Positions 1 through 48,178 of a stretch of DNA of 48,178 nt are shown piece after piece. The translations under genes were made by a program, and so were the position numbers. The stretch is from positions 1 through 48,178 of the IMG/VR virus record IMGVR_UViG_3300020186_000032; one strand, given 5' to 3'. The notes beneath the pieces were generated by a model. It worked only from the letters and a program-made list of their open reading frames with translations. It was not told where the DNA came from and ran no database searches. The stretch is from a virus. The stretch's first letter is position 1; the number at the start of each line of letters is the position of its first letter.

Positions 1-200
1 TATACATATAGTACATGTCTTTATTTGTTTCTTGGTGTCTTCGCTCCCCACTACACAGAAATGAAAATCGAAATTTCAAAAAGTATTTAAATGACAGATA
101 AAGTTCTATTCTATTCTCATTATATTATTTGATTCTCCTAGGGCGACCAATAAAATAGGACGTCAGTGGGGCCAGCCTAACTCAACAATTTTACAAAATA
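1..200. other. AT-rich left terminal region, no gene
   Basis: No credible coding frame lies in the first 200 bases. The stretch is strongly AT-rich and begins with alternating TA-type sequence that would continue the (TA)n tract at the right end if the two ends were joined. It is the likely upstream half of a divergent control region between the two gene arms, and possibly an easily melted origin region; the second idea is inference only. Confidence 0.5.
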
Positions 201-206
201 TAGAAC

Positions 207-239
207 AAGTTGATTTTACAGACCTGTTAATTTTACAAT
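207..239 (+). promoter_or_regulatory. Rightward promoter/operator with the 18-nt terminal element
   Basis: Positions 207-224 read AAGTTGATTTTACAGACC. The same 18 nt occur in inverted orientation at 48124-48141, just upstream of the first leftward gene. TTGATT (210-215), an 18-nt spacer and TACAAT (234-239) make a plausible sigma70-type promoter whose transcript would start near 246, about 20 nt before the first ATG. Part of the conserved block lies in the spacer, so it may be an operator or a phage-specific promoter element instead. Confidence 0.6.
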
Positions 240-266
240 ATACCTACATTGGACCTGGAGATTGAC

Positions 267-1028
267 ATGTCAAAAACTAATGTTGATGAAGAGGAAGAGA
301 ACGACATTGTTGGTATGTATGAGAGTGGTTTGACTGGCGCGGAGATCGCGCGGGAACTGGGTCGCAACTCCACGACCATCTATTCGGCGCTTAAGCGGCG
401 AGGGGTAATCATGCGCGAGCAGGGGCCTAAGGCCAGCGTGGACTGGGTAGAGGTGTTCTTGAGCTACCAGGAGTATAAGGAGGGCCACCTTGAGCTTCCC
501 GAAGTCTTAAAAGCTCATGGCATTACGCTTGCATCGTTGGAGCATCAGCGTCGCGTGCAGGGCATTGAGACTAAGGCCAACGACTTGGCTCCCCAACGCA
601 AGATGCGTGATGAGATAGCTATTGAGCTGTACAAGGAGGGGCGTAAGATTGCTCAGATCCGAGATATTACTGGGTTGTCGCTGCCGATGCTGTATGAAAA
701 GCTGAAGCAGGCCGGTGTTCCACTACGTCGCAGGGACAAGAAGCTGACTCCTGAGCGCATACTTGGACTTGAGATGATTCGCGAGCGGCTTGCCGCGCGG
801 GCCTTGCTGGCGCCTGCTGACGCTGCTGACACCGACACCGCTGACCCTTTGGTCGTTCCGGTGCGCGCCGACCTGGCCGCTGACCAGGCCGCCGACAAAG
901 AGGCTTTTATAGAGCTGGCCAGAGTGGAGGCGGCGTTGACTGGCGGAGTGGCCGTGGCATCTATTGTGGCCAACGAGACCGACCAGCCCATGTCTATGCC
1001 TGCCCAGCTGAGCCTTCCGCTCCTGTAG
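267..1028 (+). CDS. Multi-HTH DNA-binding protein with C-terminal clamp-binding-like tail
   Basis: Probable sequence-specific DNA-binding protein of 253 residues and the first rightward gene. I chose ATG 267 over the in-frame TTG at 249 because GGAG (257-260) sits six bases upstream. Three helix-turn-helix-like segments are visible: near residues 12-46 (motif TGAEIARELGRNSTTIYSAL), 63-100, and 118-152 (KIAQIRDITGLSLPMLYEKL). They resemble homeodomain-like or resolvase-type HTHs with long recognition helices. After about residue 165 the chain becomes Ala/Asp-rich and looks like a flexible linker. The last residues are PAQLSLPLL, matching the sliding-clamp-binding hexapeptide QLSLPL known from the N-terminus of the bacterial initiation regulator Hda. 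A role in early control of transcription or replication through the host beta clamp is inferred, not shown. Confidence 0.72.
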   Translation: MSKTNVDEEEENDIVGMYESGLTGAEIARELGRNSTTIYSALKRRGVIMREQGPKASVDWVEVFLSYQEYKEGHLELPEVLKAHGITLASLEHQRRVQGIETKANDLAPQRKMRDEIAIELYKEGRKIAQIRDITGLSLPMLYEKLKQAGVPLRRRDKKLTPERILGLEMIRERLAARALLAPADAADTDTADPLVVPVRADLAADQAADKEAFIELARVEAALTGGVAVASIVANETDQPMSMPAQLSLPLL

Positions 1029-1346
1029 ACAGCTGCTACCAGCTCCAAAATCTAGAGACGGACTCGGTCATTATCATTATGTATCTGTATATAGAGGTAT
1101 GTATGTTATACATTATATAGTATCGAAGTCTTATGCGTTTTTGGTTGTAGTTGTAGCCCAGGTTGGAGCCAGGTTGCGCTGGCGCCCCCCTCTCTCATGA
1201 GCGGCTAAGCTTCTTGTCATCCTCGCTTAACATAGGGACTCTACGCTGTAGGTGTTTGTCGTCTGGACAGGTGATGTAGGTTGGAGAATGGTGAGAGCGC
1301 GGTTGTTGTAGTTCAGGTCAGTTGGTAAAAGTAGGCGCCATATGAA
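1029..1346. other. Non-coding stretch, no gene seen
   Basis: No coding frame with a ribosome-binding site is visible. The first ~110 bases are AT-rich and hold a weak inverted repeat around TGTAT-GTT-ATACA. The remainder is mixed-composition sequence without a convincing hairpin or promoter. It separates the first gene from the promoter array at 1347-1400. Confidence 0.4.
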
Positions 1347-1400
1347 GTCATGAACCCCTCATGTTCCCCTCATTTACTCCTCATAATCGAAACTGATAAT
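1347..1400 (+). promoter_or_regulatory. 11-bp direct-repeat promoter, copy 1
   Basis: Four repeat units start at 1347 (GTCAT), 1358 (CTCAT), 1369 (CTCAT) and 1380 (CTCAT), each exactly 11 nt apart. A -10-like GATAAT starts at 1395, 15 nt after the start of the last unit. The next gene begins at 1472. The same geometry recurs at 2282-2335 and 3980-4033. One-helical-turn direct repeats running into the -35 region are typical of activators of the OmpR/PhoB response-regulator class; which protein binds here is unknown. Confidence 0.62.
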
Positions 1401-1471
1401 GATCTCAGAAAGAAGGGCCACGGAGGTGCGGCACCAAAGCCGTTCCAGGATTGGCCCAAACGGAGATTGAC

Positions 1472-1687
1472 ATGGCCACAACCGAAACGAAGATGTACAA
1501 GATCGCCTTGACCGCCGAGGAAGTCAAGATGGTGGAGGAGTTGATTGGTCGGACGCCCGAACAGGCGTACACGTACGACCCAGAGGCCGCCAAGCGCCAG
1601 CGCCAAGTGGCGAAGGTGAAGGCCGACGAGGTCAAGGTGGAGTTGGCTGCCTATAGGGCCGAGGCCGCCGCCCGCCGCCTCGCCTAA
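1472..1687 (+). CDS. Small charged helical protein, unknown function
   Basis: A 71-residue protein I do not recognise. ATG 1472 is preferred over the in-frame TTG at 1451 because CGGAG (1461-1465) lies at ideal distance. The 13 nt before and including its start codon, GGAGATTGACATG, are identical to those of the first gene at 257-269, so the two translation starts share an origin or a control. The sequence is charged and Ala-rich, and its second half (about residues 36-71) should be a long helix, possibly a coiled coil. No catalytic or metal-binding motif is visible. It follows the promoter array at 1347-1400 and is followed by a very stable hairpin. Confidence 0.6.
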   Translation: MATTETKMYKIALTAEEVKMVEELIGRTPEQAYTYDPEAAKRQRQVAKVKADEVKVELAAYRAEAAARRLA

Positions 1688-1717
1688 GCGGCACGCCGGC
1701 ACCGAACGCCGGCAACT

Positions 1718-1786
1718 ACAACTACATAACCTTCCCCACCTAACCGCAAACCGGGCGGTTAGGTGGGCGGAGGGTTGGGTAGTTGT
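1718..1786 (+). terminator. Long stable hairpin after the 1472 gene
   Basis: A perfect 13-bp stem (1735-1747 with 1755-1767, CCCACCTAACCGC) closes a 7-nt loop. It is extended by an outer near-perfect segment and an 8-bp stem, ACAACTAC (1718-1725) with GTAGTTGT (1779-1786). No T-run follows, so it may act as an RNA 3'-end stabiliser or a structured RNA rather than a classic intrinsic terminator. Confidence 0.5.
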
Positions 1787-1826
1787 CATCCCCAACCGAT
1801 AGGGTAGGATCAGCCAGGAGCCTAAC

Positions 1827-2057
1827 ATGGAAAAGCCAGAACTCGTCTCAGTAAGTAAGCAAGCCCTCGCGGTGGCATGGGTAGTCCTCCGCCGCGATGT
1901 CGACGCGCTCGCGTGGCGCCTCCAAGATTGCTCGGCGCAGGGCGAAGAATGCCGCGTGTGCAAAAGCACGCGCACGCTTCTCGTCCAAAGCGAGGCGGCC
2001 ATGATCGTAATTGGTCACGCCCTCGGCCACCCGGCCACGGCCTCGCCAGCCCGCTAG
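1827..2057 (+). CDS. Small Cys-containing protein, unknown function
   Basis: A 76-residue protein of unknown role. The start is supported by CCAGGAG at 1814-1820, six bases before ATG 1827. The central part reads as helices (residues 8-34) followed by a Cys-containing turn, C(x)6-C-x2-C near residues 35-45 (motif EECRVC), then a hydrophobic helix near residues 52-66. Three cysteines so close could bind a metal, but a fourth ligand is not obvious. It stands between two strong RNA structures: the hairpin at 1718-1786 and a pseudoknot-like region that begins inside its last codons. Confidence 0.55.
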   Translation: MEKPELVSVSKQALAVAWVVLRRDVDALAWRLQDCSAQGEECRVCKSTRTLLVQSEAAMIVIGHALGHPATASPAR

Positions 2058-2141
2058 TCGGCGGCCCTACTACCCCTCGGCCTTTCAGCCGCTGCCCACC
2101 CCTTGCGGGCTGGCGAGCAGGCTGGCGAGGCCGAGGGGTAG
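2042..2141 (+). ncRNA. Candidate structured RNA with interleaved stems
   Basis: Two perfect 13-bp helices are possible: CTCGCCAGCCCGC (2042-2054) with 2105-2117, and CTACCCCTCGGCC (2070-2082) with 2129-2141. The order of the strands is interleaved (a, b, a', b'), which is pseudoknot topology; alternatively the helices are mutually exclusive. GGCTGGCGAG is repeated directly at 2108-2117 and 2120-2129, so the first strand has a second, shorter partner. It could be a terminator, a switch or a nuclease-resistant RNA. Function is unknown. Confidence 0.45.
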
Positions 2142-2281
2142 CTTTCATTTCCTACATAGGGGCCAAACACCCACATAAACCGATGCGCCGAGCCCTCCCC
2201 GCTTTGCGGCTCGCGGCTCGCGGCTCCGCAAGAAAGCCCTTAGGCCCCTGTGCTCCTGGTTTTCGGTTGCGTAGAAAGCCT
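2142..2281. other. Non-coding spacer with triple GCGGCTC repeat
   Basis: No gene is visible. GCGGCTC occurs three times in tandem at 2206-2226, with GAGCC upstream able to pair with it. This spacer separates the structured region at 2042-2141 from the promoter array starting at 2282. Confidence 0.4.
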
Positions 2282-2335
2282 CTCATCAAATTATTACTTT
2301 CCCCTAATGTTACCTTAATCTGTAGGCCCTACACT
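2282..2335 (+). promoter_or_regulatory. 11-bp direct-repeat promoter, copy 2
   Basis: Repeat units start at 2282 (CTCAT), 2293 (ATTAC, degenerate), 2304 (CTAAT) and 2315 (TTAAT). A -10-like TACACT starts at 2330, again 15 nt after the start of the last unit. First unit CTCATCAAATT and last block TTAATCTGTAGG are identical to those of the copy at 3980, with the same 22-nt separation. It would drive the zinc-ribbon gene starting at 2378. Confidence 0.62.
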
Positions 2336-2377
2336 ATAGGTAAGTTTAGTTCTGGGCCTACACAGGAGGGCCACTTG

Positions 2378-2656
2378 ATGTCAACACTCTCATCTTTCTC
2401 TCTAGCTCCAGGGCCGCGCACCCAGCGCCACGTTGCGCCACATAGCCCGCACGTTATGCCGTATGAGGTCATTCATCGGCCGACGAGTGGGGGAACTTTC
2501 AGGTGTGAGATCTGCAAAATCAAGTTCGCCTTAACAGCGCTGGCTAAAGTGAGTGGCGGGCTTGTTGATCCCTCGCACACGGTATGTACCGAGTGTGAGA
2601 AAGTGGTACTAGAAGGCGATTGGTCCATCTTCAACCTTCTAGTTAGTAGGTTGTAG
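2378..2656 (+). CDS. Small zinc-ribbon-like protein
   Basis: A 92-residue protein. ATG 2378 is selected because AGGAGG (2364-2369) precedes it; the frame stays open far upstream, but that part is non-coding spacer. Two CxxC knuckles are separated by about 28 residues: CEIC near residues 46-49 and CTEC near 75-78, the arrangement expected of a four-Cys zinc ribbon. Such proteins usually bind nucleic acid or a protein partner. The first ~40 residues are Ser/Pro/His-rich and probably disordered. It sits directly behind a repeat-array promoter, so it is probably made early. Confidence 0.6.
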   Translation: MSTLSSFSLAPGPRTQRHVAPHSPHVMPYEVIHRPTSGGTFRCEICKIKFALTALAKVSGGLVDPSHTVCTECEKVVLEGDWSIFNLLVSRL

Positions 2657-2673
2657 GCCCTAAGGAGGCCAAC

Positions 2674-3036
2674 ATGCATACTGGGTTAATTCCACTCGAG
2701 AAAGACATCCTGAAGCGCATAAAGGGCCTAGCTTCGGTCACGCGCCCGGGCCAGTACGGCGAGGCGGTCGAGGTGGTCAAAGGCGAAATGCGGTGGCGCA
2801 ATGGTGAAGTGCGCGAGCAGCGCGTGCACACGAGCAAGACGCGCATGGCTAAGTACCTGAAGCTCGCTATTCGGTGGGCGGTGAACGGCGAGGGGAAGTA
2901 CTCTACGTACTATTTTATCATCGCAGCTCTGAAGAACGCGAGGATCGTGGCGCCAAAGGCCGATCAGGCGAGAGTTGATGCGCTGATCAAATGGGCACGC
3001 GGCTGGTACGAGTACAAGGTTCGGACGGCCTCATGA
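2674..3036 (+). CDS. Hypothetical basic protein
   Basis: A 120-residue, Lys/Arg-rich protein that I cannot place in a family. AGGAGG at 2662-2667 precedes ATG 2674, and the gene follows the zinc-ribbon gene after 17 nt. Predicted character is mainly alpha-helical with several aromatic residues (WAVNGEGKYSTYYF around residues 68-81). Its stop overlaps the next start (ATGA at 3033-3036), so it is translationally coupled to the coiled-coil and membrane proteins that follow. Confidence 0.55.
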   Translation: MHTGLIPLEKDILKRIKGLASVTRPGQYGEAVEVVKGEMRWRNGEVREQRVHTSKTRMAKYLKLAIRWAVNGEGKYSTYYFIIAALKNARIVAPKADQARVDALIKWARGWYEYKVRTAS

Positions 3037-3263
3037 GCATCGAACAAGACCTGACCGACAAAGAGCTCAATCGGCGCATTGAACGCATGGAGAGGCGGCT
3101 CGAGGAGCGCGAGCACAAGATCCATGCGGCCCAAGTGGTTGCGGATACAAAGCGCCAAGAGGCGCACATCAAGCGTCAGGCTCAAGCCACCGCTACGCGC
3201 CTGAAAGGTGCGAACGCGATGGCTCAATGGTTGATGGATATCAAACGAGAGGACCTGGTTTAA
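3033..3263 (+). CDS. Small coiled-coil protein
   Basis: A 76-residue, highly charged protein. The start at 3033 gives an ATGA overlap with the upstream stop and is preferred over an in-frame start at 2991. Residues about 5-60 are almost unbroken charged helix, with Glu/Arg/Lys heptad-like spacing (motif RRIERMERRLEEREHKI), suggesting a coiled coil. No catalytic motif is visible. It is coupled by a TAATG overlap to the small membrane protein that follows, so the pair may act together. Confidence 0.55.
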   Translation: MSIEQDLTDKELNRRIERMERRLEEREHKIHAAQVVADTKRQEAHIKRQAQATATRLKGANAMAQWLMDIKREDLV

Positions 3264-3436
3264 TGTCAACGATTAGTGTGTTGTTCTTTGTGGCGCTGGC
3301 GATCTTGGTGCTGGCGATCTTGGTGCTTGTGCAATTCGAGGTCTGGGAGGCTGGGGAGGCCGAAGTTGCCCGTGAACGGGCTAAGCTTGAACAGGACCGT
3401 CGAGACTGGGAGGCTACCTGGCCGAACGAGAAGTAG
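3263..3436 (+). CDS. Small single-pass membrane protein
   Basis: A 57-residue protein whose ATG (3263) overlaps the preceding stop as TAATG; the longer in-frame version from 3227 has no advantage. Residues about 5-25 are a strong transmembrane segment made almost only of Leu, Val, Ile, Ala and Phe. The tail is a charged, mostly acidic helix. A holin or spanin-like role is possible but unsupported. It ends the first transcription unit, as a terminator hairpin follows. Confidence 0.55.
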   Translation: MSTISVLFFVALAILVLAILVLVQFEVWEAGEAEVARERAKLEQDRRDWEATWPNEK

Positions 3437-3452
3437 CGGTTAGTGAGCCAAT

Positions 3453-3482
3453 CTGCCTACCACAAAGCTTCGTGGTAGGCAG
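3453..3482 (+). terminator. Terminator-like hairpin
   Basis: A perfect 11-bp stem, CTGCCTACCAC (3453-3463) with GTGGTAGGCAG (3472-3482), closes an 8-nt loop 16 nt after the membrane-protein stop. The following bases are only moderately T-rich, so it may be a weak or partial terminator. Confidence 0.6.
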
Positions 3483-3517
3483 TTGTGGTTACATTAGCTA
3501 TTGACTAGGAGGTCACA

Positions 3518-3964
3518 ATGAGCGCCTGGCCGAAGCATCTTGAGGACCCGTACGCCTGGAACGAGGCAATCTGTCCAGTAGCGGCCGATTCAGGCTATCG
3601 TGGAGGCATGCTCGAGGGCCTCTATGACCTGGGGGCGGGCTTGCGGCTGTTCAGCAAGTCGCTGATTATGACTAACGGTGTGCTAACCGAGCGCACAGCT
3701 GACAATAAGCTCAACTTTTGCGAGATCGCGCGGATCGAGTGGCAGCCGGTCGCCTATGGTTTACAGGCCGTAAAGGCTCTACAGATTATCCTGCCATGGG
3801 CCTACTACGCTCCGGCGAGCATTGAGTTTCTTACAACTCAATGGGATGGTGACACTTATGTTCACTGCATTACGATCGAGTGGAAGTCGCCGCCTGATAG
3901 CGCGTCCTCGCTCGAGTGGAAGTATGGCGTTGACATCTGGGCTTCGACAAGGCATAAGCGCTGA
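3518..3964 (+). CDS. Hypothetical protein
   Basis: A 148-residue protein I do not recognise. AGGAGG near 3508-3513 precedes ATG 3518. The sequence is aromatic-rich and looks like a compact alpha/beta fold, with alternating hydrophobic strands around residues 45-55, 66-75 and 108-124. There is no signal peptide, membrane segment or evident catalytic motif. It lies alone between a terminator-like hairpin and a repeat-array promoter. Confidence 0.6.
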   Translation: MSAWPKHLEDPYAWNEAICPVAADSGYRGGMLEGLYDLGAGLRLFSKSLIMTNGVLTERTADNKLNFCEIARIEWQPVAYGLQAVKALQIILPWAYYAPASIEFLTTQWDGDTYVHCITIEWKSPPDSASSLEWKYGVDIWASTRHKR

Positions 3965-3979
3965 GCGCGGCGATTGTTT

Positions 3980-4033
3980 CTCATCAAATTCTCATAAACC
4001 TCTCATAATCCTTTAATCTGTAGGGATCATACT
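3980..4033 (+). promoter_or_regulatory. 11-bp direct-repeat promoter, copy 3
   Basis: The clearest copy: CTCAT starts at 3980, 3991 and 4002, then TTAAT at 4013, each 11 nt apart. The -10-like CATACT starts at 4028, 15 nt after the last unit. A 5' leader of about 110 nt without a gene separates it from the start at 4150. The three full CTCAT units make this the best reference for the motif. Confidence 0.66.
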
Positions 4034-4149
4034 ACTTAATGATGACATTTGCGCCGATCTACTCTACAACTACTCAAGTTCTGCTCTTACGGGCGGGCGC
4101 GAGAGTTCAGCCAGAGTAGTGGGTGCGCAATCCTAAAGGAGGACTTGTC

Positions 4150-4620
4150 ATGCCTTATTCTCCGGAAGAAGTGGAACTGCTCGAGACCAGTCTGAGCCTG
4201 GCCGAGTCCGCGGCGTATCTGAACATCTCAGAAGGCCGGCAACGCGACCTGTTCCGCCAGGGCGCGATCTCGAACGCCCACAAGGTGGGCGCCTCGCCCG
4301 ATGGCTCGGGTGGGGAGTGGCGCACCACCGTGCGCTCGCTCGAGGAGTACATCGCGCACAAGGGTGTTCGCGCCCCGAGCGCGCGCGGCGGCACCGTTGT
4401 GAAGGTCTCTGGGCTGACCCCCCAGACGAAGGCTGCCCTGGAAGCGTGGGCCAGCCTCAACGAGTGCACCATCGGGCCGGCGTACTACCAGCAGTCTCCT
4501 GAGGCGGTGGCCCGTCAGAAGGCCAACAAGGAGGCCAAGCGCGCCGAGACCCAGGCGGCCATGCGCGCGAAGGGCTTGCGCCCCCAGGCTGGCCCCGTCG
4601 TCGAAGACGACGACGACTAG
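4150..4620 (+). CDS. Excisionase/MerR-like HTH protein with acidic tail
   Basis: A 156-residue putative DNA-binding protein. ATG 4150 follows AAAGGAGGA (4135-4143); an in-frame GTG at 4123 would place that ribosome site inside the gene. Residues about 13-72 fit a winged-helix domain of the excisionase/MerR type: a helix-turn-helix (SLAESAAYLNISEGRQRDLF), a wing, and the closing pattern VRSLEEYIAHKG. The C-terminal third is basic and Ala-rich and ends in five or more acidic residues. It lies behind the strongest repeat-array promoter and before a good terminator, so it forms its own unit. A role as an early transcription regulator is inferred. Confidence 0.6.
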   Translation: MPYSPEEVELLETSLSLAESAAYLNISEGRQRDLFRQGAISNAHKVGASPDGSGGEWRTTVRSLEEYIAHKGVRAPSARGGTVVKVSGLTPQTKAALEAWASLNECTIGPAYYQQSPEAVARQKANKEAKRAETQAAMRAKGLRPQAGPVVEDDDD

Positions 4621-4624
4621 TCCG

Positions 4625-4648
4625 TAAGCGCATAAGCGCATAAGCGCA
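4625..4648 (+). repeat. Three tandem TAAGCGCA repeats
   Basis: The octamer TAAGCGCA occurs three times head to tail at 4625-4632, 4633-4640 and 4641-4648, between the stop of the HTH gene and its terminator. Two following 8-nt GAGGCCCA-type copies continue the pattern of short duplications, pointing to replication slippage. Confidence 0.7.
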
Positions 4649-4696
4649 GAGGCCCAGAGGCCCAGGCCAATAGTATGGTCTGGGCCTCTTCTTTTT
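4648..4696 (+). terminator. Rho-independent terminator with duplicated left arm
   Basis: AGAGGCCCAG at 4656-4665 pairs perfectly with CTGGGCCTCT at 4680-4689, followed by the T-rich run TTCTTTTT (4689-4696). A second copy of the left arm at 4648-4657 can form the same stem with a longer loop. It ends the HTH-gene unit. Confidence 0.8.
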
Positions 4697-4714
4697 AATA
4701 GAAGGAGTACACCA

Positions 4715-5092
4715 ATGCTCTATGTGGCATTAAAGTTTGACATAGTAGGGTATCATAGGTGGCCTGAGGCGCCCGAGCGCTACAAGTACCTGGCGAGCCC
4801 TCATCGGCACTTGTTCACCTTCGACGTAGAGATTGAAGAGGGCGGCTCACGCGAGATCGAGATCAACGATGCTGCGTCCATCCTGAAGAGGTCATTGTGG
4901 CTAGTTTATGGCCGTGGTCAGCCTTTGGCCTTTGAGTTTGATGGCTGCGACTTTCGCAGCCAGTCTTGTGAGCAGTTAGCCGTGCACGTGCTGGGCAGTG
5001 TTCTGTCTAAGTGGTCCAACGTTCAGTATGTCAAGGTGGTCGTCCGAGAGGACGGCCTGCAAGGAGGCGGAGTATCGTGGAAAGCCGAGTAG
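4715..5092 (+). CDS. QueD/PTPS-like T-fold protein lacking the catalytic Cys
   Basis: A 125-residue protein that lines up with the QueD/6-pyruvoyl-tetrahydropterin synthase family along its whole length. His14 (GYHRW), His30 and His32 (SPHRHLF) fall where E. coli QueD has zinc ligands His16, His31 and His33. IEINDAASILKR fits the family's 'DFxxLK' strand-helix, SCEQLAVHVL the 'TxExLA' helix, and VVVREDG the final strand with a Glu. The nucleophilic Cys between the first and second His is missing. It should therefore bind zinc and perhaps a pterin or deazaguanine, but not do normal QueD chemistry. A true QueD is encoded at 13708, so this is a diverged paralogue. A tailoring role on CDG is a hypothesis. 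AAGGAG lies upstream. Confidence 0.6.
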   Translation: MLYVALKFDIVGYHRWPEAPERYKYLASPHRHLFTFDVEIEEGGSREIEINDAASILKRSLWLVYGRGQPLAFEFDGCDFRSQSCEQLAVHVLGSVLSKWSNVQYVKVVVREDGLQGGGVSWKAE

Positions 5093-5271
5093 TGCCTACT
5101 CGGGCGCTGAATGCAATCGGTAGAGCCATTCAGCGAGCCGCTAGTGCCTTAGAGCGCCTCAAGGTGGATGCGCTGGAGTTTCAGGATCTGCCACCCAGGC
5201 TGCGCATTGAGATCATGACCCTAAAGGAGACCGTGGACGACTACGTTCCAGAGGGAGAGACTAATGCCTGA
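5077..5271 (+). CDS. Small hypothetical protein
   Basis: A 64-residue protein. The start is GTG 5077, chosen because AAGGAGG (5061-5067) sits nine bases upstream; the frame opens further upstream but only inside the preceding gene. It overlaps the QueD-like gene by 16 nt and the next gene by 8 nt. Composition is Ala/Arg-rich in the first half (likely one long helix) and acidic at the end. I see no family motif. Confidence 0.5.
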   Translation: MESRVVPTRALNAIGRAIQRAASALERLKVDALEFQDLPPRLRIEIMTLKETVDDYVPEGETNA

Positions 5272-5437
5272 GTTCATCTTTGTGATGTGCGCTATCTGTG
5301 GCACCTTTCAGATTCTTCACTGGGTCAAGCGCATCGTGGTAGGCCGGCGTGATACCGGCTACGACTACTACCAGTGCGAGTGTGGGTGTGGTCGGGCACA
5401 GCCCGATCCTACGTTCAAGGAGGTCTCCAATGGTTAA
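5264..5437 (+). CDS. Small zinc-finger-like protein
   Basis: A 57-residue protein too short for most gene finders. ATG 5264 lies 8 nt inside the preceding gene, with GAGGGAGAG just upstream as ribosome-binding site, and the last 8 nt overlap the next start. Five cysteines are arranged as C-x2-C near residues 9-12 (MCAIC) and a C-x-C-x-C cluster near residues 38-42 (QCECGCG), consistent with a small zinc-binding module. A short basic stretch (VKRIVVGRR) lies between. Tight overlap on both sides supports it as a real gene; function is unknown. Confidence 0.6.
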   Translation: MPEFIFVMCAICGTFQILHWVKRIVVGRRDTGYDYYQCECGCGRAQPDPTFKEVSNG

Positions 5438-5615
5438 CCAGCAGGTTCAGTACATGGAGTTGGACTTGGTGACTGACGCACCGGACTTCGAGGTGCACAT
5501 TGCCGAGGACATGGTGAGGAAGTACTTGGTGCTTGTGGGCTACTCGGTTATTATTAGCACGGTCAAGGCGCTGCCACATGAAGTAGATGTGGAAGTGGCG
5601 GTGGCAGGTGTCTAA
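5430..5615 (+). CDS. Small hypothetical protein
   Basis: A 61-residue protein. ATG 5430 is taken as the start because AAGGAGG (5417-5423) is correctly spaced; the longer frame from 5349 would run through the zinc-finger gene. It overlaps that gene by 8 nt. The sequence is Val/Leu-rich with alternating polar residues, suggesting a small beta-rich domain, and has many acidic residues. It is not HicB-like, although the next gene is HicA-like. Function unknown. Confidence 0.5.
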   Translation: MVNQQVQYMELDLVTDAPDFEVHIAEDMVRKYLVLVGYSVIISTVKALPHEVDVEVAVAGV

Positions 5616-5619
5616 CCCA

Positions 5620-5874
5620 ATGAAGGACCTGGAGAAGGCCAAGAGCGGCGCCGAGTTCATTCGGCTGGCGCTGCGCTCTGAGAATCTCATTGAGCCTCCA
5701 CGCAAAGCAGGCTCGCATGTGACGTTTACAACGCACCAGGGCAGGGCTACGGTTGCTGATCACAAATACGAGTTTCCACCCTATGTGCGCGCGAAGATCC
5801 GCAAAGAGTTCATTGCCATCGGCTTGGTGGGCCTAATCGCCATCATGGTCGTAGGGCTGACACTCTTCGCATGA
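5620..5874 (+). CDS. HicA-like domain fused to a membrane segment
   Basis: An 84-residue protein. Residues about 10-68 follow the HicA/YcfA small RNA-binding fold: an amphipathic helix (AEFIRLALRSENLIE), the signature GSHVTF with His33 at the catalytic-His position, a short strand pair, and a basic helix after a Pro pair (PPYVRAKIRKEF). In classical HicA the His is needed for mRNA cleavage. Unusually, a transmembrane helix follows (about 66-83, Gly/Leu/Ile-rich). No HicB-like antitoxin is adjacent. The protein may be a membrane-tethered RNA-binding or RNase protein; alternatively the fold is used only for binding. Start ATG 5620 has a weak ribosome site. The stop overlaps the next ATG by 4 nt. 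Confidence 0.5.
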   Translation: MKDLEKAKSGAEFIRLALRSENLIEPPRKAGSHVTFTTHQGRATVADHKYEFPPYVRAKIRKEFIAIGLVGLIAIMVVGLTLFA

Positions 5875-6314
5875 TCATCGCATTCGATCCAGGCGAGACG
5901 ACAGGTTGGGCTAGTGCGTTTGAACATCACTGGCCCAACCTGTCCTTTGAAACTGGTACCATACGTGGTATTGACGAGCTTATTCGAACCTTTCACGCTA
6001 AAGCGTTGGGCCACGGCAGGACAACTGTTATCATCGAACGCTGGCACCTGTTTCCAGGGTCTGCCTTACAAAAAGTTGGCTCGGAGTTCCCAGAGATCCA
6101 AGTACTGGGCCAAATCAAGATGCTGTGTCATATGAAGGAGCTGGGTTGGAAGATTCAGGAGCCGTCAGACCAAGCGGCTGCGAAGTGGCCAGAGGCAAAG
6201 TTAAACAAGTATGGCTTCAAATCGAGGGGGAAGACAACGCACGAGCGGAGCGCAGTTTGCCATATCCTGTACTACCTGTTGAAGCTAAACAACTCAGGCC
6301 TTATCAAGAAGTAG
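5871..6314 (+). CDS. RuvC-like nuclease (Holliday-junction resolvase family)
   Basis: A 147-residue RNase H-fold protein of the phage RuvC type, likely to cut branched DNA during recombination and packaging. The first strand carries IIAFDPGETTGWA with Asp6, and the second motif is VIIERW with Glu56. The closing helix is HERSAVCHILYYL: RuvC enzymes typically have Asp at the position of Ser127 here, so the third acidic residue is replaced while His124 and His131 remain. Start ATG 5871 overlaps the preceding stop as ATGA. It lies directly before a helicase gene that it overlaps, in a recombination and repair neighbourhood. Confidence 0.7.
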   Translation: MIIAFDPGETTGWASAFEHHWPNLSFETGTIRGIDELIRTFHAKALGHGRTTVIIERWHLFPGSALQKVGSEFPEIQVLGQIKMLCHMKELGWKIQEPSDQAAAKWPEAKLNKYGFKSRGKTTHERSAVCHILYYLLKLNNSGLIKK

Positions 6315-7624
6315 GTATCGCCCGCATGAAAGCGGCGAACACCCTACTCTTTGACGATTGTGGTCTAGGTAAGACCATACAGGCAATCAAGGCCGCAGCT
6401 CGTTTTCCCGGACCTAAGCTGGTCATCTGCAACAAGGCGGCCAAGCTTCAATGGGAGGACGCGATCTGGGAAGAGCTGCATACCACAGGTGTTGTTGGTG
6501 GAGTTGTAATGTCTACTGGCCAGGCTGGGCGCTTTGAGGGCGCCGAGCGTGCGGCGAAGCTCTTACATACGCGGGCCAACTTTTGGCTAGTTACACATTG
6601 GGCTGGGGCGAGGATGGACTACAAGTTTCTAGCCAAAGCCTTCTGGGACGTGATCATAGCTGACGAAGCTCATAAGATACGCAACCGCAAAGCCCAGACG
6701 TCTTTGTTTGTGAAGCAGTTCTTGAGCCGACGTAAGATTGCTCTTACGGCTACTCCACAAGAGAAGTCCATAGCCGATATGTGGAGCATCCTTAACTGGC
6801 TGGCTCCTACAATGTTTAAGTCTTACTGGCAATTCTTTGAGGAGTACGTTGATTACGATACTCCCATGTACGGCCCGCGGACTGTCCTTGGTACGCGTAA
6901 GGACAGGGCCACTCAGATTGGCGAGTTGTTAGCGCCTTATACACTGGGTCGGACCAAAGCAGAGGTGGCCCCAGATCTCCCTCCCTTGATAGAGCCACCA
7001 ACCAGTGTTGAATTGTACCAGGCCCATCGAGAGCTGTACACCAAGCTGATGAAGGGGAGCCTTACCTTGCCCGGCTCCGATGAGGAGCTCTTCATACCAG
7101 GTCAGCTTACTAAACTGCTTAGGGCCCAACAGCTTGCCAGTGACCCAGAGATCTTTGGTATTCATACGCCCAACGTTAAGTGGGACTGGGTGATGGACTT
7201 CCTAGAGGGCATACATCCTGATGAGTCGACAATCATTGTCACTAGATTTCGGACGACGGCAATAAGGTTGGCAGCCCACCTTAAAGCCAGTTTGCTAGTG
7301 GGCGGCGCAGCCCCTAAGGACTCTCTACCCCCTGTGCTCTTCTTGACCGGAAAAACTCGCGTTCTTGTTGGCACTATTGGGGCCATGAGCGAGAGCTTGA
7401 ATCTTCAGCGGGCTAAGTACTGCATCTGCTATGATATAACCTGGTCTGCTGGTCAAATGACTCAGGTGCATAACCGCATTCATCGCATGGATATTACTGA
7501 GCCTAAGTTCGTGTACAATTTGATAGCTAAAGACACAGTTGATGTTTTGATTCAGCTGGCGTACTTGGAAAAGTGGACCGACCAGAAGCTAGTCAAAGAG
7601 TGGCTAGCTCGTGGCGGCGAGTAG
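6257..7624 (+). CDS. SNF2-type superfamily 2 helicase
   Basis: A 455-residue DNA translocase or helicase. From the TTG start at 6257: Q-motif LRPYQ near residues 13-17, Walker A CGLGKT at 35-40, DEAH box (ADEAHKIRN) near 135, motif III TATP near 165, and motif VI-like RIHRMD near the end. The TTG is chosen because GAGCGGAG precedes it and it keeps the Q-motif; it overlaps the RuvC-like gene by 58 nt. GTG 6125 is possible but has no ribosome site, and ATG 6326 would lose the Q-motif. At ~455 residues it is a minimal SNF2 core without accessory domains, as is usual in phages. It probably remodels replication or recombination intermediates. Confidence 0.82.
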   Translation: MPYPVLPVEAKQLRPYQEVGIARMKAANTLLFDDCGLGKTIQAIKAAARFPGPKLVICNKAAKLQWEDAIWEELHTTGVVGGVVMSTGQAGRFEGAERAAKLLHTRANFWLVTHWAGARMDYKFLAKAFWDVIIADEAHKIRNRKAQTSLFVKQFLSRRKIALTATPQEKSIADMWSILNWLAPTMFKSYWQFFEEYVDYDTPMYGPRTVLGTRKDRATQIGELLAPYTLGRTKAEVAPDLPPLIEPPTSVELYQAHRELYTKLMKGSLTLPGSDEELFIPGQLTKLLRAQQLASDPEIFGIHTPNVKWDWVMDFLEGIHPDESTIIVTRFRTTAIRLAAHLKASLLVGGAAPKDSLPPVLFLTGKTRVLVGTIGAMSESLNLQRAKYCICYDITWSAGQMTQVHNRIHRMDITEPKFVYNLIAKDTVDVLIQLAYLEKWTDQKLVKEWLARGGE

Positions 7625-7638
7625 GTTTAAGGAGGCGT

Positions 7639-8022
7639 ATGGACCTTAAGAATGTTGAGACTGATAGCAGCATGACGATCGACGAGTTGGTTGACTGGTC
7701 ACACACGACGGCAATTGAGAAGGGTTGGCACGAGGAGCGTCGCACACCTGGAGATCTCATTGCCCTGTGCCACTCGGAGCTGTCTGAGGTGTTGGAGGAG
7801 GTGCGTCGTGGGCATGGTATGAAGGAGATTTACTATGCCGACGCCGCACAACCTGTGATTGGCTTTGACAAGCCTGAGGGCGTGCCGATCGAGTTGGCGG
7901 ATCTGCTGATGCGGGTCGCCGACATGTGTGGCCTGTATGGCATTGATCTGAACGAGGCCTTGCGCATTAAGTTGGCTTACAACCAGACTCGTGAGTATAG
8001 GCACGGGAGTAAGGTGCTATGA
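7639..8022 (+). CDS. MazG-like nucleotide pyrophosphohydrolase
   Basis: A 127-residue all-alpha NTP pyrophosphohydrolase, expected to hydrolyse (d)NTPs or ppGpp to monophosphates. The metal-binding signature is present: ELSE (Glu47, Glu50) plus Glu53/54, then ELAD (Glu85, Asp88). ATG 7639 follows AAGGAGG, so the in-frame start at 7573 inside the helicase gene is rejected. In a phage with deazaguanine genes it might cleanse the nucleotide pool, though general pool control is as likely. The stop overlaps the next start as ATGA. Confidence 0.75.
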   Translation: MDLKNVETDSSMTIDELVDWSHTTAIEKGWHEERRTPGDLIALCHSELSEVLEEVRRGHGMKEIYYADAAQPVIGFDKPEGVPIELADLLMRVADMCGLYGIDLNEALRIKLAYNQTREYRHGSKVL

Positions 8023-8237
8023 CAAACGCATTGGCGTTAGCCAAGCTGAAAACGACCCAGGCCGTCGCATGGGCCATCTATTGGGTCGCATCGGCAGCCC
8101 GCCACATCGCCTGGAAAGCGGCCCAGGCCGTTGAGGTCATCTATTGGGTCGCATCGGCGGTACGGCGGACCGCATGGAAAGCTGCCCAGGCCGCCGAGGC
8201 CGCCTACTGTGAGGTAACCGAAAGGACGAAGCAATGA
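8019..8237 (+). CDS. Small Ala/Trp repeat protein
   Basis: A 72-residue protein built from two near-identical 21-residue units, each starting with IYWVASA and followed by a helix ending AWKAAQA. The units correspond to a 63-nt DNA duplication (20 nt identical at 8076-8095 and 8139-8158). Trp and Ala line one face of the helices, suggesting amphipathic bundles or a membrane-surface peptide. It overlaps both neighbours as ATGA. The following gene contains a third, diverged copy of the unit. I know no function. Confidence 0.55.
   Translation: MTNALALAKLKTTQAVAWAIYWVASAARHIAWKAAQAVEVIYWVASAVRRTAWKAAQAAEAAYCEVTERTKQ
8076..8158 (+). repeat. 63-nt tandem duplication
   Basis: The 20 nt starting at 8076 recur exactly at 8139. 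The 13-nt core CTATTGGGTCGCA is at 8078-8090, 8141-8153 and again in the next gene at 8401-8413. The copies are all in the same frame, so the duplication spread a 21-residue peptide unit within one gene and into its neighbour. Confidence 0.8.
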
Positions 8238-8575
8238 GCGAAGACGATCTGTTCCTGACCATCGCGGCGCTGAACCTGGACGCGGACGTGAGCGACCGCG
8301 CCGCCGCGATGAGCGCCCTGGCGGGCGCGGCGGCCAAGGCCCCACCCGCCCAGCCTACGCTGGACGAGCTGAAAGAAGCCCAGGTCGAAGCTTGGAAAGC
8401 CTATTGGGTCGCAGCTGCGGCCCAGAAAACAGCATGGGCAGCAGCCAACGCCGCCGACGACGCCTGGAACAAAGCATGGTCCGCATACCTTACCGCCGAC
8501 GACAGCACCCGCGCCGCCCTCAACGCCGCCCTCAACTCCGCCTATGACGTCACCGACGCCGAGGTGTCCCAATGA
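8234..8575 (+). CDS. Ala-rich protein with a unit shared with the 8019 gene
   Basis: A 113-residue protein. Its first 40 residues are acidic and Ala-rich. Residues about 54-80 contain AYWVAAAAQKTAWAAA, clearly related to the IYWVASAARHIAWKAA unit of the preceding gene, followed by more Ala/Trp helix and a Thr/Asp/Ala tail. Starts and stops overlap neighbours by 4 nt on both sides. It probably forms helical bundles. No enzymatic motif is visible. The pair may be partners or products of partial gene duplication. Confidence 0.55.
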   Translation: MSEDDLFLTIAALNLDADVSDRAAAMSALAGAAAKAPPAQPTLDELKEAQVEAWKAYWVAAAAQKTAWAAANAADDAWNKAWSAYLTADDSTRAALNAALNSAYDVTDAEVSQ

Positions 8576-9696
8576 CAGATCAGACGGCATACCCGAGACG
8601 AGAGGTTCACATTACCGACTTGACAACGTTCAAGCGGTGTCGTCGTTTGTGGGATTACACCTCCCACATGCGTCAGAATCTTCAACGGAAGGCCCCCGTG
8701 CTTCCATTCTTTAGTGGGTCTGGCGGCCACGAGGCGCTTCAGGTCAAGTACGAAACTGGTCGGCATGCTGGCGATCACTTTACTCAGTACGCCAACAAGG
8801 AGCGTACACGGCTCGAGCGGACCTTAGGGCCGTTGTGGCCTGGTCAGGAAGTGGCCTTTGAGGAGCAAGTAGCCTTGATGGTCGACGTGCTGAGCCACTA
8901 CGAGATCTGGGTGGCGAGTGACAAGTCAGTCAATGGCGATCACAACCTGGACTTCTTGGCCTTGGAGCATCGGGGGAAGGTTCCCCTGTTTCCACTGGCA
9001 GATCCGGGCCTACCGCAGTATGACGTCGACTACGGCTTTACGTTCGACGGTGTGGTCAAGCGCAAGAGTGATGGGTCAACATGGCTGTTTGAAACCAAGA
9101 CTTGTCGCTCGATCGAGGAGCGCAAGAAGCTCTTAGCCAACGACGAGCAGTCGGCCATGTACATCTACGCGGCTGAGAAGTTGCTCGGCATTCGGATTGA
9201 CGGGGTGCTGTATAACCTCCTGCGCAAGAAGGCGCCTACGGTGGCGCAGCCACTTGTGCGCGCTGAGCTGATTGGTGGGCACATGGTTCATCCACTGAGC
9301 CAGGCAAAGGCCACAGATACTACGTTCGAGTACTACAAGGCCCAGCTTCGATCTGAGTCTGACAAGGACGAAACGTTGTACAAAGCTCTCATTGAGTACC
9401 ACAAGGCGATGTTGGAGCATTTGTGGCAGAAGGGTAATACGTTCTTTGAGCGCTATGAGCTGCGCAAGCCCCGCGCCGTGGTTGATAACGTGGTGCATTA
9501 CACGCGGTTAGCCGCGCTCGAGGCGCTTAATCCGGATGTGTGGATCTACCCTAACGGTGGCCAACTGCATTGCACCTATTGCCAGTTCCGCGCACCGTGC
9601 TTGATGGAGGACGCAGGAGCTGATACCTCGGAGCTTCTGCTTGAGGAGTACGAGCGGCGTCAGCCGAGGCAAGATCTCAAACTGGAGGACTTATAA
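8572..9696 (+). CDS. Cas4/RecB-like PD-(D/E)XK nuclease with Fe-S cluster
   Basis: A 374-residue exonuclease-type protein. Nuclease-core motifs: His53-Glu54 (GGHEAL), Asp159 (FTFDGVV), Glu174-Thr-Lys176 (LFETKT) and a Gln/Tyr motif near 193-199. Four cysteines suited to a 4Fe-4S cluster flank the core as in AddB and Cas4: Cys23 in the first helix and Cys334, Cys337, Cys343 at the end (CTYCQFRAPC). Such enzymes resect DNA ends. It precedes the Sak4-like ATPase and ssDNA-binding protein and fits a phage recombination system as the exonuclease partner. Start ATG 8572 overlaps the preceding stop. Confidence 0.8.
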   Translation: MTDQTAYPRREVHITDLTTFKRCRRLWDYTSHMRQNLQRKAPVLPFFSGSGGHEALQVKYETGRHAGDHFTQYANKERTRLERTLGPLWPGQEVAFEEQVALMVDVLSHYEIWVASDKSVNGDHNLDFLALEHRGKVPLFPLADPGLPQYDVDYGFTFDGVVKRKSDGSTWLFETKTCRSIEERKKLLANDEQSAMYIYAAEKLLGIRIDGVLYNLLRKKAPTVAQPLVRAELIGGHMVHPLSQAKATDTTFEYYKAQLRSESDKDETLYKALIEYHKAMLEHLWQKGNTFFERYELRKPRAVVDNVVHYTRLAALEALNPDVWIYPNGGQLHCTYCQFRAPCLMEDAGADTSELLLEEYERRQPRQDLKLEDL

Positions 9697-9815
9697 TGTC
9701 TAAGATGGCAAGTGGGCCTGTAGAGGCTGCCGCCTATACGGCGCTTAAGTTTGTAGCGTGGCTCTTGGTTGGCGCCGCCTGCGGTATCGCGGTTACGGTC
9801 CTACTTCTGCGATGA
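9696..9815 (+). CDS. 39-residue single-pass membrane protein
   Basis: A tiny gene nested between the nuclease and the Sak4-like gene. Its ATG overlaps the upstream stop by one base (TAATG at 9694-9698) and its stop overlaps the next start (ATGA at 9812-9815). GGAGGAC lies upstream. The protein has a short polar N-terminus and one transmembrane helix near residues 18-38 (Leu, Val, Ala, Gly). The double overlap argues for real coupled translation. Function unknown; its placement inside a recombination operon is odd. Confidence 0.6.
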   Translation: MSKMASGPVEAAAYTALKFVAWLLVGAACGIAVTVLLLR

Positions 9816-10717
9816 AGCTCATCAAGGACCTTACCAACGAGCGGCTGCGCTTGATTGCATACGGCAAGGCGGGTACGGGCAAGACGAAGTTCGTAGGCTC
9901 GGCGGCTATGTGCTCTGTAACTGCGCCAGCGCTGCTGGTGACCCTGGGCGGCAATCCGGTGTCGTTGAAGGACAACGCCACACTGCCTACGATCGTGGAG
10001 CTTGAGACGCTGAAGGACTTCAACAGCATCTACGAGTTCTTGGCTGGCGGCCAGACGGACGCACATCCACTGCACAAGGCTCTGGGACTAGCTGATGGAG
10101 TGCAGTTTAAGACCTTGATCGTGGATGGGGCCTCGTATGTGCAACAGAAGGTGATGCAGGTGATCACTGGCCACACGCCGCAATCAGCGGACTTTAGTAG
10201 AACTGAGGGCGGCACTGAGATTGGGGACTACAAGGAGAACGTATCCTGGTGGAATGACTGGGCTGGGTTCTTTTTTGGCCTGGCTGATCGAGGTAACAAG
10301 TCCCCTATCCACGTGATGATAACGGCGCTGGAGCGTGAGCCTGCCATGGATGTGCGCTCGATGAAGGCGCGGGCTGAGGGCGTCAAAGGGCCACCCATGT
10401 CGTCGCAGGTGTTTCGACCCATGTTCTACGGTCAGGCCAGCGCGATCGTGGAGGGGTACGCCTACATCACGGCGCGTATGATCTCGGCCGATCGAGTATC
10501 TGCGCTCGAGGTGGCCGACATGAACAAGGCCTTGAAAGCTGAGGGGGACGGCTTGGCCATCAAGCGTGCTGAGGCTTGGAACATTGCTATGTTTACTGCT
10601 GGTCCGGACTATGTTGCGAAGGACCAATACTTGAGGCTCCCGTCGTATCTGCCTGATCCCACGATCCAGCAGATTTGCGACTACGTCTATAGGGCGACTG
10701 ATAAGCCGAACACCTAG
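9812..10717 (+). CDS. Sak4-like RecA-fold ATPase
   Basis: A 301-residue AAA/RecA-fold ATPase of the phage Sak4 type. Walker A is GKAGTGKT (residues 18-25) and a Walker B-like strand is KTLIVDGAS. ATG 9812 is preferred over 9758, which would swallow the membrane-protein gene. Sak4 proteins are minimal RecA relatives that promote single-strand annealing together with an SSB, and genes like this are commonly followed by a DUF669 protein, as here. I infer that the Cas4-like nuclease, this ATPase and the DUF669-like protein form a recombination set. Confidence 0.75.
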   Translation: MKLIKDLTNERLRLIAYGKAGTGKTKFVGSAAMCSVTAPALLVTLGGNPVSLKDNATLPTIVELETLKDFNSIYEFLAGGQTDAHPLHKALGLADGVQFKTLIVDGASYVQQKVMQVITGHTPQSADFSRTEGGTEIGDYKENVSWWNDWAGFFFGLADRGNKSPIHVMITALEREPAMDVRSMKARAEGVKGPPMSSQVFRPMFYGQASAIVEGYAYITARMISADRVSALEVADMNKALKAEGDGLAIKRAEAWNIAMFTAGPDYVAKDQYLRLPSYLPDPTIQQICDYVYRATDKPNT

Positions 10718-10736
10718 TAAGCGAAAGGGTAATAAC

Positions 10737-11198
10737 ATGTCTGATGCTTCGATCGTGATTGACTTCAGCGGCATGAAGAAGTTTGCCGACTTGAAGGAGG
10801 GTTGGGTGTCCCACACCTACCCTGGTGGCAAGGCCGTGCTGACCTCGGCCGCTGCGCAGGTGAGCTCGAAGGGCAACAAGATGATCGCCATTCAGTGGAC
10901 GCTTGACGTGGATGGCGAAGGTCCTGGCCACGGCGCGAGGATTTACGACAACATCATGCTCGAGGGTGGTGGCGTCGGGATCTCGATGAACAAGCTGGCC
11001 GCCCTGGGCCTGGCGACGAAGGACGGCCTGCCCGATGAAGATGGCGACCCCACCTGGAGGGTTCAGGAGTTCGTGACCGACGACCTGATCGGTCGTGAGG
11101 TCGATCTGAAGTTGGCGCTGAAGACCCCTGACGAGCAGGGTCGGCGCTTCGCTGAGGCCAAGGGTGTGCGCGCCCTGGCCGAGATGGATCTGAGCTAG
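10737..11198 (+). CDS. DUF669-like ssDNA-binding protein
   Basis: A 153-residue protein resembling the DUF669 family of phage single-strand-binding proteins: an N-terminal IDFSGM start, a beta-rich core with KGNKMIAIQWTL, a middle RIYDNIMLEG segment and a C-terminal strand GREVDLKLAL. It ends acidic (AEMDLS), like many SSB tails. The AAAGGG stretch upstream serves as ribosome site. Position after the Sak4-like ATPase and before the primase-helicase supports a role in coating ssDNA for replication and annealing. A hairpin terminator follows. Confidence 0.72.
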   Translation: MSDASIVIDFSGMKKFADLKEGWVSHTYPGGKAVLTSAAAQVSSKGNKMIAIQWTLDVDGEGPGHGARIYDNIMLEGGGVGISMNKLAALGLATKDGLPDEDGDPTWRVQEFVTDDLIGREVDLKLALKTPDEQGRRFAEAKGVRALAEMDLS

Positions 11199-11219
11199 CT
11201 AACTACTAGCCGTGGGAGC

Positions 11220-11250
11220 GAGGAGGTGGGTTGCCCTAGCCCACCTCCTC
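11220..11250 (+). terminator. Terminator-like hairpin
   Basis: A perfect 11-bp stem, GAGGAGGTGGG (11220-11230) with CCCACCTCCTC (11240-11250), closes a 9-nt loop after the ssDNA-binding gene. A short CTTTT follows about 10 nt later, so termination is probably partial. Confidence 0.65.
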
Positions 11251-11278
11251 AACTCGTCTACTTTTATGGGACATCCTC

Positions 11279-13708
11279 ATGTTTGACATTATCTTCGCCG
11301 AAGCCCCAGAAGGGTTCGTTGAAGTAGGCCAGCCTGGTGGAATGCGGCTTGTTACACCTGCTCAGTTGATTGCAACAAAGGCGTGGCCTCAAGACCATGA
11401 CTTGTATTACTCACCAACCTTGCGCAGGGATGGGAGTGGCGAGAAGAGTAGTGTAATAGCTGGTCGAGTGATCTGGGCAGATGTGGACTTGCCAGACACT
11501 CAAAGCCTGAAAACGCTTGCCTATCGTAAGCCACCTAAGCCCATCATGCCACCTTCGCTTATCGTATATAGTGGGTGGGGATGGCACTATTATTGGGTGC
11601 TTGATAAGTGGCTTGATGATGTTGAGATGCTTGAGACTTTAAACAAGTTGATGGGAGACGATATAGATGCTGACCATTGCTGGAATGCCAATCGGATCCT
11701 CAGAGTTCCCGGATCAGTCAATCATAAACATGGAAGTCCTTTGGAGTGTAGAGTTATTGAGGCCTCATCTATTACATATAGCGCCTCAGAACTCTTGGCT
11801 TATAAGTCGCTCGCAAAGAAGACTAAGCACAAGGTTCGTACAGGTGAGAGCCGAGGATATCCTACAAGAAGTGAGCGCGATTTTGCCGTTGTACGAGAGC
11901 TCCTCACCGCAGGCCTTAGCCAAGATCTGGTTAGGAGTATATTTCAGTATCACGCCGTGGGAGACAGCTACCGAGACCGTGGAGAGGGTGGAGCTAAATA
12001 TTTGGAACGTACCATGGCAGCGGCTGCACCTGAGGCGGATCGTAAAGCTGTCGAGACTTCTGAGCTGGATGAGCGAGAAGACGGGTATTACATTGTTAAA
12101 GGGCGTGCCTCTCGCAGGGTCAGCACCTTTGTCCTCAATCCTACCCTACTTCTACAAGGCGAGGAGCAAGACGCAGTCCAATGTGATGTACGTGCGGGCG
12201 GGTTTGAATGGAAGAGCGTAACCTTTACACGTACCGCGTTCAATGGTCGGCCACAGATGGACAAAGAGACTCGGCTGGCATCTTGGCAATGGCTTGGGAG
12301 AGATGATGACGTCCGTATCCTACTTCCACACTTACTCGCTAAGCTTGAGTCCATCGGATTTCCTCATATCCGAGCCACCTCCGTGCTTGGTCTTCATGTA
12401 CAGAGTGGAGCTTCATGGTTTGTCGGTGACAAAAGCACCCTTGGAGTCGATGGGCCACGTGGGTCCAGTGATGCGCCTTTGGTCTATTTGGAGACCAGAC
12501 GGGAACATGCTAAGCTTGGGTTTGACGGAGGTGCTACTAGTCTCACCGAAGTCGAAGGGGCCAGTTTACATACTATTGCCAGTCTTCTGCCTAGCCTTAA
12601 TGCCCCTGCCTCAATTTGGCCAACTCTGGGCTGGTATTTCGCCACGCCTTTCAAGCCTGCTATCGAAGCATGCGGTTTCAGATTCCCAATCCTCAACATT
12701 TTCGGAACCAAAGGCTCTGGCAAAACTACTAGCATACTCCGAGTGTTTCTACCACTCCTTGGACAGCTAGAGCCTAAGACCTATGACGCTATGACTACCA
12801 AGTTTGTGATCCTATCACTGATGGGGTCAAGCAATGCGGTACCTGTTGCCTTCTCAGAGTTTAGACAGGCCACGGCAAACGCCTTCATTAGGTTCATTCT
12901 GCTGTCATACGATACGGGCCACGACCCTAGAGGCCGAGCCGATCAGACGACACAGGACTATCCCTTGAGCGCCCCATTCTCCATTGATGGCGAGGATGCG
13001 ATTGATGACCCGGCTTGTAAAGAGCGCATGATTGCGATAGACTACCATCCAGACAATGTGGCGGAGGGCTCAGACGCATGGATAGCCTACCAGAGATTAC
13101 GGACATTGACGGCTTCGTTTCAGCTGTTCGCGACTTTCTACTTACAATACTGCCTCCAGATGCTGAACTCGAAGGAGTTGGCATTAGCGCTGTCCAAAGC
13201 TCGGGAGGTCGTATTACTCGCCTTTCCACAAGGCCTGCCGGATCGGGTGCGCAACAATTTATCGGTGTGTTGGTTTGGGATATCGACATTCTGCACATGT
13301 TGGAATGTAGAGCTGCCCGACCCGAGAGTGGCATTAACTGGGGTGTTGAACAACGTGTTCTCGAATCAGATGGGGCGAGTGCTGACGGCGGCGGATGAGT
13401 TCGTAACTGACCTAGTGAACCACTTGGCAACTCATCAGGGAAGAATACGCTGGGCGCCTCAGGAGCATGAGGTGTGGTTCCAAATGACCCCAGCCTACAA
13501 TTGGTGGGTGCAGCACAAGCGGCGCTCAGGTAGTCCAGCTTTGGGCAAGGACGCCATTAGGGCCCAACTAGCTGAGGCGTCCTACTCTCTGACGCCAACC
13601 GTACGTGACTCAGTAATGATGTACGGCATTGACTTGGTTAAGGCGCAGGCTGGTGGGCTGGACCTTCCTAACCTGCTGGACATGAGAAAGATCACACAGG
13701 AGTTCTAA
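11279..13708 (+). CDS. Primase-helicase (RepB/AEP-type primase fused to an ATPase)
   Basis: An 809-residue replication protein. The N-terminal ~180 residues look like an archaeo-eukaryotic primase of the RepB type: metal-binding WADVD (Asp68, Asp70), the nucleotide-binding S-x-G-x-H pattern SGWGWHYYW (His103), and NRILRVPGSVNHKHG. The C-terminal half holds a P-loop, NIFGTKGSGKTTS near residues 473-484, with the layout of DUF927/SF3-like helicases. It would unwind the fork and lay primers for the phage polymerase. Start ATG 11279 has no strong ribosome site but follows the terminator closely. The stop overlaps the next gene (TAATG). Confidence 0.75.
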   Translation: MFDIIFAEAPEGFVEVGQPGGMRLVTPAQLIATKAWPQDHDLYYSPTLRRDGSGEKSSVIAGRVIWADVDLPDTQSLKTLAYRKPPKPIMPPSLIVYSGWGWHYYWVLDKWLDDVEMLETLNKLMGDDIDADHCWNANRILRVPGSVNHKHGSPLECRVIEASSITYSASELLAYKSLAKKTKHKVRTGESRGYPTRSERDFAVVRELLTAGLSQDLVRSIFQYHAVGDSYRDRGEGGAKYLERTMAAAAPEADRKAVETSELDEREDGYYIVKGRASRRVSTFVLNPTLLLQGEEQDAVQCDVRAGGFEWKSVTFTRTAFNGRPQMDKETRLASWQWLGRDDDVRILLPHLLAKLESIGFPHIRATSVLGLHVQSGASWFVGDKSTLGVDGPRGSSDAPLVYLETRREHAKLGFDGGATSLTEVEGASLHTIASLLPSLNAPASIWPTLGWYFATPFKPAIEACGFRFPILNIFGTKGSGKTTSILRVFLPLLGQLEPKTYDAMTTKFVILSLMGSSNAVPVAFSEFRQATANAFIRFILLSYDTGHDPRGRADQTTQDYPLSAPFSIDGEDAIDDPACKERMIAIDYHPDNVAEGSDAWIAYQRLRTLTASFQLFATFYLQYCLQMLNSKELALALSKAREVVLLAFPQGLPDRVRNNLSVCWFGISTFCTCWNVELPDPRVALTGVLNNVFSNQMGRVLTAADEFVTDLVNHLATHQGRIRWAPQEHEVWFQMTPAYNWWVQHKRRSGSPALGKDAIRAQLAEASYSLTPTVRDSVMMYGIDLVKAQAGGLDLPNLLDMRKITQEF

Positions 13709-14187
13709 TGACAATCGTTCGGATCGAGAAGGATTTCAAGTTCGAGGCGGCGCATCAGCTTCAAGGCCATCCAGGTAAGTGTCAATGGCTTCATGGCCAC
13801 AGCTATCGCGTGACCGTGTGGATCAAGGGCACGCTTAGCGAGGAAACGGGAATGCTGATGGACTACGATGAGCTGAAAGAGACCTGCCAGCCAGTGATCG
13901 ATGAGATGGATCATACGTACTTGGCTGAAGGCTCGGAGGACTTGATCTGGGGACGTGATCTGCCATTGTTGACTCTTTTGGGCATTCGCGTCTATTCTGT
14001 GGGCATGCGTACCACGGCCGAGAACATAGCCAGCTATCTGGCTCGTAAGTGGGAGGACGCTTTCCTGACCTTTGAACAGTTGCAGCTGTTTGGTGTGGTG
14101 GTCCACGAGACGGCTACCTCCTCGGCCGAGTACATTGTGGACTTGAGGCCTCTGTTGGGGCTTCGGCCCATTTACCATACGTCGTGA
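13708..14187 (+). CDS. queD: 6-carboxy-5,6,7,8-tetrahydropterin synthase
   Basis: QueD converts 7,8-dihydroneopterin triphosphate to 6-carboxytetrahydropterin, step two of 7-deazaguanine synthesis. All expected residues are present in its 159 residues: zinc ligands His16, His29, His31 (EAAH, LHGH), nucleophile Cys25, Asp68-His69 (EMDHTYL) and Glu134 (VVHET). A longer loop than in E. coli QueD lies around residues 75-100. The ATG overlaps the upstream stop as TAATG. With QueE, FolE and a DpdA-like enzyme it forms a phage DNA-modification cassette. Confidence 0.9.
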   Translation: MTIVRIEKDFKFEAAHQLQGHPGKCQWLHGHSYRVTVWIKGTLSEETGMLMDYDELKETCQPVIDEMDHTYLAEGSEDLIWGRDLPLLTLLGIRVYSVGMRTTAENIASYLARKWEDAFLTFEQLQLFGVVVHETATSSAEYIVDLRPLLGLRPIYHTS

Positions 14188-14420
14188 GCGACCCTGTTAA
14201 GGCTCCGGCCCACTATACAAAGGGTGCGATTGAGGTTAAGTGCTTCATTGTTGATCAAGGCCTGCCCTGGACCATAGGTAATGCCATTAAGTACCTATGC
14301 CGTTATCGCTGGAAAGGCGAAGCCATCCAGGACCTGGAGAAAGCCAAAGAGTACATCGACATGCAAATTCAGTTAGAGAGGGAGGCCCAACGTGGACACA
14401 GAGAAACGCTACCCCATTAG
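14184..14420 (+). CDS. DUF3310 family protein
   Basis: A 78-residue protein of the DUF3310 type, common in phage nucleotide-metabolism and replication regions; its biochemical role is not settled. The family core is complete: PAHYTKGAIEVKCFI at the start, NAIKYLCRYRWKG in the middle, and a helix DLEKAKEYIDMQI at the end. The start is GTG 14184, overlapping the queD stop by 4 nt. The C-terminus overlaps the start of queE by 29 nt. Its insertion between queD and queE suggests only co-expression. Confidence 0.75.
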   Translation: MSDPVKAPAHYTKGAIEVKCFIVDQGLPWTIGNAIKYLCRYRWKGEAIQDLEKAKEYIDMQIQLEREAQRGHRETLPH

Positions 14421-15132
14421 TGAAGTTTTCGGTCCAACTATGCAAGGGGAGGGGCCGCTGATTGGCACTAAGACCTACTTCGTGCGGTTTGCCGGCTGTG
14501 ATTATGACTGCTCTTGGTGCGACACCAAGTACGCTGTGTTGCCCAAGTATCCTGGTTGGTCGCGCACTATGATGACTCTTCAAGAGATCGTAGTTAAGCT
14601 TGGGGCATTAGGCATCAAGTCTGATGAGTGGATTACCTTGTCAGGCGGCAACCCAGCCCTGTTCGTTGACATGGAGTTTATGAGGCTTGGTGAAACCTAC
14701 AAGCTCGCCATGGAGACTCAGGGCTCTAAGACCATGCCAGATGGTGTAGCTGGTGCGTTGGACTGTCTCATCATTTCGCCCAAGCCGCCATCAAGTGGCA
14801 TGGATATGCGCTATGACTCTGATCCCGTGCAGGCGCTGCTTAGCGAGCGAGACCTGGAGGAGATAGACAAGATTACTGCCTTAAAGTTCGTGGTGTTTGA
14901 CGAGGTCGATCTGGAGTGGGTCATTGAGACGTCGGACGATCTGGATGAGCCCTCGGTTAAGCACTACTTGTCGATTGGTACGCCCTTGAATGCTGGTGTG
15001 GGCGTGCGTGATATTATCTTGGACGATCTGGCCAGGTGGGTTGAGGTGCTAACGCATGACCCTCGGCTGGCCAACTGGACCATCTTGCCACAACTTCACA
15101 CTTTGCTGTGGGGCCAGAAGAGGGGAGTATAA
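14392..15132 (+). CDS. queE: 7-carboxy-7-deazaguanine synthase (radical SAM)
   Basis: QueE rearranges 6-carboxytetrahydropterin to 7-carboxy-7-deazaguanine (CDG) using a 4Fe-4S cluster and S-adenosylmethionine. The family start QGEGPLIG is followed by the cluster motif C-x3-C-x2-C at Cys36, Cys40, Cys43 (GCDYDCSWCDT), and a glycine-rich SAM-binding segment LSGGNPAL near residue 84. Length (246) is normal. The start is GTG 14392, eight bases after GGAGG. The stop overlaps the folE ATG (TAATG). Confidence 0.88.
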   Translation: MDTEKRYPISEVFGPTMQGEGPLIGTKTYFVRFAGCDYDCSWCDTKYAVLPKYPGWSRTMMTLQEIVVKLGALGIKSDEWITLSGGNPALFVDMEFMRLGETYKLAMETQGSKTMPDGVAGALDCLIISPKPPSSGMDMRYDSDPVQALLSERDLEEIDKITALKFVVFDEVDLEWVIETSDDLDEPSVKHYLSIGTPLNAGVGVRDIILDDLARWVEVLTHDPRLANWTILPQLHTLLWGQKRGV

Positions 15133-15701
15133 TGCCTAAACATAAGAGGTATGACCCGACCAACGTTGGTCAGTTCGAGGCCATTCTAGATGATGTCCTG
15201 CGCGAGGTCAAGTGGGATGATTCTAGTCGGCGCACGTCCGAGCGGTTCTTAGACTATCTGAGTGAGTTCCTGCCAACCGTGCGGCCGCCTATGACCGTCT
15301 TTGACACACGTGATAATCAACTGGTGGTGGCTTCGCCGATTCAGTTCTCCAGTATGTGCCAACACCATCTGCTTCCCTTCCTGGGACATGCACATGTGGG
15401 CTACGTCTCGGATGGTAAGATCATTGGCTTGTCGAAGATTCCTCGTCTGGTTGAGTGGGTGGCACGACGCCCCTCCACCCAGGAGGCCATGACTACCATG
15501 ATTGTGGATGAGCTGAAAACGCTGCTTAAGCCTAAGGGTGTGCACGTGGTCATCGAGGCCGTACACACCTGTGCCTGTGCCCGCGGCATTCGCAAGGTGG
15601 GTATGTCTATGAAGACTAGCCTGCCGACTGGTGTGTTCCGCGACAATGCGGTTACGCGTCAGGAGTTTCTGTCCTTGATCGATCTGCAGGGAGCGAAATA
15701 G
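15132..15701 (+). CDS. folE: GTP cyclohydrolase I
   Basis: FolE turns GTP into 7,8-dihydroneopterin triphosphate, the entry step of deazaguanine synthesis. Of 189 residues, the signature region is intact: CQHHLLPFLGHAHVGY (Cys76, His79 as zinc ligands), IGLSKIPRLVEWVARRPSTQE, and a Cys pair near 147-149 (HTCACARG) supplying the last zinc ligand. ATG 15132 is taken, with GGGGAG just upstream. With queD and queE it gives the phage its own supply of CDG, independent of host genes up to that step. Confidence 0.92.
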   Translation: MPKHKRYDPTNVGQFEAILDDVLREVKWDDSSRRTSERFLDYLSEFLPTVRPPMTVFDTRDNQLVVASPIQFSSMCQHHLLPFLGHAHVGYVSDGKIIGLSKIPRLVEWVARRPSTQEAMTTMIVDELKTLLKPKGVHVVIEAVHTCACARGIRKVGMSMKTSLPTGVFRDNAVTRQEFLSLIDLQGAK

Positions 15702-15703
15702 TC

Positions 15704-16426
15704 ATGAAGCTCGCAATCATTTCTACACCTGACCTGTTGAAGTATTCACTCGCCTCAGACTATCACCTGTGCCTAGCTCGTCAGGTACTAGCCAACCCTA
15801 AGTATGCCAACTTCTATCGGGAACTCTCAGCTGCTGGCCAATTCGTGATCATGGACAATGGCGCTGCCGAGGAGGGTACGTTGGAGCCTGATCAGTTATG
15901 GGCGGCGGCGAGGTGGGTGAAGCCAAATGAGGTGGTGATGCCTGACGTGGTTAACGACTACGAGGGAACTTGTGCCTTGGTTGGCACGTATAGGGATTGT
16001 CCTCAGCCGAGTATGGTAGTGCCTCAGGGCCTTAACGTGCGAGAGTGGCTTAACTGTTTGATGCTCTTTAGTGCTCAGGCCAGCTTTGTGTCGGTTGGAA
16101 TCTCAAAGTACTCTCCTGTTGAGCGGCGTAAGATACTGCAGGAGATTGAGATTGAAGGCCTGACCAGGGAGTGGGAGTATCACCTCTTGGGGGTGCAGCA
16201 TGACCCACAGGAGATTAAACGATTGTCGTTGGCCTTTCCTTGGATACGTGGAGTGGACACAGGCGCGGCTCAGGCGTACGCTCAAAACTACTGCTCGGTG
16301 GCCGAGTATGGCTTAATCGGCCATGTAAGCCTGCGCTGGGAAGACTCCAACACTGACGACTCGCGCATGCTGGCCTACTTAAAAGCCAACATTGAGACGT
16401 TGAAGCTGTGGGCCAATGCATATTAG
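15704..16426 (+). CDS. dpdA: DpdA-like DNA guanine transglycosylase
   Basis: A 240-residue TIM-barrel-type protein similar in layout to phage DpdA, the tRNA-guanine-transglycosylase relative that swaps guanine in DNA for a 7-deazaguanine. Recognisable points: MDNGAAEEG with Asp51, the VVMPDVVNDYEGT strand with Asp81, VVPQGLNVREW, LGVQHDPQEI, and WIRGVDTGAAQAYA near the end, where the second catalytic Asp would lie. It is shorter than bacterial TGT, as phage versions are, and lacks the zinc-binding C-terminal domain. It follows folE after 2 nt. Assignment rests on these patterns and on neighbourhood. Confidence 0.75.
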   Translation: MKLAIISTPDLLKYSLASDYHLCLARQVLANPKYANFYRELSAAGQFVIMDNGAAEEGTLEPDQLWAAARWVKPNEVVMPDVVNDYEGTCALVGTYRDCPQPSMVVPQGLNVREWLNCLMLFSAQASFVSVGISKYSPVERRKILQEIEIEGLTREWEYHLLGVQHDPQEIKRLSLAFPWIRGVDTGAAQAYAQNYCSVAEYGLIGHVSLRWEDSNTDDSRMLAYLKANIETLKLWANAY

Positions 16427-16691
16427 TCTAACTGACCAGGAGACTGGCAAGTCGATTACGGTGTGTGTGGACCGCCATACTCGGTCTGCACGTATCTTGG
16501 CCTGGGATAGGTCGCTGATTGAGCCCATGATGCAAATGGTTGCCGCTCTGGGCGTAGAAGAGATCTCCGTGGAGTCGAGGGAGCTGCAAGATATGGGCTT
16601 TGTCGATCTCCGCTTTATTACAGTAAGGAGGCTAAATGTCAAACCAGGCGAAAGCACCACACGCGCTCTGCTCGATATGCCCCCTACTTAA
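16416..16691 (+). CDS. Small hypothetical protein
   Basis: A 91-residue alpha/beta protein I do not recognise. It starts 11 nt inside the dpdA-like gene and runs 56 nt into the polymerase gene, so it is expressed with them. The start has only a weak ribosome site. Strands alternate with one central helix (EPMMQMVAALG), a typical small ferredoxin-like pattern, but no metal ligands are visible. Position suggests a possible link to DNA modification or synthesis; that is inference from context only. Confidence 0.5.
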   Translation: MHISLTDQETGKSITVCVDRHTRSARILAWDRSLIEPMMQMVAALGVEEISVESRELQDMGFVDLRFITVRRLNVKPGESTTRALLDMPPT

Positions 16692-19044
16692 GGCTCAAGG
16701 CCCCGTGCTGGGCCATGGACCTTCCAACCCTAAGCTGGTGATCGTTGGAGAAGCACCCGGAGGCCAGGAAGTGCGGTCTGGGGTTCCCTTCATCGGTCCG
16801 AGCGGGCAGCTCCTGGACGCTGCGCTATCTGCCGTAGGCGTGGAACCTAGTGCAACCTATAGAACCAACGTAGTGTTGTGCCGGCCACCTAGCAACAGAC
16901 CTCCCTCTGATCAAGAGATAGCCTGCTGCAGGCCCCGCCTTCTCGTGGAGTTGCGTGAGCGTCCAGGAGCTGTTGTCACGATGGGAGCTACAGCGGCTAA
17001 GGCCCTAGGTTCAACTAAGGGCATACTGGCCATACGTGGCGCCTGGGCTAATGCTCCTGGCTTGGATGGTAGGGCGTATTTGCCTACCCTACATCCAGCC
17101 TTTGTGCTGCGCCAGCCGGCGGCCCTGGTGGACATGATTAACGATCTCGAGAAGGCCCTAGTCGAACGGGCTACGCCTGTGCCACCGTTCAAGCCCACGA
17201 TCATTGACACTGTTTGGCAGATGGAGCTGGCGCCTGGAGCTCAATTAGTCTATGATGTAGAGACTGACGCGCAAGGGGATCTGCTGTCAATTAATCTAGC
17301 CTGGGGACCAAACATCTCTGACACTTGTGTATTGGTGGGCGACGCCATTAAGGCTCTTCAAAAGCTTGATCGGCTTCATCGGTCTGGTGTGCAGTACATT
17401 GCGCACAATGGAAAGTTTGATGTAGAGGCCTTACATAGGGCAGGTATCGAGGCGCGCTTGGACTTTGATACCATGTTGGCCCACTACGCGCTAGATGAGC
17501 GCAAAGGAGGCAGCAATGTTGAAGGGCAGTTTCAACGAGGAGTTCACGGACTTAAAGTCCTCGCCAGTCAGTACTTCGACTCAGGTAACTACGATGCTGA
17601 GGCCGATCAATTGGCCAAAGCGCGACCAAGGGGCAAAGCTGGCGAGGGAATGCCAAGCTACGATATGGCGCGCGTACCACTTAACCTTCTCGCTACCTAC
17701 GGAACTCTCGATGCTCATTACACGTGGCGACTGAAGCAGCTCTTTGAGGTTCGTCTACGCGAAGTGGGCATCTACGACAACCTGTTTCAGGCTTTGTTGA
17801 TGCCCGCATCGGAGGCGTTCACCATCGTTGAGATACGTGGCATGTACATTGATCGTCCAGCGCTCAACGCGCTTAAAGCACGCTGGGAGTTGGAGATTGA
17901 AGACATCCACGACGATCTGTGCGTACTTGGAGGGGAGTACTTTAATCCACGTGCGCCGGCTCAGGTAGCCCGTATCCTGTATGATAAGCTTAAGCTGCCT
18001 ACGCCGCCTAAGCGCGCTCAGATTGGCTCATCGTTTAAGGGCGGAGGGGAGCGCAGTACCGATAAAACGGCACTTACGCTGATTCAAACGCTGCATCCAA
18101 TCGTAAAGAAGATGTTGCTGTACCGGCGAGTGCAGAAGTTGTTGTCGGCGTATGTCGAGGCTATCTATTCACATCTCAGTGCTGACTCGAGGATACGTAC
18201 CAACAACAAGGTGCATGGTACTGAGGTGGGTCGTATCCAGTCCGAGGATCCGTCATTACATAATCTACCACGCGCAGACGATAAGGAGGAGGGCCAGTAT
18301 GGCAAGGCCATTCGTGATCTGTTTGCCGCAACGCCCGGCTATCTTTTCGGAGCTGGAGATCTATCCCAAGCTGAGCTACGAGTGGCGGCGTTTCTATCTC
18401 GAGATCTTGTGCTTATGCAGGCATTCAAGGACGGTGGCGATCCACACAGCAATGTGGCAAAGCGCGTCTTTGGAGAGGGCTCCGGCGAGGAAGAGCGCTA
18501 CGTGGCTAAGGCAATTAACTTTGGTGTGCTCTACGGTGGCAAAAAGAAAACTCTTGTGGCTCGTGTCATGGATCTGCGTGGTTTTCGCCCCTCCATGGTG
18601 GCTAATCCGCGTGAGGTAGACGACATTGTCCAGAACTACATGGACACCATGACGCGCCTATTCGAGTGGCGCGAAGAGCAGTTCCAGCGAGCGCGCAAGG
18701 ACGGGTACGTGGAGACGTTGATGGGCCGCCGTCGGCGCTTTATGTTCATCAATGACGAGAACGAGGATGAGGTGCGTAAGGCGTGCGTACATGCGCAGGT
18801 AGCCGGCCTGGCTTCAGACATCAACACACTTGCCTTTGCTCGACTAACTAAGGAAGGGTATCGTACACTGCTCACCGTTCATGACTCGATCCTGTTCGAG
18901 GCGCCCATCGCCGACATTAAGCCAGTTTCGCAATATGTTGTGCAGTGTATGATGGATGAGTGGAACAAGTGGATTACAGACGTGCCTGGGGCCGCTGATG
19001 TAAAGGTGGGAGAGCGGTGGGGGAGCCTTGCCAAGCTCAAGTAG
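16636..19044 (+). CDS. Uracil-DNA glycosylase/DNA polymerase I fusion
   Basis: An 802-residue family A replicative polymerase with an N-terminal uracil-DNA-glycosylase domain. Residues 1-170 match family 4 UDG: Fe-S cysteines Cys12, Cys15, Cys82 and Cys98, motif GEAPGGQE with GVPFIGPSG, and the HPA motif (PTLHPAFVLR). The 3'-5' exonuclease follows (VYDVETD near 215, AHNGKFD near 255, TLDAHYTW near 355). Polymerase motifs are A, GDLSQAELRVA near 573; B, KAINFGVLYGG near 625; and C, TVHDSILFE near 748. A UDG-like domain on a phage polymerase is also known from SPO1. It may remove uracil or read modified bases ahead of synthesis. AAGGAGG precedes ATG 16636. Confidence 0.85.
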   Translation: MSNQAKAPHALCSICPLLKAQGPVLGHGPSNPKLVIVGEAPGGQEVRSGVPFIGPSGQLLDAALSAVGVEPSATYRTNVVLCRPPSNRPPSDQEIACCRPRLLVELRERPGAVVTMGATAAKALGSTKGILAIRGAWANAPGLDGRAYLPTLHPAFVLRQPAALVDMINDLEKALVERATPVPPFKPTIIDTVWQMELAPGAQLVYDVETDAQGDLLSINLAWGPNISDTCVLVGDAIKALQKLDRLHRSGVQYIAHNGKFDVEALHRAGIEARLDFDTMLAHYALDERKGGSNVEGQFQRGVHGLKVLASQYFDSGNYDAEADQLAKARPRGKAGEGMPSYDMARVPLNLLATYGTLDAHYTWRLKQLFEVRLREVGIYDNLFQALLMPASEAFTIVEIRGMYIDRPALNALKARWELEIEDIHDDLCVLGGEYFNPRAPAQVARILYDKLKLPTPPKRAQIGSSFKGGGERSTDKTALTLIQTLHPIVKKMLLYRRVQKLLSAYVEAIYSHLSADSRIRTNNKVHGTEVGRIQSEDPSLHNLPRADDKEEGQYGKAIRDLFAATPGYLFGAGDLSQAELRVAAFLSRDLVLMQAFKDGGDPHSNVAKRVFGEGSGEEERYVAKAINFGVLYGGKKKTLVARVMDLRGFRPSMVANPREVDDIVQNYMDTMTRLFEWREEQFQRARKDGYVETLMGRRRRFMFINDENEDEVRKACVHAQVAGLASDINTLAFARLTKEGYRTLLTVHDSILFEAPIADIKPVSQYVVQCMMDEWNKWITDVPGAADVKVGERWGSLAKLK

Positions 19045-19429
19045 AAGTGTGCGCAGTAGCGAGTTGACAGAGGCCAAGCTAAAAGCGGCTGCCGAGCTGT
19101 TCAATCTAATAGGCCACGTTTACCTAGTTAGAGTGGGCAAGTACTCCTACTATCGCTTACAGGCCTATACTACGGAGCTGATCGAGCAGCAATTGTTGGT
19201 CGATATGTTGGGCGGCCGAATGATCAAGCACATGGGGCGGCTGCATATGTGGGAGTGCTCCAACAAGCTTGGCGTGTTTGCAGCCTGCACCAAGCTTATA
19301 CCACACCTAACTAATGTTGAGTTGTTAGCCCTCGCCCAGAAAGCCCTCAAAGCTACTACCCCTCGCACAAACGATCCCCAAGCCCGTGCTGCGGCTCTCA
19401 AGGCGCAGTTGGCAAAGCTTCGCGGCTAG
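19028..19429 (+). CDS. Degenerate LAGLIDADG-like protein
   Basis: A 133-residue protein starting at TTG 19028 after GGGGGAG (GTG 19049 is an alternative), overlapping the polymerase by 17 nt. Its pattern follows one LAGLIDADG homing-endonuclease half: LFNLIGHVYLVRV at the position of the signature helix, the strand-helix ELIEQQLLVDMLGG, and WECSNKL...LIPHLTN near the end. The catalytic acid of the signature helix is absent, so cleavage activity is doubtful; it may be a domesticated DNA-binding relative. Assignment is tentative. It is the last gene of the left arm, and its stop shares bases with the stop of the first convergent gene. Confidence 0.5.
   Translation: MPSSSRSVRSSELTEAKLKAAAELFNLIGHVYLVRVGKYSYYRLQAYTTELIEQQLLVDMLGGRMIKHMGRLHMWECSNKLGVFAACTKLIPHLTNVELLALAQKALKATTPRTNDPQARAAALKAQLAKLRG
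19426..19429. other. Convergent stop codons sharing CTAG
   Basis: The two gene arms meet here. The last + gene ends TAG at 19427-19429 and the last - gene ends TAG on the complement of 19426-19428, both inside one palindromic CTAG. There is no room for a terminator between the arms, so transcripts from both sides must overlap unless terminated inside coding sequence. Confidence 0.85.
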
Positions 19430-20103
19430 CGGATCCGATAGCCGCATGTAAAGTAGTACTGCCGGTTGGCGGTGTCAGCCGTGATAAATTCCATCACGAC
19501 GCGGTCGTTGGCAACGTCGCCAAAGATCATTCCGCCCTGTCCAGCCACTTCGCCACAGAAGACCACGCCGCCGACATCTTCCGTTGCGGTGAAGTTGGAC
19601 GCAATCGGCAGGGACATGCCCAGCCGAACAAGTCCGCCCGCCGTTGGGTCAATATTAACGCGCCCCGCTACAAACACCTCATTGCCCACCCGCATGTAGT
19701 GGGTCACGTACGCGGTACTGGCAGCGATGTTGGTCGTGTTGGTCAGCGTCGGCGTATAGGTGCCGCTAAGGACGTTGGCGGCGGTTAGGTTGCCACTGTT
19801 GTCGATCCAGAGATGTGTACCAGCTTCTTTGGCGCCGCTTCCCCCAATCTGAACCTTAGGTGCTAAGCCGCCGCCGGCTTGAATGAAGAAGACGGCATCC
19901 ACTCCAAGGCGCCAGCTCCCTCCACCATCTTTTGACAGCACAAAATTGCCAGGCAGATATAAATACTCGTACCACTGGGCGCCTCCAAGCCCGTTGGACT
20001 GCAAGATTGTACGAGCTGGAATTTCGCCATCCAGGCCTAGCCGGCGAACTATATCGTTTAGGCGCTCGATTTCTGCGCCCAACTCAGCATTACTTTTGGG
20101 CAT
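19426..20103 (-). CDS. Putative tail fibre/receptor-binding tip
   Basis: A 225-residue protein with fibre character. A short N-terminal coiled coil (NAELGAEIERLNDIVRRLG) should trimerise it. A Gly/Ser-rich beta region follows, and residues from about 113 on (SGTYTPTLTN, YMRVGNEVFVAGRV, MSLPIASNFTATEDVGG) form the beta-sandwich pattern often seen at the C-termini of phage tail proteins. Last gene of the right arm and adjacent to tail genes. GGAGGATTTAG precedes its ATG. Its TAG stop lies in the same CTAG as the stop of the opposing gene. Confidence 0.6.
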   Translation of the reverse strand: MPKSNAELGAEIERLNDIVRRLGLDGEIPARTILQSNGLGGAQWYEYLYLPGNFVLSKDGGGSWRLGVDAVFFIQAGGGLAPKVQIGGSGAKEAGTHLWIDNSGNLTAANVLSGTYTPTLTNTTNIAASTAYVTHYMRVGNEVFVAGRVNIDPTAGGLVRLGMSLPIASNFTATEDVGGVVFCGEVAGQGGMIFGDVANDRVVMEFITADTANRQYYFTCGYRIR

Positions 20104-20344
20104 CTAAATCCTCCTGAGGGCTTAGGGGACGGGGCTTAGAACCGGCTACGCGGGATCGTACGGGGCGCCAGGGTAGGGGCGGGGTTTTAACGGCCGGTTC
20201 GGGGAGCACAGGGGGATGGGGCGCCTCCTGCGGAGCTGCAGGGAGGGGTCGCCAGAAAAATCCCAGTAGGGCTCCGAACACCAGGCCCTGTGCCAGGCCA
20301 AACAAGAGCGCCACGCCAATTGCGATGATTGTAGTAATATCCAT
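20090..20344 (-). CDS. N-terminally membrane-anchored Pro-rich protein
   Basis: An 84-residue protein. Residues about 5-30 are a Gly/Ala/Leu/Phe transmembrane helix; the rest is Pro-rich and basic, ending in charged residues, so it would protrude from the membrane or span part of the envelope. GGAGAGGGT is directly upstream. It overlaps the fibre gene start by 14 nt. It could be a pinholin, a spanin component or a minor tail membrane protein; nothing in the sequence decides. Confidence 0.5.
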   Translation of the reverse strand: MDITTIIAIGVALLFGLAQGLVFGALLGFFWRPLPAAPQEAPHPPVLPEPAVKTPPLPWRPVRSRVAGSKPRPLSPQEDLDAQK

Positions 20345-20352
20345 ACCCTCTC

Positions 20353-21249
20353 CTATGCTGTCTCGCCCACTCTAAACCTCGCCCACCAGAAACGCCACTT
20401 CTTCCAGTATCGGAACTCGTTTGGATAGGCTCCTGATGCGTGTTGTGCCGCCCAGTACCCCTCCCCTTGATCGTTGCCAGCCCACCACCAACTTACAATC
20501 GGATCCTCGTCAAACAGATCTGTCAACGAGGCAAGATAGTCTTGCCACTGTTGACTGTATAGTGTAATCTGATCTAGATACTCAATGTCAAAGGCGCCAG
20601 TGTCGAATAGTGGCCCATAGACTGTCTTGAACTTTGTTGGTGAGTTGGGGTTCCAACTTGCCAACGGCTTAAGGCGTGGAGCTGTACCAGCTGGACGACG
20701 CTTGGCGAATTTGGTACGTTGAACCTTAGGTCTGGCCTTGATGCGAGCAATGATAGGGGCTGTAGGCCTAAAGGGTCGCTCGCCAACTGCTCGGAACGTG
20801 CCAGTATGGACTGGATTGATAAGCTCTGGCGCATTGCGATCGAGAGCGTCTACTACGTTGGCTACGATTTCTAAGTCTGTAATGAAGATCATGCGCCAGC
20901 CAGCGGCGGTTAGCTGACTCGCGCGGTAGTAATCAAGCTCGTACTTACCTGGCCGTGAATGCCAATACACACCCTGTACATCGATAATGATGTTGTAGTC
21001 TGGAAGTATGAAGTCTGGACGATACCGTTCAGTGTCATCTGGCGTGAACGGTAAGTCTCCAAAGTAGTGCGAGAAGTAGAAATTTATACGTCGCTTAGCC
21101 AGTTCATTGAACAACATCTTCTCAGGCAGTGTGCCTATTACGTCTGGAAAGTAGTCTATGTATGTGGGACCAGTGTCGCCTTGCCAAACGTTAGGCGGTC
21201 TAGTCTTTAGCCGATCCCAATAGCGTCTGTCAAGTAGGTATCGAGGCAT
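20353..21249 (-). CDS. VSR-like PD-(D/E)XK-fold protein in the tail module
   Basis: A 298-residue protein with a nuclease-like N-terminal half. The fold pattern is Glu43 (LPEKMLFNEL), then RPDFILPDYNIIIDVQGVYWH with Asp79, Asp90-x-Gln92 and His97, as in VSR and homing-endonuclease-like members of the PD-(D/E)XK superfamily, where Gln may replace the usual Glu/Lys. Residues after ~165 are a basic linker and an aromatic-rich C-terminal domain of unknown type. Placed between the beta-propeller tail gene and the fibre gene, it could be a virion-associated nuclease or a former homing enzyme. It starts directly at the upstream stop. Confidence 0.5.
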   Translation of the reverse strand: MPRYLLDRRYWDRLKTRPPNVWQGDTGPTYIDYFPDVIGTLPEKMLFNELAKRRINFYFSHYFGDLPFTPDDTERYRPDFILPDYNIIIDVQGVYWHSRPGKYELDYYRASQLTAAGWRMIFITDLEIVANVVDALDRNAPELINPVHTGTFRAVGERPFRPTAPIIARIKARPKVQRTKFAKRRPAGTAPRLKPLASWNPNSPTKFKTVYGPLFDTGAFDIEYLDQITLYSQQWQDYLASLTDLFDEDPIVSWWWAGNDQGEGYWAAQHASGAYPNEFRYWKKWRFWWARFRVGETA

Positions 21250-23814
21250 CTATACCTGCTCGATAATGATTGGTATACTGGCCTCGGGGGCGGCCGCGAC
21301 ACCAAGCGTATTGTCGAAGGTCATAATTGGGATCTGTGCGCCAGGCTCACCCAACAAGATTTTTGCACGGCGCGTATGGCCCACAGGCGGCGGCCAGGGA
21401 AGCTCGACCACGTAGGGCTTGTTGGCGCCTATCATGGAGAAGGCTGCAGCAGCTATGCCTTGTGCGTTGTTCTCAATTGAACCGTCTAGAAGCTTAATGT
21501 TGTTGATGGCCTGTGCTGCAAATGAGATGCGCAACAGGTTGGCATCTGGTCCCACAGGCATATATTTAAGCCTAAACTTTTTAAGCTCTGGCCTGGAGCT
21601 GCCACCAGCTACAGCAACAAATTTGAGCATCATAGTTCTAGATATGATATCATTGGGAAACAGTAACTCGGCACGATTAGCCGCGCTATTAGTAATAGTG
21701 CCTAACAGTTGCCAAGGCTGAGCCTCTAACTGCTCAGCACCAACGTTGTTGGCCACGCCAGGCTCTGATACTTCATATAGGCGGAATTGCCAGTTATAGC
21801 TGCCAGTACTTGCTTCAGCTCGTACCCAGTAAGCAGTAATTCCATTGACTGTTGAAGGCGCCCAATCGTCCGGAGGTACCCAAGACAGTTGTTGGGGCGC
21901 TGCAAAATACCAAGTAGTAGTTCCGTCACTTTGTGGCGGAGCATTAATCATGGGCAGAATTCTCCAAGCTGCTCCATTCCAGTAAGTTCGTGGGCCTCCA
22001 AAGTACCAACCCTTACCTTGTCCAACAATGTCCACGTAGATTGATGAAATAGGCTCACTAAATCCAAAGGATATTTTGGCTGACAGTGCGGTAAAGGTCA
22101 TTAAAGTTGAAGCGCCATCTGGACCTCCACCACCATCTGTGGCCTCACTGGTTAGATTTGTAAAGACACCAGTAGTAGTCTCAGCTAAGACACCAACTAT
22201 TCGAGAGCTGGTCTTAATCTCTGGCAAAAAGTAGACTTGAAATCTGTCAGTCGGACTGTTGAGATTGTAATCAATTACGGCTGAGTGCCAATATTTGTCT
22301 AGATCTGGATAGCCCATGGTCAACTCTGAGGTGATCATATAGGCTCGTCCGCCCTTATGGAAGTTTGGAACGATCTGGGCGTTGCTAGGAAGCAGTTTAT
22401 TTATTGACGCAATAGGCGAGTGTGTTTGAGCTGTGACTGTAAGATACATAGGACTGAGCCATAAAGCCCCCCCTGCTGCGTTTATAGATGTGGGCCCGTG
22501 TGGTCCAACGTTTACCCGGTATGAGATCTCACGAGAGCGAAGCCATTCACGTACACTGCCATTTTCTGGATTGAAGATAAAGATTCTTGTATCATAGCCC
22601 TGCGTATGATACATAACATACAGCTCTTCGTCTGTTACCTCACCAGATAGTACTACTCCAGCAACAAGTGGCCAGTCCAGCTTTTCAACGGTGCTGGCAC
22701 TTGACAGACGATAGATGGCTCTTCCGATGTTGAAGTAAAGATCCCCACGAAGTACCTTCATGAAGGCGAAATTGGAGGGGTCAATCGAGTGTGGCCATCC
22801 CTGAACTAAGTAGATGCGTCCAGCATCGTAGGCGTATAAGCCATCAGGTTTGCCCATCAGGATCTTGCCAGCAAATGTAACTGTTGTTGTAACACCGTAA
22901 GTAGAGTCGCCAACGTCTTGATAGGCTCCCCAGAGCCCTGTAGCCGGATCTAAGTAGGCCAATTTATTGACGTTTGTGCGCCAGATACGATTGTCAAAGG
23001 TTTCAACCAGATCGGTTATGGTAGAGTAGGCTGGTGTGTGCCAATAAGCTGGAGCTGCTCCGTCTGTTGACCCAAAAGCTCGAAGCCCTTGAGCTCCTAC
23101 AGACACAATTAGTTGAGTGGAGTGCATTACTGCAGACAAAATAGCCGCACTGGCAATGTTTGTGGCTAGTACTACCCATAGACTTTTGTAGTAGTCAGTT
23201 GGTGAACCTCGCCATGGTACGTCATTAGGGGACATGGGACCTGAGGGCCTTCCACGATACACTCCAGAATTGCCTAGCCAATCACCTTGTGTAAGATTGT
23301 TAGTGTACAAAGCGGCAAATTGATTATGAACTAGTAGTGGCCTATTGGAGTATAAAAATACGAAGGCTGGAAACCTACTAGTAAACAGACTGGGTAATGG
23401 CGACTGCACACTAGTTTGAGTGGGCATAACTGCTGGAGCTAAAATGTTGGCCCAGCGTACAGGATCTTTTAGAGTTTCGTTGGACACTAACCCCTTTGTA
23501 GCGCCACCTAGAACTTCGCCAACTCGTTGGCCAGGCGTGCCAATATCCATGAATAGGCTTTCGGCAAAGCGATTGTTGCCTGAGTCTTTGTTCCAGTAAT
23601 ATTGTCCCGAACCTCCTGAGAAGTCGTCTTGGACAAATGACCACCAAGTGCCGTAGTCTAGGCCTCGTGGATCGCCTACAGCCAAACGGGGGATCAGATT
23701 GGGCTTCTTGCTGACACGGTAGGTACCAGGCGTGACAATGACGCCCACTCTGGTCATAGTATCTAGATGGAGCACTACGTGGTGGGTAACGCCTACGCGA
23801 GGATTGTTTGTCAT
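21250..23814 (-). CDS. Large beta-rich tail protein (beta-propeller type)
   Basis: An 854-residue, almost wholly beta protein with no catalytic motif. Repeated strand patterns with aromatic and Gly residues (for example AFGSTDG, LWVVLATN, GKPDGLYAYDAGRIYLVQGW) suggest a propeller in the middle and beta-sandwich domains toward the C-terminus (YWNGAAWRILP). Proteins of this size and kind form the tail nozzle or tube in short-tailed phages. It follows the adaptor-like gene with an ATGA overlap and precedes the VSR-like gene. I infer a tail nozzle or hub; a tail spike is less likely. Confidence 0.6.
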   Translation of the reverse strand: MTNNPRVGVTHHVVLHLDTMTRVGVIVTPGTYRVSKKPNLIPRLAVGDPRGLDYGTWWSFVQDDFSGGSGQYYWNKDSGNNRFAESLFMDIGTPGQRVGEVLGGATKGLVSNETLKDPVRWANILAPAVMPTQTSVQSPLPSLFTSRFPAFVFLYSNRPLLVHNQFAALYTNNLTQGDWLGNSGVYRGRPSGPMSPNDVPWRGSPTDYYKSLWVVLATNIASAAILSAVMHSTQLIVSVGAQGLRAFGSTDGAAPAYWHTPAYSTITDLVETFDNRIWRTNVNKLAYLDPATGLWGAYQDVGDSTYGVTTTVTFAGKILMGKPDGLYAYDAGRIYLVQGWPHSIDPSNFAFMKVLRGDLYFNIGRAIYRLSSASTVEKLDWPLVAGVVLSGEVTDEELYVMYHTQGYDTRIFIFNPENGSVREWLRSREISYRVNVGPHGPTSINAAGGALWLSPMYLTVTAQTHSPIASINKLLPSNAQIVPNFHKGGRAYMITSELTMGYPDLDKYWHSAVIDYNLNSPTDRFQVYFLPEIKTSSRIVGVLAETTTGVFTNLTSEATDGGGGPDGASTLMTFTALSAKISFGFSEPISSIYVDIVGQGKGWYFGGPRTYWNGAAWRILPMINAPPQSDGTTTWYFAAPQQLSWVPPDDWAPSTVNGITAYWVRAEASTGSYNWQFRLYEVSEPGVANNVGAEQLEAQPWQLLGTITNSAANRAELLFPNDIISRTMMLKFVAVAGGSSRPELKKFRLKYMPVGPDANLLRISFAAQAINNIKLLDGSIENNAQGIAAAAFSMIGANKPYVVELPWPPPVGHTRRAKILLGEPGAQIPIMTFDNTLGVAAAPEASIPIIIEQV

Positions 23815-24716
23815 GAGCGCCTAATCCGCGAGCGAGCCGTGGTGGGTTGGGGTGGCGTCTTGATGCGACGATATGCGCGATCGGCTTTGTCTTCGAAGGC
23901 TCGTGACATGGTCAGTAGATCCTCAACGGACATTTGCTGTTCACTAGCAATGGCCGTATATTGATTATACAGCGCTCGGCCACGCACCCAGAACTCATAC
24001 ATGGAGGCCTGTGCCTTAGCCATGATTACTGGCATGGCGTTAGGAGGGGCCTCGAACACGGCTGAGATGATTGCGCCAGGCCCCCAAATGCTTGCCTGGT
24101 GGCCGCCTAAGCCACGACGTAGGCCTGTGAACCCTGTTGGCAGGGCAACTTCATAGCCTACAAACTCGCGGTTGTCTGTGGTACTTAGTGGGCTGGTAAC
24201 CTCGAAGAAGCCGGGACTTGGCCACCAAGCCGCTGGCGTACCTCCCGTAGTACTGACCGTAGTAACACCTTTGCCTAGAGAGTTAACCACGGCTAGGTCG
24301 GGCGGCAAAATGCGCTTCTGGGCCTTGGTCTCGTAGATGACATTGGCCCGTAGAAGTGGAGTTAGATAGGAGCCAAACGCACCATTGGGTACGCCATCAA
24401 CATACAGTAGGTTAGTTTGGGGAGTGGGAACATGACGCCAGCCATTAAGCTGTTTGGAGCCGCCTAAGGTAGAGGCCTGAGGCTCGATCCTAATGATGCG
24501 CCCCACGTCCATTGGCAGCGCAACTACCTGTGTGGTTGTAGCCAGCAGTAGGCTGGTGTAAACCTGTTGGACTGTAAACTCATAGGTGCCAATCGCATCG
24601 TTGATGGCACGATTGGCACGTTCTGCAATCAGCACGCCGGAGTTCCACAGCGAGGTCGAGGTGGCCTCGAGACGTACTCCAACTAGATCGTAGCGGAGTT
24701 GTCGTAGGGAGATCAT
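23811..24716 (-). CDS. Putative head-tail adaptor or tail protein
   Basis: A 301-residue structural-type protein. ATG 24716 is preferred over GTG 24722 because AAGGCG is then better spaced. N-terminal helices (residues 1-45) are followed by a beta-rich middle, with GFTGLRRGLGG near 200, and a long C-terminal helical part (MPVIMAKAQASMYEFWVRGRALYNQY), a layout seen in podovirus adaptor or gatekeeper proteins of the tail. No enzymatic motif is visible. Its neighbours on both sides are structural genes, and it overlaps the next gene by 4 nt. Confidence 0.5.
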   Translation of the reverse strand: MISLRQLRYDLVGVRLEATSTSLWNSGVLIAERANRAINDAIGTYEFTVQQVYTSLLLATTTQVVALPMDVGRIIRIEPQASTLGGSKQLNGWRHVPTPQTNLLYVDGVPNGAFGSYLTPLLRANVIYETKAQKRILPPDLAVVNSLGKGVTTVSTTGGTPAAWWPSPGFFEVTSPLSTTDNREFVGYEVALPTGFTGLRRGLGGHQASIWGPGAIISAVFEAPPNAMPVIMAKAQASMYEFWVRGRALYNQYTAIASEQQMSVEDLLTMSRAFEDKADRAYRRIKTPPQPTTARSRIRRS

Positions 24717-24725
24717 GGACACGCC

Positions 24726-25094
24726 TTAGCCTGAGAAGCACCAGTTGATTTGAGCTGAGGTTCCGATAGGAGCCAGGAAGAAAAGCGTGTTAATAGAGGG
24801 GTGGAGTGGCAGCCAATACTCAACCCCAGCGGCTAGAACGGCCGCCGACCCGTCATTAACTGGAGGCAGATTGGGCCGAAAGAGAAGAGGGCCGCCAGGT
24901 CGAATGTTAACCTGAGTGGGATGCACACCCGTGAAGAGCATATTACCCCGAGCAACTGCCGCCTCTACCGAATTGACTTGGGGCCAGACCGCGATTGGTA
25001 CGGCCACAGTGCTGACGCTTAGTGGCTGACCGATCATGTCGTAGATGACGCCAGCGCCGATGAATTGTGCTTGACCTAATGAGAGTGTAGGCAT
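24726..25094 (-). CDS. Small structural-type protein
   Basis: A 122-residue, hydrophobic, beta-rich protein, mostly Ala/Val/Pro/Leu with few charges. AGGAG precedes its ATG at good distance. The second half has a run of strand-forming residues with Pro-Gly turns (VNIRPGGPLLFRPNLPP) and ends NWCFSG. The composition fits a capsid or tail accessory protein of the late region. It resembles in character the 121-residue protein after the capsid gene (both low-charge, ~120 residues), but I see no clear sequence match. Confidence 0.5.
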   Translation of the reverse strand: MPTLSLGQAQFIGAGVIYDMIGQPLSVSTVAVPIAVWPQVNSVEAAVARGNMLFTGVHPTQVNIRPGGPLLFRPNLPPVNDGSAAVLAAGVEYWLPLHPSINTLFFLAPIGTSAQINWCFSG

Positions 25095-25128
25095 TGCTTA
25101 CTCCTGGCTCTAGCCAATGGGCTGAGAG

Positions 25129-26394
25129 CTAATAAGGGATACCGGCGAGCTCGATCTCTTTGATCAAGTTGTCGCGAAACTCCTTGATCTGCAGTGAAGT
25201 AAGATGGCTGGTGGAGACCAAAACTTGGGCACTGTCACGTGGCCCCTTGTAGAAGGTCTCCTCTGGCCATATCTCCTCAAACTTAAGATCGTATTCAGAT
25301 CCCTGGTAATCGCTCTTGCGTGTGAGAGGTGTCCCTGGGAACGGGATCAGAGTGTTAACGTCTACACGGTCGGGCTTGTTGGTGAGGATCCACTCCCGCG
25401 TAGCTTCCATGCTAGCCATGTCTTCGCCTGGCAATCCCAAGATGAAGCTGGCCTTGAACTTGATACCTAATGTTTTACACCAGGCCAACGCTTGAGTATC
25501 CTGCTCAATAGTTGTGCCCTTGTGGATGGCGTTCTTAATGCGATTGTCTGCCGACTCGACACCGGCCAACACTTCAATCAGGCCAGCGTCTGCGAGCTGC
25601 TTAAGGTACTCAAAGCCACCTTGATGACTGATGACATCTGTTCGCAGGAAGCAGCGCCAGATCAGCCCATACTGTTTAAGCACTTTCATGATCTCGAGCG
25701 TGCGTGGTTTGTTGAGCGGCAAGATGTCGTCGTAGAACATAACGCCGGTGTGACCGAGGTCAGTTATTTCACGCAACTGATGATCTACGATCTCCACCGG
25801 CTCATAGCGTACAAACTTGTCCCAAATGATTCCATTGCGCCCACTCTCGCAAAAGGCACAGGCCATAGGACAGCCACGGCTGGTAAATACCGTAGCCGTG
25901 CGGTGCTGCTGACCATTGTGGTCTTCCAAATATGAGTGATACCGCTCGCCCCAGCGGCGCACAGGGGGTAGGACCCATCCCAACGGGCCGGGCGTGATCT
26001 TGGGCGACAGCAGGCCCACTGAGTCAAAGTCCAATATTTGACGTACGGTCGAGGGGCTGTCTGATTCTCCAGCTACTACTAGATCAAAGCCAAGCTCTTC
26101 AGCACTCTCTGGACGCGCCCATGGGCCCGCCCCTCCGAACACCACTCGGGACTTGGTCCAGTCCCGAATGATGTCGGATAGGCGTCTAACATCATGCATT
26201 TGGGGGGATGTTGCAGAGATCCAAACTTGGTCATAGTCTCCGTCCTCGGGGAACTTATCTACACTTAGATCGCGAAAGTCTGTAGTATGACCAAGCGCTT
26301 CCAGTTGCGCAGCCAGATACCACAGACCTAATGGCGGGTACACCATCGGATCGATCAGGAACGTAGATTGAGGAAAGACCAGACCAATATGCAT
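25129..26394 (-). CDS. B12-binding-domain radical SAM protein
   Basis: A 421-residue enzyme rarely met in phages. Residues 1-150 look like a Rossmann-type cobalamin-binding domain (start MHIGLVFPQ, then PPLGLWYLAAQLEALGH and VVFGGAGPWARPE). The radical SAM core follows with C-x3-C-x2-C in RGCPMACAFCESG near residues 175-187, the ADAGLIEVLAGVES strand, and ILGLPGED. This class performs radical methylations or ring rearrangements on unreactive carbons, often in antibiotic, lipid or nucleic-acid biosynthesis. The substrate is unknown. It sits downstream of three glycosyltransferases and a methyltransferase. Upstream AAAGGG lies inside a 16-codon micro-ORF ending at its start. Confidence 0.8.
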   Translation of the reverse strand: MHIGLVFPQSTFLIDPMVYPPLGLWYLAAQLEALGHTTDFRDLSVDKFPEDGDYDQVWISATSPQMHDVRRLSDIIRDWTKSRVVFGGAGPWARPESAEELGFDLVVAGESDSPSTVRQILDFDSVGLLSPKITPGPLGWVLPPVRRWGERYHSYLEDHNGQQHRTATVFTSRGCPMACAFCESGRNGIIWDKFVRYEPVEIVDHQLREITDLGHTGVMFYDDILPLNKPRTLEIMKVLKQYGLIWRCFLRTDVISHQGGFEYLKQLADAGLIEVLAGVESADNRIKNAIHKGTTIEQDTQALAWCKTLGIKFKASFILGLPGEDMASMEATREWILTNKPDRVDVNTLIPFPGTPLTRKSDYQGSEYDLKFEEIWPEETFYKGPRDSAQVLVSTSHLTSLQIKEFRDNLIKEIELAGIPY

Positions 26395-26445
26395 TTAGTA
26401 GCCCTTTCGCTTAGACTTCCGCTTCTTTGCCTTCTTGCGAGCCAT
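26395..26445 (-). CDS. Micro-ORF for a 16-residue Lys/Arg peptide
   Basis: Reads MARKKAKKRKSKRKGY and stops immediately before the ATG of the radical SAM gene. Eleven of 16 residues are Lys or Arg, as in nucleic-acid-condensing tails. The ribosome site is weak (AGGCG). It may be a real peptide or a translational-coupling leader for the enzyme. Nothing else explains why this frame encodes such a strongly biased peptide. Confidence 0.4.
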   Translation of the reverse strand: MARKKAKKRKSKRKGY

Positions 26446-26453
26446 AGTGGCGC

Positions 26454-26522
26454 CTAGCGCCAGCCCGGCTTAGTGCTGCCAGTCAGGATGCCTGGCTTGG
26501 CCGGACGCGTGTAGCATTGCAT
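26454..26522 (-). CDS. Micro-ORF for a 22-residue peptide
   Basis: It starts directly after the TAA of the holin-like gene, with an excellent ribosome site (GAAAGGAG, about 8 nt upstream), and encodes a Gly/Pro/Lys-containing 22-residue peptide beginning MQCYTRPAKPGI. A second micro-ORF follows after 8 nt. A GGCGC-TAG-GCGCC inverted repeat lies at its stop. It could be a tiny protein or a leader peptide controlling the radical SAM gene. Confidence 0.4.
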   Translation of the reverse strand: MQCYTRPAKPGILTGSTKPGWR

Positions 26523-26828
26523 TTATTGTCTCCTTTCAATAGGGGCCGGTGAGGTCAAGCTCTTCACGATGGTTTCTGCCATTTGGCGTTGACCGAAGGT
26601 GGCCTTTGAGCCAAAGTAGAACCCGAGCAGTAGGGCCCATGCGCTGGCAAACAAGTCAGGGATGTGCCGGTCGGCGATGACAAGGTAGCAGAGTACTCCT
26701 GTCACCCCCAGGGTCATGGCGCCTTGAATTAGTACGCTCTCCTTCAAAAGCGAGATGAGCTGGTCGAAGAGCCACACAATGGCGCCTACTGCGGTGGTCG
26801 GTCGGGACGTGCTAGGATCTGAGGACAT
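26523..26828 (-). CDS. Holin-like small membrane protein
   Basis: A 101-residue protein with two likely transmembrane segments. ATG 26828 is chosen over the TTG at 26834 because CGGAG is well placed for it. After a polar Ser/Thr-rich start there is an amphipathic helix (VWLFDQLISLLK), then hydrophobic segments near residues 38-53 (TLGVTGVLCYLVIA) and 61-76 (FASAWALLLGFYFGSK), and a basic tail. Size and topology fit a holin, and no better holin candidate exists in the right arm. It overlaps the preceding glycosyltransferase by 17 nt. Confidence 0.5.
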   Translation of the reverse strand: MSSDPSTSRPTTAVGAIVWLFDQLISLLKESVLIQGAMTLGVTGVLCYLVIADRHIPDLFASAWALLLGFYFGSKATFGQRQMAETIVKSLTSPAPIERRQ

Positions 26829-27906
26829 TTGCAAACTCCGTTTCCCAAAACGTGGCGAGTGCTGGCCAAGTGTACTCTAGTGGATGCTGCACACTGAAGT
26901 CTTTGGTGTTGTTGGCCAACAACTCTCGAATGATTGCCTCACTCCAAACACCATCATCGACGGGCAGAGGCAGTAGTTGTGCGTCTGGAGCGGAGGCCCA
27001 AAGTTCGGGCAAGGCATCAGCTGTTGACGTAATCAGTGTACAGCCGGCCGCCACACCCTCCAAACAGGACATACTGAATCCTTCCGTAGGTTGAACAGGA
27101 TCGCACGGATACACCATTAGTCCAGAGGCGAGCTGTTCACGAGCAAGCTGCCACTGGCCCACCCCACCATGCCACACGATGCTTGGCGTTGGAGCCTTTT
27201 GAGCAGCGTCGATCAGGTGGGCGCGATCAGCAGTATGCATCGGATAGCCCTTGGCCTCTAGATCGAAGGTCGTAGCGAGCCACTTAGCAGTATCGTAGAA
27301 CACATGCAAGGTGGCATCTGGTACGGCCTCAACAATCGTAGGCCACATGCGGAGCAGGTGGTGCAGGCCACGATCGGGTGACGATGAGTAGATCACACGA
27401 TGAGGTTCACGAACTACCCCTTGCGTGTAGCGCATCAGATCGACAGCGTTAGTAAAGCGTGCGCGCTGCTTCTTGGTGTCGATTTCAGGATACAGCTGAT
27501 GGAAGCGCTCAGCATGCCAGTTTGACGGATGGAAGTACAAGTCGACGGCATGATCGAACACTCCAATGTGCGCATCATTGAGCTGGAAGGCCATCACGTG
27601 GACCTTAGCCCGATCGGCATAGCGCAGTGCGAGCGATGAGTCCCAGGAGACGAGGACGTCGCAACCTAATGCCGTTACAAGGTCAGGGTAAAGCTTGGTC
27701 GGCAGGTAGTCAACGTCCTCGTAGGTCCCAGGTCGCGCCACATCGTGGAACACGGTGACATGGTGGCCACGCGCTGCAAGCTCGCGGGCCATACTAATCA
27801 TGGCGGTCTCACCGCCGCCGATCATGGCCTTGGAGTTGGGGTCGCGTAGATCCGTAGGAAGGAACTGGCCCCAGTATCCATAACCAGACGTAAACGTAAT
27901 CTTCAT
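26812..27906 (-). CDS. GT4-type glycosyltransferase
   Basis: A 364-residue GT-B-fold sugar transferase. ATG 27906 is taken because GAGAGGG precedes it and it overlaps the methyltransferase stop as TAATG; an in-frame start at 27945 would lie inside that gene. The acceptor half has GGGETAMISMARELAARGH. The donor half has SSPDRGLHHLL and the E-x7-E signature EGFSMSCLEG that binds the nucleotide-sugar. The second glycosyltransferase at 28495 shares the S/N-x-PDRGL motif, so the two are related. The target may be a virion protein, a phage-induced surface glycan or modified DNA; the sequence does not decide. Confidence 0.75.
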   Translation of the reverse strand: MKITFTSGYGYWGQFLPTDLRDPNSKAMIGGGETAMISMARELAARGHHVTVFHDVARPGTYEDVDYLPTKLYPDLVTALGCDVLVSWDSSLALRYADRAKVHVMAFQLNDAHIGVFDHAVDLYFHPSNWHAERFHQLYPEIDTKKQRARFTNAVDLMRYTQGVVREPHRVIYSSSPDRGLHHLLRMWPTIVEAVPDATLHVFYDTAKWLATTFDLEAKGYPMHTADRAHLIDAAQKAPTPSIVWHGGVGQWQLAREQLASGLMVYPCDPVQPTEGFSMSCLEGVAAGCTLITSTADALPELWASAPDAQLLPLPVDDGVWSEAIIRELLANNTKDFSVQHPLEYTWPALATFWETEFANVLRS

Positions 27907-28550
27907 TACTGTACCCTCTCCATTGCGATCAGCCAGTTGAACCACTCATAGCCCTCATGAATGGCCTCTGGTACTTTGTAAAAGGCTCCCACGGTGAACC
28001 CCATACCCTGAACATTGGCCACTAGCTTATTCACATCGTCATCCGTAAACATGTTGATGTGGAAGTGGTGCGGCTGAACTTGGTCAGCTACAATCTTGGC
28101 GTCTGGAAACTTCAAGGCCATATACTCAAAGTAGGAGGGGTAGCCAGCAGCCCTAGTGTGGCTCTCACCAAGTGCAATCCCATCCTCGATGTGCTGACCC
28201 TTCGGTAAGCGCCACTCTTCAAAGATGGTCATGACCAACACCCCACCAACCTTAACCACGCGAGCGGCCTCCAGCGTGGCTCTAAGCGGATCGCGTAGGT
28301 GCTCATGGATGTCGCCCATGATCACCAGATCGTATGATTCAGGTTGGATACCGGCCGCCAACAGGTCATGAGCATCGCCCTGGACAAAGTTCGGCAACGG
28401 CCAATAATCCATGTCGAAGTGCGTAACATTCAGGTTAAGGCCAGGAGGCATATCACGAACACCCAGGGCCGCAGGATCATCACAGCTCCCAATGTTAAGC
28501 ACTTTCTTGGGGGGCTGGTACTGCTTCGCCCACCATCTCTGAAACGACAT
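27906..28550 (-). CDS. Class I SAM-dependent methyltransferase
   Basis: A 214-residue methyltransferase. ATG 28550 is chosen; longer in-frame starts up to 28766 run deep inside the upstream glycosyltransferase. The SAM-binding motif I is VLNIGSCDDPAAL near residue 17, an acidic strand (THFDMDYWP) lies near residue 45, and YDLVIMGDIHEHLRDP follows near residue 75, as in the Methyltransf_11/25 type. Between two glycosyltransferases it probably methylates the sugar or its acceptor. It overlaps the upstream gene by 56 nt and the downstream one by 1 nt. Confidence 0.65.
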   Translation of the reverse strand: MSFQRWWAKQYQPPKKVLNIGSCDDPAALGVRDMPPGLNLNVTHFDMDYWPLPNFVQGDAHDLLAAGIQPESYDLVIMGDIHEHLRDPLRATLEAARVVKVGGVLVMTIFEEWRLPKGQHIEDGIALGESHTRAAGYPSYFEYMALKFPDAKIVADQVQPHHFHINMFTDDDVNKLVANVQGMGFTVGAFYKVPEAIHEGYEWFNWLIAMERVQ

Positions 28551-29589
28551 TCTCGGCCCCAGGAAGTTGATCTCCGAGAACACCAACGGGAGCGGGATCG
28601 ACTGATTGTTGAAAACGAGACTCAAAGAATTGAAGCCATTCGCCAGCAATGTCGTCCCAGTGATACCCACGTGAGTGTTCCTTTCCATCCTGGCTAAGTC
28701 GCTGCCAGCGGTTGTAGTTTCGCAGTTGCGATAAGCTGTTAAGGAAGTCGTTGGACACGATGCCACCGACTACGGTCTCAGAAAGTGCTCCCTCTGGGGA
28801 GCACAGGACTGGCAGACCACAGGCCTGGGCCTCCATGGCTGTAATGCAGAAGGTTTCAGGCCAGTAGGTGGGGTACCATAAAGCATGCGCCTGACGGAAG
28901 ACTGCTGCCAGCTTAGGCCTAGGTAACGGCTCATGCATGTACACATGCTCCATATGCTCAGGCAATGGCAAGTATGGCGTCTCAGTCTCTGGCGCCCAAC
29001 CGTAGATAGCTGAGCGGCCATACACGTGGAGTTCCAGATCTGGCCACCTCAACCTGGCCTGTTGAAAGATCTTCGCGGCCAGAGGCAATCCACGATCGGG
29101 ATTGCTCGCCCACACAAGCATGTTTGGATCGCGCACCTCGCGTGGGTCGAAGTAGAATACGCTAGGATCTACGCCATTACGCGTACGCCACTCAGCTTGT
29201 GGCGGAAGATGCCAGGCTCGCCCTTGAAACTCGCTGATGCTGAAAACAGCGTTGGCGGCAATGTTGACCCCGAACTGCGGCATGTCGTGAAGCCACAAGA
29301 CCCGATAAGGCGTATTCCAGGGCTGTTCGAGTACTTCAATCCAACGACTGGCCACTACTACATCCCACTGCTCGGCCAAGCATTGGCCCAATTGCGTACC
29401 ATGGCGGTACTCTACACCGTCATAGTTTCCGGGCTGCCCAGGTGACAGCACTACCACCTGGGCCCCCTTACGTACGAGGCCGCGAGCAATGTATACCACC
29501 GCAGCCTCCGAGCCGCCTAGAGAGTCGGTATAGACAGACCCTCCGTGCCAACTCTTTCCCTGCATTACTGGCGCAATCAAGATCCTCAC
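28495..29589 (-). CDS. GT4-type glycosyltransferase
   Basis: A 364-residue GT-B glycosyltransferase starting at GTG 29589, with GGAGGG about 10 nt upstream. The acceptor-domain motif GGSEAAVVYIARGLVRKG is typical of bacterial GT4 enzymes. WASNPDRGLPLAAKIF and the E-x7-E signature ETFCITAMEAQACG mark the nucleotide-sugar site. The C-terminal ~40 residues lie over the methyltransferase start. With the GT-A enzyme before it and the second GT4 after it, it suggests stepwise building of a short glycan. Confidence 0.78.
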   Translation of the reverse strand: MRILIAPVMQGKSWHGGSVYTDSLGGSEAAVVYIARGLVRKGAQVVVLSPGQPGNYDGVEYRHGTQLGQCLAEQWDVVVASRWIEVLEQPWNTPYRVLWLHDMPQFGVNIAANAVFSISEFQGRAWHLPPQAEWRTRNGVDPSVFYFDPREVRDPNMLVWASNPDRGLPLAAKIFQQARLRWPDLELHVYGRSAIYGWAPETETPYLPLPEHMEHVYMHEPLPRPKLAAVFRQAHALWYPTYWPETFCITAMEAQACGLPVLCSPEGALSETVVGGIVSNDFLNSLSQLRNYNRWQRLSQDGKEHSRGYHWDDIAGEWLQFFESRFQQSVDPAPVGVLGDQLPGAENVVSEMVGEAVPAPQESA

Positions 29590-29590
29590 T

Positions 29591-30370
29591 TTAGTCTACC
29601 CTCCGCAACAAGCCATTGTCCTTCAGATACTGAAAGTGCGCCTCGCCGATTGGCACTTGGGCCAGGTGAGTACACTTAACATCTGTGTTCCCCCAGATGG
29701 AAATACCTGCATCTCTGGCGCGCTCACAGAAGTACAGATCCTCGCCCTTTAGATCCAAGAACTCAAACCATGGACTAAGGGGTGTATGATTAGCAGCGAC
29801 AAAGTTAACCTTTTGTTGGAGGTCTCCACGCTCTGGAAATAAGTCCAGCAGTAAGACCTCCAACTCTTTTAGATACTGCTTATGGCGACGCTCATGCTCG
29901 GTAAAGTGGTCTTCCATCTCTTTAAAGGCCGAACACTTAATGGCTAAGCATCCACCACCAACAGCATCAAATTGGGACAGGCCGGGAGCGTAAGAATCTA
30001 CAGCCCAATATAGGGGCGAGGGGCTGCCGGCGAATTTCTCTTCGAGGGCCAACTTATACAGCTGAGGTGTGTATGGGGGGCGGCGGCTAAAGTAGAGCCC
30101 GGAGACGATCTTGAGCTCCATAGCCTGTTCGATTAGGATGCCAGCATTATCAGGAATGAGCACATCGTCGTCGATAAAGAAGGCCACATCTTGGTCATTC
30201 GTGATGGCCTGTCGAACTAGCTCATTCCTAGCCTTCCCAACTGTGATCATGTCGATCTCTCCAAATACAAAAGTATGTTGCAGAGACTTCAACTGCATTG
30301 CCGTTACTGATCGATAAAACTCTGGCGGTACTGTGCCTCCGTGGGGAACACAGACGATTACTTTTGCCAT
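29591..30370 (-). CDS. GT-A-fold glycosyltransferase (GT2-like)
   Basis: A 259-residue sugar transferase. The N-terminal part has the GT-A pattern: KARNELVRQAI, then FFIDDDVLIP with the metal-binding Asp triad near residue 69. VGGGCLAIKCSAF and the acidic GEDLYFCERARDAG near residue 220 fit the acceptor and catalytic-base region. It is the first enzyme of the sugar island after the capsid genes. GGAGGGTAGT precedes its ATG. A stable hairpin stands just upstream at 30384-30428. Confidence 0.72.
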   Translation of the reverse strand: MAKVIVCVPHGGTVPPEFYRSVTAMQLKSLQHTFVFGEIDMITVGKARNELVRQAITNDQDVAFFIDDDVLIPDNAGILIEQAMELKIVSGLYFSRRPPYTPQLYKLALEEKFAGSPSPLYWAVDSYAPGLSQFDAVGGGCLAIKCSAFKEMEDHFTEHERRHKQYLKELEVLLLDLFPERGDLQQKVNFVAANHTPLSPWFEFLDLKGEDLYFCERARDAGISIWGNTDVKCTHLAQVPIGEAHFQYLKDNGLLRRVD

Positions 30371-30383
30371 ACTACCCTCCGAA

Positions 30384-30428
30384 TAGCCAGAGACTGGGAG
30401 GAGGGTAAGAGACCCCAGTCCCTGGCTA
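30384..30428 (-). promoter_or_regulatory. Stable hairpin between capsid and glycosyltransferase genes
   Basis: Positions 30384-30398 and 30414-30428 form a 15-bp stem on the - strand transcript, complete with one G-U pair (the pair is A-C on the other strand, so the minus-strand RNA is the relevant one). No T-run follows. It lies 14 nt upstream of the glycosyltransferase ATG, close to the ribosome site. It may lower read-through from capsid genes or protect the 3' end of capsid mRNA. Confidence 0.55.
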
Positions 30429-30477
30429 CTATATTAGAAGCGCCCGACAGCCATTGGACTGGTCGGGTTGTACACCA

Positions 30478-30843
30478 CTAGCGCATCGCCCAGACGCGTA
30501 CGCGGACACCCTTCGCGCCGTTGGCCGTGGAGCTGTACGGTGCGATGTAGATGGCAGAGTTGTCAGCCGTGACCAGCACGAAGTTGATCGGACCGACAGA
30601 CGTACCGATCGCCATGATGTTGATCATCGCCGGCGGAACGCCCAAGCTGTGAACCACGGGCCCAGTCGCGAACGCGAGCAGGTTCGTGTTGGGGGGCGAG
30701 GCGATCAGCTGAGCGTCCGTGCGAGCCGTATCGTAGACCATCGTGCTGTCGATCTGACAAAACCCAACGTTGCTCATACCAACCACGAACTGGTCGTTGG
30801 GGCCCATACCGGGTTGAACCCGATCCATGAGATAAGGAGGCAT
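30478..30843 (-). CDS. Small capsid-associated protein
   Basis: A 121-residue, low-charge, beta-rich protein directly behind the major capsid gene, where phages of this type often have a head decoration or stabilising protein. Strands such as INIMAIGTSVGPINFVLVTADNSAIYIAP support a small beta domain. AAAGGA precedes its ATG. No enzymatic motif is visible. Assignment as decoration protein is by position only. Confidence 0.5.
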   Translation of the reverse strand: MPPYLMDRVQPGMGPNDQFVVGMSNVGFCQIDSTMVYDTARTDAQLIASPPNTNLLAFATGPVVHSLGVPPAMINIMAIGTSVGPINFVLVTADNSAIYIAPYSSTANGAKGVRVRVWAMR

Positions 30844-30857
30844 TGTCGTCGTGTCCT

Positions 30858-32015
30858 TTACGCCGTTGCCGTGTTGTAGATCCAGCCGTGGGCGGTCGCG
30901 CCCTTGTGGACTTCCATGGTGTATTCACCAAGGATCTCGTACCACTTAAAGTCACCGGTGACCGGCAACTCACGACTGGAGAACTGGCGGCCATTCAGTG
31001 GGCCGATGCCGATCTCATCCTTGGTCAGGACGAGAACATCACTCGGACGAAGCCAGCGATCCTTGTAGATGTCCAGATCGCCGAAGTCTGACTCGTAAGT
31101 GGTCACATAGTTGCCCGCAGTGCGCTCGTCGCGCGTGGTGCGAATGCGGGGCGTGGCCCATCCAGAGATCTTGCGCTTGTTGAACCCGTTCACGAAGATG
31201 GTATCCGGCATGCCGCCGACCTCCCAAATCCTTTGCAGGGCGTTGTTCAACGTGATCTCGGTAAGCTCCCCACCGGCCAAGTTCTGCACCGTGTTCCAGG
31301 CATTGGCAACACCGGGCAAGAAGATGTACTGGAACAGCCCACCCATGGTACTCTTGCGCGGCGGGCCGTTGGCGGCGGTCTTCACGCCGTACACCAGGTT
31401 AAGCTCCATGTCGATGGCGAGCTGCTTCAGGACCTTCTCGATCTGGTATGACCACTCAGAGGCATAGCCATAGCGCTGGATCGCCTGCATGGTACCAGAG
31501 ACCATGGTCCAGTCCTTGAAGATCTGCGTGAAGTTCGACGGCTTGACAATCACCGTCTTGGCGGCATCCGTACGGGCTACACCCGCCTCTTGTGCGGCAT
31601 GACCCAACTTGCGCCACGTTGAGCCGTTGGCCTGGTTGGTGTCGTTCGAGTCGCCGAGGCCCGCCGTAATCTGGAGGGTGTCAGCGCCAGGCCCACTCTC
31701 GACGCGCATGACGTTGTCACCGACAATCACCAAGTCGTCAGAGACCAAGTACTGTCCCTGCCCAGCGGCAAGGATAATAGTGCCCGAGCCTGCCGTGTAA
31801 GCGGCGGCAAGCGTTCCCGATCGAGGGCGGAGCTCATCTTCCAACCATTGATGTTCCAGTTGGTCGCACGGCGTCTTGAGAGAGTCCTTGCCGATCAGAT
31901 CGAGAATGGGCACCTCTTCGGGAGACAGCTGATCGATGACATCAGACACATCCAACTTGATGTTGGTCGTATCCGTCACCGACAAGATGTTCCCGCGTTT
32001 GACTGTAGGAGGCAT
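30858..32015 (-). CDS. Major capsid protein, SU10-type
   Basis: A 385-residue HK97-fold capsid protein of the SU10/DUF5309 type. The N-terminal part has SPEEVPILDLIGKDSL. A helical spine follows (YASEWSYQIEKVLKQLAIDMELNLVYG), then the GGLFQYI...LNNALQRIWEVGGMPDTIFVNGFNKRKIS region and the RTTRDERTAGNYVTTYESDFGDLDI pattern in the late beta domain, which are family hallmarks. GAGGAG precedes its ATG, predicting strong translation. It sits between scaffold and decoration-type genes. No protease gene was recognised, so head maturation may not need one. Confidence 0.82.
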   Translation of the reverse strand: MPPTVKRGNILSVTDTTNIKLDVSDVIDQLSPEEVPILDLIGKDSLKTPCDQLEHQWLEDELRPRSGTLAAAYTAGSGTIILAAGQGQYLVSDDLVIVGDNVMRVESGPGADTLQITAGLGDSNDTNQANGSTWRKLGHAAQEAGVARTDAAKTVIVKPSNFTQIFKDWTMVSGTMQAIQRYGYASEWSYQIEKVLKQLAIDMELNLVYGVKTAANGPPRKSTMGGLFQYIFLPGVANAWNTVQNLAGGELTEITLNNALQRIWEVGGMPDTIFVNGFNKRKISGWATPRIRTTRDERTAGNYVTTYESDFGDLDIYKDRWLRPSDVLVLTKDEIGIGPLNGRQFSSRELPVTGDFKWYEILGEYTMEVHKGATAHGWIYNTATA

Positions 32016-32018
32016 CTG

Positions 32019-32597
32019 TTACTCCTCTTCGGAGGCCCCTGTTAGCACCTTGCTAGGGTCGCGGCGGATAGCCTCAAGCCTAGCATAGCGCCCAGCAGGG
32101 GTCTTACCACTCTTCTTGGCTAGCTCCTCAAATTCATCCTTCTTCGCCTGTACGCGCTGCGTCCTGGTCCTGCCGCCAGTGTCTACACGGTCATCGTCAG
32201 CCTCACCGGCCGGCGGGGGCGCAGTCTGGAGCTTACTCAGCGCCGCACTTTGCTCACGTATAGACTCCCCGAGCGCTCGGGACTCGTTCTCCATCTTCAA
32301 CACACGCGCCGCGAGCTTCAGCTCGGTCGGCGTATTGAACTCCAACACGCTGAGTTCTTCGACCGTAAGGCCGTTTTCCGCAGCCGTTGTAAGCAAAAGG
32401 TTTTCGCGAGCCAGGTCGTTGGCATAGGCCTCCAACTCCTGCTCGCGTGTCAGCTTTCCAACCGGTCGTGCGGGCGGCTCAACTTCTCGCCGCCGCTGCA
32501 CAGGGGGTGTCGCAACCACCTTAGGCTGGGCCTTAGTATTGGCGAGCTCAGCTTCAACTCTCGCCAATTTCTGCTCAACTGTTTCATTGTCTAACAT
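32019..32597 (-). CDS. Scaffolding protein
   Basis: A 192-residue, highly charged and mainly helical protein directly upstream of the capsid gene, the usual place and character of a scaffold. The first helix (ETVEQKLARVEAELANTK) looks coiled-coil. The middle is ELEAYANDLARENLLLTTAAENG. The C-terminus is basic then acidic (ARLEAIRRDPSKVLTGASEEE), resembling capsid-binding tails. GGAGAGGGT lies upstream. Function is inferred from position and composition. Confidence 0.68.
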   Translation of the reverse strand: MLDNETVEQKLARVEAELANTKAQPKVVATPPVQRRREVEPPARPVGKLTREQELEAYANDLARENLLLTTAAENGLTVEELSVLEFNTPTELKLAARVLKMENESRALGESIREQSAALSKLQTAPPPAGEADDDRVDTGGRTRTQRVQAKKDEFEELAKKSGKTPAGRYARLEAIRRDPSKVLTGASEEE

Positions 32598-32609
32598 TTT
32601 ACCCTCTCC

Positions 32610-35600
32610 TTAGCGAAGCCCCTTAGGCAAGAAGCCTGTGCGCTGTGGCTGAAAACCAATCGGGCCGGGGGGAGTTGGAAGCGCCGGTGGCGTGGCTCCA
32701 GGAGGCACGACAGGGGACTCGGTTGTAGGCTGAGGTGGAAGGGCCGAAGTAGGCTCAGGCGTTGGATTCGAACCAGGCGTAGTTCCACCGACTTGGTCTG
32801 GTGGCGTCTGGCCCCACCAGTAAGTGTAATCGTTGTCGTTGTAGAAGTAGGCATAGTAGGGAAGTGATTGCCTTAGAGCGCGACGAGCATCGAAGTAGGC
32901 TTTAAGCCTAGCCCACTCATCAACATGCTCACGGCGCCAAACCGTACGATCGGCTGCCGACATGTCGTAGTAGGCGCTGGACAAAGCACTGAGCTCTGGG
33001 CTGGCTGCGGCATCGTATTGCGTCTTTTGCTGCTGCGCTTGCGTCCACCAATCTGGATGGGCCGCAACTGCTTCGCGCTGGGTTTTGGTGAAGAAGCCTG
33101 GGACGCTGCTATCACCACCACGGCCGCCTGATTGCTGTGGCCCAGTGAACTTATCTGGATCGGCAACTGGACCATTGACTTCGCCTTGCGTAGGATCATT
33201 GTTGCCGTACCACTCTTTGTAGTCATCGTTTCGATAGAAGTAGCCATAGTAGGGTAAACCGTGTGCGGCTTGGCGTCTAGTGTTAATGTATTCAACTAGC
33301 TGCTTCCACTTGTCACTATTCTGCTTACGCCAAAGTTCCTGCTCGCCGTAATCAAGACCAAAGTACTTGGTCATGACCTTCTCTAGTATAGGATCACGAC
33401 TCTCAGAGTATAGAGCTCGTTCTTCTTGAGCCTTATCCCACCAATCAGGATGAGACTGGCGAGCCTCTGTTAACTCTGGATTGATTAGGCTCTGTTCGTG
33501 CGCTTTTAAGTACTTCAGCGCTGCACGATACTGACTTTCAGTATATTGCAGCAAACTACGAGCATCGGTACTTAAGATTGCAGCCAGGATAGGATCATCA
33601 AACACTTCCTGGTTGTACACACTCTGATTGTAATGTTCCCAGAAGTTGGCACTGGCGGAGTTGAGTGTGCCGTAGTACTTCTCCATCAATGGCGTCCACT
33701 CAGGCCTAGAGCCTGAGCCGCTATCAAACGCCTCTTTTTGCTGATCGTACTTCCAGAAGTCTCGATCGAGCTGTTTGTAAACCTCGACCACTTCCTGAGT
33801 GGGCTTAGCATCGGCGTATTTGTTTACATCTACGCCAGATCCAATAGGCCGCGCCATTGGACCACGACCACGTAGCGCATCCACACTCTGGTGTTGTGGC
33901 GGCCTACTTACTGTAGGATCTATCTGACCAATATTGTCCGCCGCCAAGCGCAACTCTCCAGATGATAGTCTCTTAATGTGGTCTGTAAAATCAACTCCAT
34001 CTTTTAGGTGCAAGCGATTGCGAAGCTCGCGCCGTGCATCGGGCAGAAGGGTGTAATAGTAGTTGACTACACTCTGCTGAAGTAGCTCATCAGGAGTCTT
34101 GGTCGTATCATACATACCTGGGGCCATCATGTCAAGCGGCCCACCAGATGATCGATCACCATTGCCTTGCATGTACTTTTGACGAGTACCGTAGTCCTCG
34201 GTCAGCTCCGGTCGATACTCGCCAATACCGCCTAAGAAGTTGGTAGCCGGCACAGGACCATAATCGCCAGAGCCCTGGACAATCTGATCTCGAATCTCAA
34301 ATGGCAACCCGTTCTTGCGAGCGTCTTGAACAAACTCTGCAGCCCTCTTAGAGGCATCCTCTGGAGACATACCTGCCGCAACATCCTCTTCAATGTGCTT
34401 CTTGGTTGCCTCATAAAGCGCAGCCTTAAACTCCTCAGAGGTAGGATCCTGTAGGGCGGCGGCTAAGTCGTAACCAGGCTGCAGGCGCCGATCGTTTAGA
34501 ATCTTGGCAAGCTCGGCAGGTGTACGGTAGCGGTTTCGATAGCGATCATATAGATCGGCCGATACTGGATAGCCCCACTGCTTTGACAGTTCGGGAACAC
34601 TAGTCAGAAACTCCTGGTAGGCCGAGCTGTACGAGTCCCAGTCTATCTGACCATCACCGTCGGCAAACTCACTAGGCTTAGGCTCCTGGTCCTCTAGGTG
34701 CTTCAACACCCGACCGCGCTCTCCTGTGCCTGGCGCCGCAAAGGTGGTAGTATCCCTTTGGCCAGGTTCACCATTGGCTAGTACCGCAGCAATCTCCCCA
34801 GCACGCTTACCCTGGAGGTCTCCGTATTCGTCATCGAAGGGCGTCAGGCCCTTAAGCTGTGGGTCGTACTTCTGGTTGATCTTTAGGACCGCGTCGCTAC
34901 GCTTGCGCTCCTGCTCGGGGTCAAACAGTCGATAATAAGTCGACATGTATGGATACACCGAGTTCTGATCAAACTCACCAGACCTAGTCTGCTCATTAGG
35001 CAGAGCTGCCGTCTGTCGAATGCGTTGTTCGCCTGGCGAGGCATACTTGAGTGAGAAAGGCACAACAGTACGATAGGCCCTAAGTCGATCTGTTTGCGAT
35101 TGCACAAACTGCTGCGCCTGCTGGTACAAGGGCGACTCGGGATCGTACTGAGCCAGCTGCGCCTCTTCAGCAGTAATCTCGCCTTCAGCGGCCATCTCGG
35201 CCAAGCGCCGATTGGTGTTGTAGTCTAGCAGGTCTCGATTGGCCTCACCAGGCGCCATGCCTACAGCGGCCTGCAACTTATCCAAAGCCTCACCAAGGCC
35301 AGGCAACTGCTGTAATGGCCCAAACATGTCGCCTTCTAGGCCAGGCTCTCGAAGGCCTACAGCCTCTTGCGCCTTACTGATCCAAGGCCAAGGTCGAATG
35401 CCTGTCAGAGACTCGCCACGTACCATTCCTTGAGCAAACTGCTCAAAGGCGTTTTGCGGCTGAGATTGACCAATAGGTTCAAACGGCTGACGGAACTGCG
35501 CACCTGGACCATAGGTCTGGGACGGGTTCCAAGCATAGTACCCAGGGCGTAAGAAGCCCAAGTGTTGAAGCACATCCTGGCCAGGCAATGGAGTAGTATC

Positions 35601-38600
35601 ATCAAACCGGCCAGTCAAATTGCGCTGGTAGTTGGTAGCCTCAGCAGCCTGCTTGTATCGATACCAGGCACTTAACAAGCCTGGGCGCTGGACAAATGCC
35701 TGAGCCCAGAACAGTGGATTGCGCAACTGCCAAGTTGTAAAGGGCGAATAGTAGCGCAGCAACTCTTCCCAATTGCGCTTGGAGGCGTAGTCAAACAGGA
35801 TACGGTTGACTTCCTGTGCCGCATAGAACGCTGCGTCCTCAATGGACTTAACCCAGCGCTTGTAGACTTCCTTAAAGGCCTCCTTAAAGGCCTTCTTTTG
35901 CTCTTCAGACTGCTTACGATAGCCGGCGCCTCGGCGAATCTTCTCACGAGCCTGCTCGCGCCAGGCATTCATCTCAGCCTTACTCTTCATGTACTCAGAA
36001 TCTGCTTTGGCCTGAGCTGTTGCGCGCTGGGCTATGTTAGAGTCTTCCCAGATTGCCTGCTTTGAGTCTCCAAGCCGCTTCGACATCCAATCGCCTAGTG
36101 TCCCCTTGTACCTTGAAGGCGGCACTACTGACAAGTCAATAAAGGTCAACGTGAACGAGTCGTCAGCATTATTATCCTTCAGCCAACGAGCCAGCTTGTT
36201 CATAGCCTCTTCAGTACCACCAGCCGCCCAGGAGTTATCATCATTCAACACAGCCTGTAGATCACTGGTATTATAATCGTATCCAGCAGTCTTCAACATC
36301 TGATTGTGGAACGATGTAGAAGTCGACCAAACCACTCGGCCATCAAACAACACCGCCATAATGGGCTTAGGCCCAGTACCTCGCATACCATCACGGTAGG
36401 CCTTGTTGAAAGCTGGATCTCGACCTGTGGCTGGCGAGATAAACACGCCATCCTTGTATACTTCGGTACCATTCTTACGTACCGAGAGCGGCACAGGCGC
36501 CGTACCTACATTGCCAGCAAAGTCGCTAGACAGCTTACCAGATTGCCAATCGCTAAGCGCGCCACTAGTGCCGTTGATTTGAATAGGAGTCTCGCCTGGT
36601 AGGCCCACATCGCCTAAGGACTTAATCACCATCTGGATGTCGTCGCCACCAACTGGCTGACCGGCATAGTTGCGCACTACAATGGTAGTATCGCCCTTCG
36701 CCTTGTTGATAAGAATAAAGCGATCGCCCTCACCCAGGTCATGGATCTTCATGTACTCAGGAGTAATGTCGCCCGGGAATGGTACCTTGCGAGGCGACAG
36801 CTTGTCGATTGACCCAACGAACTGGTACTCAGGATCGCTCAACATCATACCCGTAGCCGTCAACGCCTGCGCCGGTTGAGCAGGCTTATCGCGTAGGCTC
36901 AAGTCCCTAGCAGCGTTGGGCAAATCTGTACCATAGTACTTAATAAGCTCACCAAGAGTGCCAGGTTGTTGATACACCTGACCTGGGCGTGCAGATAGGG
37001 TTGGCGTAGAATCTGGCAAATTGAGCTCTTTGATAGCTCGCAAGACCTCAGCTGGATCAACCTCCTCCATTTCAGGAATGGTAATACTATTACCCATTCC
37101 CTCACTCTGAACGAGATAGTCACTCAGGTCCAAACCAAGCCGCTTTGCCGTGGCTACATGATTTACGTCTCCACTGCCAAAGACCCAACCAGTCTTAGGC
37201 GACCACAGGCCACGCATACCCTTTTCTAAGGCCTGTGTGGCTGGGGCTTTGGCGCCTACCGATAGGCCCTTAGCAAGCTCACCAAGCGTGGGATCGGAGT
37301 CTAGAACCTCGCCACCATAATCATCTGGATTGGTGTCTCCCATAGCCGTACCAAAACCACCTGGGTTGAACTCTCGAATACTAGAGGTAATTCGACTATC
37401 TGGTGACTCGCCACCTTGGATAAGTGCCTGAGCTAAAGCCTGCAACTCCTTAGGCTCCAACAGATCTAAAGCATAATTGTTACCAGCCTGTCCAGAAATA
37501 AAGGTATGGTCATCATATCTTGTTAGATAAATCAATTGTACATCGCCAAAGAGGTCCTGACCAACAGCCGCAGCCGCCGCAATATGAGTTTCACCACTAG
37601 CTAATCTGCCAGTAGCCGGATCAAAGACTACGGCTCGTTGTGGCTTGTACCGAGCTACATCATAGTTAGGCGGTGCCTGTGCACCTGTAGCTCCGACATC
37701 GGGACCAGCTTTGCGGAACAAGGAGGCATAGGCTTCATACACTTCTTTTGGCAACTTATCAGTACCAAACAGCTGCTTGATACGATCAATCACGCGGCCA
37801 AGCATGGCCTTCAAGCGGCCCCAGAACTCTTTCAGCTTACTAGTTGGCGCTTCGCCATTCTTGAAGAAGTCTCCACCGCCGGCCGTGTACAGCTCTTCAA
37901 CAGTGGTCAACTTCTTCATCTGCGCCTTGTCCAAACCTGCACTACGTAGGCTTTGGCGCAAGGCTTGCCACTCACCCTTTGCTAGGCCGGCACGCTTTTC
38001 AAACTCCCACTTGGCCCAATCAGGTAGCGCATCAACCGTAGCGTGCAACAACTCTTCTAAGCCAGTCCAAACATCGGCGTTCTTGCTAAGCGCTCGCTGG
38101 ATCGCCTTGCCATCTGGCATAAGCTGCGTACCACCCAGCTTCTCGCCACCCTTCCCCTTTTGGAACAATTGCACGCCCTCGGCCATCAAGTCCTTGGCCA
38201 TCTGTGGCGGAATGCGTAAGCCCTTGACCAAACCGTTACGAGCCTCAACAGCCTCAACTAAGGCCTGCTTAGCCTCTTCAGCGGTCTCAAAAGCCCCAAC
38301 TTCTTTATGCCCATCAGAGGCACTTACAAAGGCGACATAACCACCCTCAGGCTCAATACGTGAGTCAAATGTCACCCCACCTAATTCTACAACATTATGG
38401 GTTTGATAGCTATAAGCTGGAGAGTTATTCAATCGTGCAACCTCTATCCAGATACCTTTTGCACTCCCCGTGGCGCTCAACGTAGTTTCCTCAACCTTTG
38501 CGCCCCAACGCTTGCCGTAATCGTTTAGGTAGTTTACCAGCTTGGTGTTATAAAACTTGTTAATACCAGGCCCCATCTTGTCAGCATACTCAGATTCCCA

Positions 38601-41600
38601 CTCCTGAATCTCTATAATCATCTCAAGATTGGGCAGCACAAGCCACTCAGCACCTCGCTCAGCGGCGTCACGTAGGCCTCTACGCAGTACCAGGTCCGAC
38701 CAGCTCTTCATCCACGGCCCCTCAGGTACCTTGTGATCCATCCTGAAGCGCAAAGTAGTGCCCTTCATATACAGCTCAGCAAGCTGTCGGCCCTCATCCA
38801 GCAACTTATTATCACCAAGTATGGCCTCAACAGCTTCAAGCTTACTAGTCCTGTTACTCGATGAGGGCCCTCGAAAGGTGTCAGAAATTAGAGTATTCCT
38901 AAGGCGCTGCAAAGAGTTTTCAAATGAGTAATTGGGCGGGACTACGCTATAACCCGCAACATACATCTTAACAAGCTCCATCACTTCGTCAGCTAGTGTT
39001 CGACCCTCGAAATCCGAGCCACGAACGCGCCCCCACTGGTCAATATATGTAGCGTCATTGTACTTCTCAAGAGCTATTTCCGCATTACGAGTTTCAGCAT
39101 CAAGCTCACCCAGAAGCTTCTCATGCTCGGCAGTCTTCTCTGCGGTAATATATCCCCTGTCTGGATTTTGACCAGCTTCATGCCAAGCAGATTGTACTTC
39201 ACCCAAGAACAGGGCCTTTTCGCCATTGACTGTTTGGCGCATATCCGAACGATAGTGCGCTACCGTATTAGTAGTATTAAAGTGCGGCTCCATAAACGGC
39301 CGCTGGTGATATGGCTGGATCGCTGTAGGATCAGGCTGAGCCCCCATCTCATCATTAAAGGCCTCCTGGTCAGTAAGCTCTCGCAGTGTGTTATTTGGCG
39401 ACTTAATGTTGATCAGCGCCTCTTTGTAGCCTGTGCCGTAGCCAGATAGCCAGTAGTCTTCAAACTCAGTGAGTCCGTGTCCACCAACACCGGTCATCTG
39501 CTGGGCCTCCTCCAAGTAGCCGACCAGCCAATGACGAATTACTGTAGGAGCCTGAGCCAGGCCTTGTATAGACTGCTCGTGTACAACCACCTGCCCATTG
39601 AGCCATATTTCAAGCTTAAAAGCGCCATCGCGTTCAGGTTGTACATAAGCTATGGCATTCTCGTTGGGATCTGTAGCGCTAAGATTAAATCGCACATACG
39701 TTGAGCCTTCTGGAAGTCGGTCGCCATAGGGAATATCAGGAGCATCATTATTATATGGCAACAAGGTCAGACTTTGACCTTCTAAGGTACTAGCCTCGGG
39801 CGCCGCCCCAATAATATCTCGGAGCCAAGCACGTATGGCGCCTTTAAGTTGAGGTTCGTCAGTTATAATAGGCCACTGACCGCCTGTAGGCTCACTAAGC
39901 TGATTTCCAATCCACACTTCAAGCTTGTAAGTACCATCGCCTTGAAGTAGTCCATAGGCGACTACCACAGCATTACGAGTCATAGCCTCTTCTGGCATCC
40001 ACAATCTGGCTGCGAGCGACCCCTTAGGAATCTGTCGACCGTTAGGCAAAGTCCCAATATCGTCCACCGGAGTCTCGTACATGTAGATCGCTTGATCTTC
40101 GGACCCCTCACGGAGCATAGCCATACGCTCGTCACTGCCATATTCCCTACGAACATCATCAACAACCTCGATCATTCTATCTTGAACAGCCTCGAGTACA
40201 TCTTGTTTGCGCAGTGTACCAGTCGCGCGATCCAGATACTCGCCTACACCAGACCACTTCAGCTCCTCCAGCTTTACGCCACCCTTAATCAATGCCGCCT
40301 TGAGCTGTGCGCCGCTGAATCGCTGTATCTGTAAGCCCTTCAGTACATTCTCCAGCTTGGAGTAGTATACCGCCGCACGACTACCTTTGCCACTGGTCTG
40401 ATAGAAGTCAACTAGACCCTTATTAGACGTAATAATACCGTGCTGCTCGTACCAATCAGTAATTGGCTTGCCAGATTCACGCGCCCAGAAGGTCGCCATC
40501 TCATCTACAACGGCCGAGTACACAGCAAGCTCATCATCAGACAAGTTCCAAGCAGTTTTGGCGGCCACCATCATCTGATCACGCAGCTTGTCAGCTTTCG
40601 AGAACTGCGTATCACCTACAATTCGCTGGGCAACCGAGCGAGGAATGCCAAAGTCCTCGCCATACTTGCTGGCAAGCATGTCAGTAACTTCGGCAATCTT
40701 ACCCTGATCTACCATATCCAACAAGGACATGGCAATCTCGCGAGGATCCGCCCCTTCCTGAGTCGACAACTGATCAACAAAGTTGCCAATGATCGCATTT
40801 GAGGCCGCGCCGCCAGCTAAATACTGTGTTAGCTGCTTAATCAAGTAAGGCTGGGTAAATGAGACGGGCAAAATACGCCCGCCAGCGAGCTCTGCCATGT
40901 TGGCGGCCCGCTCCTTCGGCGAAACAAGACCGGCGTTGGCGCCAGGCACAGGGGGCCGGCCTAAGGGCCCCAGGCCCTCGTTAGCCAACTGGCCCAACGT
41001 GAGGTTTTGGGGCCCAGCAGGCGTGTCAAGCATCACGGGCAGCTCTTCAGGCGCACTAAGCTCCACCAAACGCTTACCAAGCTGTTGCAAACGCGACCCA
41101 TTAGCGTCCGAAATCATGTCTCCAGATTGAATCTCGATGCGTTCGTCATTGGCCCGGATGGTAATATCGGCTTTGTCGAAGACTTCATCGACTTTGCCCT
41201 GCGCCAGCCAGCTGTCAATAACCGTTTGAGCCCCGGGAGCTACTGCCTCGGTCAGCTTCTCCTCTGGGCCGCGTGTACTAGCAATGTTTGCAGCGGTGTA
41301 ATCCTCATGGAGACGTTCAGCCGCCTTAAGCGCAGTGTCAAATACCTTGTCAACCTCCTGCTGGAACGTTGGATTGTCTGCATCATCCTTGTAACGCCAT
41401 TGAATTATCTCAAGACCTTGAGCAATCTCGTTCAAAAGGGCCTCAGCAACAGGCTCAGTTGACTGATAATCGTATGCCGCAATGTTAGAAACCGGCACTG
41501 ACTGCCCAGAATACGTAGTCTCCCACCGTTTCAGGTCCTTAGCCGACTTAATCAGGCCAGGATTACCCAACGCCGACATCAAATCGGGCGGCAAGCCGTC

Positions 41601-44087
41601 CAAACCAGCTGCAAAGGCAACTACACTAGGTCGGAACTCACCCTCCAACTTCACATTGAAGGCCTGCAAGAAGATGTTTGTGCGGGCTGTTGACTCAATC
41701 CAGTTGCCAAAACCCCTGCCTGTGCGCATCAAAGCGGCCAAATTCAGATTGCGTAGGATCTTAGACGTCGCGCCCTTACCAGTCAACAGCTTATTCTCGG
41801 CCCAAAGCTTGAAGGGTTTACCTGTTAAGCGCTGTAGAGAGTCGGCAATCCCGGCTGGCGAGCCAATGCCGGGAATGGGAATTTGTGCCGTTCTGGATGG
41901 ATACTCTTCAGACAGGCCTAACGTGTCAAGAATGAAGCCACGCTTGACAGTGTTAGGCAGCGTAACCTCATAATCACCAAGCTGCTCAAGCACCTTATGA
42001 TCAGTTGGCCAGTCAAACGGATTAGCCGCGTAGCCAGACACAACAGTCTTAATTACGTTGTCGCCCAAGTTTGTAAAGTGATATGCTGGATTGGGCCCAA
42101 GCCACAACTCTTTGAGTAGGCTAGTTATATACTCAAAGGTCTGATTAAGCGCCCCACGAGGCTCAGGCGAGAAGCCAAGCTCACGGTTGAATTGTGTCGA
42201 GGCTGCCTGGGCCAAGTAAATGCCCAAGCGCTGAGGATCCTTAACTGACTCGACAACAAGTGCCGCAGCCGCCTTAGCATCCTTACCTCTAAAGTAGCTT
42301 TTCAGCTCAGTTGCTAAAATGTCTTCAATACTTAGGCCGCCCTTAGCCTTAAAGCGCTCAGCAATCTCAATCAGGGTAGCCTGCTCACGAGGTCCCAAAC
42401 GGGCCAGCGAGTTCGAACGATCGGCTGTGGAGGCCTCTAACAGGAGTTGTTGGAAGTAGGCCTGAGGATCCTTGTCAGTAGCGGCGTAGCGCGCAGCTAG
42501 ATTCGAGAAGGCGTCACTAGCCTCATCAGCAAACCGAATCGATTGCGAGCGGGCCGATTGCGCCCACAGCCACTTGGCTAAGTTGCCCTTAAACCAGGGT
42601 TGGGCGCCAGACTGATTCTCAATAATCGCCGTGGCCGCCGTACCTGTCTTCGGTGGTCGAACAGTTGTACCGGCGCCCGGTACAGGCTTAACCGCCGTCG
42701 TTGGGACCTCTGGCATAACTGTCCAACCATCCGCATCACTCCGGGGGCCGCCAGTCAACAACTTAGCCGCTCGGGCGGCATCGTCTGCCTCATTGGCTGC
42801 GCCAGCCGCTCGGGCCGCACGTGCCGCATTGGCTGCGCCAGCCAACACATTACGTGGAAGATGAAGTAGTCCCCTAACACCTTTCGTAATACCCACACCG
42901 GCGGGAAAGATCATCTCGACCCAACTCGTCGGTACAAGCCACATTGGGTCAGTCAGTGTCCCCAGTACGAACTCAGCCACTGGATCTTCATTCTTCAACA
43001 CGGCCTGGCTAAGAGTAAGCGGCGCCACCCAAACCGGATCAGGTGTTCTCGGTGGACTATCAGATGAGACTGAGGGAAAGTCCACACCTGCCGCCCAGTA
43101 GCCCTCAACATCATTGATGAACTGTTCTTCGCGTTCAGGATGGAACAGGAAGGTCCAGCCCAGGCCGGCAATGCCGCGCTCGGCCGCAAGCTTCTCAACG
43201 GTATTAGTACCCTCTGGGATGAACACCTTGCCAATAACGCGCTCCCAGTCAATAGTGCCGTCATCGCGCGTAACAAAAGCCTCTACGCGATCAAGACGCT
43301 GTTGGGCGGCTAACAGCTTAGCCATCGCCACTTCATGATCAGGCTCTGGCCGTTTGTAGCCGGCCAACTCTAAACCGATAAAGGCGGAGCTGCCTCCAAA
43401 GCCGGTACTTCCAGGCGGAAACATTTCTTGAAAGTCTTCATCAGCAGGCAGTATCAAGCCCACAGCATATACGGCGGCTTCGACAGCTCGACCAGCCATG
43501 TTGAGCACTTGAATCGGATAGTCTATAGCTACCTGATAACTGAGGTCAAAAGCATTCCGCAGACCCACAACCACGGCGCCAGCACCCATCCACATGGCAT
43601 CGTTGAGAGTCTCAACCAAAGCCTGTTGGCTCACATCCTGTACGTTGCTTGGGGCCGCCTGCCCAGCAGTAGCGGCCGGCACGCCCTGGTCTTGTGGGGG
43701 TCTAGTAGGTTCTGGAGGTTGCGGAGTAGCAGTGGCATTAGCCATAGGCGCACCCATGGAGGGCACACCTGGTGTAGAGGTCGGCGCTGGCATGCCAGCC
43801 TTAATACTGGGCTTTTGCGTAAATGCCCAGCGCTTAGCCTCACTGGCTTGATCCAAGAATGGCGTATCACCTGGCCGATGTGCACCCGTACCAATATTGG
43901 GCCGAGTAAGGGGCCCACGGCCACCAGGACTAGTAGGCCCAGTGGGCCGTGGAAGAGTCTTAGGCGCCACCTTACGACCCTCGGGAATGAATGCGGTACG
44001 AGCGCGTTGGGATTGCGCCTTGACCATGAACTGAAACTCTTCGTCTGTGATGTCACCAGGTCTAGTAGGGGGGCGAATAACGGGCAT
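32610..44087 (-). CDS. Giant large polyvalent protein (3825 residues)
   Basis: One gene takes almost a quarter of the genome. It contains blocks typical of phage 'large polyvalent proteins', which are packaged and probably injected with DNA. Near residue 663 is WLGPNPAYHFTNLGDN; near 794, GFGNWIESTARTNIFLQAF; near 1633, the LFLGEVQSAWHEAG motif; near 1786-1820, WMKSWSDLVLRRGLRDAAER; near 2012, EELLHATVD, a possible degenerate zinc-peptidase site; and near 2746-2787, VNRILFDYASKRNWEELLRY with a PFTTW motif. Two ~88-residue repeats lie near the C-terminus. It likely combines a DNA-ejection or membrane role with host-targeting enzymes. Its ATG overlaps the portal stop (TAATG). Confidence 0.75.
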   Translation of the reverse strand: MPVIRPPTRPGDITDEEFQFMVKAQSQRARTAFIPEGRKVAPKTLPRPTGPTSPGGRGPLTRPNIGTGAHRPGDTPFLDQASEAKRWAFTQKPSIKAGMPAPTSTPGVPSMGAPMANATATPQPPEPTRPPQDQGVPAATAGQAAPSNVQDVSQQALVETLNDAMWMGAGAVVVGLRNAFDLSYQVAIDYPIQVLNMAGRAVEAAVYAVGLILPADEDFQEMFPPGSTGFGGSSAFIGLELAGYKRPEPDHEVAMAKLLAAQQRLDRVEAFVTRDDGTIDWERVIGKVFIPEGTNTVEKLAAERGIAGLGWTFLFHPEREEQFINDVEGYWAAGVDFPSVSSDSPPRTPDPVWVAPLTLSQAVLKNEDPVAEFVLGTLTDPMWLVPTSWVEMIFPAGVGITKGVRGLLHLPRNVLAGAANAARAARAAGAANEADDAARAAKLLTGGPRSDADGWTVMPEVPTTAVKPVPGAGTTVRPPKTGTAATAIIENQSGAQPWFKGNLAKWLWAQSARSQSIRFADEASDAFSNLAARYAATDKDPQAYFQQLLLEASTADRSNSLARLGPREQATLIEIAERFKAKGGLSIEDILATELKSYFRGKDAKAAAALVVESVKDPQRLGIYLAQAASTQFNRELGFSPEPRGALNQTFEYITSLLKELWLGPNPAYHFTNLGDNVIKTVVSGYAANPFDWPTDHKVLEQLGDYEVTLPNTVKRGFILDTLGLSEEYPSRTAQIPIPGIGSPAGIADSLQRLTGKPFKLWAENKLLTGKGATSKILRNLNLAALMRTGRGFGNWIESTARTNIFLQAFNVKLEGEFRPSVVAFAAGLDGLPPDLMSALGNPGLIKSAKDLKRWETTYSGQSVPVSNIAAYDYQSTEPVAEALLNEIAQGLEIIQWRYKDDADNPTFQQEVDKVFDTALKAAERLHEDYTAANIASTRGPEEKLTEAVAPGAQTVIDSWLAQGKVDEVFDKADITIRANDERIEIQSGDMISDANGSRLQQLGKRLVELSAPEELPVMLDTPAGPQNLTLGQLANEGLGPLGRPPVPGANAGLVSPKERAANMAELAGGRILPVSFTQPYLIKQLTQYLAGGAASNAIIGNFVDQLSTQEGADPREIAMSLLDMVDQGKIAEVTDMLASKYGEDFGIPRSVAQRIVGDTQFSKADKLRDQMMVAAKTAWNLSDDELAVYSAVVDEMATFWARESGKPITDWYEQHGIITSNKGLVDFYQTSGKGSRAAVYYSKLENVLKGLQIQRFSGAQLKAALIKGGVKLEELKWSGVGEYLDRATGTLRKQDVLEAVQDRMIEVVDDVRREYGSDERMAMLREGSEDQAIYMYETPVDDIGTLPNGRQIPKGSLAARLWMPEEAMTRNAVVVAYGLLQGDGTYKLEVWIGNQLSEPTGGQWPIITDEPQLKGAIRAWLRDIIGAAPEASTLEGQSLTLLPYNNDAPDIPYGDRLPEGSTYVRFNLSATDPNENAIAYVQPERDGAFKLEIWLNGQVVVHEQSIQGLAQAPTVIRHWLVGYLEEAQQMTGVGGHGLTEFEDYWLSGYGTGYKEALINIKSPNNTLRELTDQEAFNDEMGAQPDPTAIQPYHQRPFMEPHFNTTNTVAHYRSDMRQTVNGEKALFLGEVQSAWHEAGQNPDRGYITAEKTAEHEKLLGELDAETRNAEIALEKYNDATYIDQWGRVRGSDFEGRTLADEVMELVKMYVAGYSVVPPNYSFENSLQRLRNTLISDTFRGPSSSNRTSKLEAVEAILGDNKLLDEGRQLAELYMKGTTLRFRMDHKVPEGPWMKSWSDLVLRRGLRDAAERGAEWLVLPNLEMIIEIQEWESEYADKMGPGINKFYNTKLVNYLNDYGKRWGAKVEETTLSATGSAKGIWIEVARLNNSPAYSYQTHNVVELGGVTFDSRIEPEGGYVAFVSASDGHKEVGAFETAEEAKQALVEAVEARNGLVKGLRIPPQMAKDLMAEGVQLFQKGKGGEKLGGTQLMPDGKAIQRALSKNADVWTGLEELLHATVDALPDWAKWEFEKRAGLAKGEWQALRQSLRSAGLDKAQMKKLTTVEELYTAGGGDFFKNGEAPTSKLKEFWGRLKAMLGRVIDRIKQLFGTDKLPKEVYEAYASLFRKAGPDVGATGAQAPPNYDVARYKPQRAVVFDPATGRLASGETHIAAAAAVGQDLFGDVQLIYLTRYDDHTFISGQAGNNYALDLLEPKELQALAQALIQGGESPDSRITSSIREFNPGGFGTAMGDTNPDDYGGEVLDSDPTLGELAKGLSVGAKAPATQALEKGMRGLWSPKTGWVFGSGDVNHVATAKRLGLDLSDYLVQSEGMGNSITIPEMEEVDPAEVLRAIKELNLPDSTPTLSARPGQVYQQPGTLGELIKYYGTDLPNAARDLSLRDKPAQPAQALTATGMMLSDPEYQFVGSIDKLSPRKVPFPGDITPEYMKIHDLGEGDRFILINKAKGDTTIVVRNYAGQPVGGDDIQMVIKSLGDVGLPGETPIQINGTSGALSDWQSGKLSSDFAGNVGTAPVPLSVRKNGTEVYKDGVFISPATGRDPAFNKAYRDGMRGTGPKPIMAVLFDGRVVWSTSTSFHNQMLKTAGYDYNTSDLQAVLNDDNSWAAGGTEEAMNKLARWLKDNNADDSFTLTFIDLSVVPPSRYKGTLGDWMSKRLGDSKQAIWEDSNIAQRATAQAKADSEYMKSKAEMNAWREQAREKIRRGAGYRKQSEEQKKAFKEAFKEVYKRWVKSIEDAAFYAAQEVNRILFDYASKRNWEELLRYYSPFTTWQLRNPLFWAQAFVQRPGLLSAWYRYKQAAEATNYQRNLTGRFDDTTPLPGQDVLQHLGFLRPGYYAWNPSQTYGPGAQFRQPFEPIGQSQPQNAFEQFAQGMVRGESLTGIRPWPWISKAQEAVGLREPGLEGDMFGPLQQLPGLGEALDKLQAAVGMAPGEANRDLLDYNTNRRLAEMAAEGEITAEEAQLAQYDPESPLYQQAQQFVQSQTDRLRAYRTVVPFSLKYASPGEQRIRQTAALPNEQTRSGEFDQNSVYPYMSTYYRLFDPEQERKRSDAVLKINQKYDPQLKGLTPFDDEYGDLQGKRAGEIAAVLANGEPGQRDTTTFAAPGTGERGRVLKHLEDQEPKPSEFADGDGQIDWDSYSSAYQEFLTSVPELSKQWGYPVSADLYDRYRNRYRTPAELAKILNDRRLQPGYDLAAALQDPTSEEFKAALYEATKKHIEEDVAAGMSPEDASKRAAEFVQDARKNGLPFEIRDQIVQGSGDYGPVPATNFLGGIGEYRPELTEDYGTRQKYMQGNGDRSSGGPLDMMAPGMYDTTKTPDELLQQSVVNYYYTLLPDARRELRNRLHLKDGVDFTDHIKRLSSGELRLAADNIGQIDPTVSRPPQHQSVDALRGRGPMARPIGSGVDVNKYADAKPTQEVVEVYKQLDRDFWKYDQQKEAFDSGSGSRPEWTPLMEKYYGTLNSASANFWEHYNQSVYNQEVFDDPILAAILSTDARSLLQYTESQYRAALKYLKAHEQSLINPELTEARQSHPDWWDKAQEERALYSESRDPILEKVMTKYFGLDYGEQELWRKQNSDKWKQLVEYINTRRQAAHGLPYYGYFYRNDDYKEWYGNNDPTQGEVNGPVADPDKFTGPQQSGGRGGDSSVPGFFTKTQREAVAAHPDWWTQAQQQKTQYDAAASPELSALSSAYYDMSAADRTVWRREHVDEWARLKAYFDARRALRQSLPYYAYFYNDNDYTYWWGQTPPDQVGGTTPGSNPTPEPTSALPPQPTTESPVVPPGATPPALPTPPGPIGFQPQRTGFLPKGLR
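32803..33457 (-). repeat. Tandem protein repeat at the end of the giant protein
   Basis: Two copies of an ~88-residue unit (33190-33457 and 32803-33063 on DNA; residues about 3543-3632 and 3675-3761). Each begins HPDWW, has a conserved RRxLPYYxYFY segment and ends in Trp/Tyr-Gly. They are diverged in sequence but aligned in spacing, so the duplication is old. Aromatic content suggests binding to sugar, membrane or another virion protein. Confidence 0.6.
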
Positions 44088-46090
44088 TACTTACCTCCCT
44101 TATAGATGCCAGGCCCAGGCTGACCCTGCATTGGGTTCTGACCAGGCGAGCGCGACATGCTAGGTACGTTCTGGCCTGGGATCTGCGGCCCAGCAGGCAC
44201 AGGGGGCGCGGCGTTCATACTAGGACCGTCCTGAACTGGCCGAGTGCCCGGCTGGGCTGAGCCAGGCATCTGCTGACCACCAGGTGGCTGGCCACCCGCG
44301 CCGGGTGGCTGGCCGCCCGGACCAGGCCCGCCCGGGGGCACAGGCCCAGCAGGACCCCCTTGCGGAGCTGCCATCTCTTGAGCGCGCATCTTCAACTCGA
44401 GTTGAGCCATTACCTTTTCAGGGTTCAGGACAGCGTCGTTAAACTCGGCCTTCATGCGCTCCATCTCAGCGTCCGGATCTTCCACACCAAGATTGTCTAG
44501 CGTAGTCCATAGTGACTGAGCGCCAGTCTTGAACTTATAGATCTCGTTCTGATCATCTTCTACCCCGTTGGACGGCAACAGAGTACCGTAGTCGACATCA
44601 ACAAAGTAGTCGCGACCAATGGTCTCAGGTGTTAGCGAGATCTGTCCATACCTCCCAAGCTTGTCCTTAACCCATAAGGTCAAGGCAGTATCACCATCGG
44701 CGCCCTTAAGGCGCTCAGCAGTGTTCTGGAGGAGGAACTTGATAACGTCACGCAATACTTGGTGACGGAGGGGCAACTTTAGGGAAATGATCTGCTCCAA
44801 GGACTGCAAAACGATCCGCAAGCCTACCCCAGTAGCGCCTTGAGGATACTCACCAAAGCCACTATTGCCCAAGAAGGACAGATCCTTCAGGCCGCTAAGG
44901 ACCGAGGTAATATGCTGCTGAACGGCCTCAGGCATAGGCTGCCACGCGATGGGCAGCAACTCCTCCTCAAGGCCAATCGGGTACACAGCACCCGGTTTCA
45001 TCTCAAGGGCTTGTGGATCTTGCTGATGGTCGTCACTTTTATAAGCGAGGGGTCTGTGGATGTTTGTAACAATTTCTTCCGCAGCCTCTGACATAATCAA
45101 GTTATAATGCTTGTTGAGGTCCGCGACCATGTCCACATCGCCCAACGAGCCCTCGTTGGCTGGGTCCTTGTCGGGGTTGCGAATGTTCTGAAGCAGGAAG
45201 AACGGAGGCCGCTTGTACTTATGCTTCTTCTGGGTAAGCATTACCGCGTGGCCGCGGGTCTCTTCTGCCCGCTGGCCCTTACCTAAGCGCTTATACATCG
45301 TGTACGCAATCAGGTAATACTCGTCCTTCGACCACAACTCGATCAGGTCTGTGGTACCATCCGTCCCCTCGCTCTGATTGGTGGCCTGCAACTCTACAGC
45401 GTACTGCTCCTCAATGTCCTCAATCAAGCGCTCGGGGTCAAATCGGATCACATACAGGTAGTTGTCGGGCTTGTCGTACGTACGATAAACGGGATAGAAG
45501 CGCTCTGGTGGCACAGACCTAAACAGGTATGGGCTTTCTGTGAACGCTTTCTTGGTAGTAACATCAGCACCAACACCGACTGTAATTGTTGCAGGTTGGC
45601 CTTCTTCTGGCTCCCAAAGCACCTGAAGCACTCCCATACCCTTTTTGGAGGCATTCATCTCTACGTCTTGCCACGGAATGGCCATGTCATCAAACAGCAT
45701 GCGCAGATAGCGTTCACGATTGCGCGCGTTGATTGACGCTTGAGTTGTGGCCGTCCCCATGGGAATGCGAAGCCGTGGCAGCTTCGACAAGATGGCGGTA
45801 AACTTCATTACCACTGCTCGTGTGAAGTTAAACACTAGCTGGAATGAGGTGTCGTCTTCTTCAGATACAGGCTTATCCCAGTGATCGCCATCAAAGAAGC
45901 GCTCGTACCAGCCAAACTTGTCGTTGCGAGTTTGGTACTCAGCCTGAAGCTCAACAAACATGCCCCAGATATCGTCAGCGGCATACTTATAACCCTTCTT
46001 GGCGTCTGAGGGCGTGGCATCGTTGTCGAAGCCGCTAGTACCTCCTACAGCTTCTAGCTTACCTGCCGTTGGATTAGGGTCTGAGGGCAT
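44087..46090 (-). CDS. Portal protein
   Basis: A 667-residue portal, the dodecameric channel through which DNA enters and leaves the head. The N-terminal region (EYQTRNDKFGWYERFFDGDHW), LVFNFTRAVVMKFTAILSKLPRL, RSVPPERFYPV and YLYVIRFDPERLIEDIEEQ follow the portal pattern of SU10-like phages. The C-terminal ~90 residues are a Gly/Pro/Gln-rich low-complexity tail, unusual for portals and perhaps facing the head interior or tail. It lies between terminase and the giant protein, the usual order. Confidence 0.8.
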   Translation of the reverse strand: MPSDPNPTAGKLEAVGGTSGFDNDATPSDAKKGYKYAADDIWGMFVELQAEYQTRNDKFGWYERFFDGDHWDKPVSEEDDTSFQLVFNFTRAVVMKFTAILSKLPRLRIPMGTATTQASINARNRERYLRMLFDDMAIPWQDVEMNASKKGMGVLQVLWEPEEGQPATITVGVGADVTTKKAFTESPYLFRSVPPERFYPVYRTYDKPDNYLYVIRFDPERLIEDIEEQYAVELQATNQSEGTDGTTDLIELWSKDEYYLIAYTMYKRLGKGQRAEETRGHAVMLTQKKHKYKRPPFFLLQNIRNPDKDPANEGSLGDVDMVADLNKHYNLIMSEAAEEIVTNIHRPLAYKSDDHQQDPQALEMKPGAVYPIGLEEELLPIAWQPMPEAVQQHITSVLSGLKDLSFLGNSGFGEYPQGATGVGLRIVLQSLEQIISLKLPLRHQVLRDVIKFLLQNTAERLKGADGDTALTLWVKDKLGRYGQISLTPETIGRDYFVDVDYGTLLPSNGVEDDQNEIYKFKTGAQSLWTTLDNLGVEDPDAEMERMKAEFNDAVLNPEKVMAQLELKMRAQEMAAPQGGPAGPVPPGGPGPGGQPPGAGGQPPGGQQMPGSAQPGTRPVQDGPSMNAAPPVPAGPQIPGQNVPSMSRSPGQNPMQGQPGPGIYKGGK

Positions 46091-46096
46091 TGGGAC

Positions 46097-47509
46097 CTAT
46101 CTCCGTTTCCAGTTGTGGGCAGCACCGTTTAGGCGCTTGCCACGCACATAACCATACCGCGCAACTAGTAAGTACCACAAAGCTTTAATGTGGTGGTTGG
46201 GCTGGTTGCGCGGAGGGACATCAGCGGGAATCATATCCTCGTCCGTTGGATCCTTGCGCTTGTACTTGGTGAACTCGTGCAGGATACCCTCGCAAGCCTT
46301 GTTGAATTGGACATGTGGTTGATTGGTGACAAGGCCCGTGGTGAGATCAGTATCATAATGCATGAAACTCTTGGCACGTCGAATACCAAGAAGTTGAGGA
46401 ATCTTAGCCGCTTTGAGTGGAATTCCACCAAACGATAGCCAGCGCTTTTTATCATCTGGAGCTTCAACGTCAATGGCGCCGCCTTTGATCTTGGGCCACC
46501 AGGGACGCCTCTTGCCAATCTTGACGATCTCTTCCACACCTTTACCAGTCTCGTAGAGCTCATCAATGCAATATGCCTGCTCTATTCGGTCTTCTGTGTG
46601 AGGTCCACAAGCGCAAGCAAGAAACTGATAAACCCCAACAGCGTATGGAGCACTACCATCACTAGGGTCAACAGCGAGATATACAGGAAGCCTAGAATTG
46701 TACCTCGCTTGATCACTGACGTGGATGCTTTTGCGGAACTCTCGAAACACGAGACCGATGGGAGGGATGGGGACTGCAGCAATGCGCTCTTCAAACAAGC
46801 CCTCAATGCGCCGTAGTGCGCGCTCAATGTTGAGAATCTCTGGGTCGTTGCGTCCACCAGGATAGATGACCCTATTCGTCCAAGAGGGGAGCGAAAAGGC
46901 AATTGCATGATCAGGGTTGTCCCCAAGAGCCCACTCGTGAAAAAGGTTCGCATACCAGTTCGCCGAGCCTTCGAATGTACCACACAAGATGAGCCACCCG
47001 CGCTTCTCCCCAACACGGGCAACGCACTTCATGTACGACATCTCCGAGTGCTGAGCGGCTTCGCACATGATAATCCCGTCCGGAGCCTTCCCGGCGATCT
47101 TCTGCACTTCGGCTGCCGTCTTGGTCTCGATTACTTGGCCCGTCTTCAAGATGATTGTGCATTTGCCAATCTTTGGACGCGATACATCCTGCTTGGAGCG
47201 AATGGCGCCCAGCTTGGAGAAGAACTCGACACAGTAATCAAATTCTGCCGTAGCCTGTTCATAGTCGGGACCTACGAGCCAGAAGAGCTGACCGAAGGGG
47301 GCTCTAGTGACAAGGAAGAGGCTGCTGGTAAAGGACTTGCCTGCGCGCTCCCCTCCGGCAACGAGTATCTTCCTTCGACGACAGAAAAGGATTTCTCGCT
47401 GCTCGTCTCCGGGCTGGAGTCCGAGGATGTCGAGGACGGCATTGATCGTTGTTTCGTCAGAGCCGCGAGAGGTGTCAATTGCTTCAAGTGGGTAAGTAAA
47501 TTCAACCAT
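46097..47509 (-). CDS. terL: Terminase large subunit
   Basis: A 470-residue packaging motor. Walker A is GGERAGKS near residue 52, the Walker B-like strand is GIIMCEAAQ near 145, and the C-terminal nuclease starts at YLAVDPSDGSAPYAVGVYQ near 279 with further acidic residues (GGAIDVEAPDD). ATG 47509 is the only start that keeps the ATPase entry region LGLQPGDEQREILF; it has no Shine-Dalgarno sequence. It overlaps the small-subunit frame by 238 nt in another phase, far more than normal, so translation may be coupled or involve a frameshift. Confidence 0.82.
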   Translation of the reverse strand: MVEFTYPLEAIDTSRGSDETTINAVLDILGLQPGDEQREILFCRRRKILVAGGERAGKSFTSSLFLVTRAPFGQLFWLVGPDYEQATAEFDYCVEFFSKLGAIRSKQDVSRPKIGKCTIILKTGQVIETKTAAEVQKIAGKAPDGIIMCEAAQHSEMSYMKCVARVGEKRGWLILCGTFEGSANWYANLFHEWALGDNPDHAIAFSLPSWTNRVIYPGGRNDPEILNIERALRRIEGLFEERIAAVPIPPIGLVFREFRKSIHVSDQARYNSRLPVYLAVDPSDGSAPYAVGVYQFLACACGPHTEDRIEQAYCIDELYETGKGVEEIVKIGKRRPWWPKIKGGAIDVEAPDDKKRWLSFGGIPLKAAKIPQLLGIRRAKSFMHYDTDLTTGLVTNQPHVQFNKACEGILHEFTKYKRKDPTDEDMIPADVPPRNQPNHHIKALWYLLVARYGYVRGKRLNGAAHNWKRR

Positions 47510-48102
47510 GGATCATCCGGGGTCACTGAGATCTTGAGACCCAGTTGCTCGGTCTCACCTTGGACCTGTTGTAAGATTGCGCGGTACTCGGCCGACACCT
47601 TTAGGTTCAAGGGGGCGGCATTAAGAACTGGTACACCGCTCTCATCAAGCGCATCGCCGTGCTCGTCTAGGCCAAGCGATACTTCCATACGCTCCGCCAG
47701 TTGGGTAAGCCGCCTAATTCGTTCTTCTTTTCGGGCCAGGCCCCAAGTAAGCACAGCCGTACCCTCAGCAGCCCGTCTCTCCGAGAGGAGTCGCGAGAGG
47801 TCGGGGTCCGAGCGAATGCTAATCATACAACGCAGGGAGGGGATAGCGGGCCAAGACTCTGTATAGCCTAAAGCCTGTAGACGGCGCAAGGTGTACCCAC
47901 GAGCTAGGCCAGTCATTAAGCGCTCTAAAATCCAGGCCGGCAAGGTGGTGTGATCATCACACACGAGAGCTTGGGGAGGGAGGGGTGGGTCGCTCAGGGA
48001 GATGTAGGCCGAGGGGATAGGTTTGAGGTCTGGCAGCCCTCGAGCCTCCCTAGCCTCAGCTAGGCGCGCCTTGATGTTGGCTACTCGATCTAGTTCACTC
48101 AT
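47272..48102 (-). CDS. terS: Putative terminase small subunit
   Basis: A 276-residue protein in the place of TerS, directly before terL. ATG 48102 is chosen; the in-frame TTG at 48138 lies inside the promoter element. No Shine-Dalgarno sequence is visible, and the predicted transcript start falls on the ATG, so it may be leaderless. A helical region (LPAWILERLMTGLARGYTLRR) could hold the DNA-recognition HTH, and a later helix (TAVLTWGLARKEERIRRLTQLAERM) the oligomerisation core. The last ~75 residues are Ser-rich, overlap terL and are poorly protein-like, so the true end may differ. Confidence 0.6.
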   Translation of the reverse strand: MSELDRVANIKARLAEAREARGLPDLKPIPSAYISLSDPPLPPQALVCDDHTTLPAWILERLMTGLARGYTLRRLQALGYTESWPAIPSLRCMISIRSDPDLSRLLSERRAAEGTAVLTWGLARKEERIRRLTQLAERMEVSLGLDEHGDALDESGVPVLNAAPLNLKVSAEYRAILQQVQGETEQLGLKISVTPDDPWLNLLTHLKQLTPLAALTKQRSMPSSTSSDSSPETSSEKSFSVVEGRYSLPEGSAQASPLPAASSLSLEPPSVSSSGS

Positions 48103-48108
48103 GACAAA

Positions 48109-48141
48109 ACAGTACAATAGTATGGTCTGTAAAATCAACTT
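48109..48141 (-). promoter_or_regulatory. Leftward promoter/operator with the 18-nt terminal element
   Basis: The complement of 48124-48141 reads AAGTTGATTTTACAGACC, identical to 207-224. TTGATT plus an 18-nt spacer gives a weak -10 TACTGT (48114-48109). A start seven bases on falls exactly on the A of the terS ATG at 48102. The weak -10 leaves open that the conserved block is an operator. Upstream sequence is also similar (ATATAG just before the block in both places). Confidence 0.58.
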
Positions 48142-48153
48142 ACTATATCTTGC

Positions 48154-48178
48154 ATATATATATATATATATATATATA
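48154..48178. repeat. (TA)n tract at the right end
   Basis: The last 25 bases alternate A and T without interruption, and the left end starts TATACATATA, so the tract would run through a circular junction. Assemblers stop at such repeats, which suggests that the window is a whole contig broken inside it. The tract may be an unwinding element in the divergent control region. Confidence 0.75.

Follow-up and report, generated by a model that had tools for sequence, protein, structure and literature searches.

The locus raises the question of which protein reads three arrays of 11-nt direct repeats, each of which stands just upstream of a −10-like hexamer. The window, i.e. the whole stretch of DNA analyzed, is the virus record IMGVR_UViG_3300020186_000032 (48,178 bp), for which no close relative was found among annotated phages. 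A sequence-only reading had described three promoters composed of CTCAT units, compared them with Pho boxes, and suggested that the phage relies on a host stress or phosphate regulator or on an activator of its own. We consider it likely that they are activator-dependent phage promoters, predicted to use a host response regulator of the OmpR/PhoB family. The arrays and the genes around them are arranged as follows.

267..1028, plus strand: HTH protein (HTH_23 / sigma region 4-like), upstream of all sites
1194..1247, plus strand: weak fourth array with CTCAT at 1194, CTAAG at 1205, GTCAT at 1216, TTAAC at 1227, and a −10-like TACGCT at 1242
1347..1400, plus strand: site 1 with GTCAT at 1347, CTCAT at 1358, 1369, and 1380 (TCAT cores at 1348, 1359, 1370, and 1381), and the −10 hexamer GATAAT at 1395
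1472..1687, plus strand: ORF of 71 aa, the first gene after site 1, without a known family and with a ribosome-binding site ahead
2282..2335, plus strand: site 2 with CTCAT at 2282, ATTAC at 2293, CTAAT at 2304, TTAATCT at 2315, and the −10 hexamer TACACT at 2330
2378..2656, plus strand: ORF of 92 aa, the first gene after site 2, weakly matched by PHROG families of unknown function
3980..4033, plus strand: site 3 with CTCAT at 3980, 3991, and 4002, TTAATCT at 4013, and the −10 hexamer CATACT at 4028
4150..4620, plus strand: 156-aa ORF, first gene behind site 3, weak HTH_17 match (excisionase-type, PF12728, E 0.00048, below cut-off)

All array positions and 11-nt steps given by the sequence-only reading were reproduced. 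A TCAT or TAAT core recurs every 11 nt, four times per site, with one badly degenerate unit (the second of site 2, ATTAC at 2293). In all three sites, as had been claimed, exactly 15 nt separate the start of the last unit from that of the −10-like hexamer, which places the hexamer 14 nt past the last core. The arrays are real, but their description as CTCAT units holds only in part: site 1 opens with GTCAT, site 2 has a degenerate second unit, and sites 2 and 3 both close with a TTAATCT unit. This last form also occurs in promoters of another phage, and a YTAAT unit takes the final position both in window sites 2 and 3 and in all four promoters of the phage G001 (see below). Likewise, the three promoters were confirmed, but a weaker fourth array exists at 1194–1247. 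The elements CTCATCAAATT and TTAATCTGTAGG are present in sites 2 and 3 with the 22-nt gap described earlier.

The same architecture recurs in other phages.

G001 (L069, IMGVR_UViG_3300002461_000220), 45.8 kb: promoters at 43614, 44066, 44875, and 45413
G407 (L268, IMGVR_UViG_3300044712_002507), 29.3 kb: 13 promoters, from a second viral scan
G408 (L114): two opposed arrays with TAGGCT at +15
G420, a small contig: one site, ahead of a Cas4-like exonuclease

Each of the four G001 promoters precedes a small gene that has a ribosome-binding site; one extra array is located upstream at 43556. All 13 promoters of G407 possess a perfect TATAAT at offset 15, and the set includes those of replication and 7-deazaguanine genes. 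At least three other phages (G001, G407, and G420) use such promoters, and G408 is a possible further member. Two more contigs were rejected as carriers: the array of L126 is coding, and that of L010 is a long tandem array.

That the arrays arose by chance, or by a common duplication of one repeat-rich spacer, has a negligible probability in our view. Sites 2 and 3 do have 23 identical bases in common, a sequence without an exact match in the viral contigs, but shuffle tests and the recurrence in phages lacking DNA similarity speak against such an origin. The four-unit pattern with at most three mismatches matches twice in the window, compared with 0.01 matches expected. Triples of YTMAT units occur at lag 11 only, among lags 6 to 20, and the three lag-11 triples of the window compare with a shuffle mean of 0.01 and a maximum of 1 in 200 shuffles. 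Unit triples are likewise confined to lag 11 in G001, G407, and G408. When a scoring matrix was trained on the other phages only, leaving out the window sites, the three window sites ranked first (scores of 40.9, 31.6, and 30.6). The array at 1194 was the fourth-best match (17.4 and 19.6 with matrices from other phages); the best score outside the sites was 5.8, and 100 random sequences as long as the window reached 16.6 at most.

The distance to the −10 was assessed on 22 arrays from the window, G001, G407, and G408, for which maximal chains of at least three units were taken first and the −10 (5/6 matches or better) was located afterward. A −10 lies at offset 15 in 18 of these arrays and at offset 20 in four, and none of the 22 has one at offsets 6–14 or 16–19. 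With 18 of the 22 arrays across four phages in agreement, the fixed spacing is confirmed, even though the hexamers of window sites 2 and 3, taken alone, are weak (4/6). The best −35 match at a spacing of 16–18 averages 2.63/6, compared with 2.40/6 at random places. The proposal that the units replace the −35 element is supported by this background-level match and by the Pho-box-like geometry.

A fixed −10 also separates the arrays from replication iterons. The viral contig scan with four TCAT cores returned mainly microsatellites and arrays inside replisome-organiser-like genes, along with G001; these microsatellites and iteron-like TCAT-N7 arrays of other phages lack a fixed −10 and were set aside as unrelated. 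Their existence lends something to the view that the arrays studied here are not activator sites but iterons or operators of a repressor. We regard this as very improbable, because the arrays here have one −10 offset and stand upstream of genes with ribosome-binding sites, at up to 13 dispersed places per genome.

By its gene content, G407 is a true relative of the window. The two have nine genes in common, encoding an SNF2-type helicase, a Cas4-like exonuclease, an AAA protein, an 809-aa primase-like protein, QueD, QueE, FolE, a 240-aa protein of unknown family, and DNA polymerase A. However, the promoters of G407 lie at other places than those of the window, so that the architecture persists while flanks and positions change. 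The pattern that would have spoken against the sequence-only reading, conserved flanks with a lost 11-nt periodicity, is the reverse of what is seen. Ten further relatives were collected via the primase-like protein, among which G420 alone has a site; a search of the relatives for 11-nt repeats of any unit sequence again matched G420 only. The gene-content relatives G411 (56 kb) and G412 (54 kb) have no sites, and such a patchy distribution is expected if usage follows the host. Searches with polA or the 156-aa protein found no close relatives. The contig L276 is near-identical to the core of the window and starts downstream of the sites.

When compared with known operators, the phage sites share their geometry with the Pho box of Escherichia coli phoA, whose position upstream of phoA was confirmed in E. 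coli records. Both consist of 11-nt direct repeats without a −35, and the 14 nt from TCAC to TATAGT in phoA equal the distance from TCAT or TAAT to the −10 in the phage sites. In contrast, the Pho box is built of CTGTCAT units and serves the phosphate regulon, whereas the phage sites use YTMAT, with C or T and not G in front of most units. The likeness to Pho boxes proposed earlier therefore extends to the activator geometry of the OmpR/PhoB class but not to the Pho box itself.

The nearest known sequence to the phage units appears to be the PmrA box, CTTAAT-N5-CCTAAG (PMC3973317). PmrA/BasR boxes resemble the phage sites in their YTAAT-type half-sites, arranged head to tail at 11 nt, and are read by a regulator of a related subgroup; they differ in having two half-sites instead of four, in being enterobacterial, and in not being known from phages. 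A second parallel is offered by CtrA, whose TTAA-N7-TTAA sites are found in phages of Alphaproteobacteria, where a gel shift showed binding (PMC9437464). There too, operators of a host OmpR-family response regulator cluster in phage promoter regions, repeat every 11 nt, and turn up in unrelated phages (PMC9437464). However, the sites here have YTMAT units with TCAT or TAAT cores, three to four units at one fixed distance to the −10, no −35, no pointer to Alphaproteobacteria, and binding that is predicted. Alphaproteobacterial loci were absent from the titles of the bacterial matches listed. By the features compared, the phage sites are neither Pho boxes nor CtrA sites.

Bacterial genomes were scanned with the pattern YTMAT-N6 (four times)-N10-TANNNT, and at least 101 loci were left after removal of tandem arrays. 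An OmpR/PhoB-type response-regulator gene is present at 39 of the 101 loci listed, compared with 0 of 18 tandem-repeat control loci, and since the scan was built on this very layout, this demonstrates association and not specificity. The commonest order at the regulator-bearing loci listed is regulator, kinase-sized gap, site, and target. Among the matches listed, 30 of the 32 regulators within 1.9 kb of a site share its strand, and a recognition helix of the type (S/T)N(V/I)(V/I)DVY, referred to here as SNVVDVYI-type, is present in nearly all of the 32. The units are mostly YTAAT among the bacterial matches listed, with CTCAT or TTCAT next to regulators in a few. At the positions that the scan left free, the phage sites fit the bacterial matrix better than shuffles do, with a combined p of ∼2e-7, for which sites within one phage are not independent. 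Three features of OmpR/PhoB-dependent promoters were found, namely 11-nt repeats, a fixed −10 without a −35, and association with regulator genes in bacteria.

One Chloroflexi genome, G003, provides an example. One of its sites directly follows a regulator–kinase pair and precedes what by eye is a glycosyltransferase-like gene, and another precedes an apparent malto-oligosyltrehalose synthase (also by eye). The G003 regulator is encoded at L256:7622–8293 on the minus strand. The closest models to it are MtrA, PhoB, and heavy-metal regulators (CopR/SilR), with scores below all their cut-offs, and its closest structures are PrrA, PhoP, and MtrA. Among 400 Chloroflexota genomes scanned, a single one had strict CTCAT-type sites, which weighs against the reading preferred here. 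The phoA spacing, the likeness to the PmrA box, and the matches of the G003 regulator together suggest that the phage sites work like operators of the OmpR/PhoB family. The counterpart regulators appear to resemble CusR, PmrA, and MtrA more than PhoB.

These bacterial loci also bear on host PhoB, which might act on the arrays as Pho boxes and make the phage respond to phosphate starvation. PhoB is favored by E. coli phoA, in which the core and the −10 are spaced identically to the TCAT core and −10 here. So is it by its use in cyanophages (Zeng and Chisholm 2012, cited in PMC10976474), where a host two-component regulator likewise reads phage genes through direct repeats. Cyanophage Pho boxes follow PyTTAAPyPyT/A, whereas the phage sites here show no phosphate genes or link to phosphate. 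No phosphate gene was seen among the window proteins scanned, and the units lack the CTG of CTGTCAT and tolerate TAAT. The recognition-helix segment of E. coli PhoB is DRTVDVHIRRLRK, which differs from the SNVVDVYI-type helix of the regulators beside the bacterial counterparts. The 79 products behind sites among the matches listed include 19 TolC-like outer-membrane proteins, 7 SulP transporters, 5 DUF4342, and 4 Usp; phosphate genes (pst/pho) are not among the commonest downstream families of these matches, and the G003 sites stand at apparently trehalose-related genes. The suggestion of a host phosphate regulator was thus not borne out, given the YTMAT units, the different helix, and the TolC-like, SulP, DUF4342, Usp, and trehalose targets, and we hold control by PhoB to be improbable.

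Alternatively, the phage could encode its own activator, e.g. an HTH_17 or HTH_23 protein that binds the 11-nt repeats and sets up a timed phage regulon. HTH proteins are indeed encoded near the sites (267–1028 and 4150–4620), and the former is the sole other candidate regulator in their vicinity. By eye, a G407 protein behind one site starts with an HTH-like segment. Lambda CII is a phage activator that binds direct repeats over the −35, and an activator of another fold that escapes recognition would leave an identical DNA pattern. However, no OmpR-type DNA-binding domain scored above cut-off in the window, G001, G407, or G408, and a Trans_reg_C fragment at 45034–45135 (E 0.004, below cut-off) contains a stop and was rejected as a regulator. 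No DNA-binding protein common to the window, G001, and G407 was found, in records that may be fragments; the proteins common among them are only a helicase, a polymerase, and nucleotide-metabolism enzymes. Moreover, the matching layout adjoins bacterial response-regulator genes, and relatives with equal core genes lack the sites. We judge an activator of the phage itself, as proposed earlier, to be unlikely. The lack of an OmpR-type domain and of a shared DNA-binding protein makes a host regulator the simplest reading, with a phage protein of another fold as its chief competitor.

The repeat layout is that of response-regulator sites, and a host stress sensor therefore probably switches the phage genes on. 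Each site would be an activator-dependent promoter. Its gene-proximal unit stops immediately before the −10, and the bound regulator would therefore occupy the place where sigma contacts a −35 and would recruit RNA polymerase to the −10. This regulator is most likely host-encoded and would be one of the CusR/PmrA/MtrA-like members of the family, not PhoB. A host two-component signal would thereby be tied to some early small genes in the window and G001 or to much of the gene set in G407. The arrays, their constant distance to the −10, the lack of a −35, the recurrence in other phages, and the co-location with bacterial regulator genes are what was observed; that a protein binds and activates, that the host encodes it, and which signal it answers to is what we infer. 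More tentatively, and with less than even probability, a class of phages may have given up the sigma-70 −35 at a whole group of promoters and placed these under one host two-component regulator, so that infection would go ahead only while the host signals envelope, metal, or osmotic stress.

To our knowledge, there are only two cases of phages that read a host response regulator, namely PhoB in cyanophages and alphaproteobacterial CtrA. The promoters described here would add a third case, more strictly built (no −35, constant spacing, and three or four units), in phages that share little or no sequence. Such promoters can be found by searching DNA sequence for the layout itself, and the patchy occurrence among relatives makes the host dependence testable. 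If a stress signal is indeed read, G407 has at least 13 promoters under it, those of replication and 7-deazaguanine genes included.

A search for the host found no phage DNA match, and pointers from protein similarity lead in several directions at once: the window terminase is nearest to actinophages (25%), the exonuclease is nearest to Bacillus phages (about 30%), and the primase-like protein has a counterpart, partial and with a stop, in 1 of 151 Chloroflexota genomes.

Site 3, an array of four 11-nt units with a -10-like hexamer (3980–4033, plus strand), lies between two terminator-like hairpins, and further features of the window are listed with them.

3453–3482: terminator-like hairpin, ahead of site 3
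4656–4689: terminator-like hairpin, behind the gene that site 3 would drive
13708–15701: QueD (PTPS), QueE-like radical SAM, and FolE genes
16636–19044: family A DNA polymerase with a uracil-DNA-glycosylase-like domain at its N terminus
32610–44087, minus strand: one open reading frame of 3825 amino acids, about one-quarter of the record

The hairpins would delimit short, separate transcription units. The QueD, QueE-like, and FolE genes suggest that the phage DNA carries a 7-deazaguanine modification; the relative G407 additionally encodes a QueC-like gene, located behind one of its promoters.

The primase-like protein is 100% identical between the window and an 11-kb contig filed as a separate record (IMGVR_UViG_3300020192_000146), which starts downstream of the window's promoters.

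In four loci of other phages (L051, L057, L072, and L105), TCAT-N7 arrays are situated within replisome-organiser-like genes and are probably replication iterons. The Chloroflexi genome G003 possesses a regulator–kinase pair and CTCAT-type sites at genes that read as trehalose-related (L256:6084–8380 and L258:6643–6696), a candidate trehalose or osmotic regulon. Contig L246, filed under Candidatus Kuenenia, has 66% GC, which is far from the GC content of this genus, so that its placement is likely a binning error.
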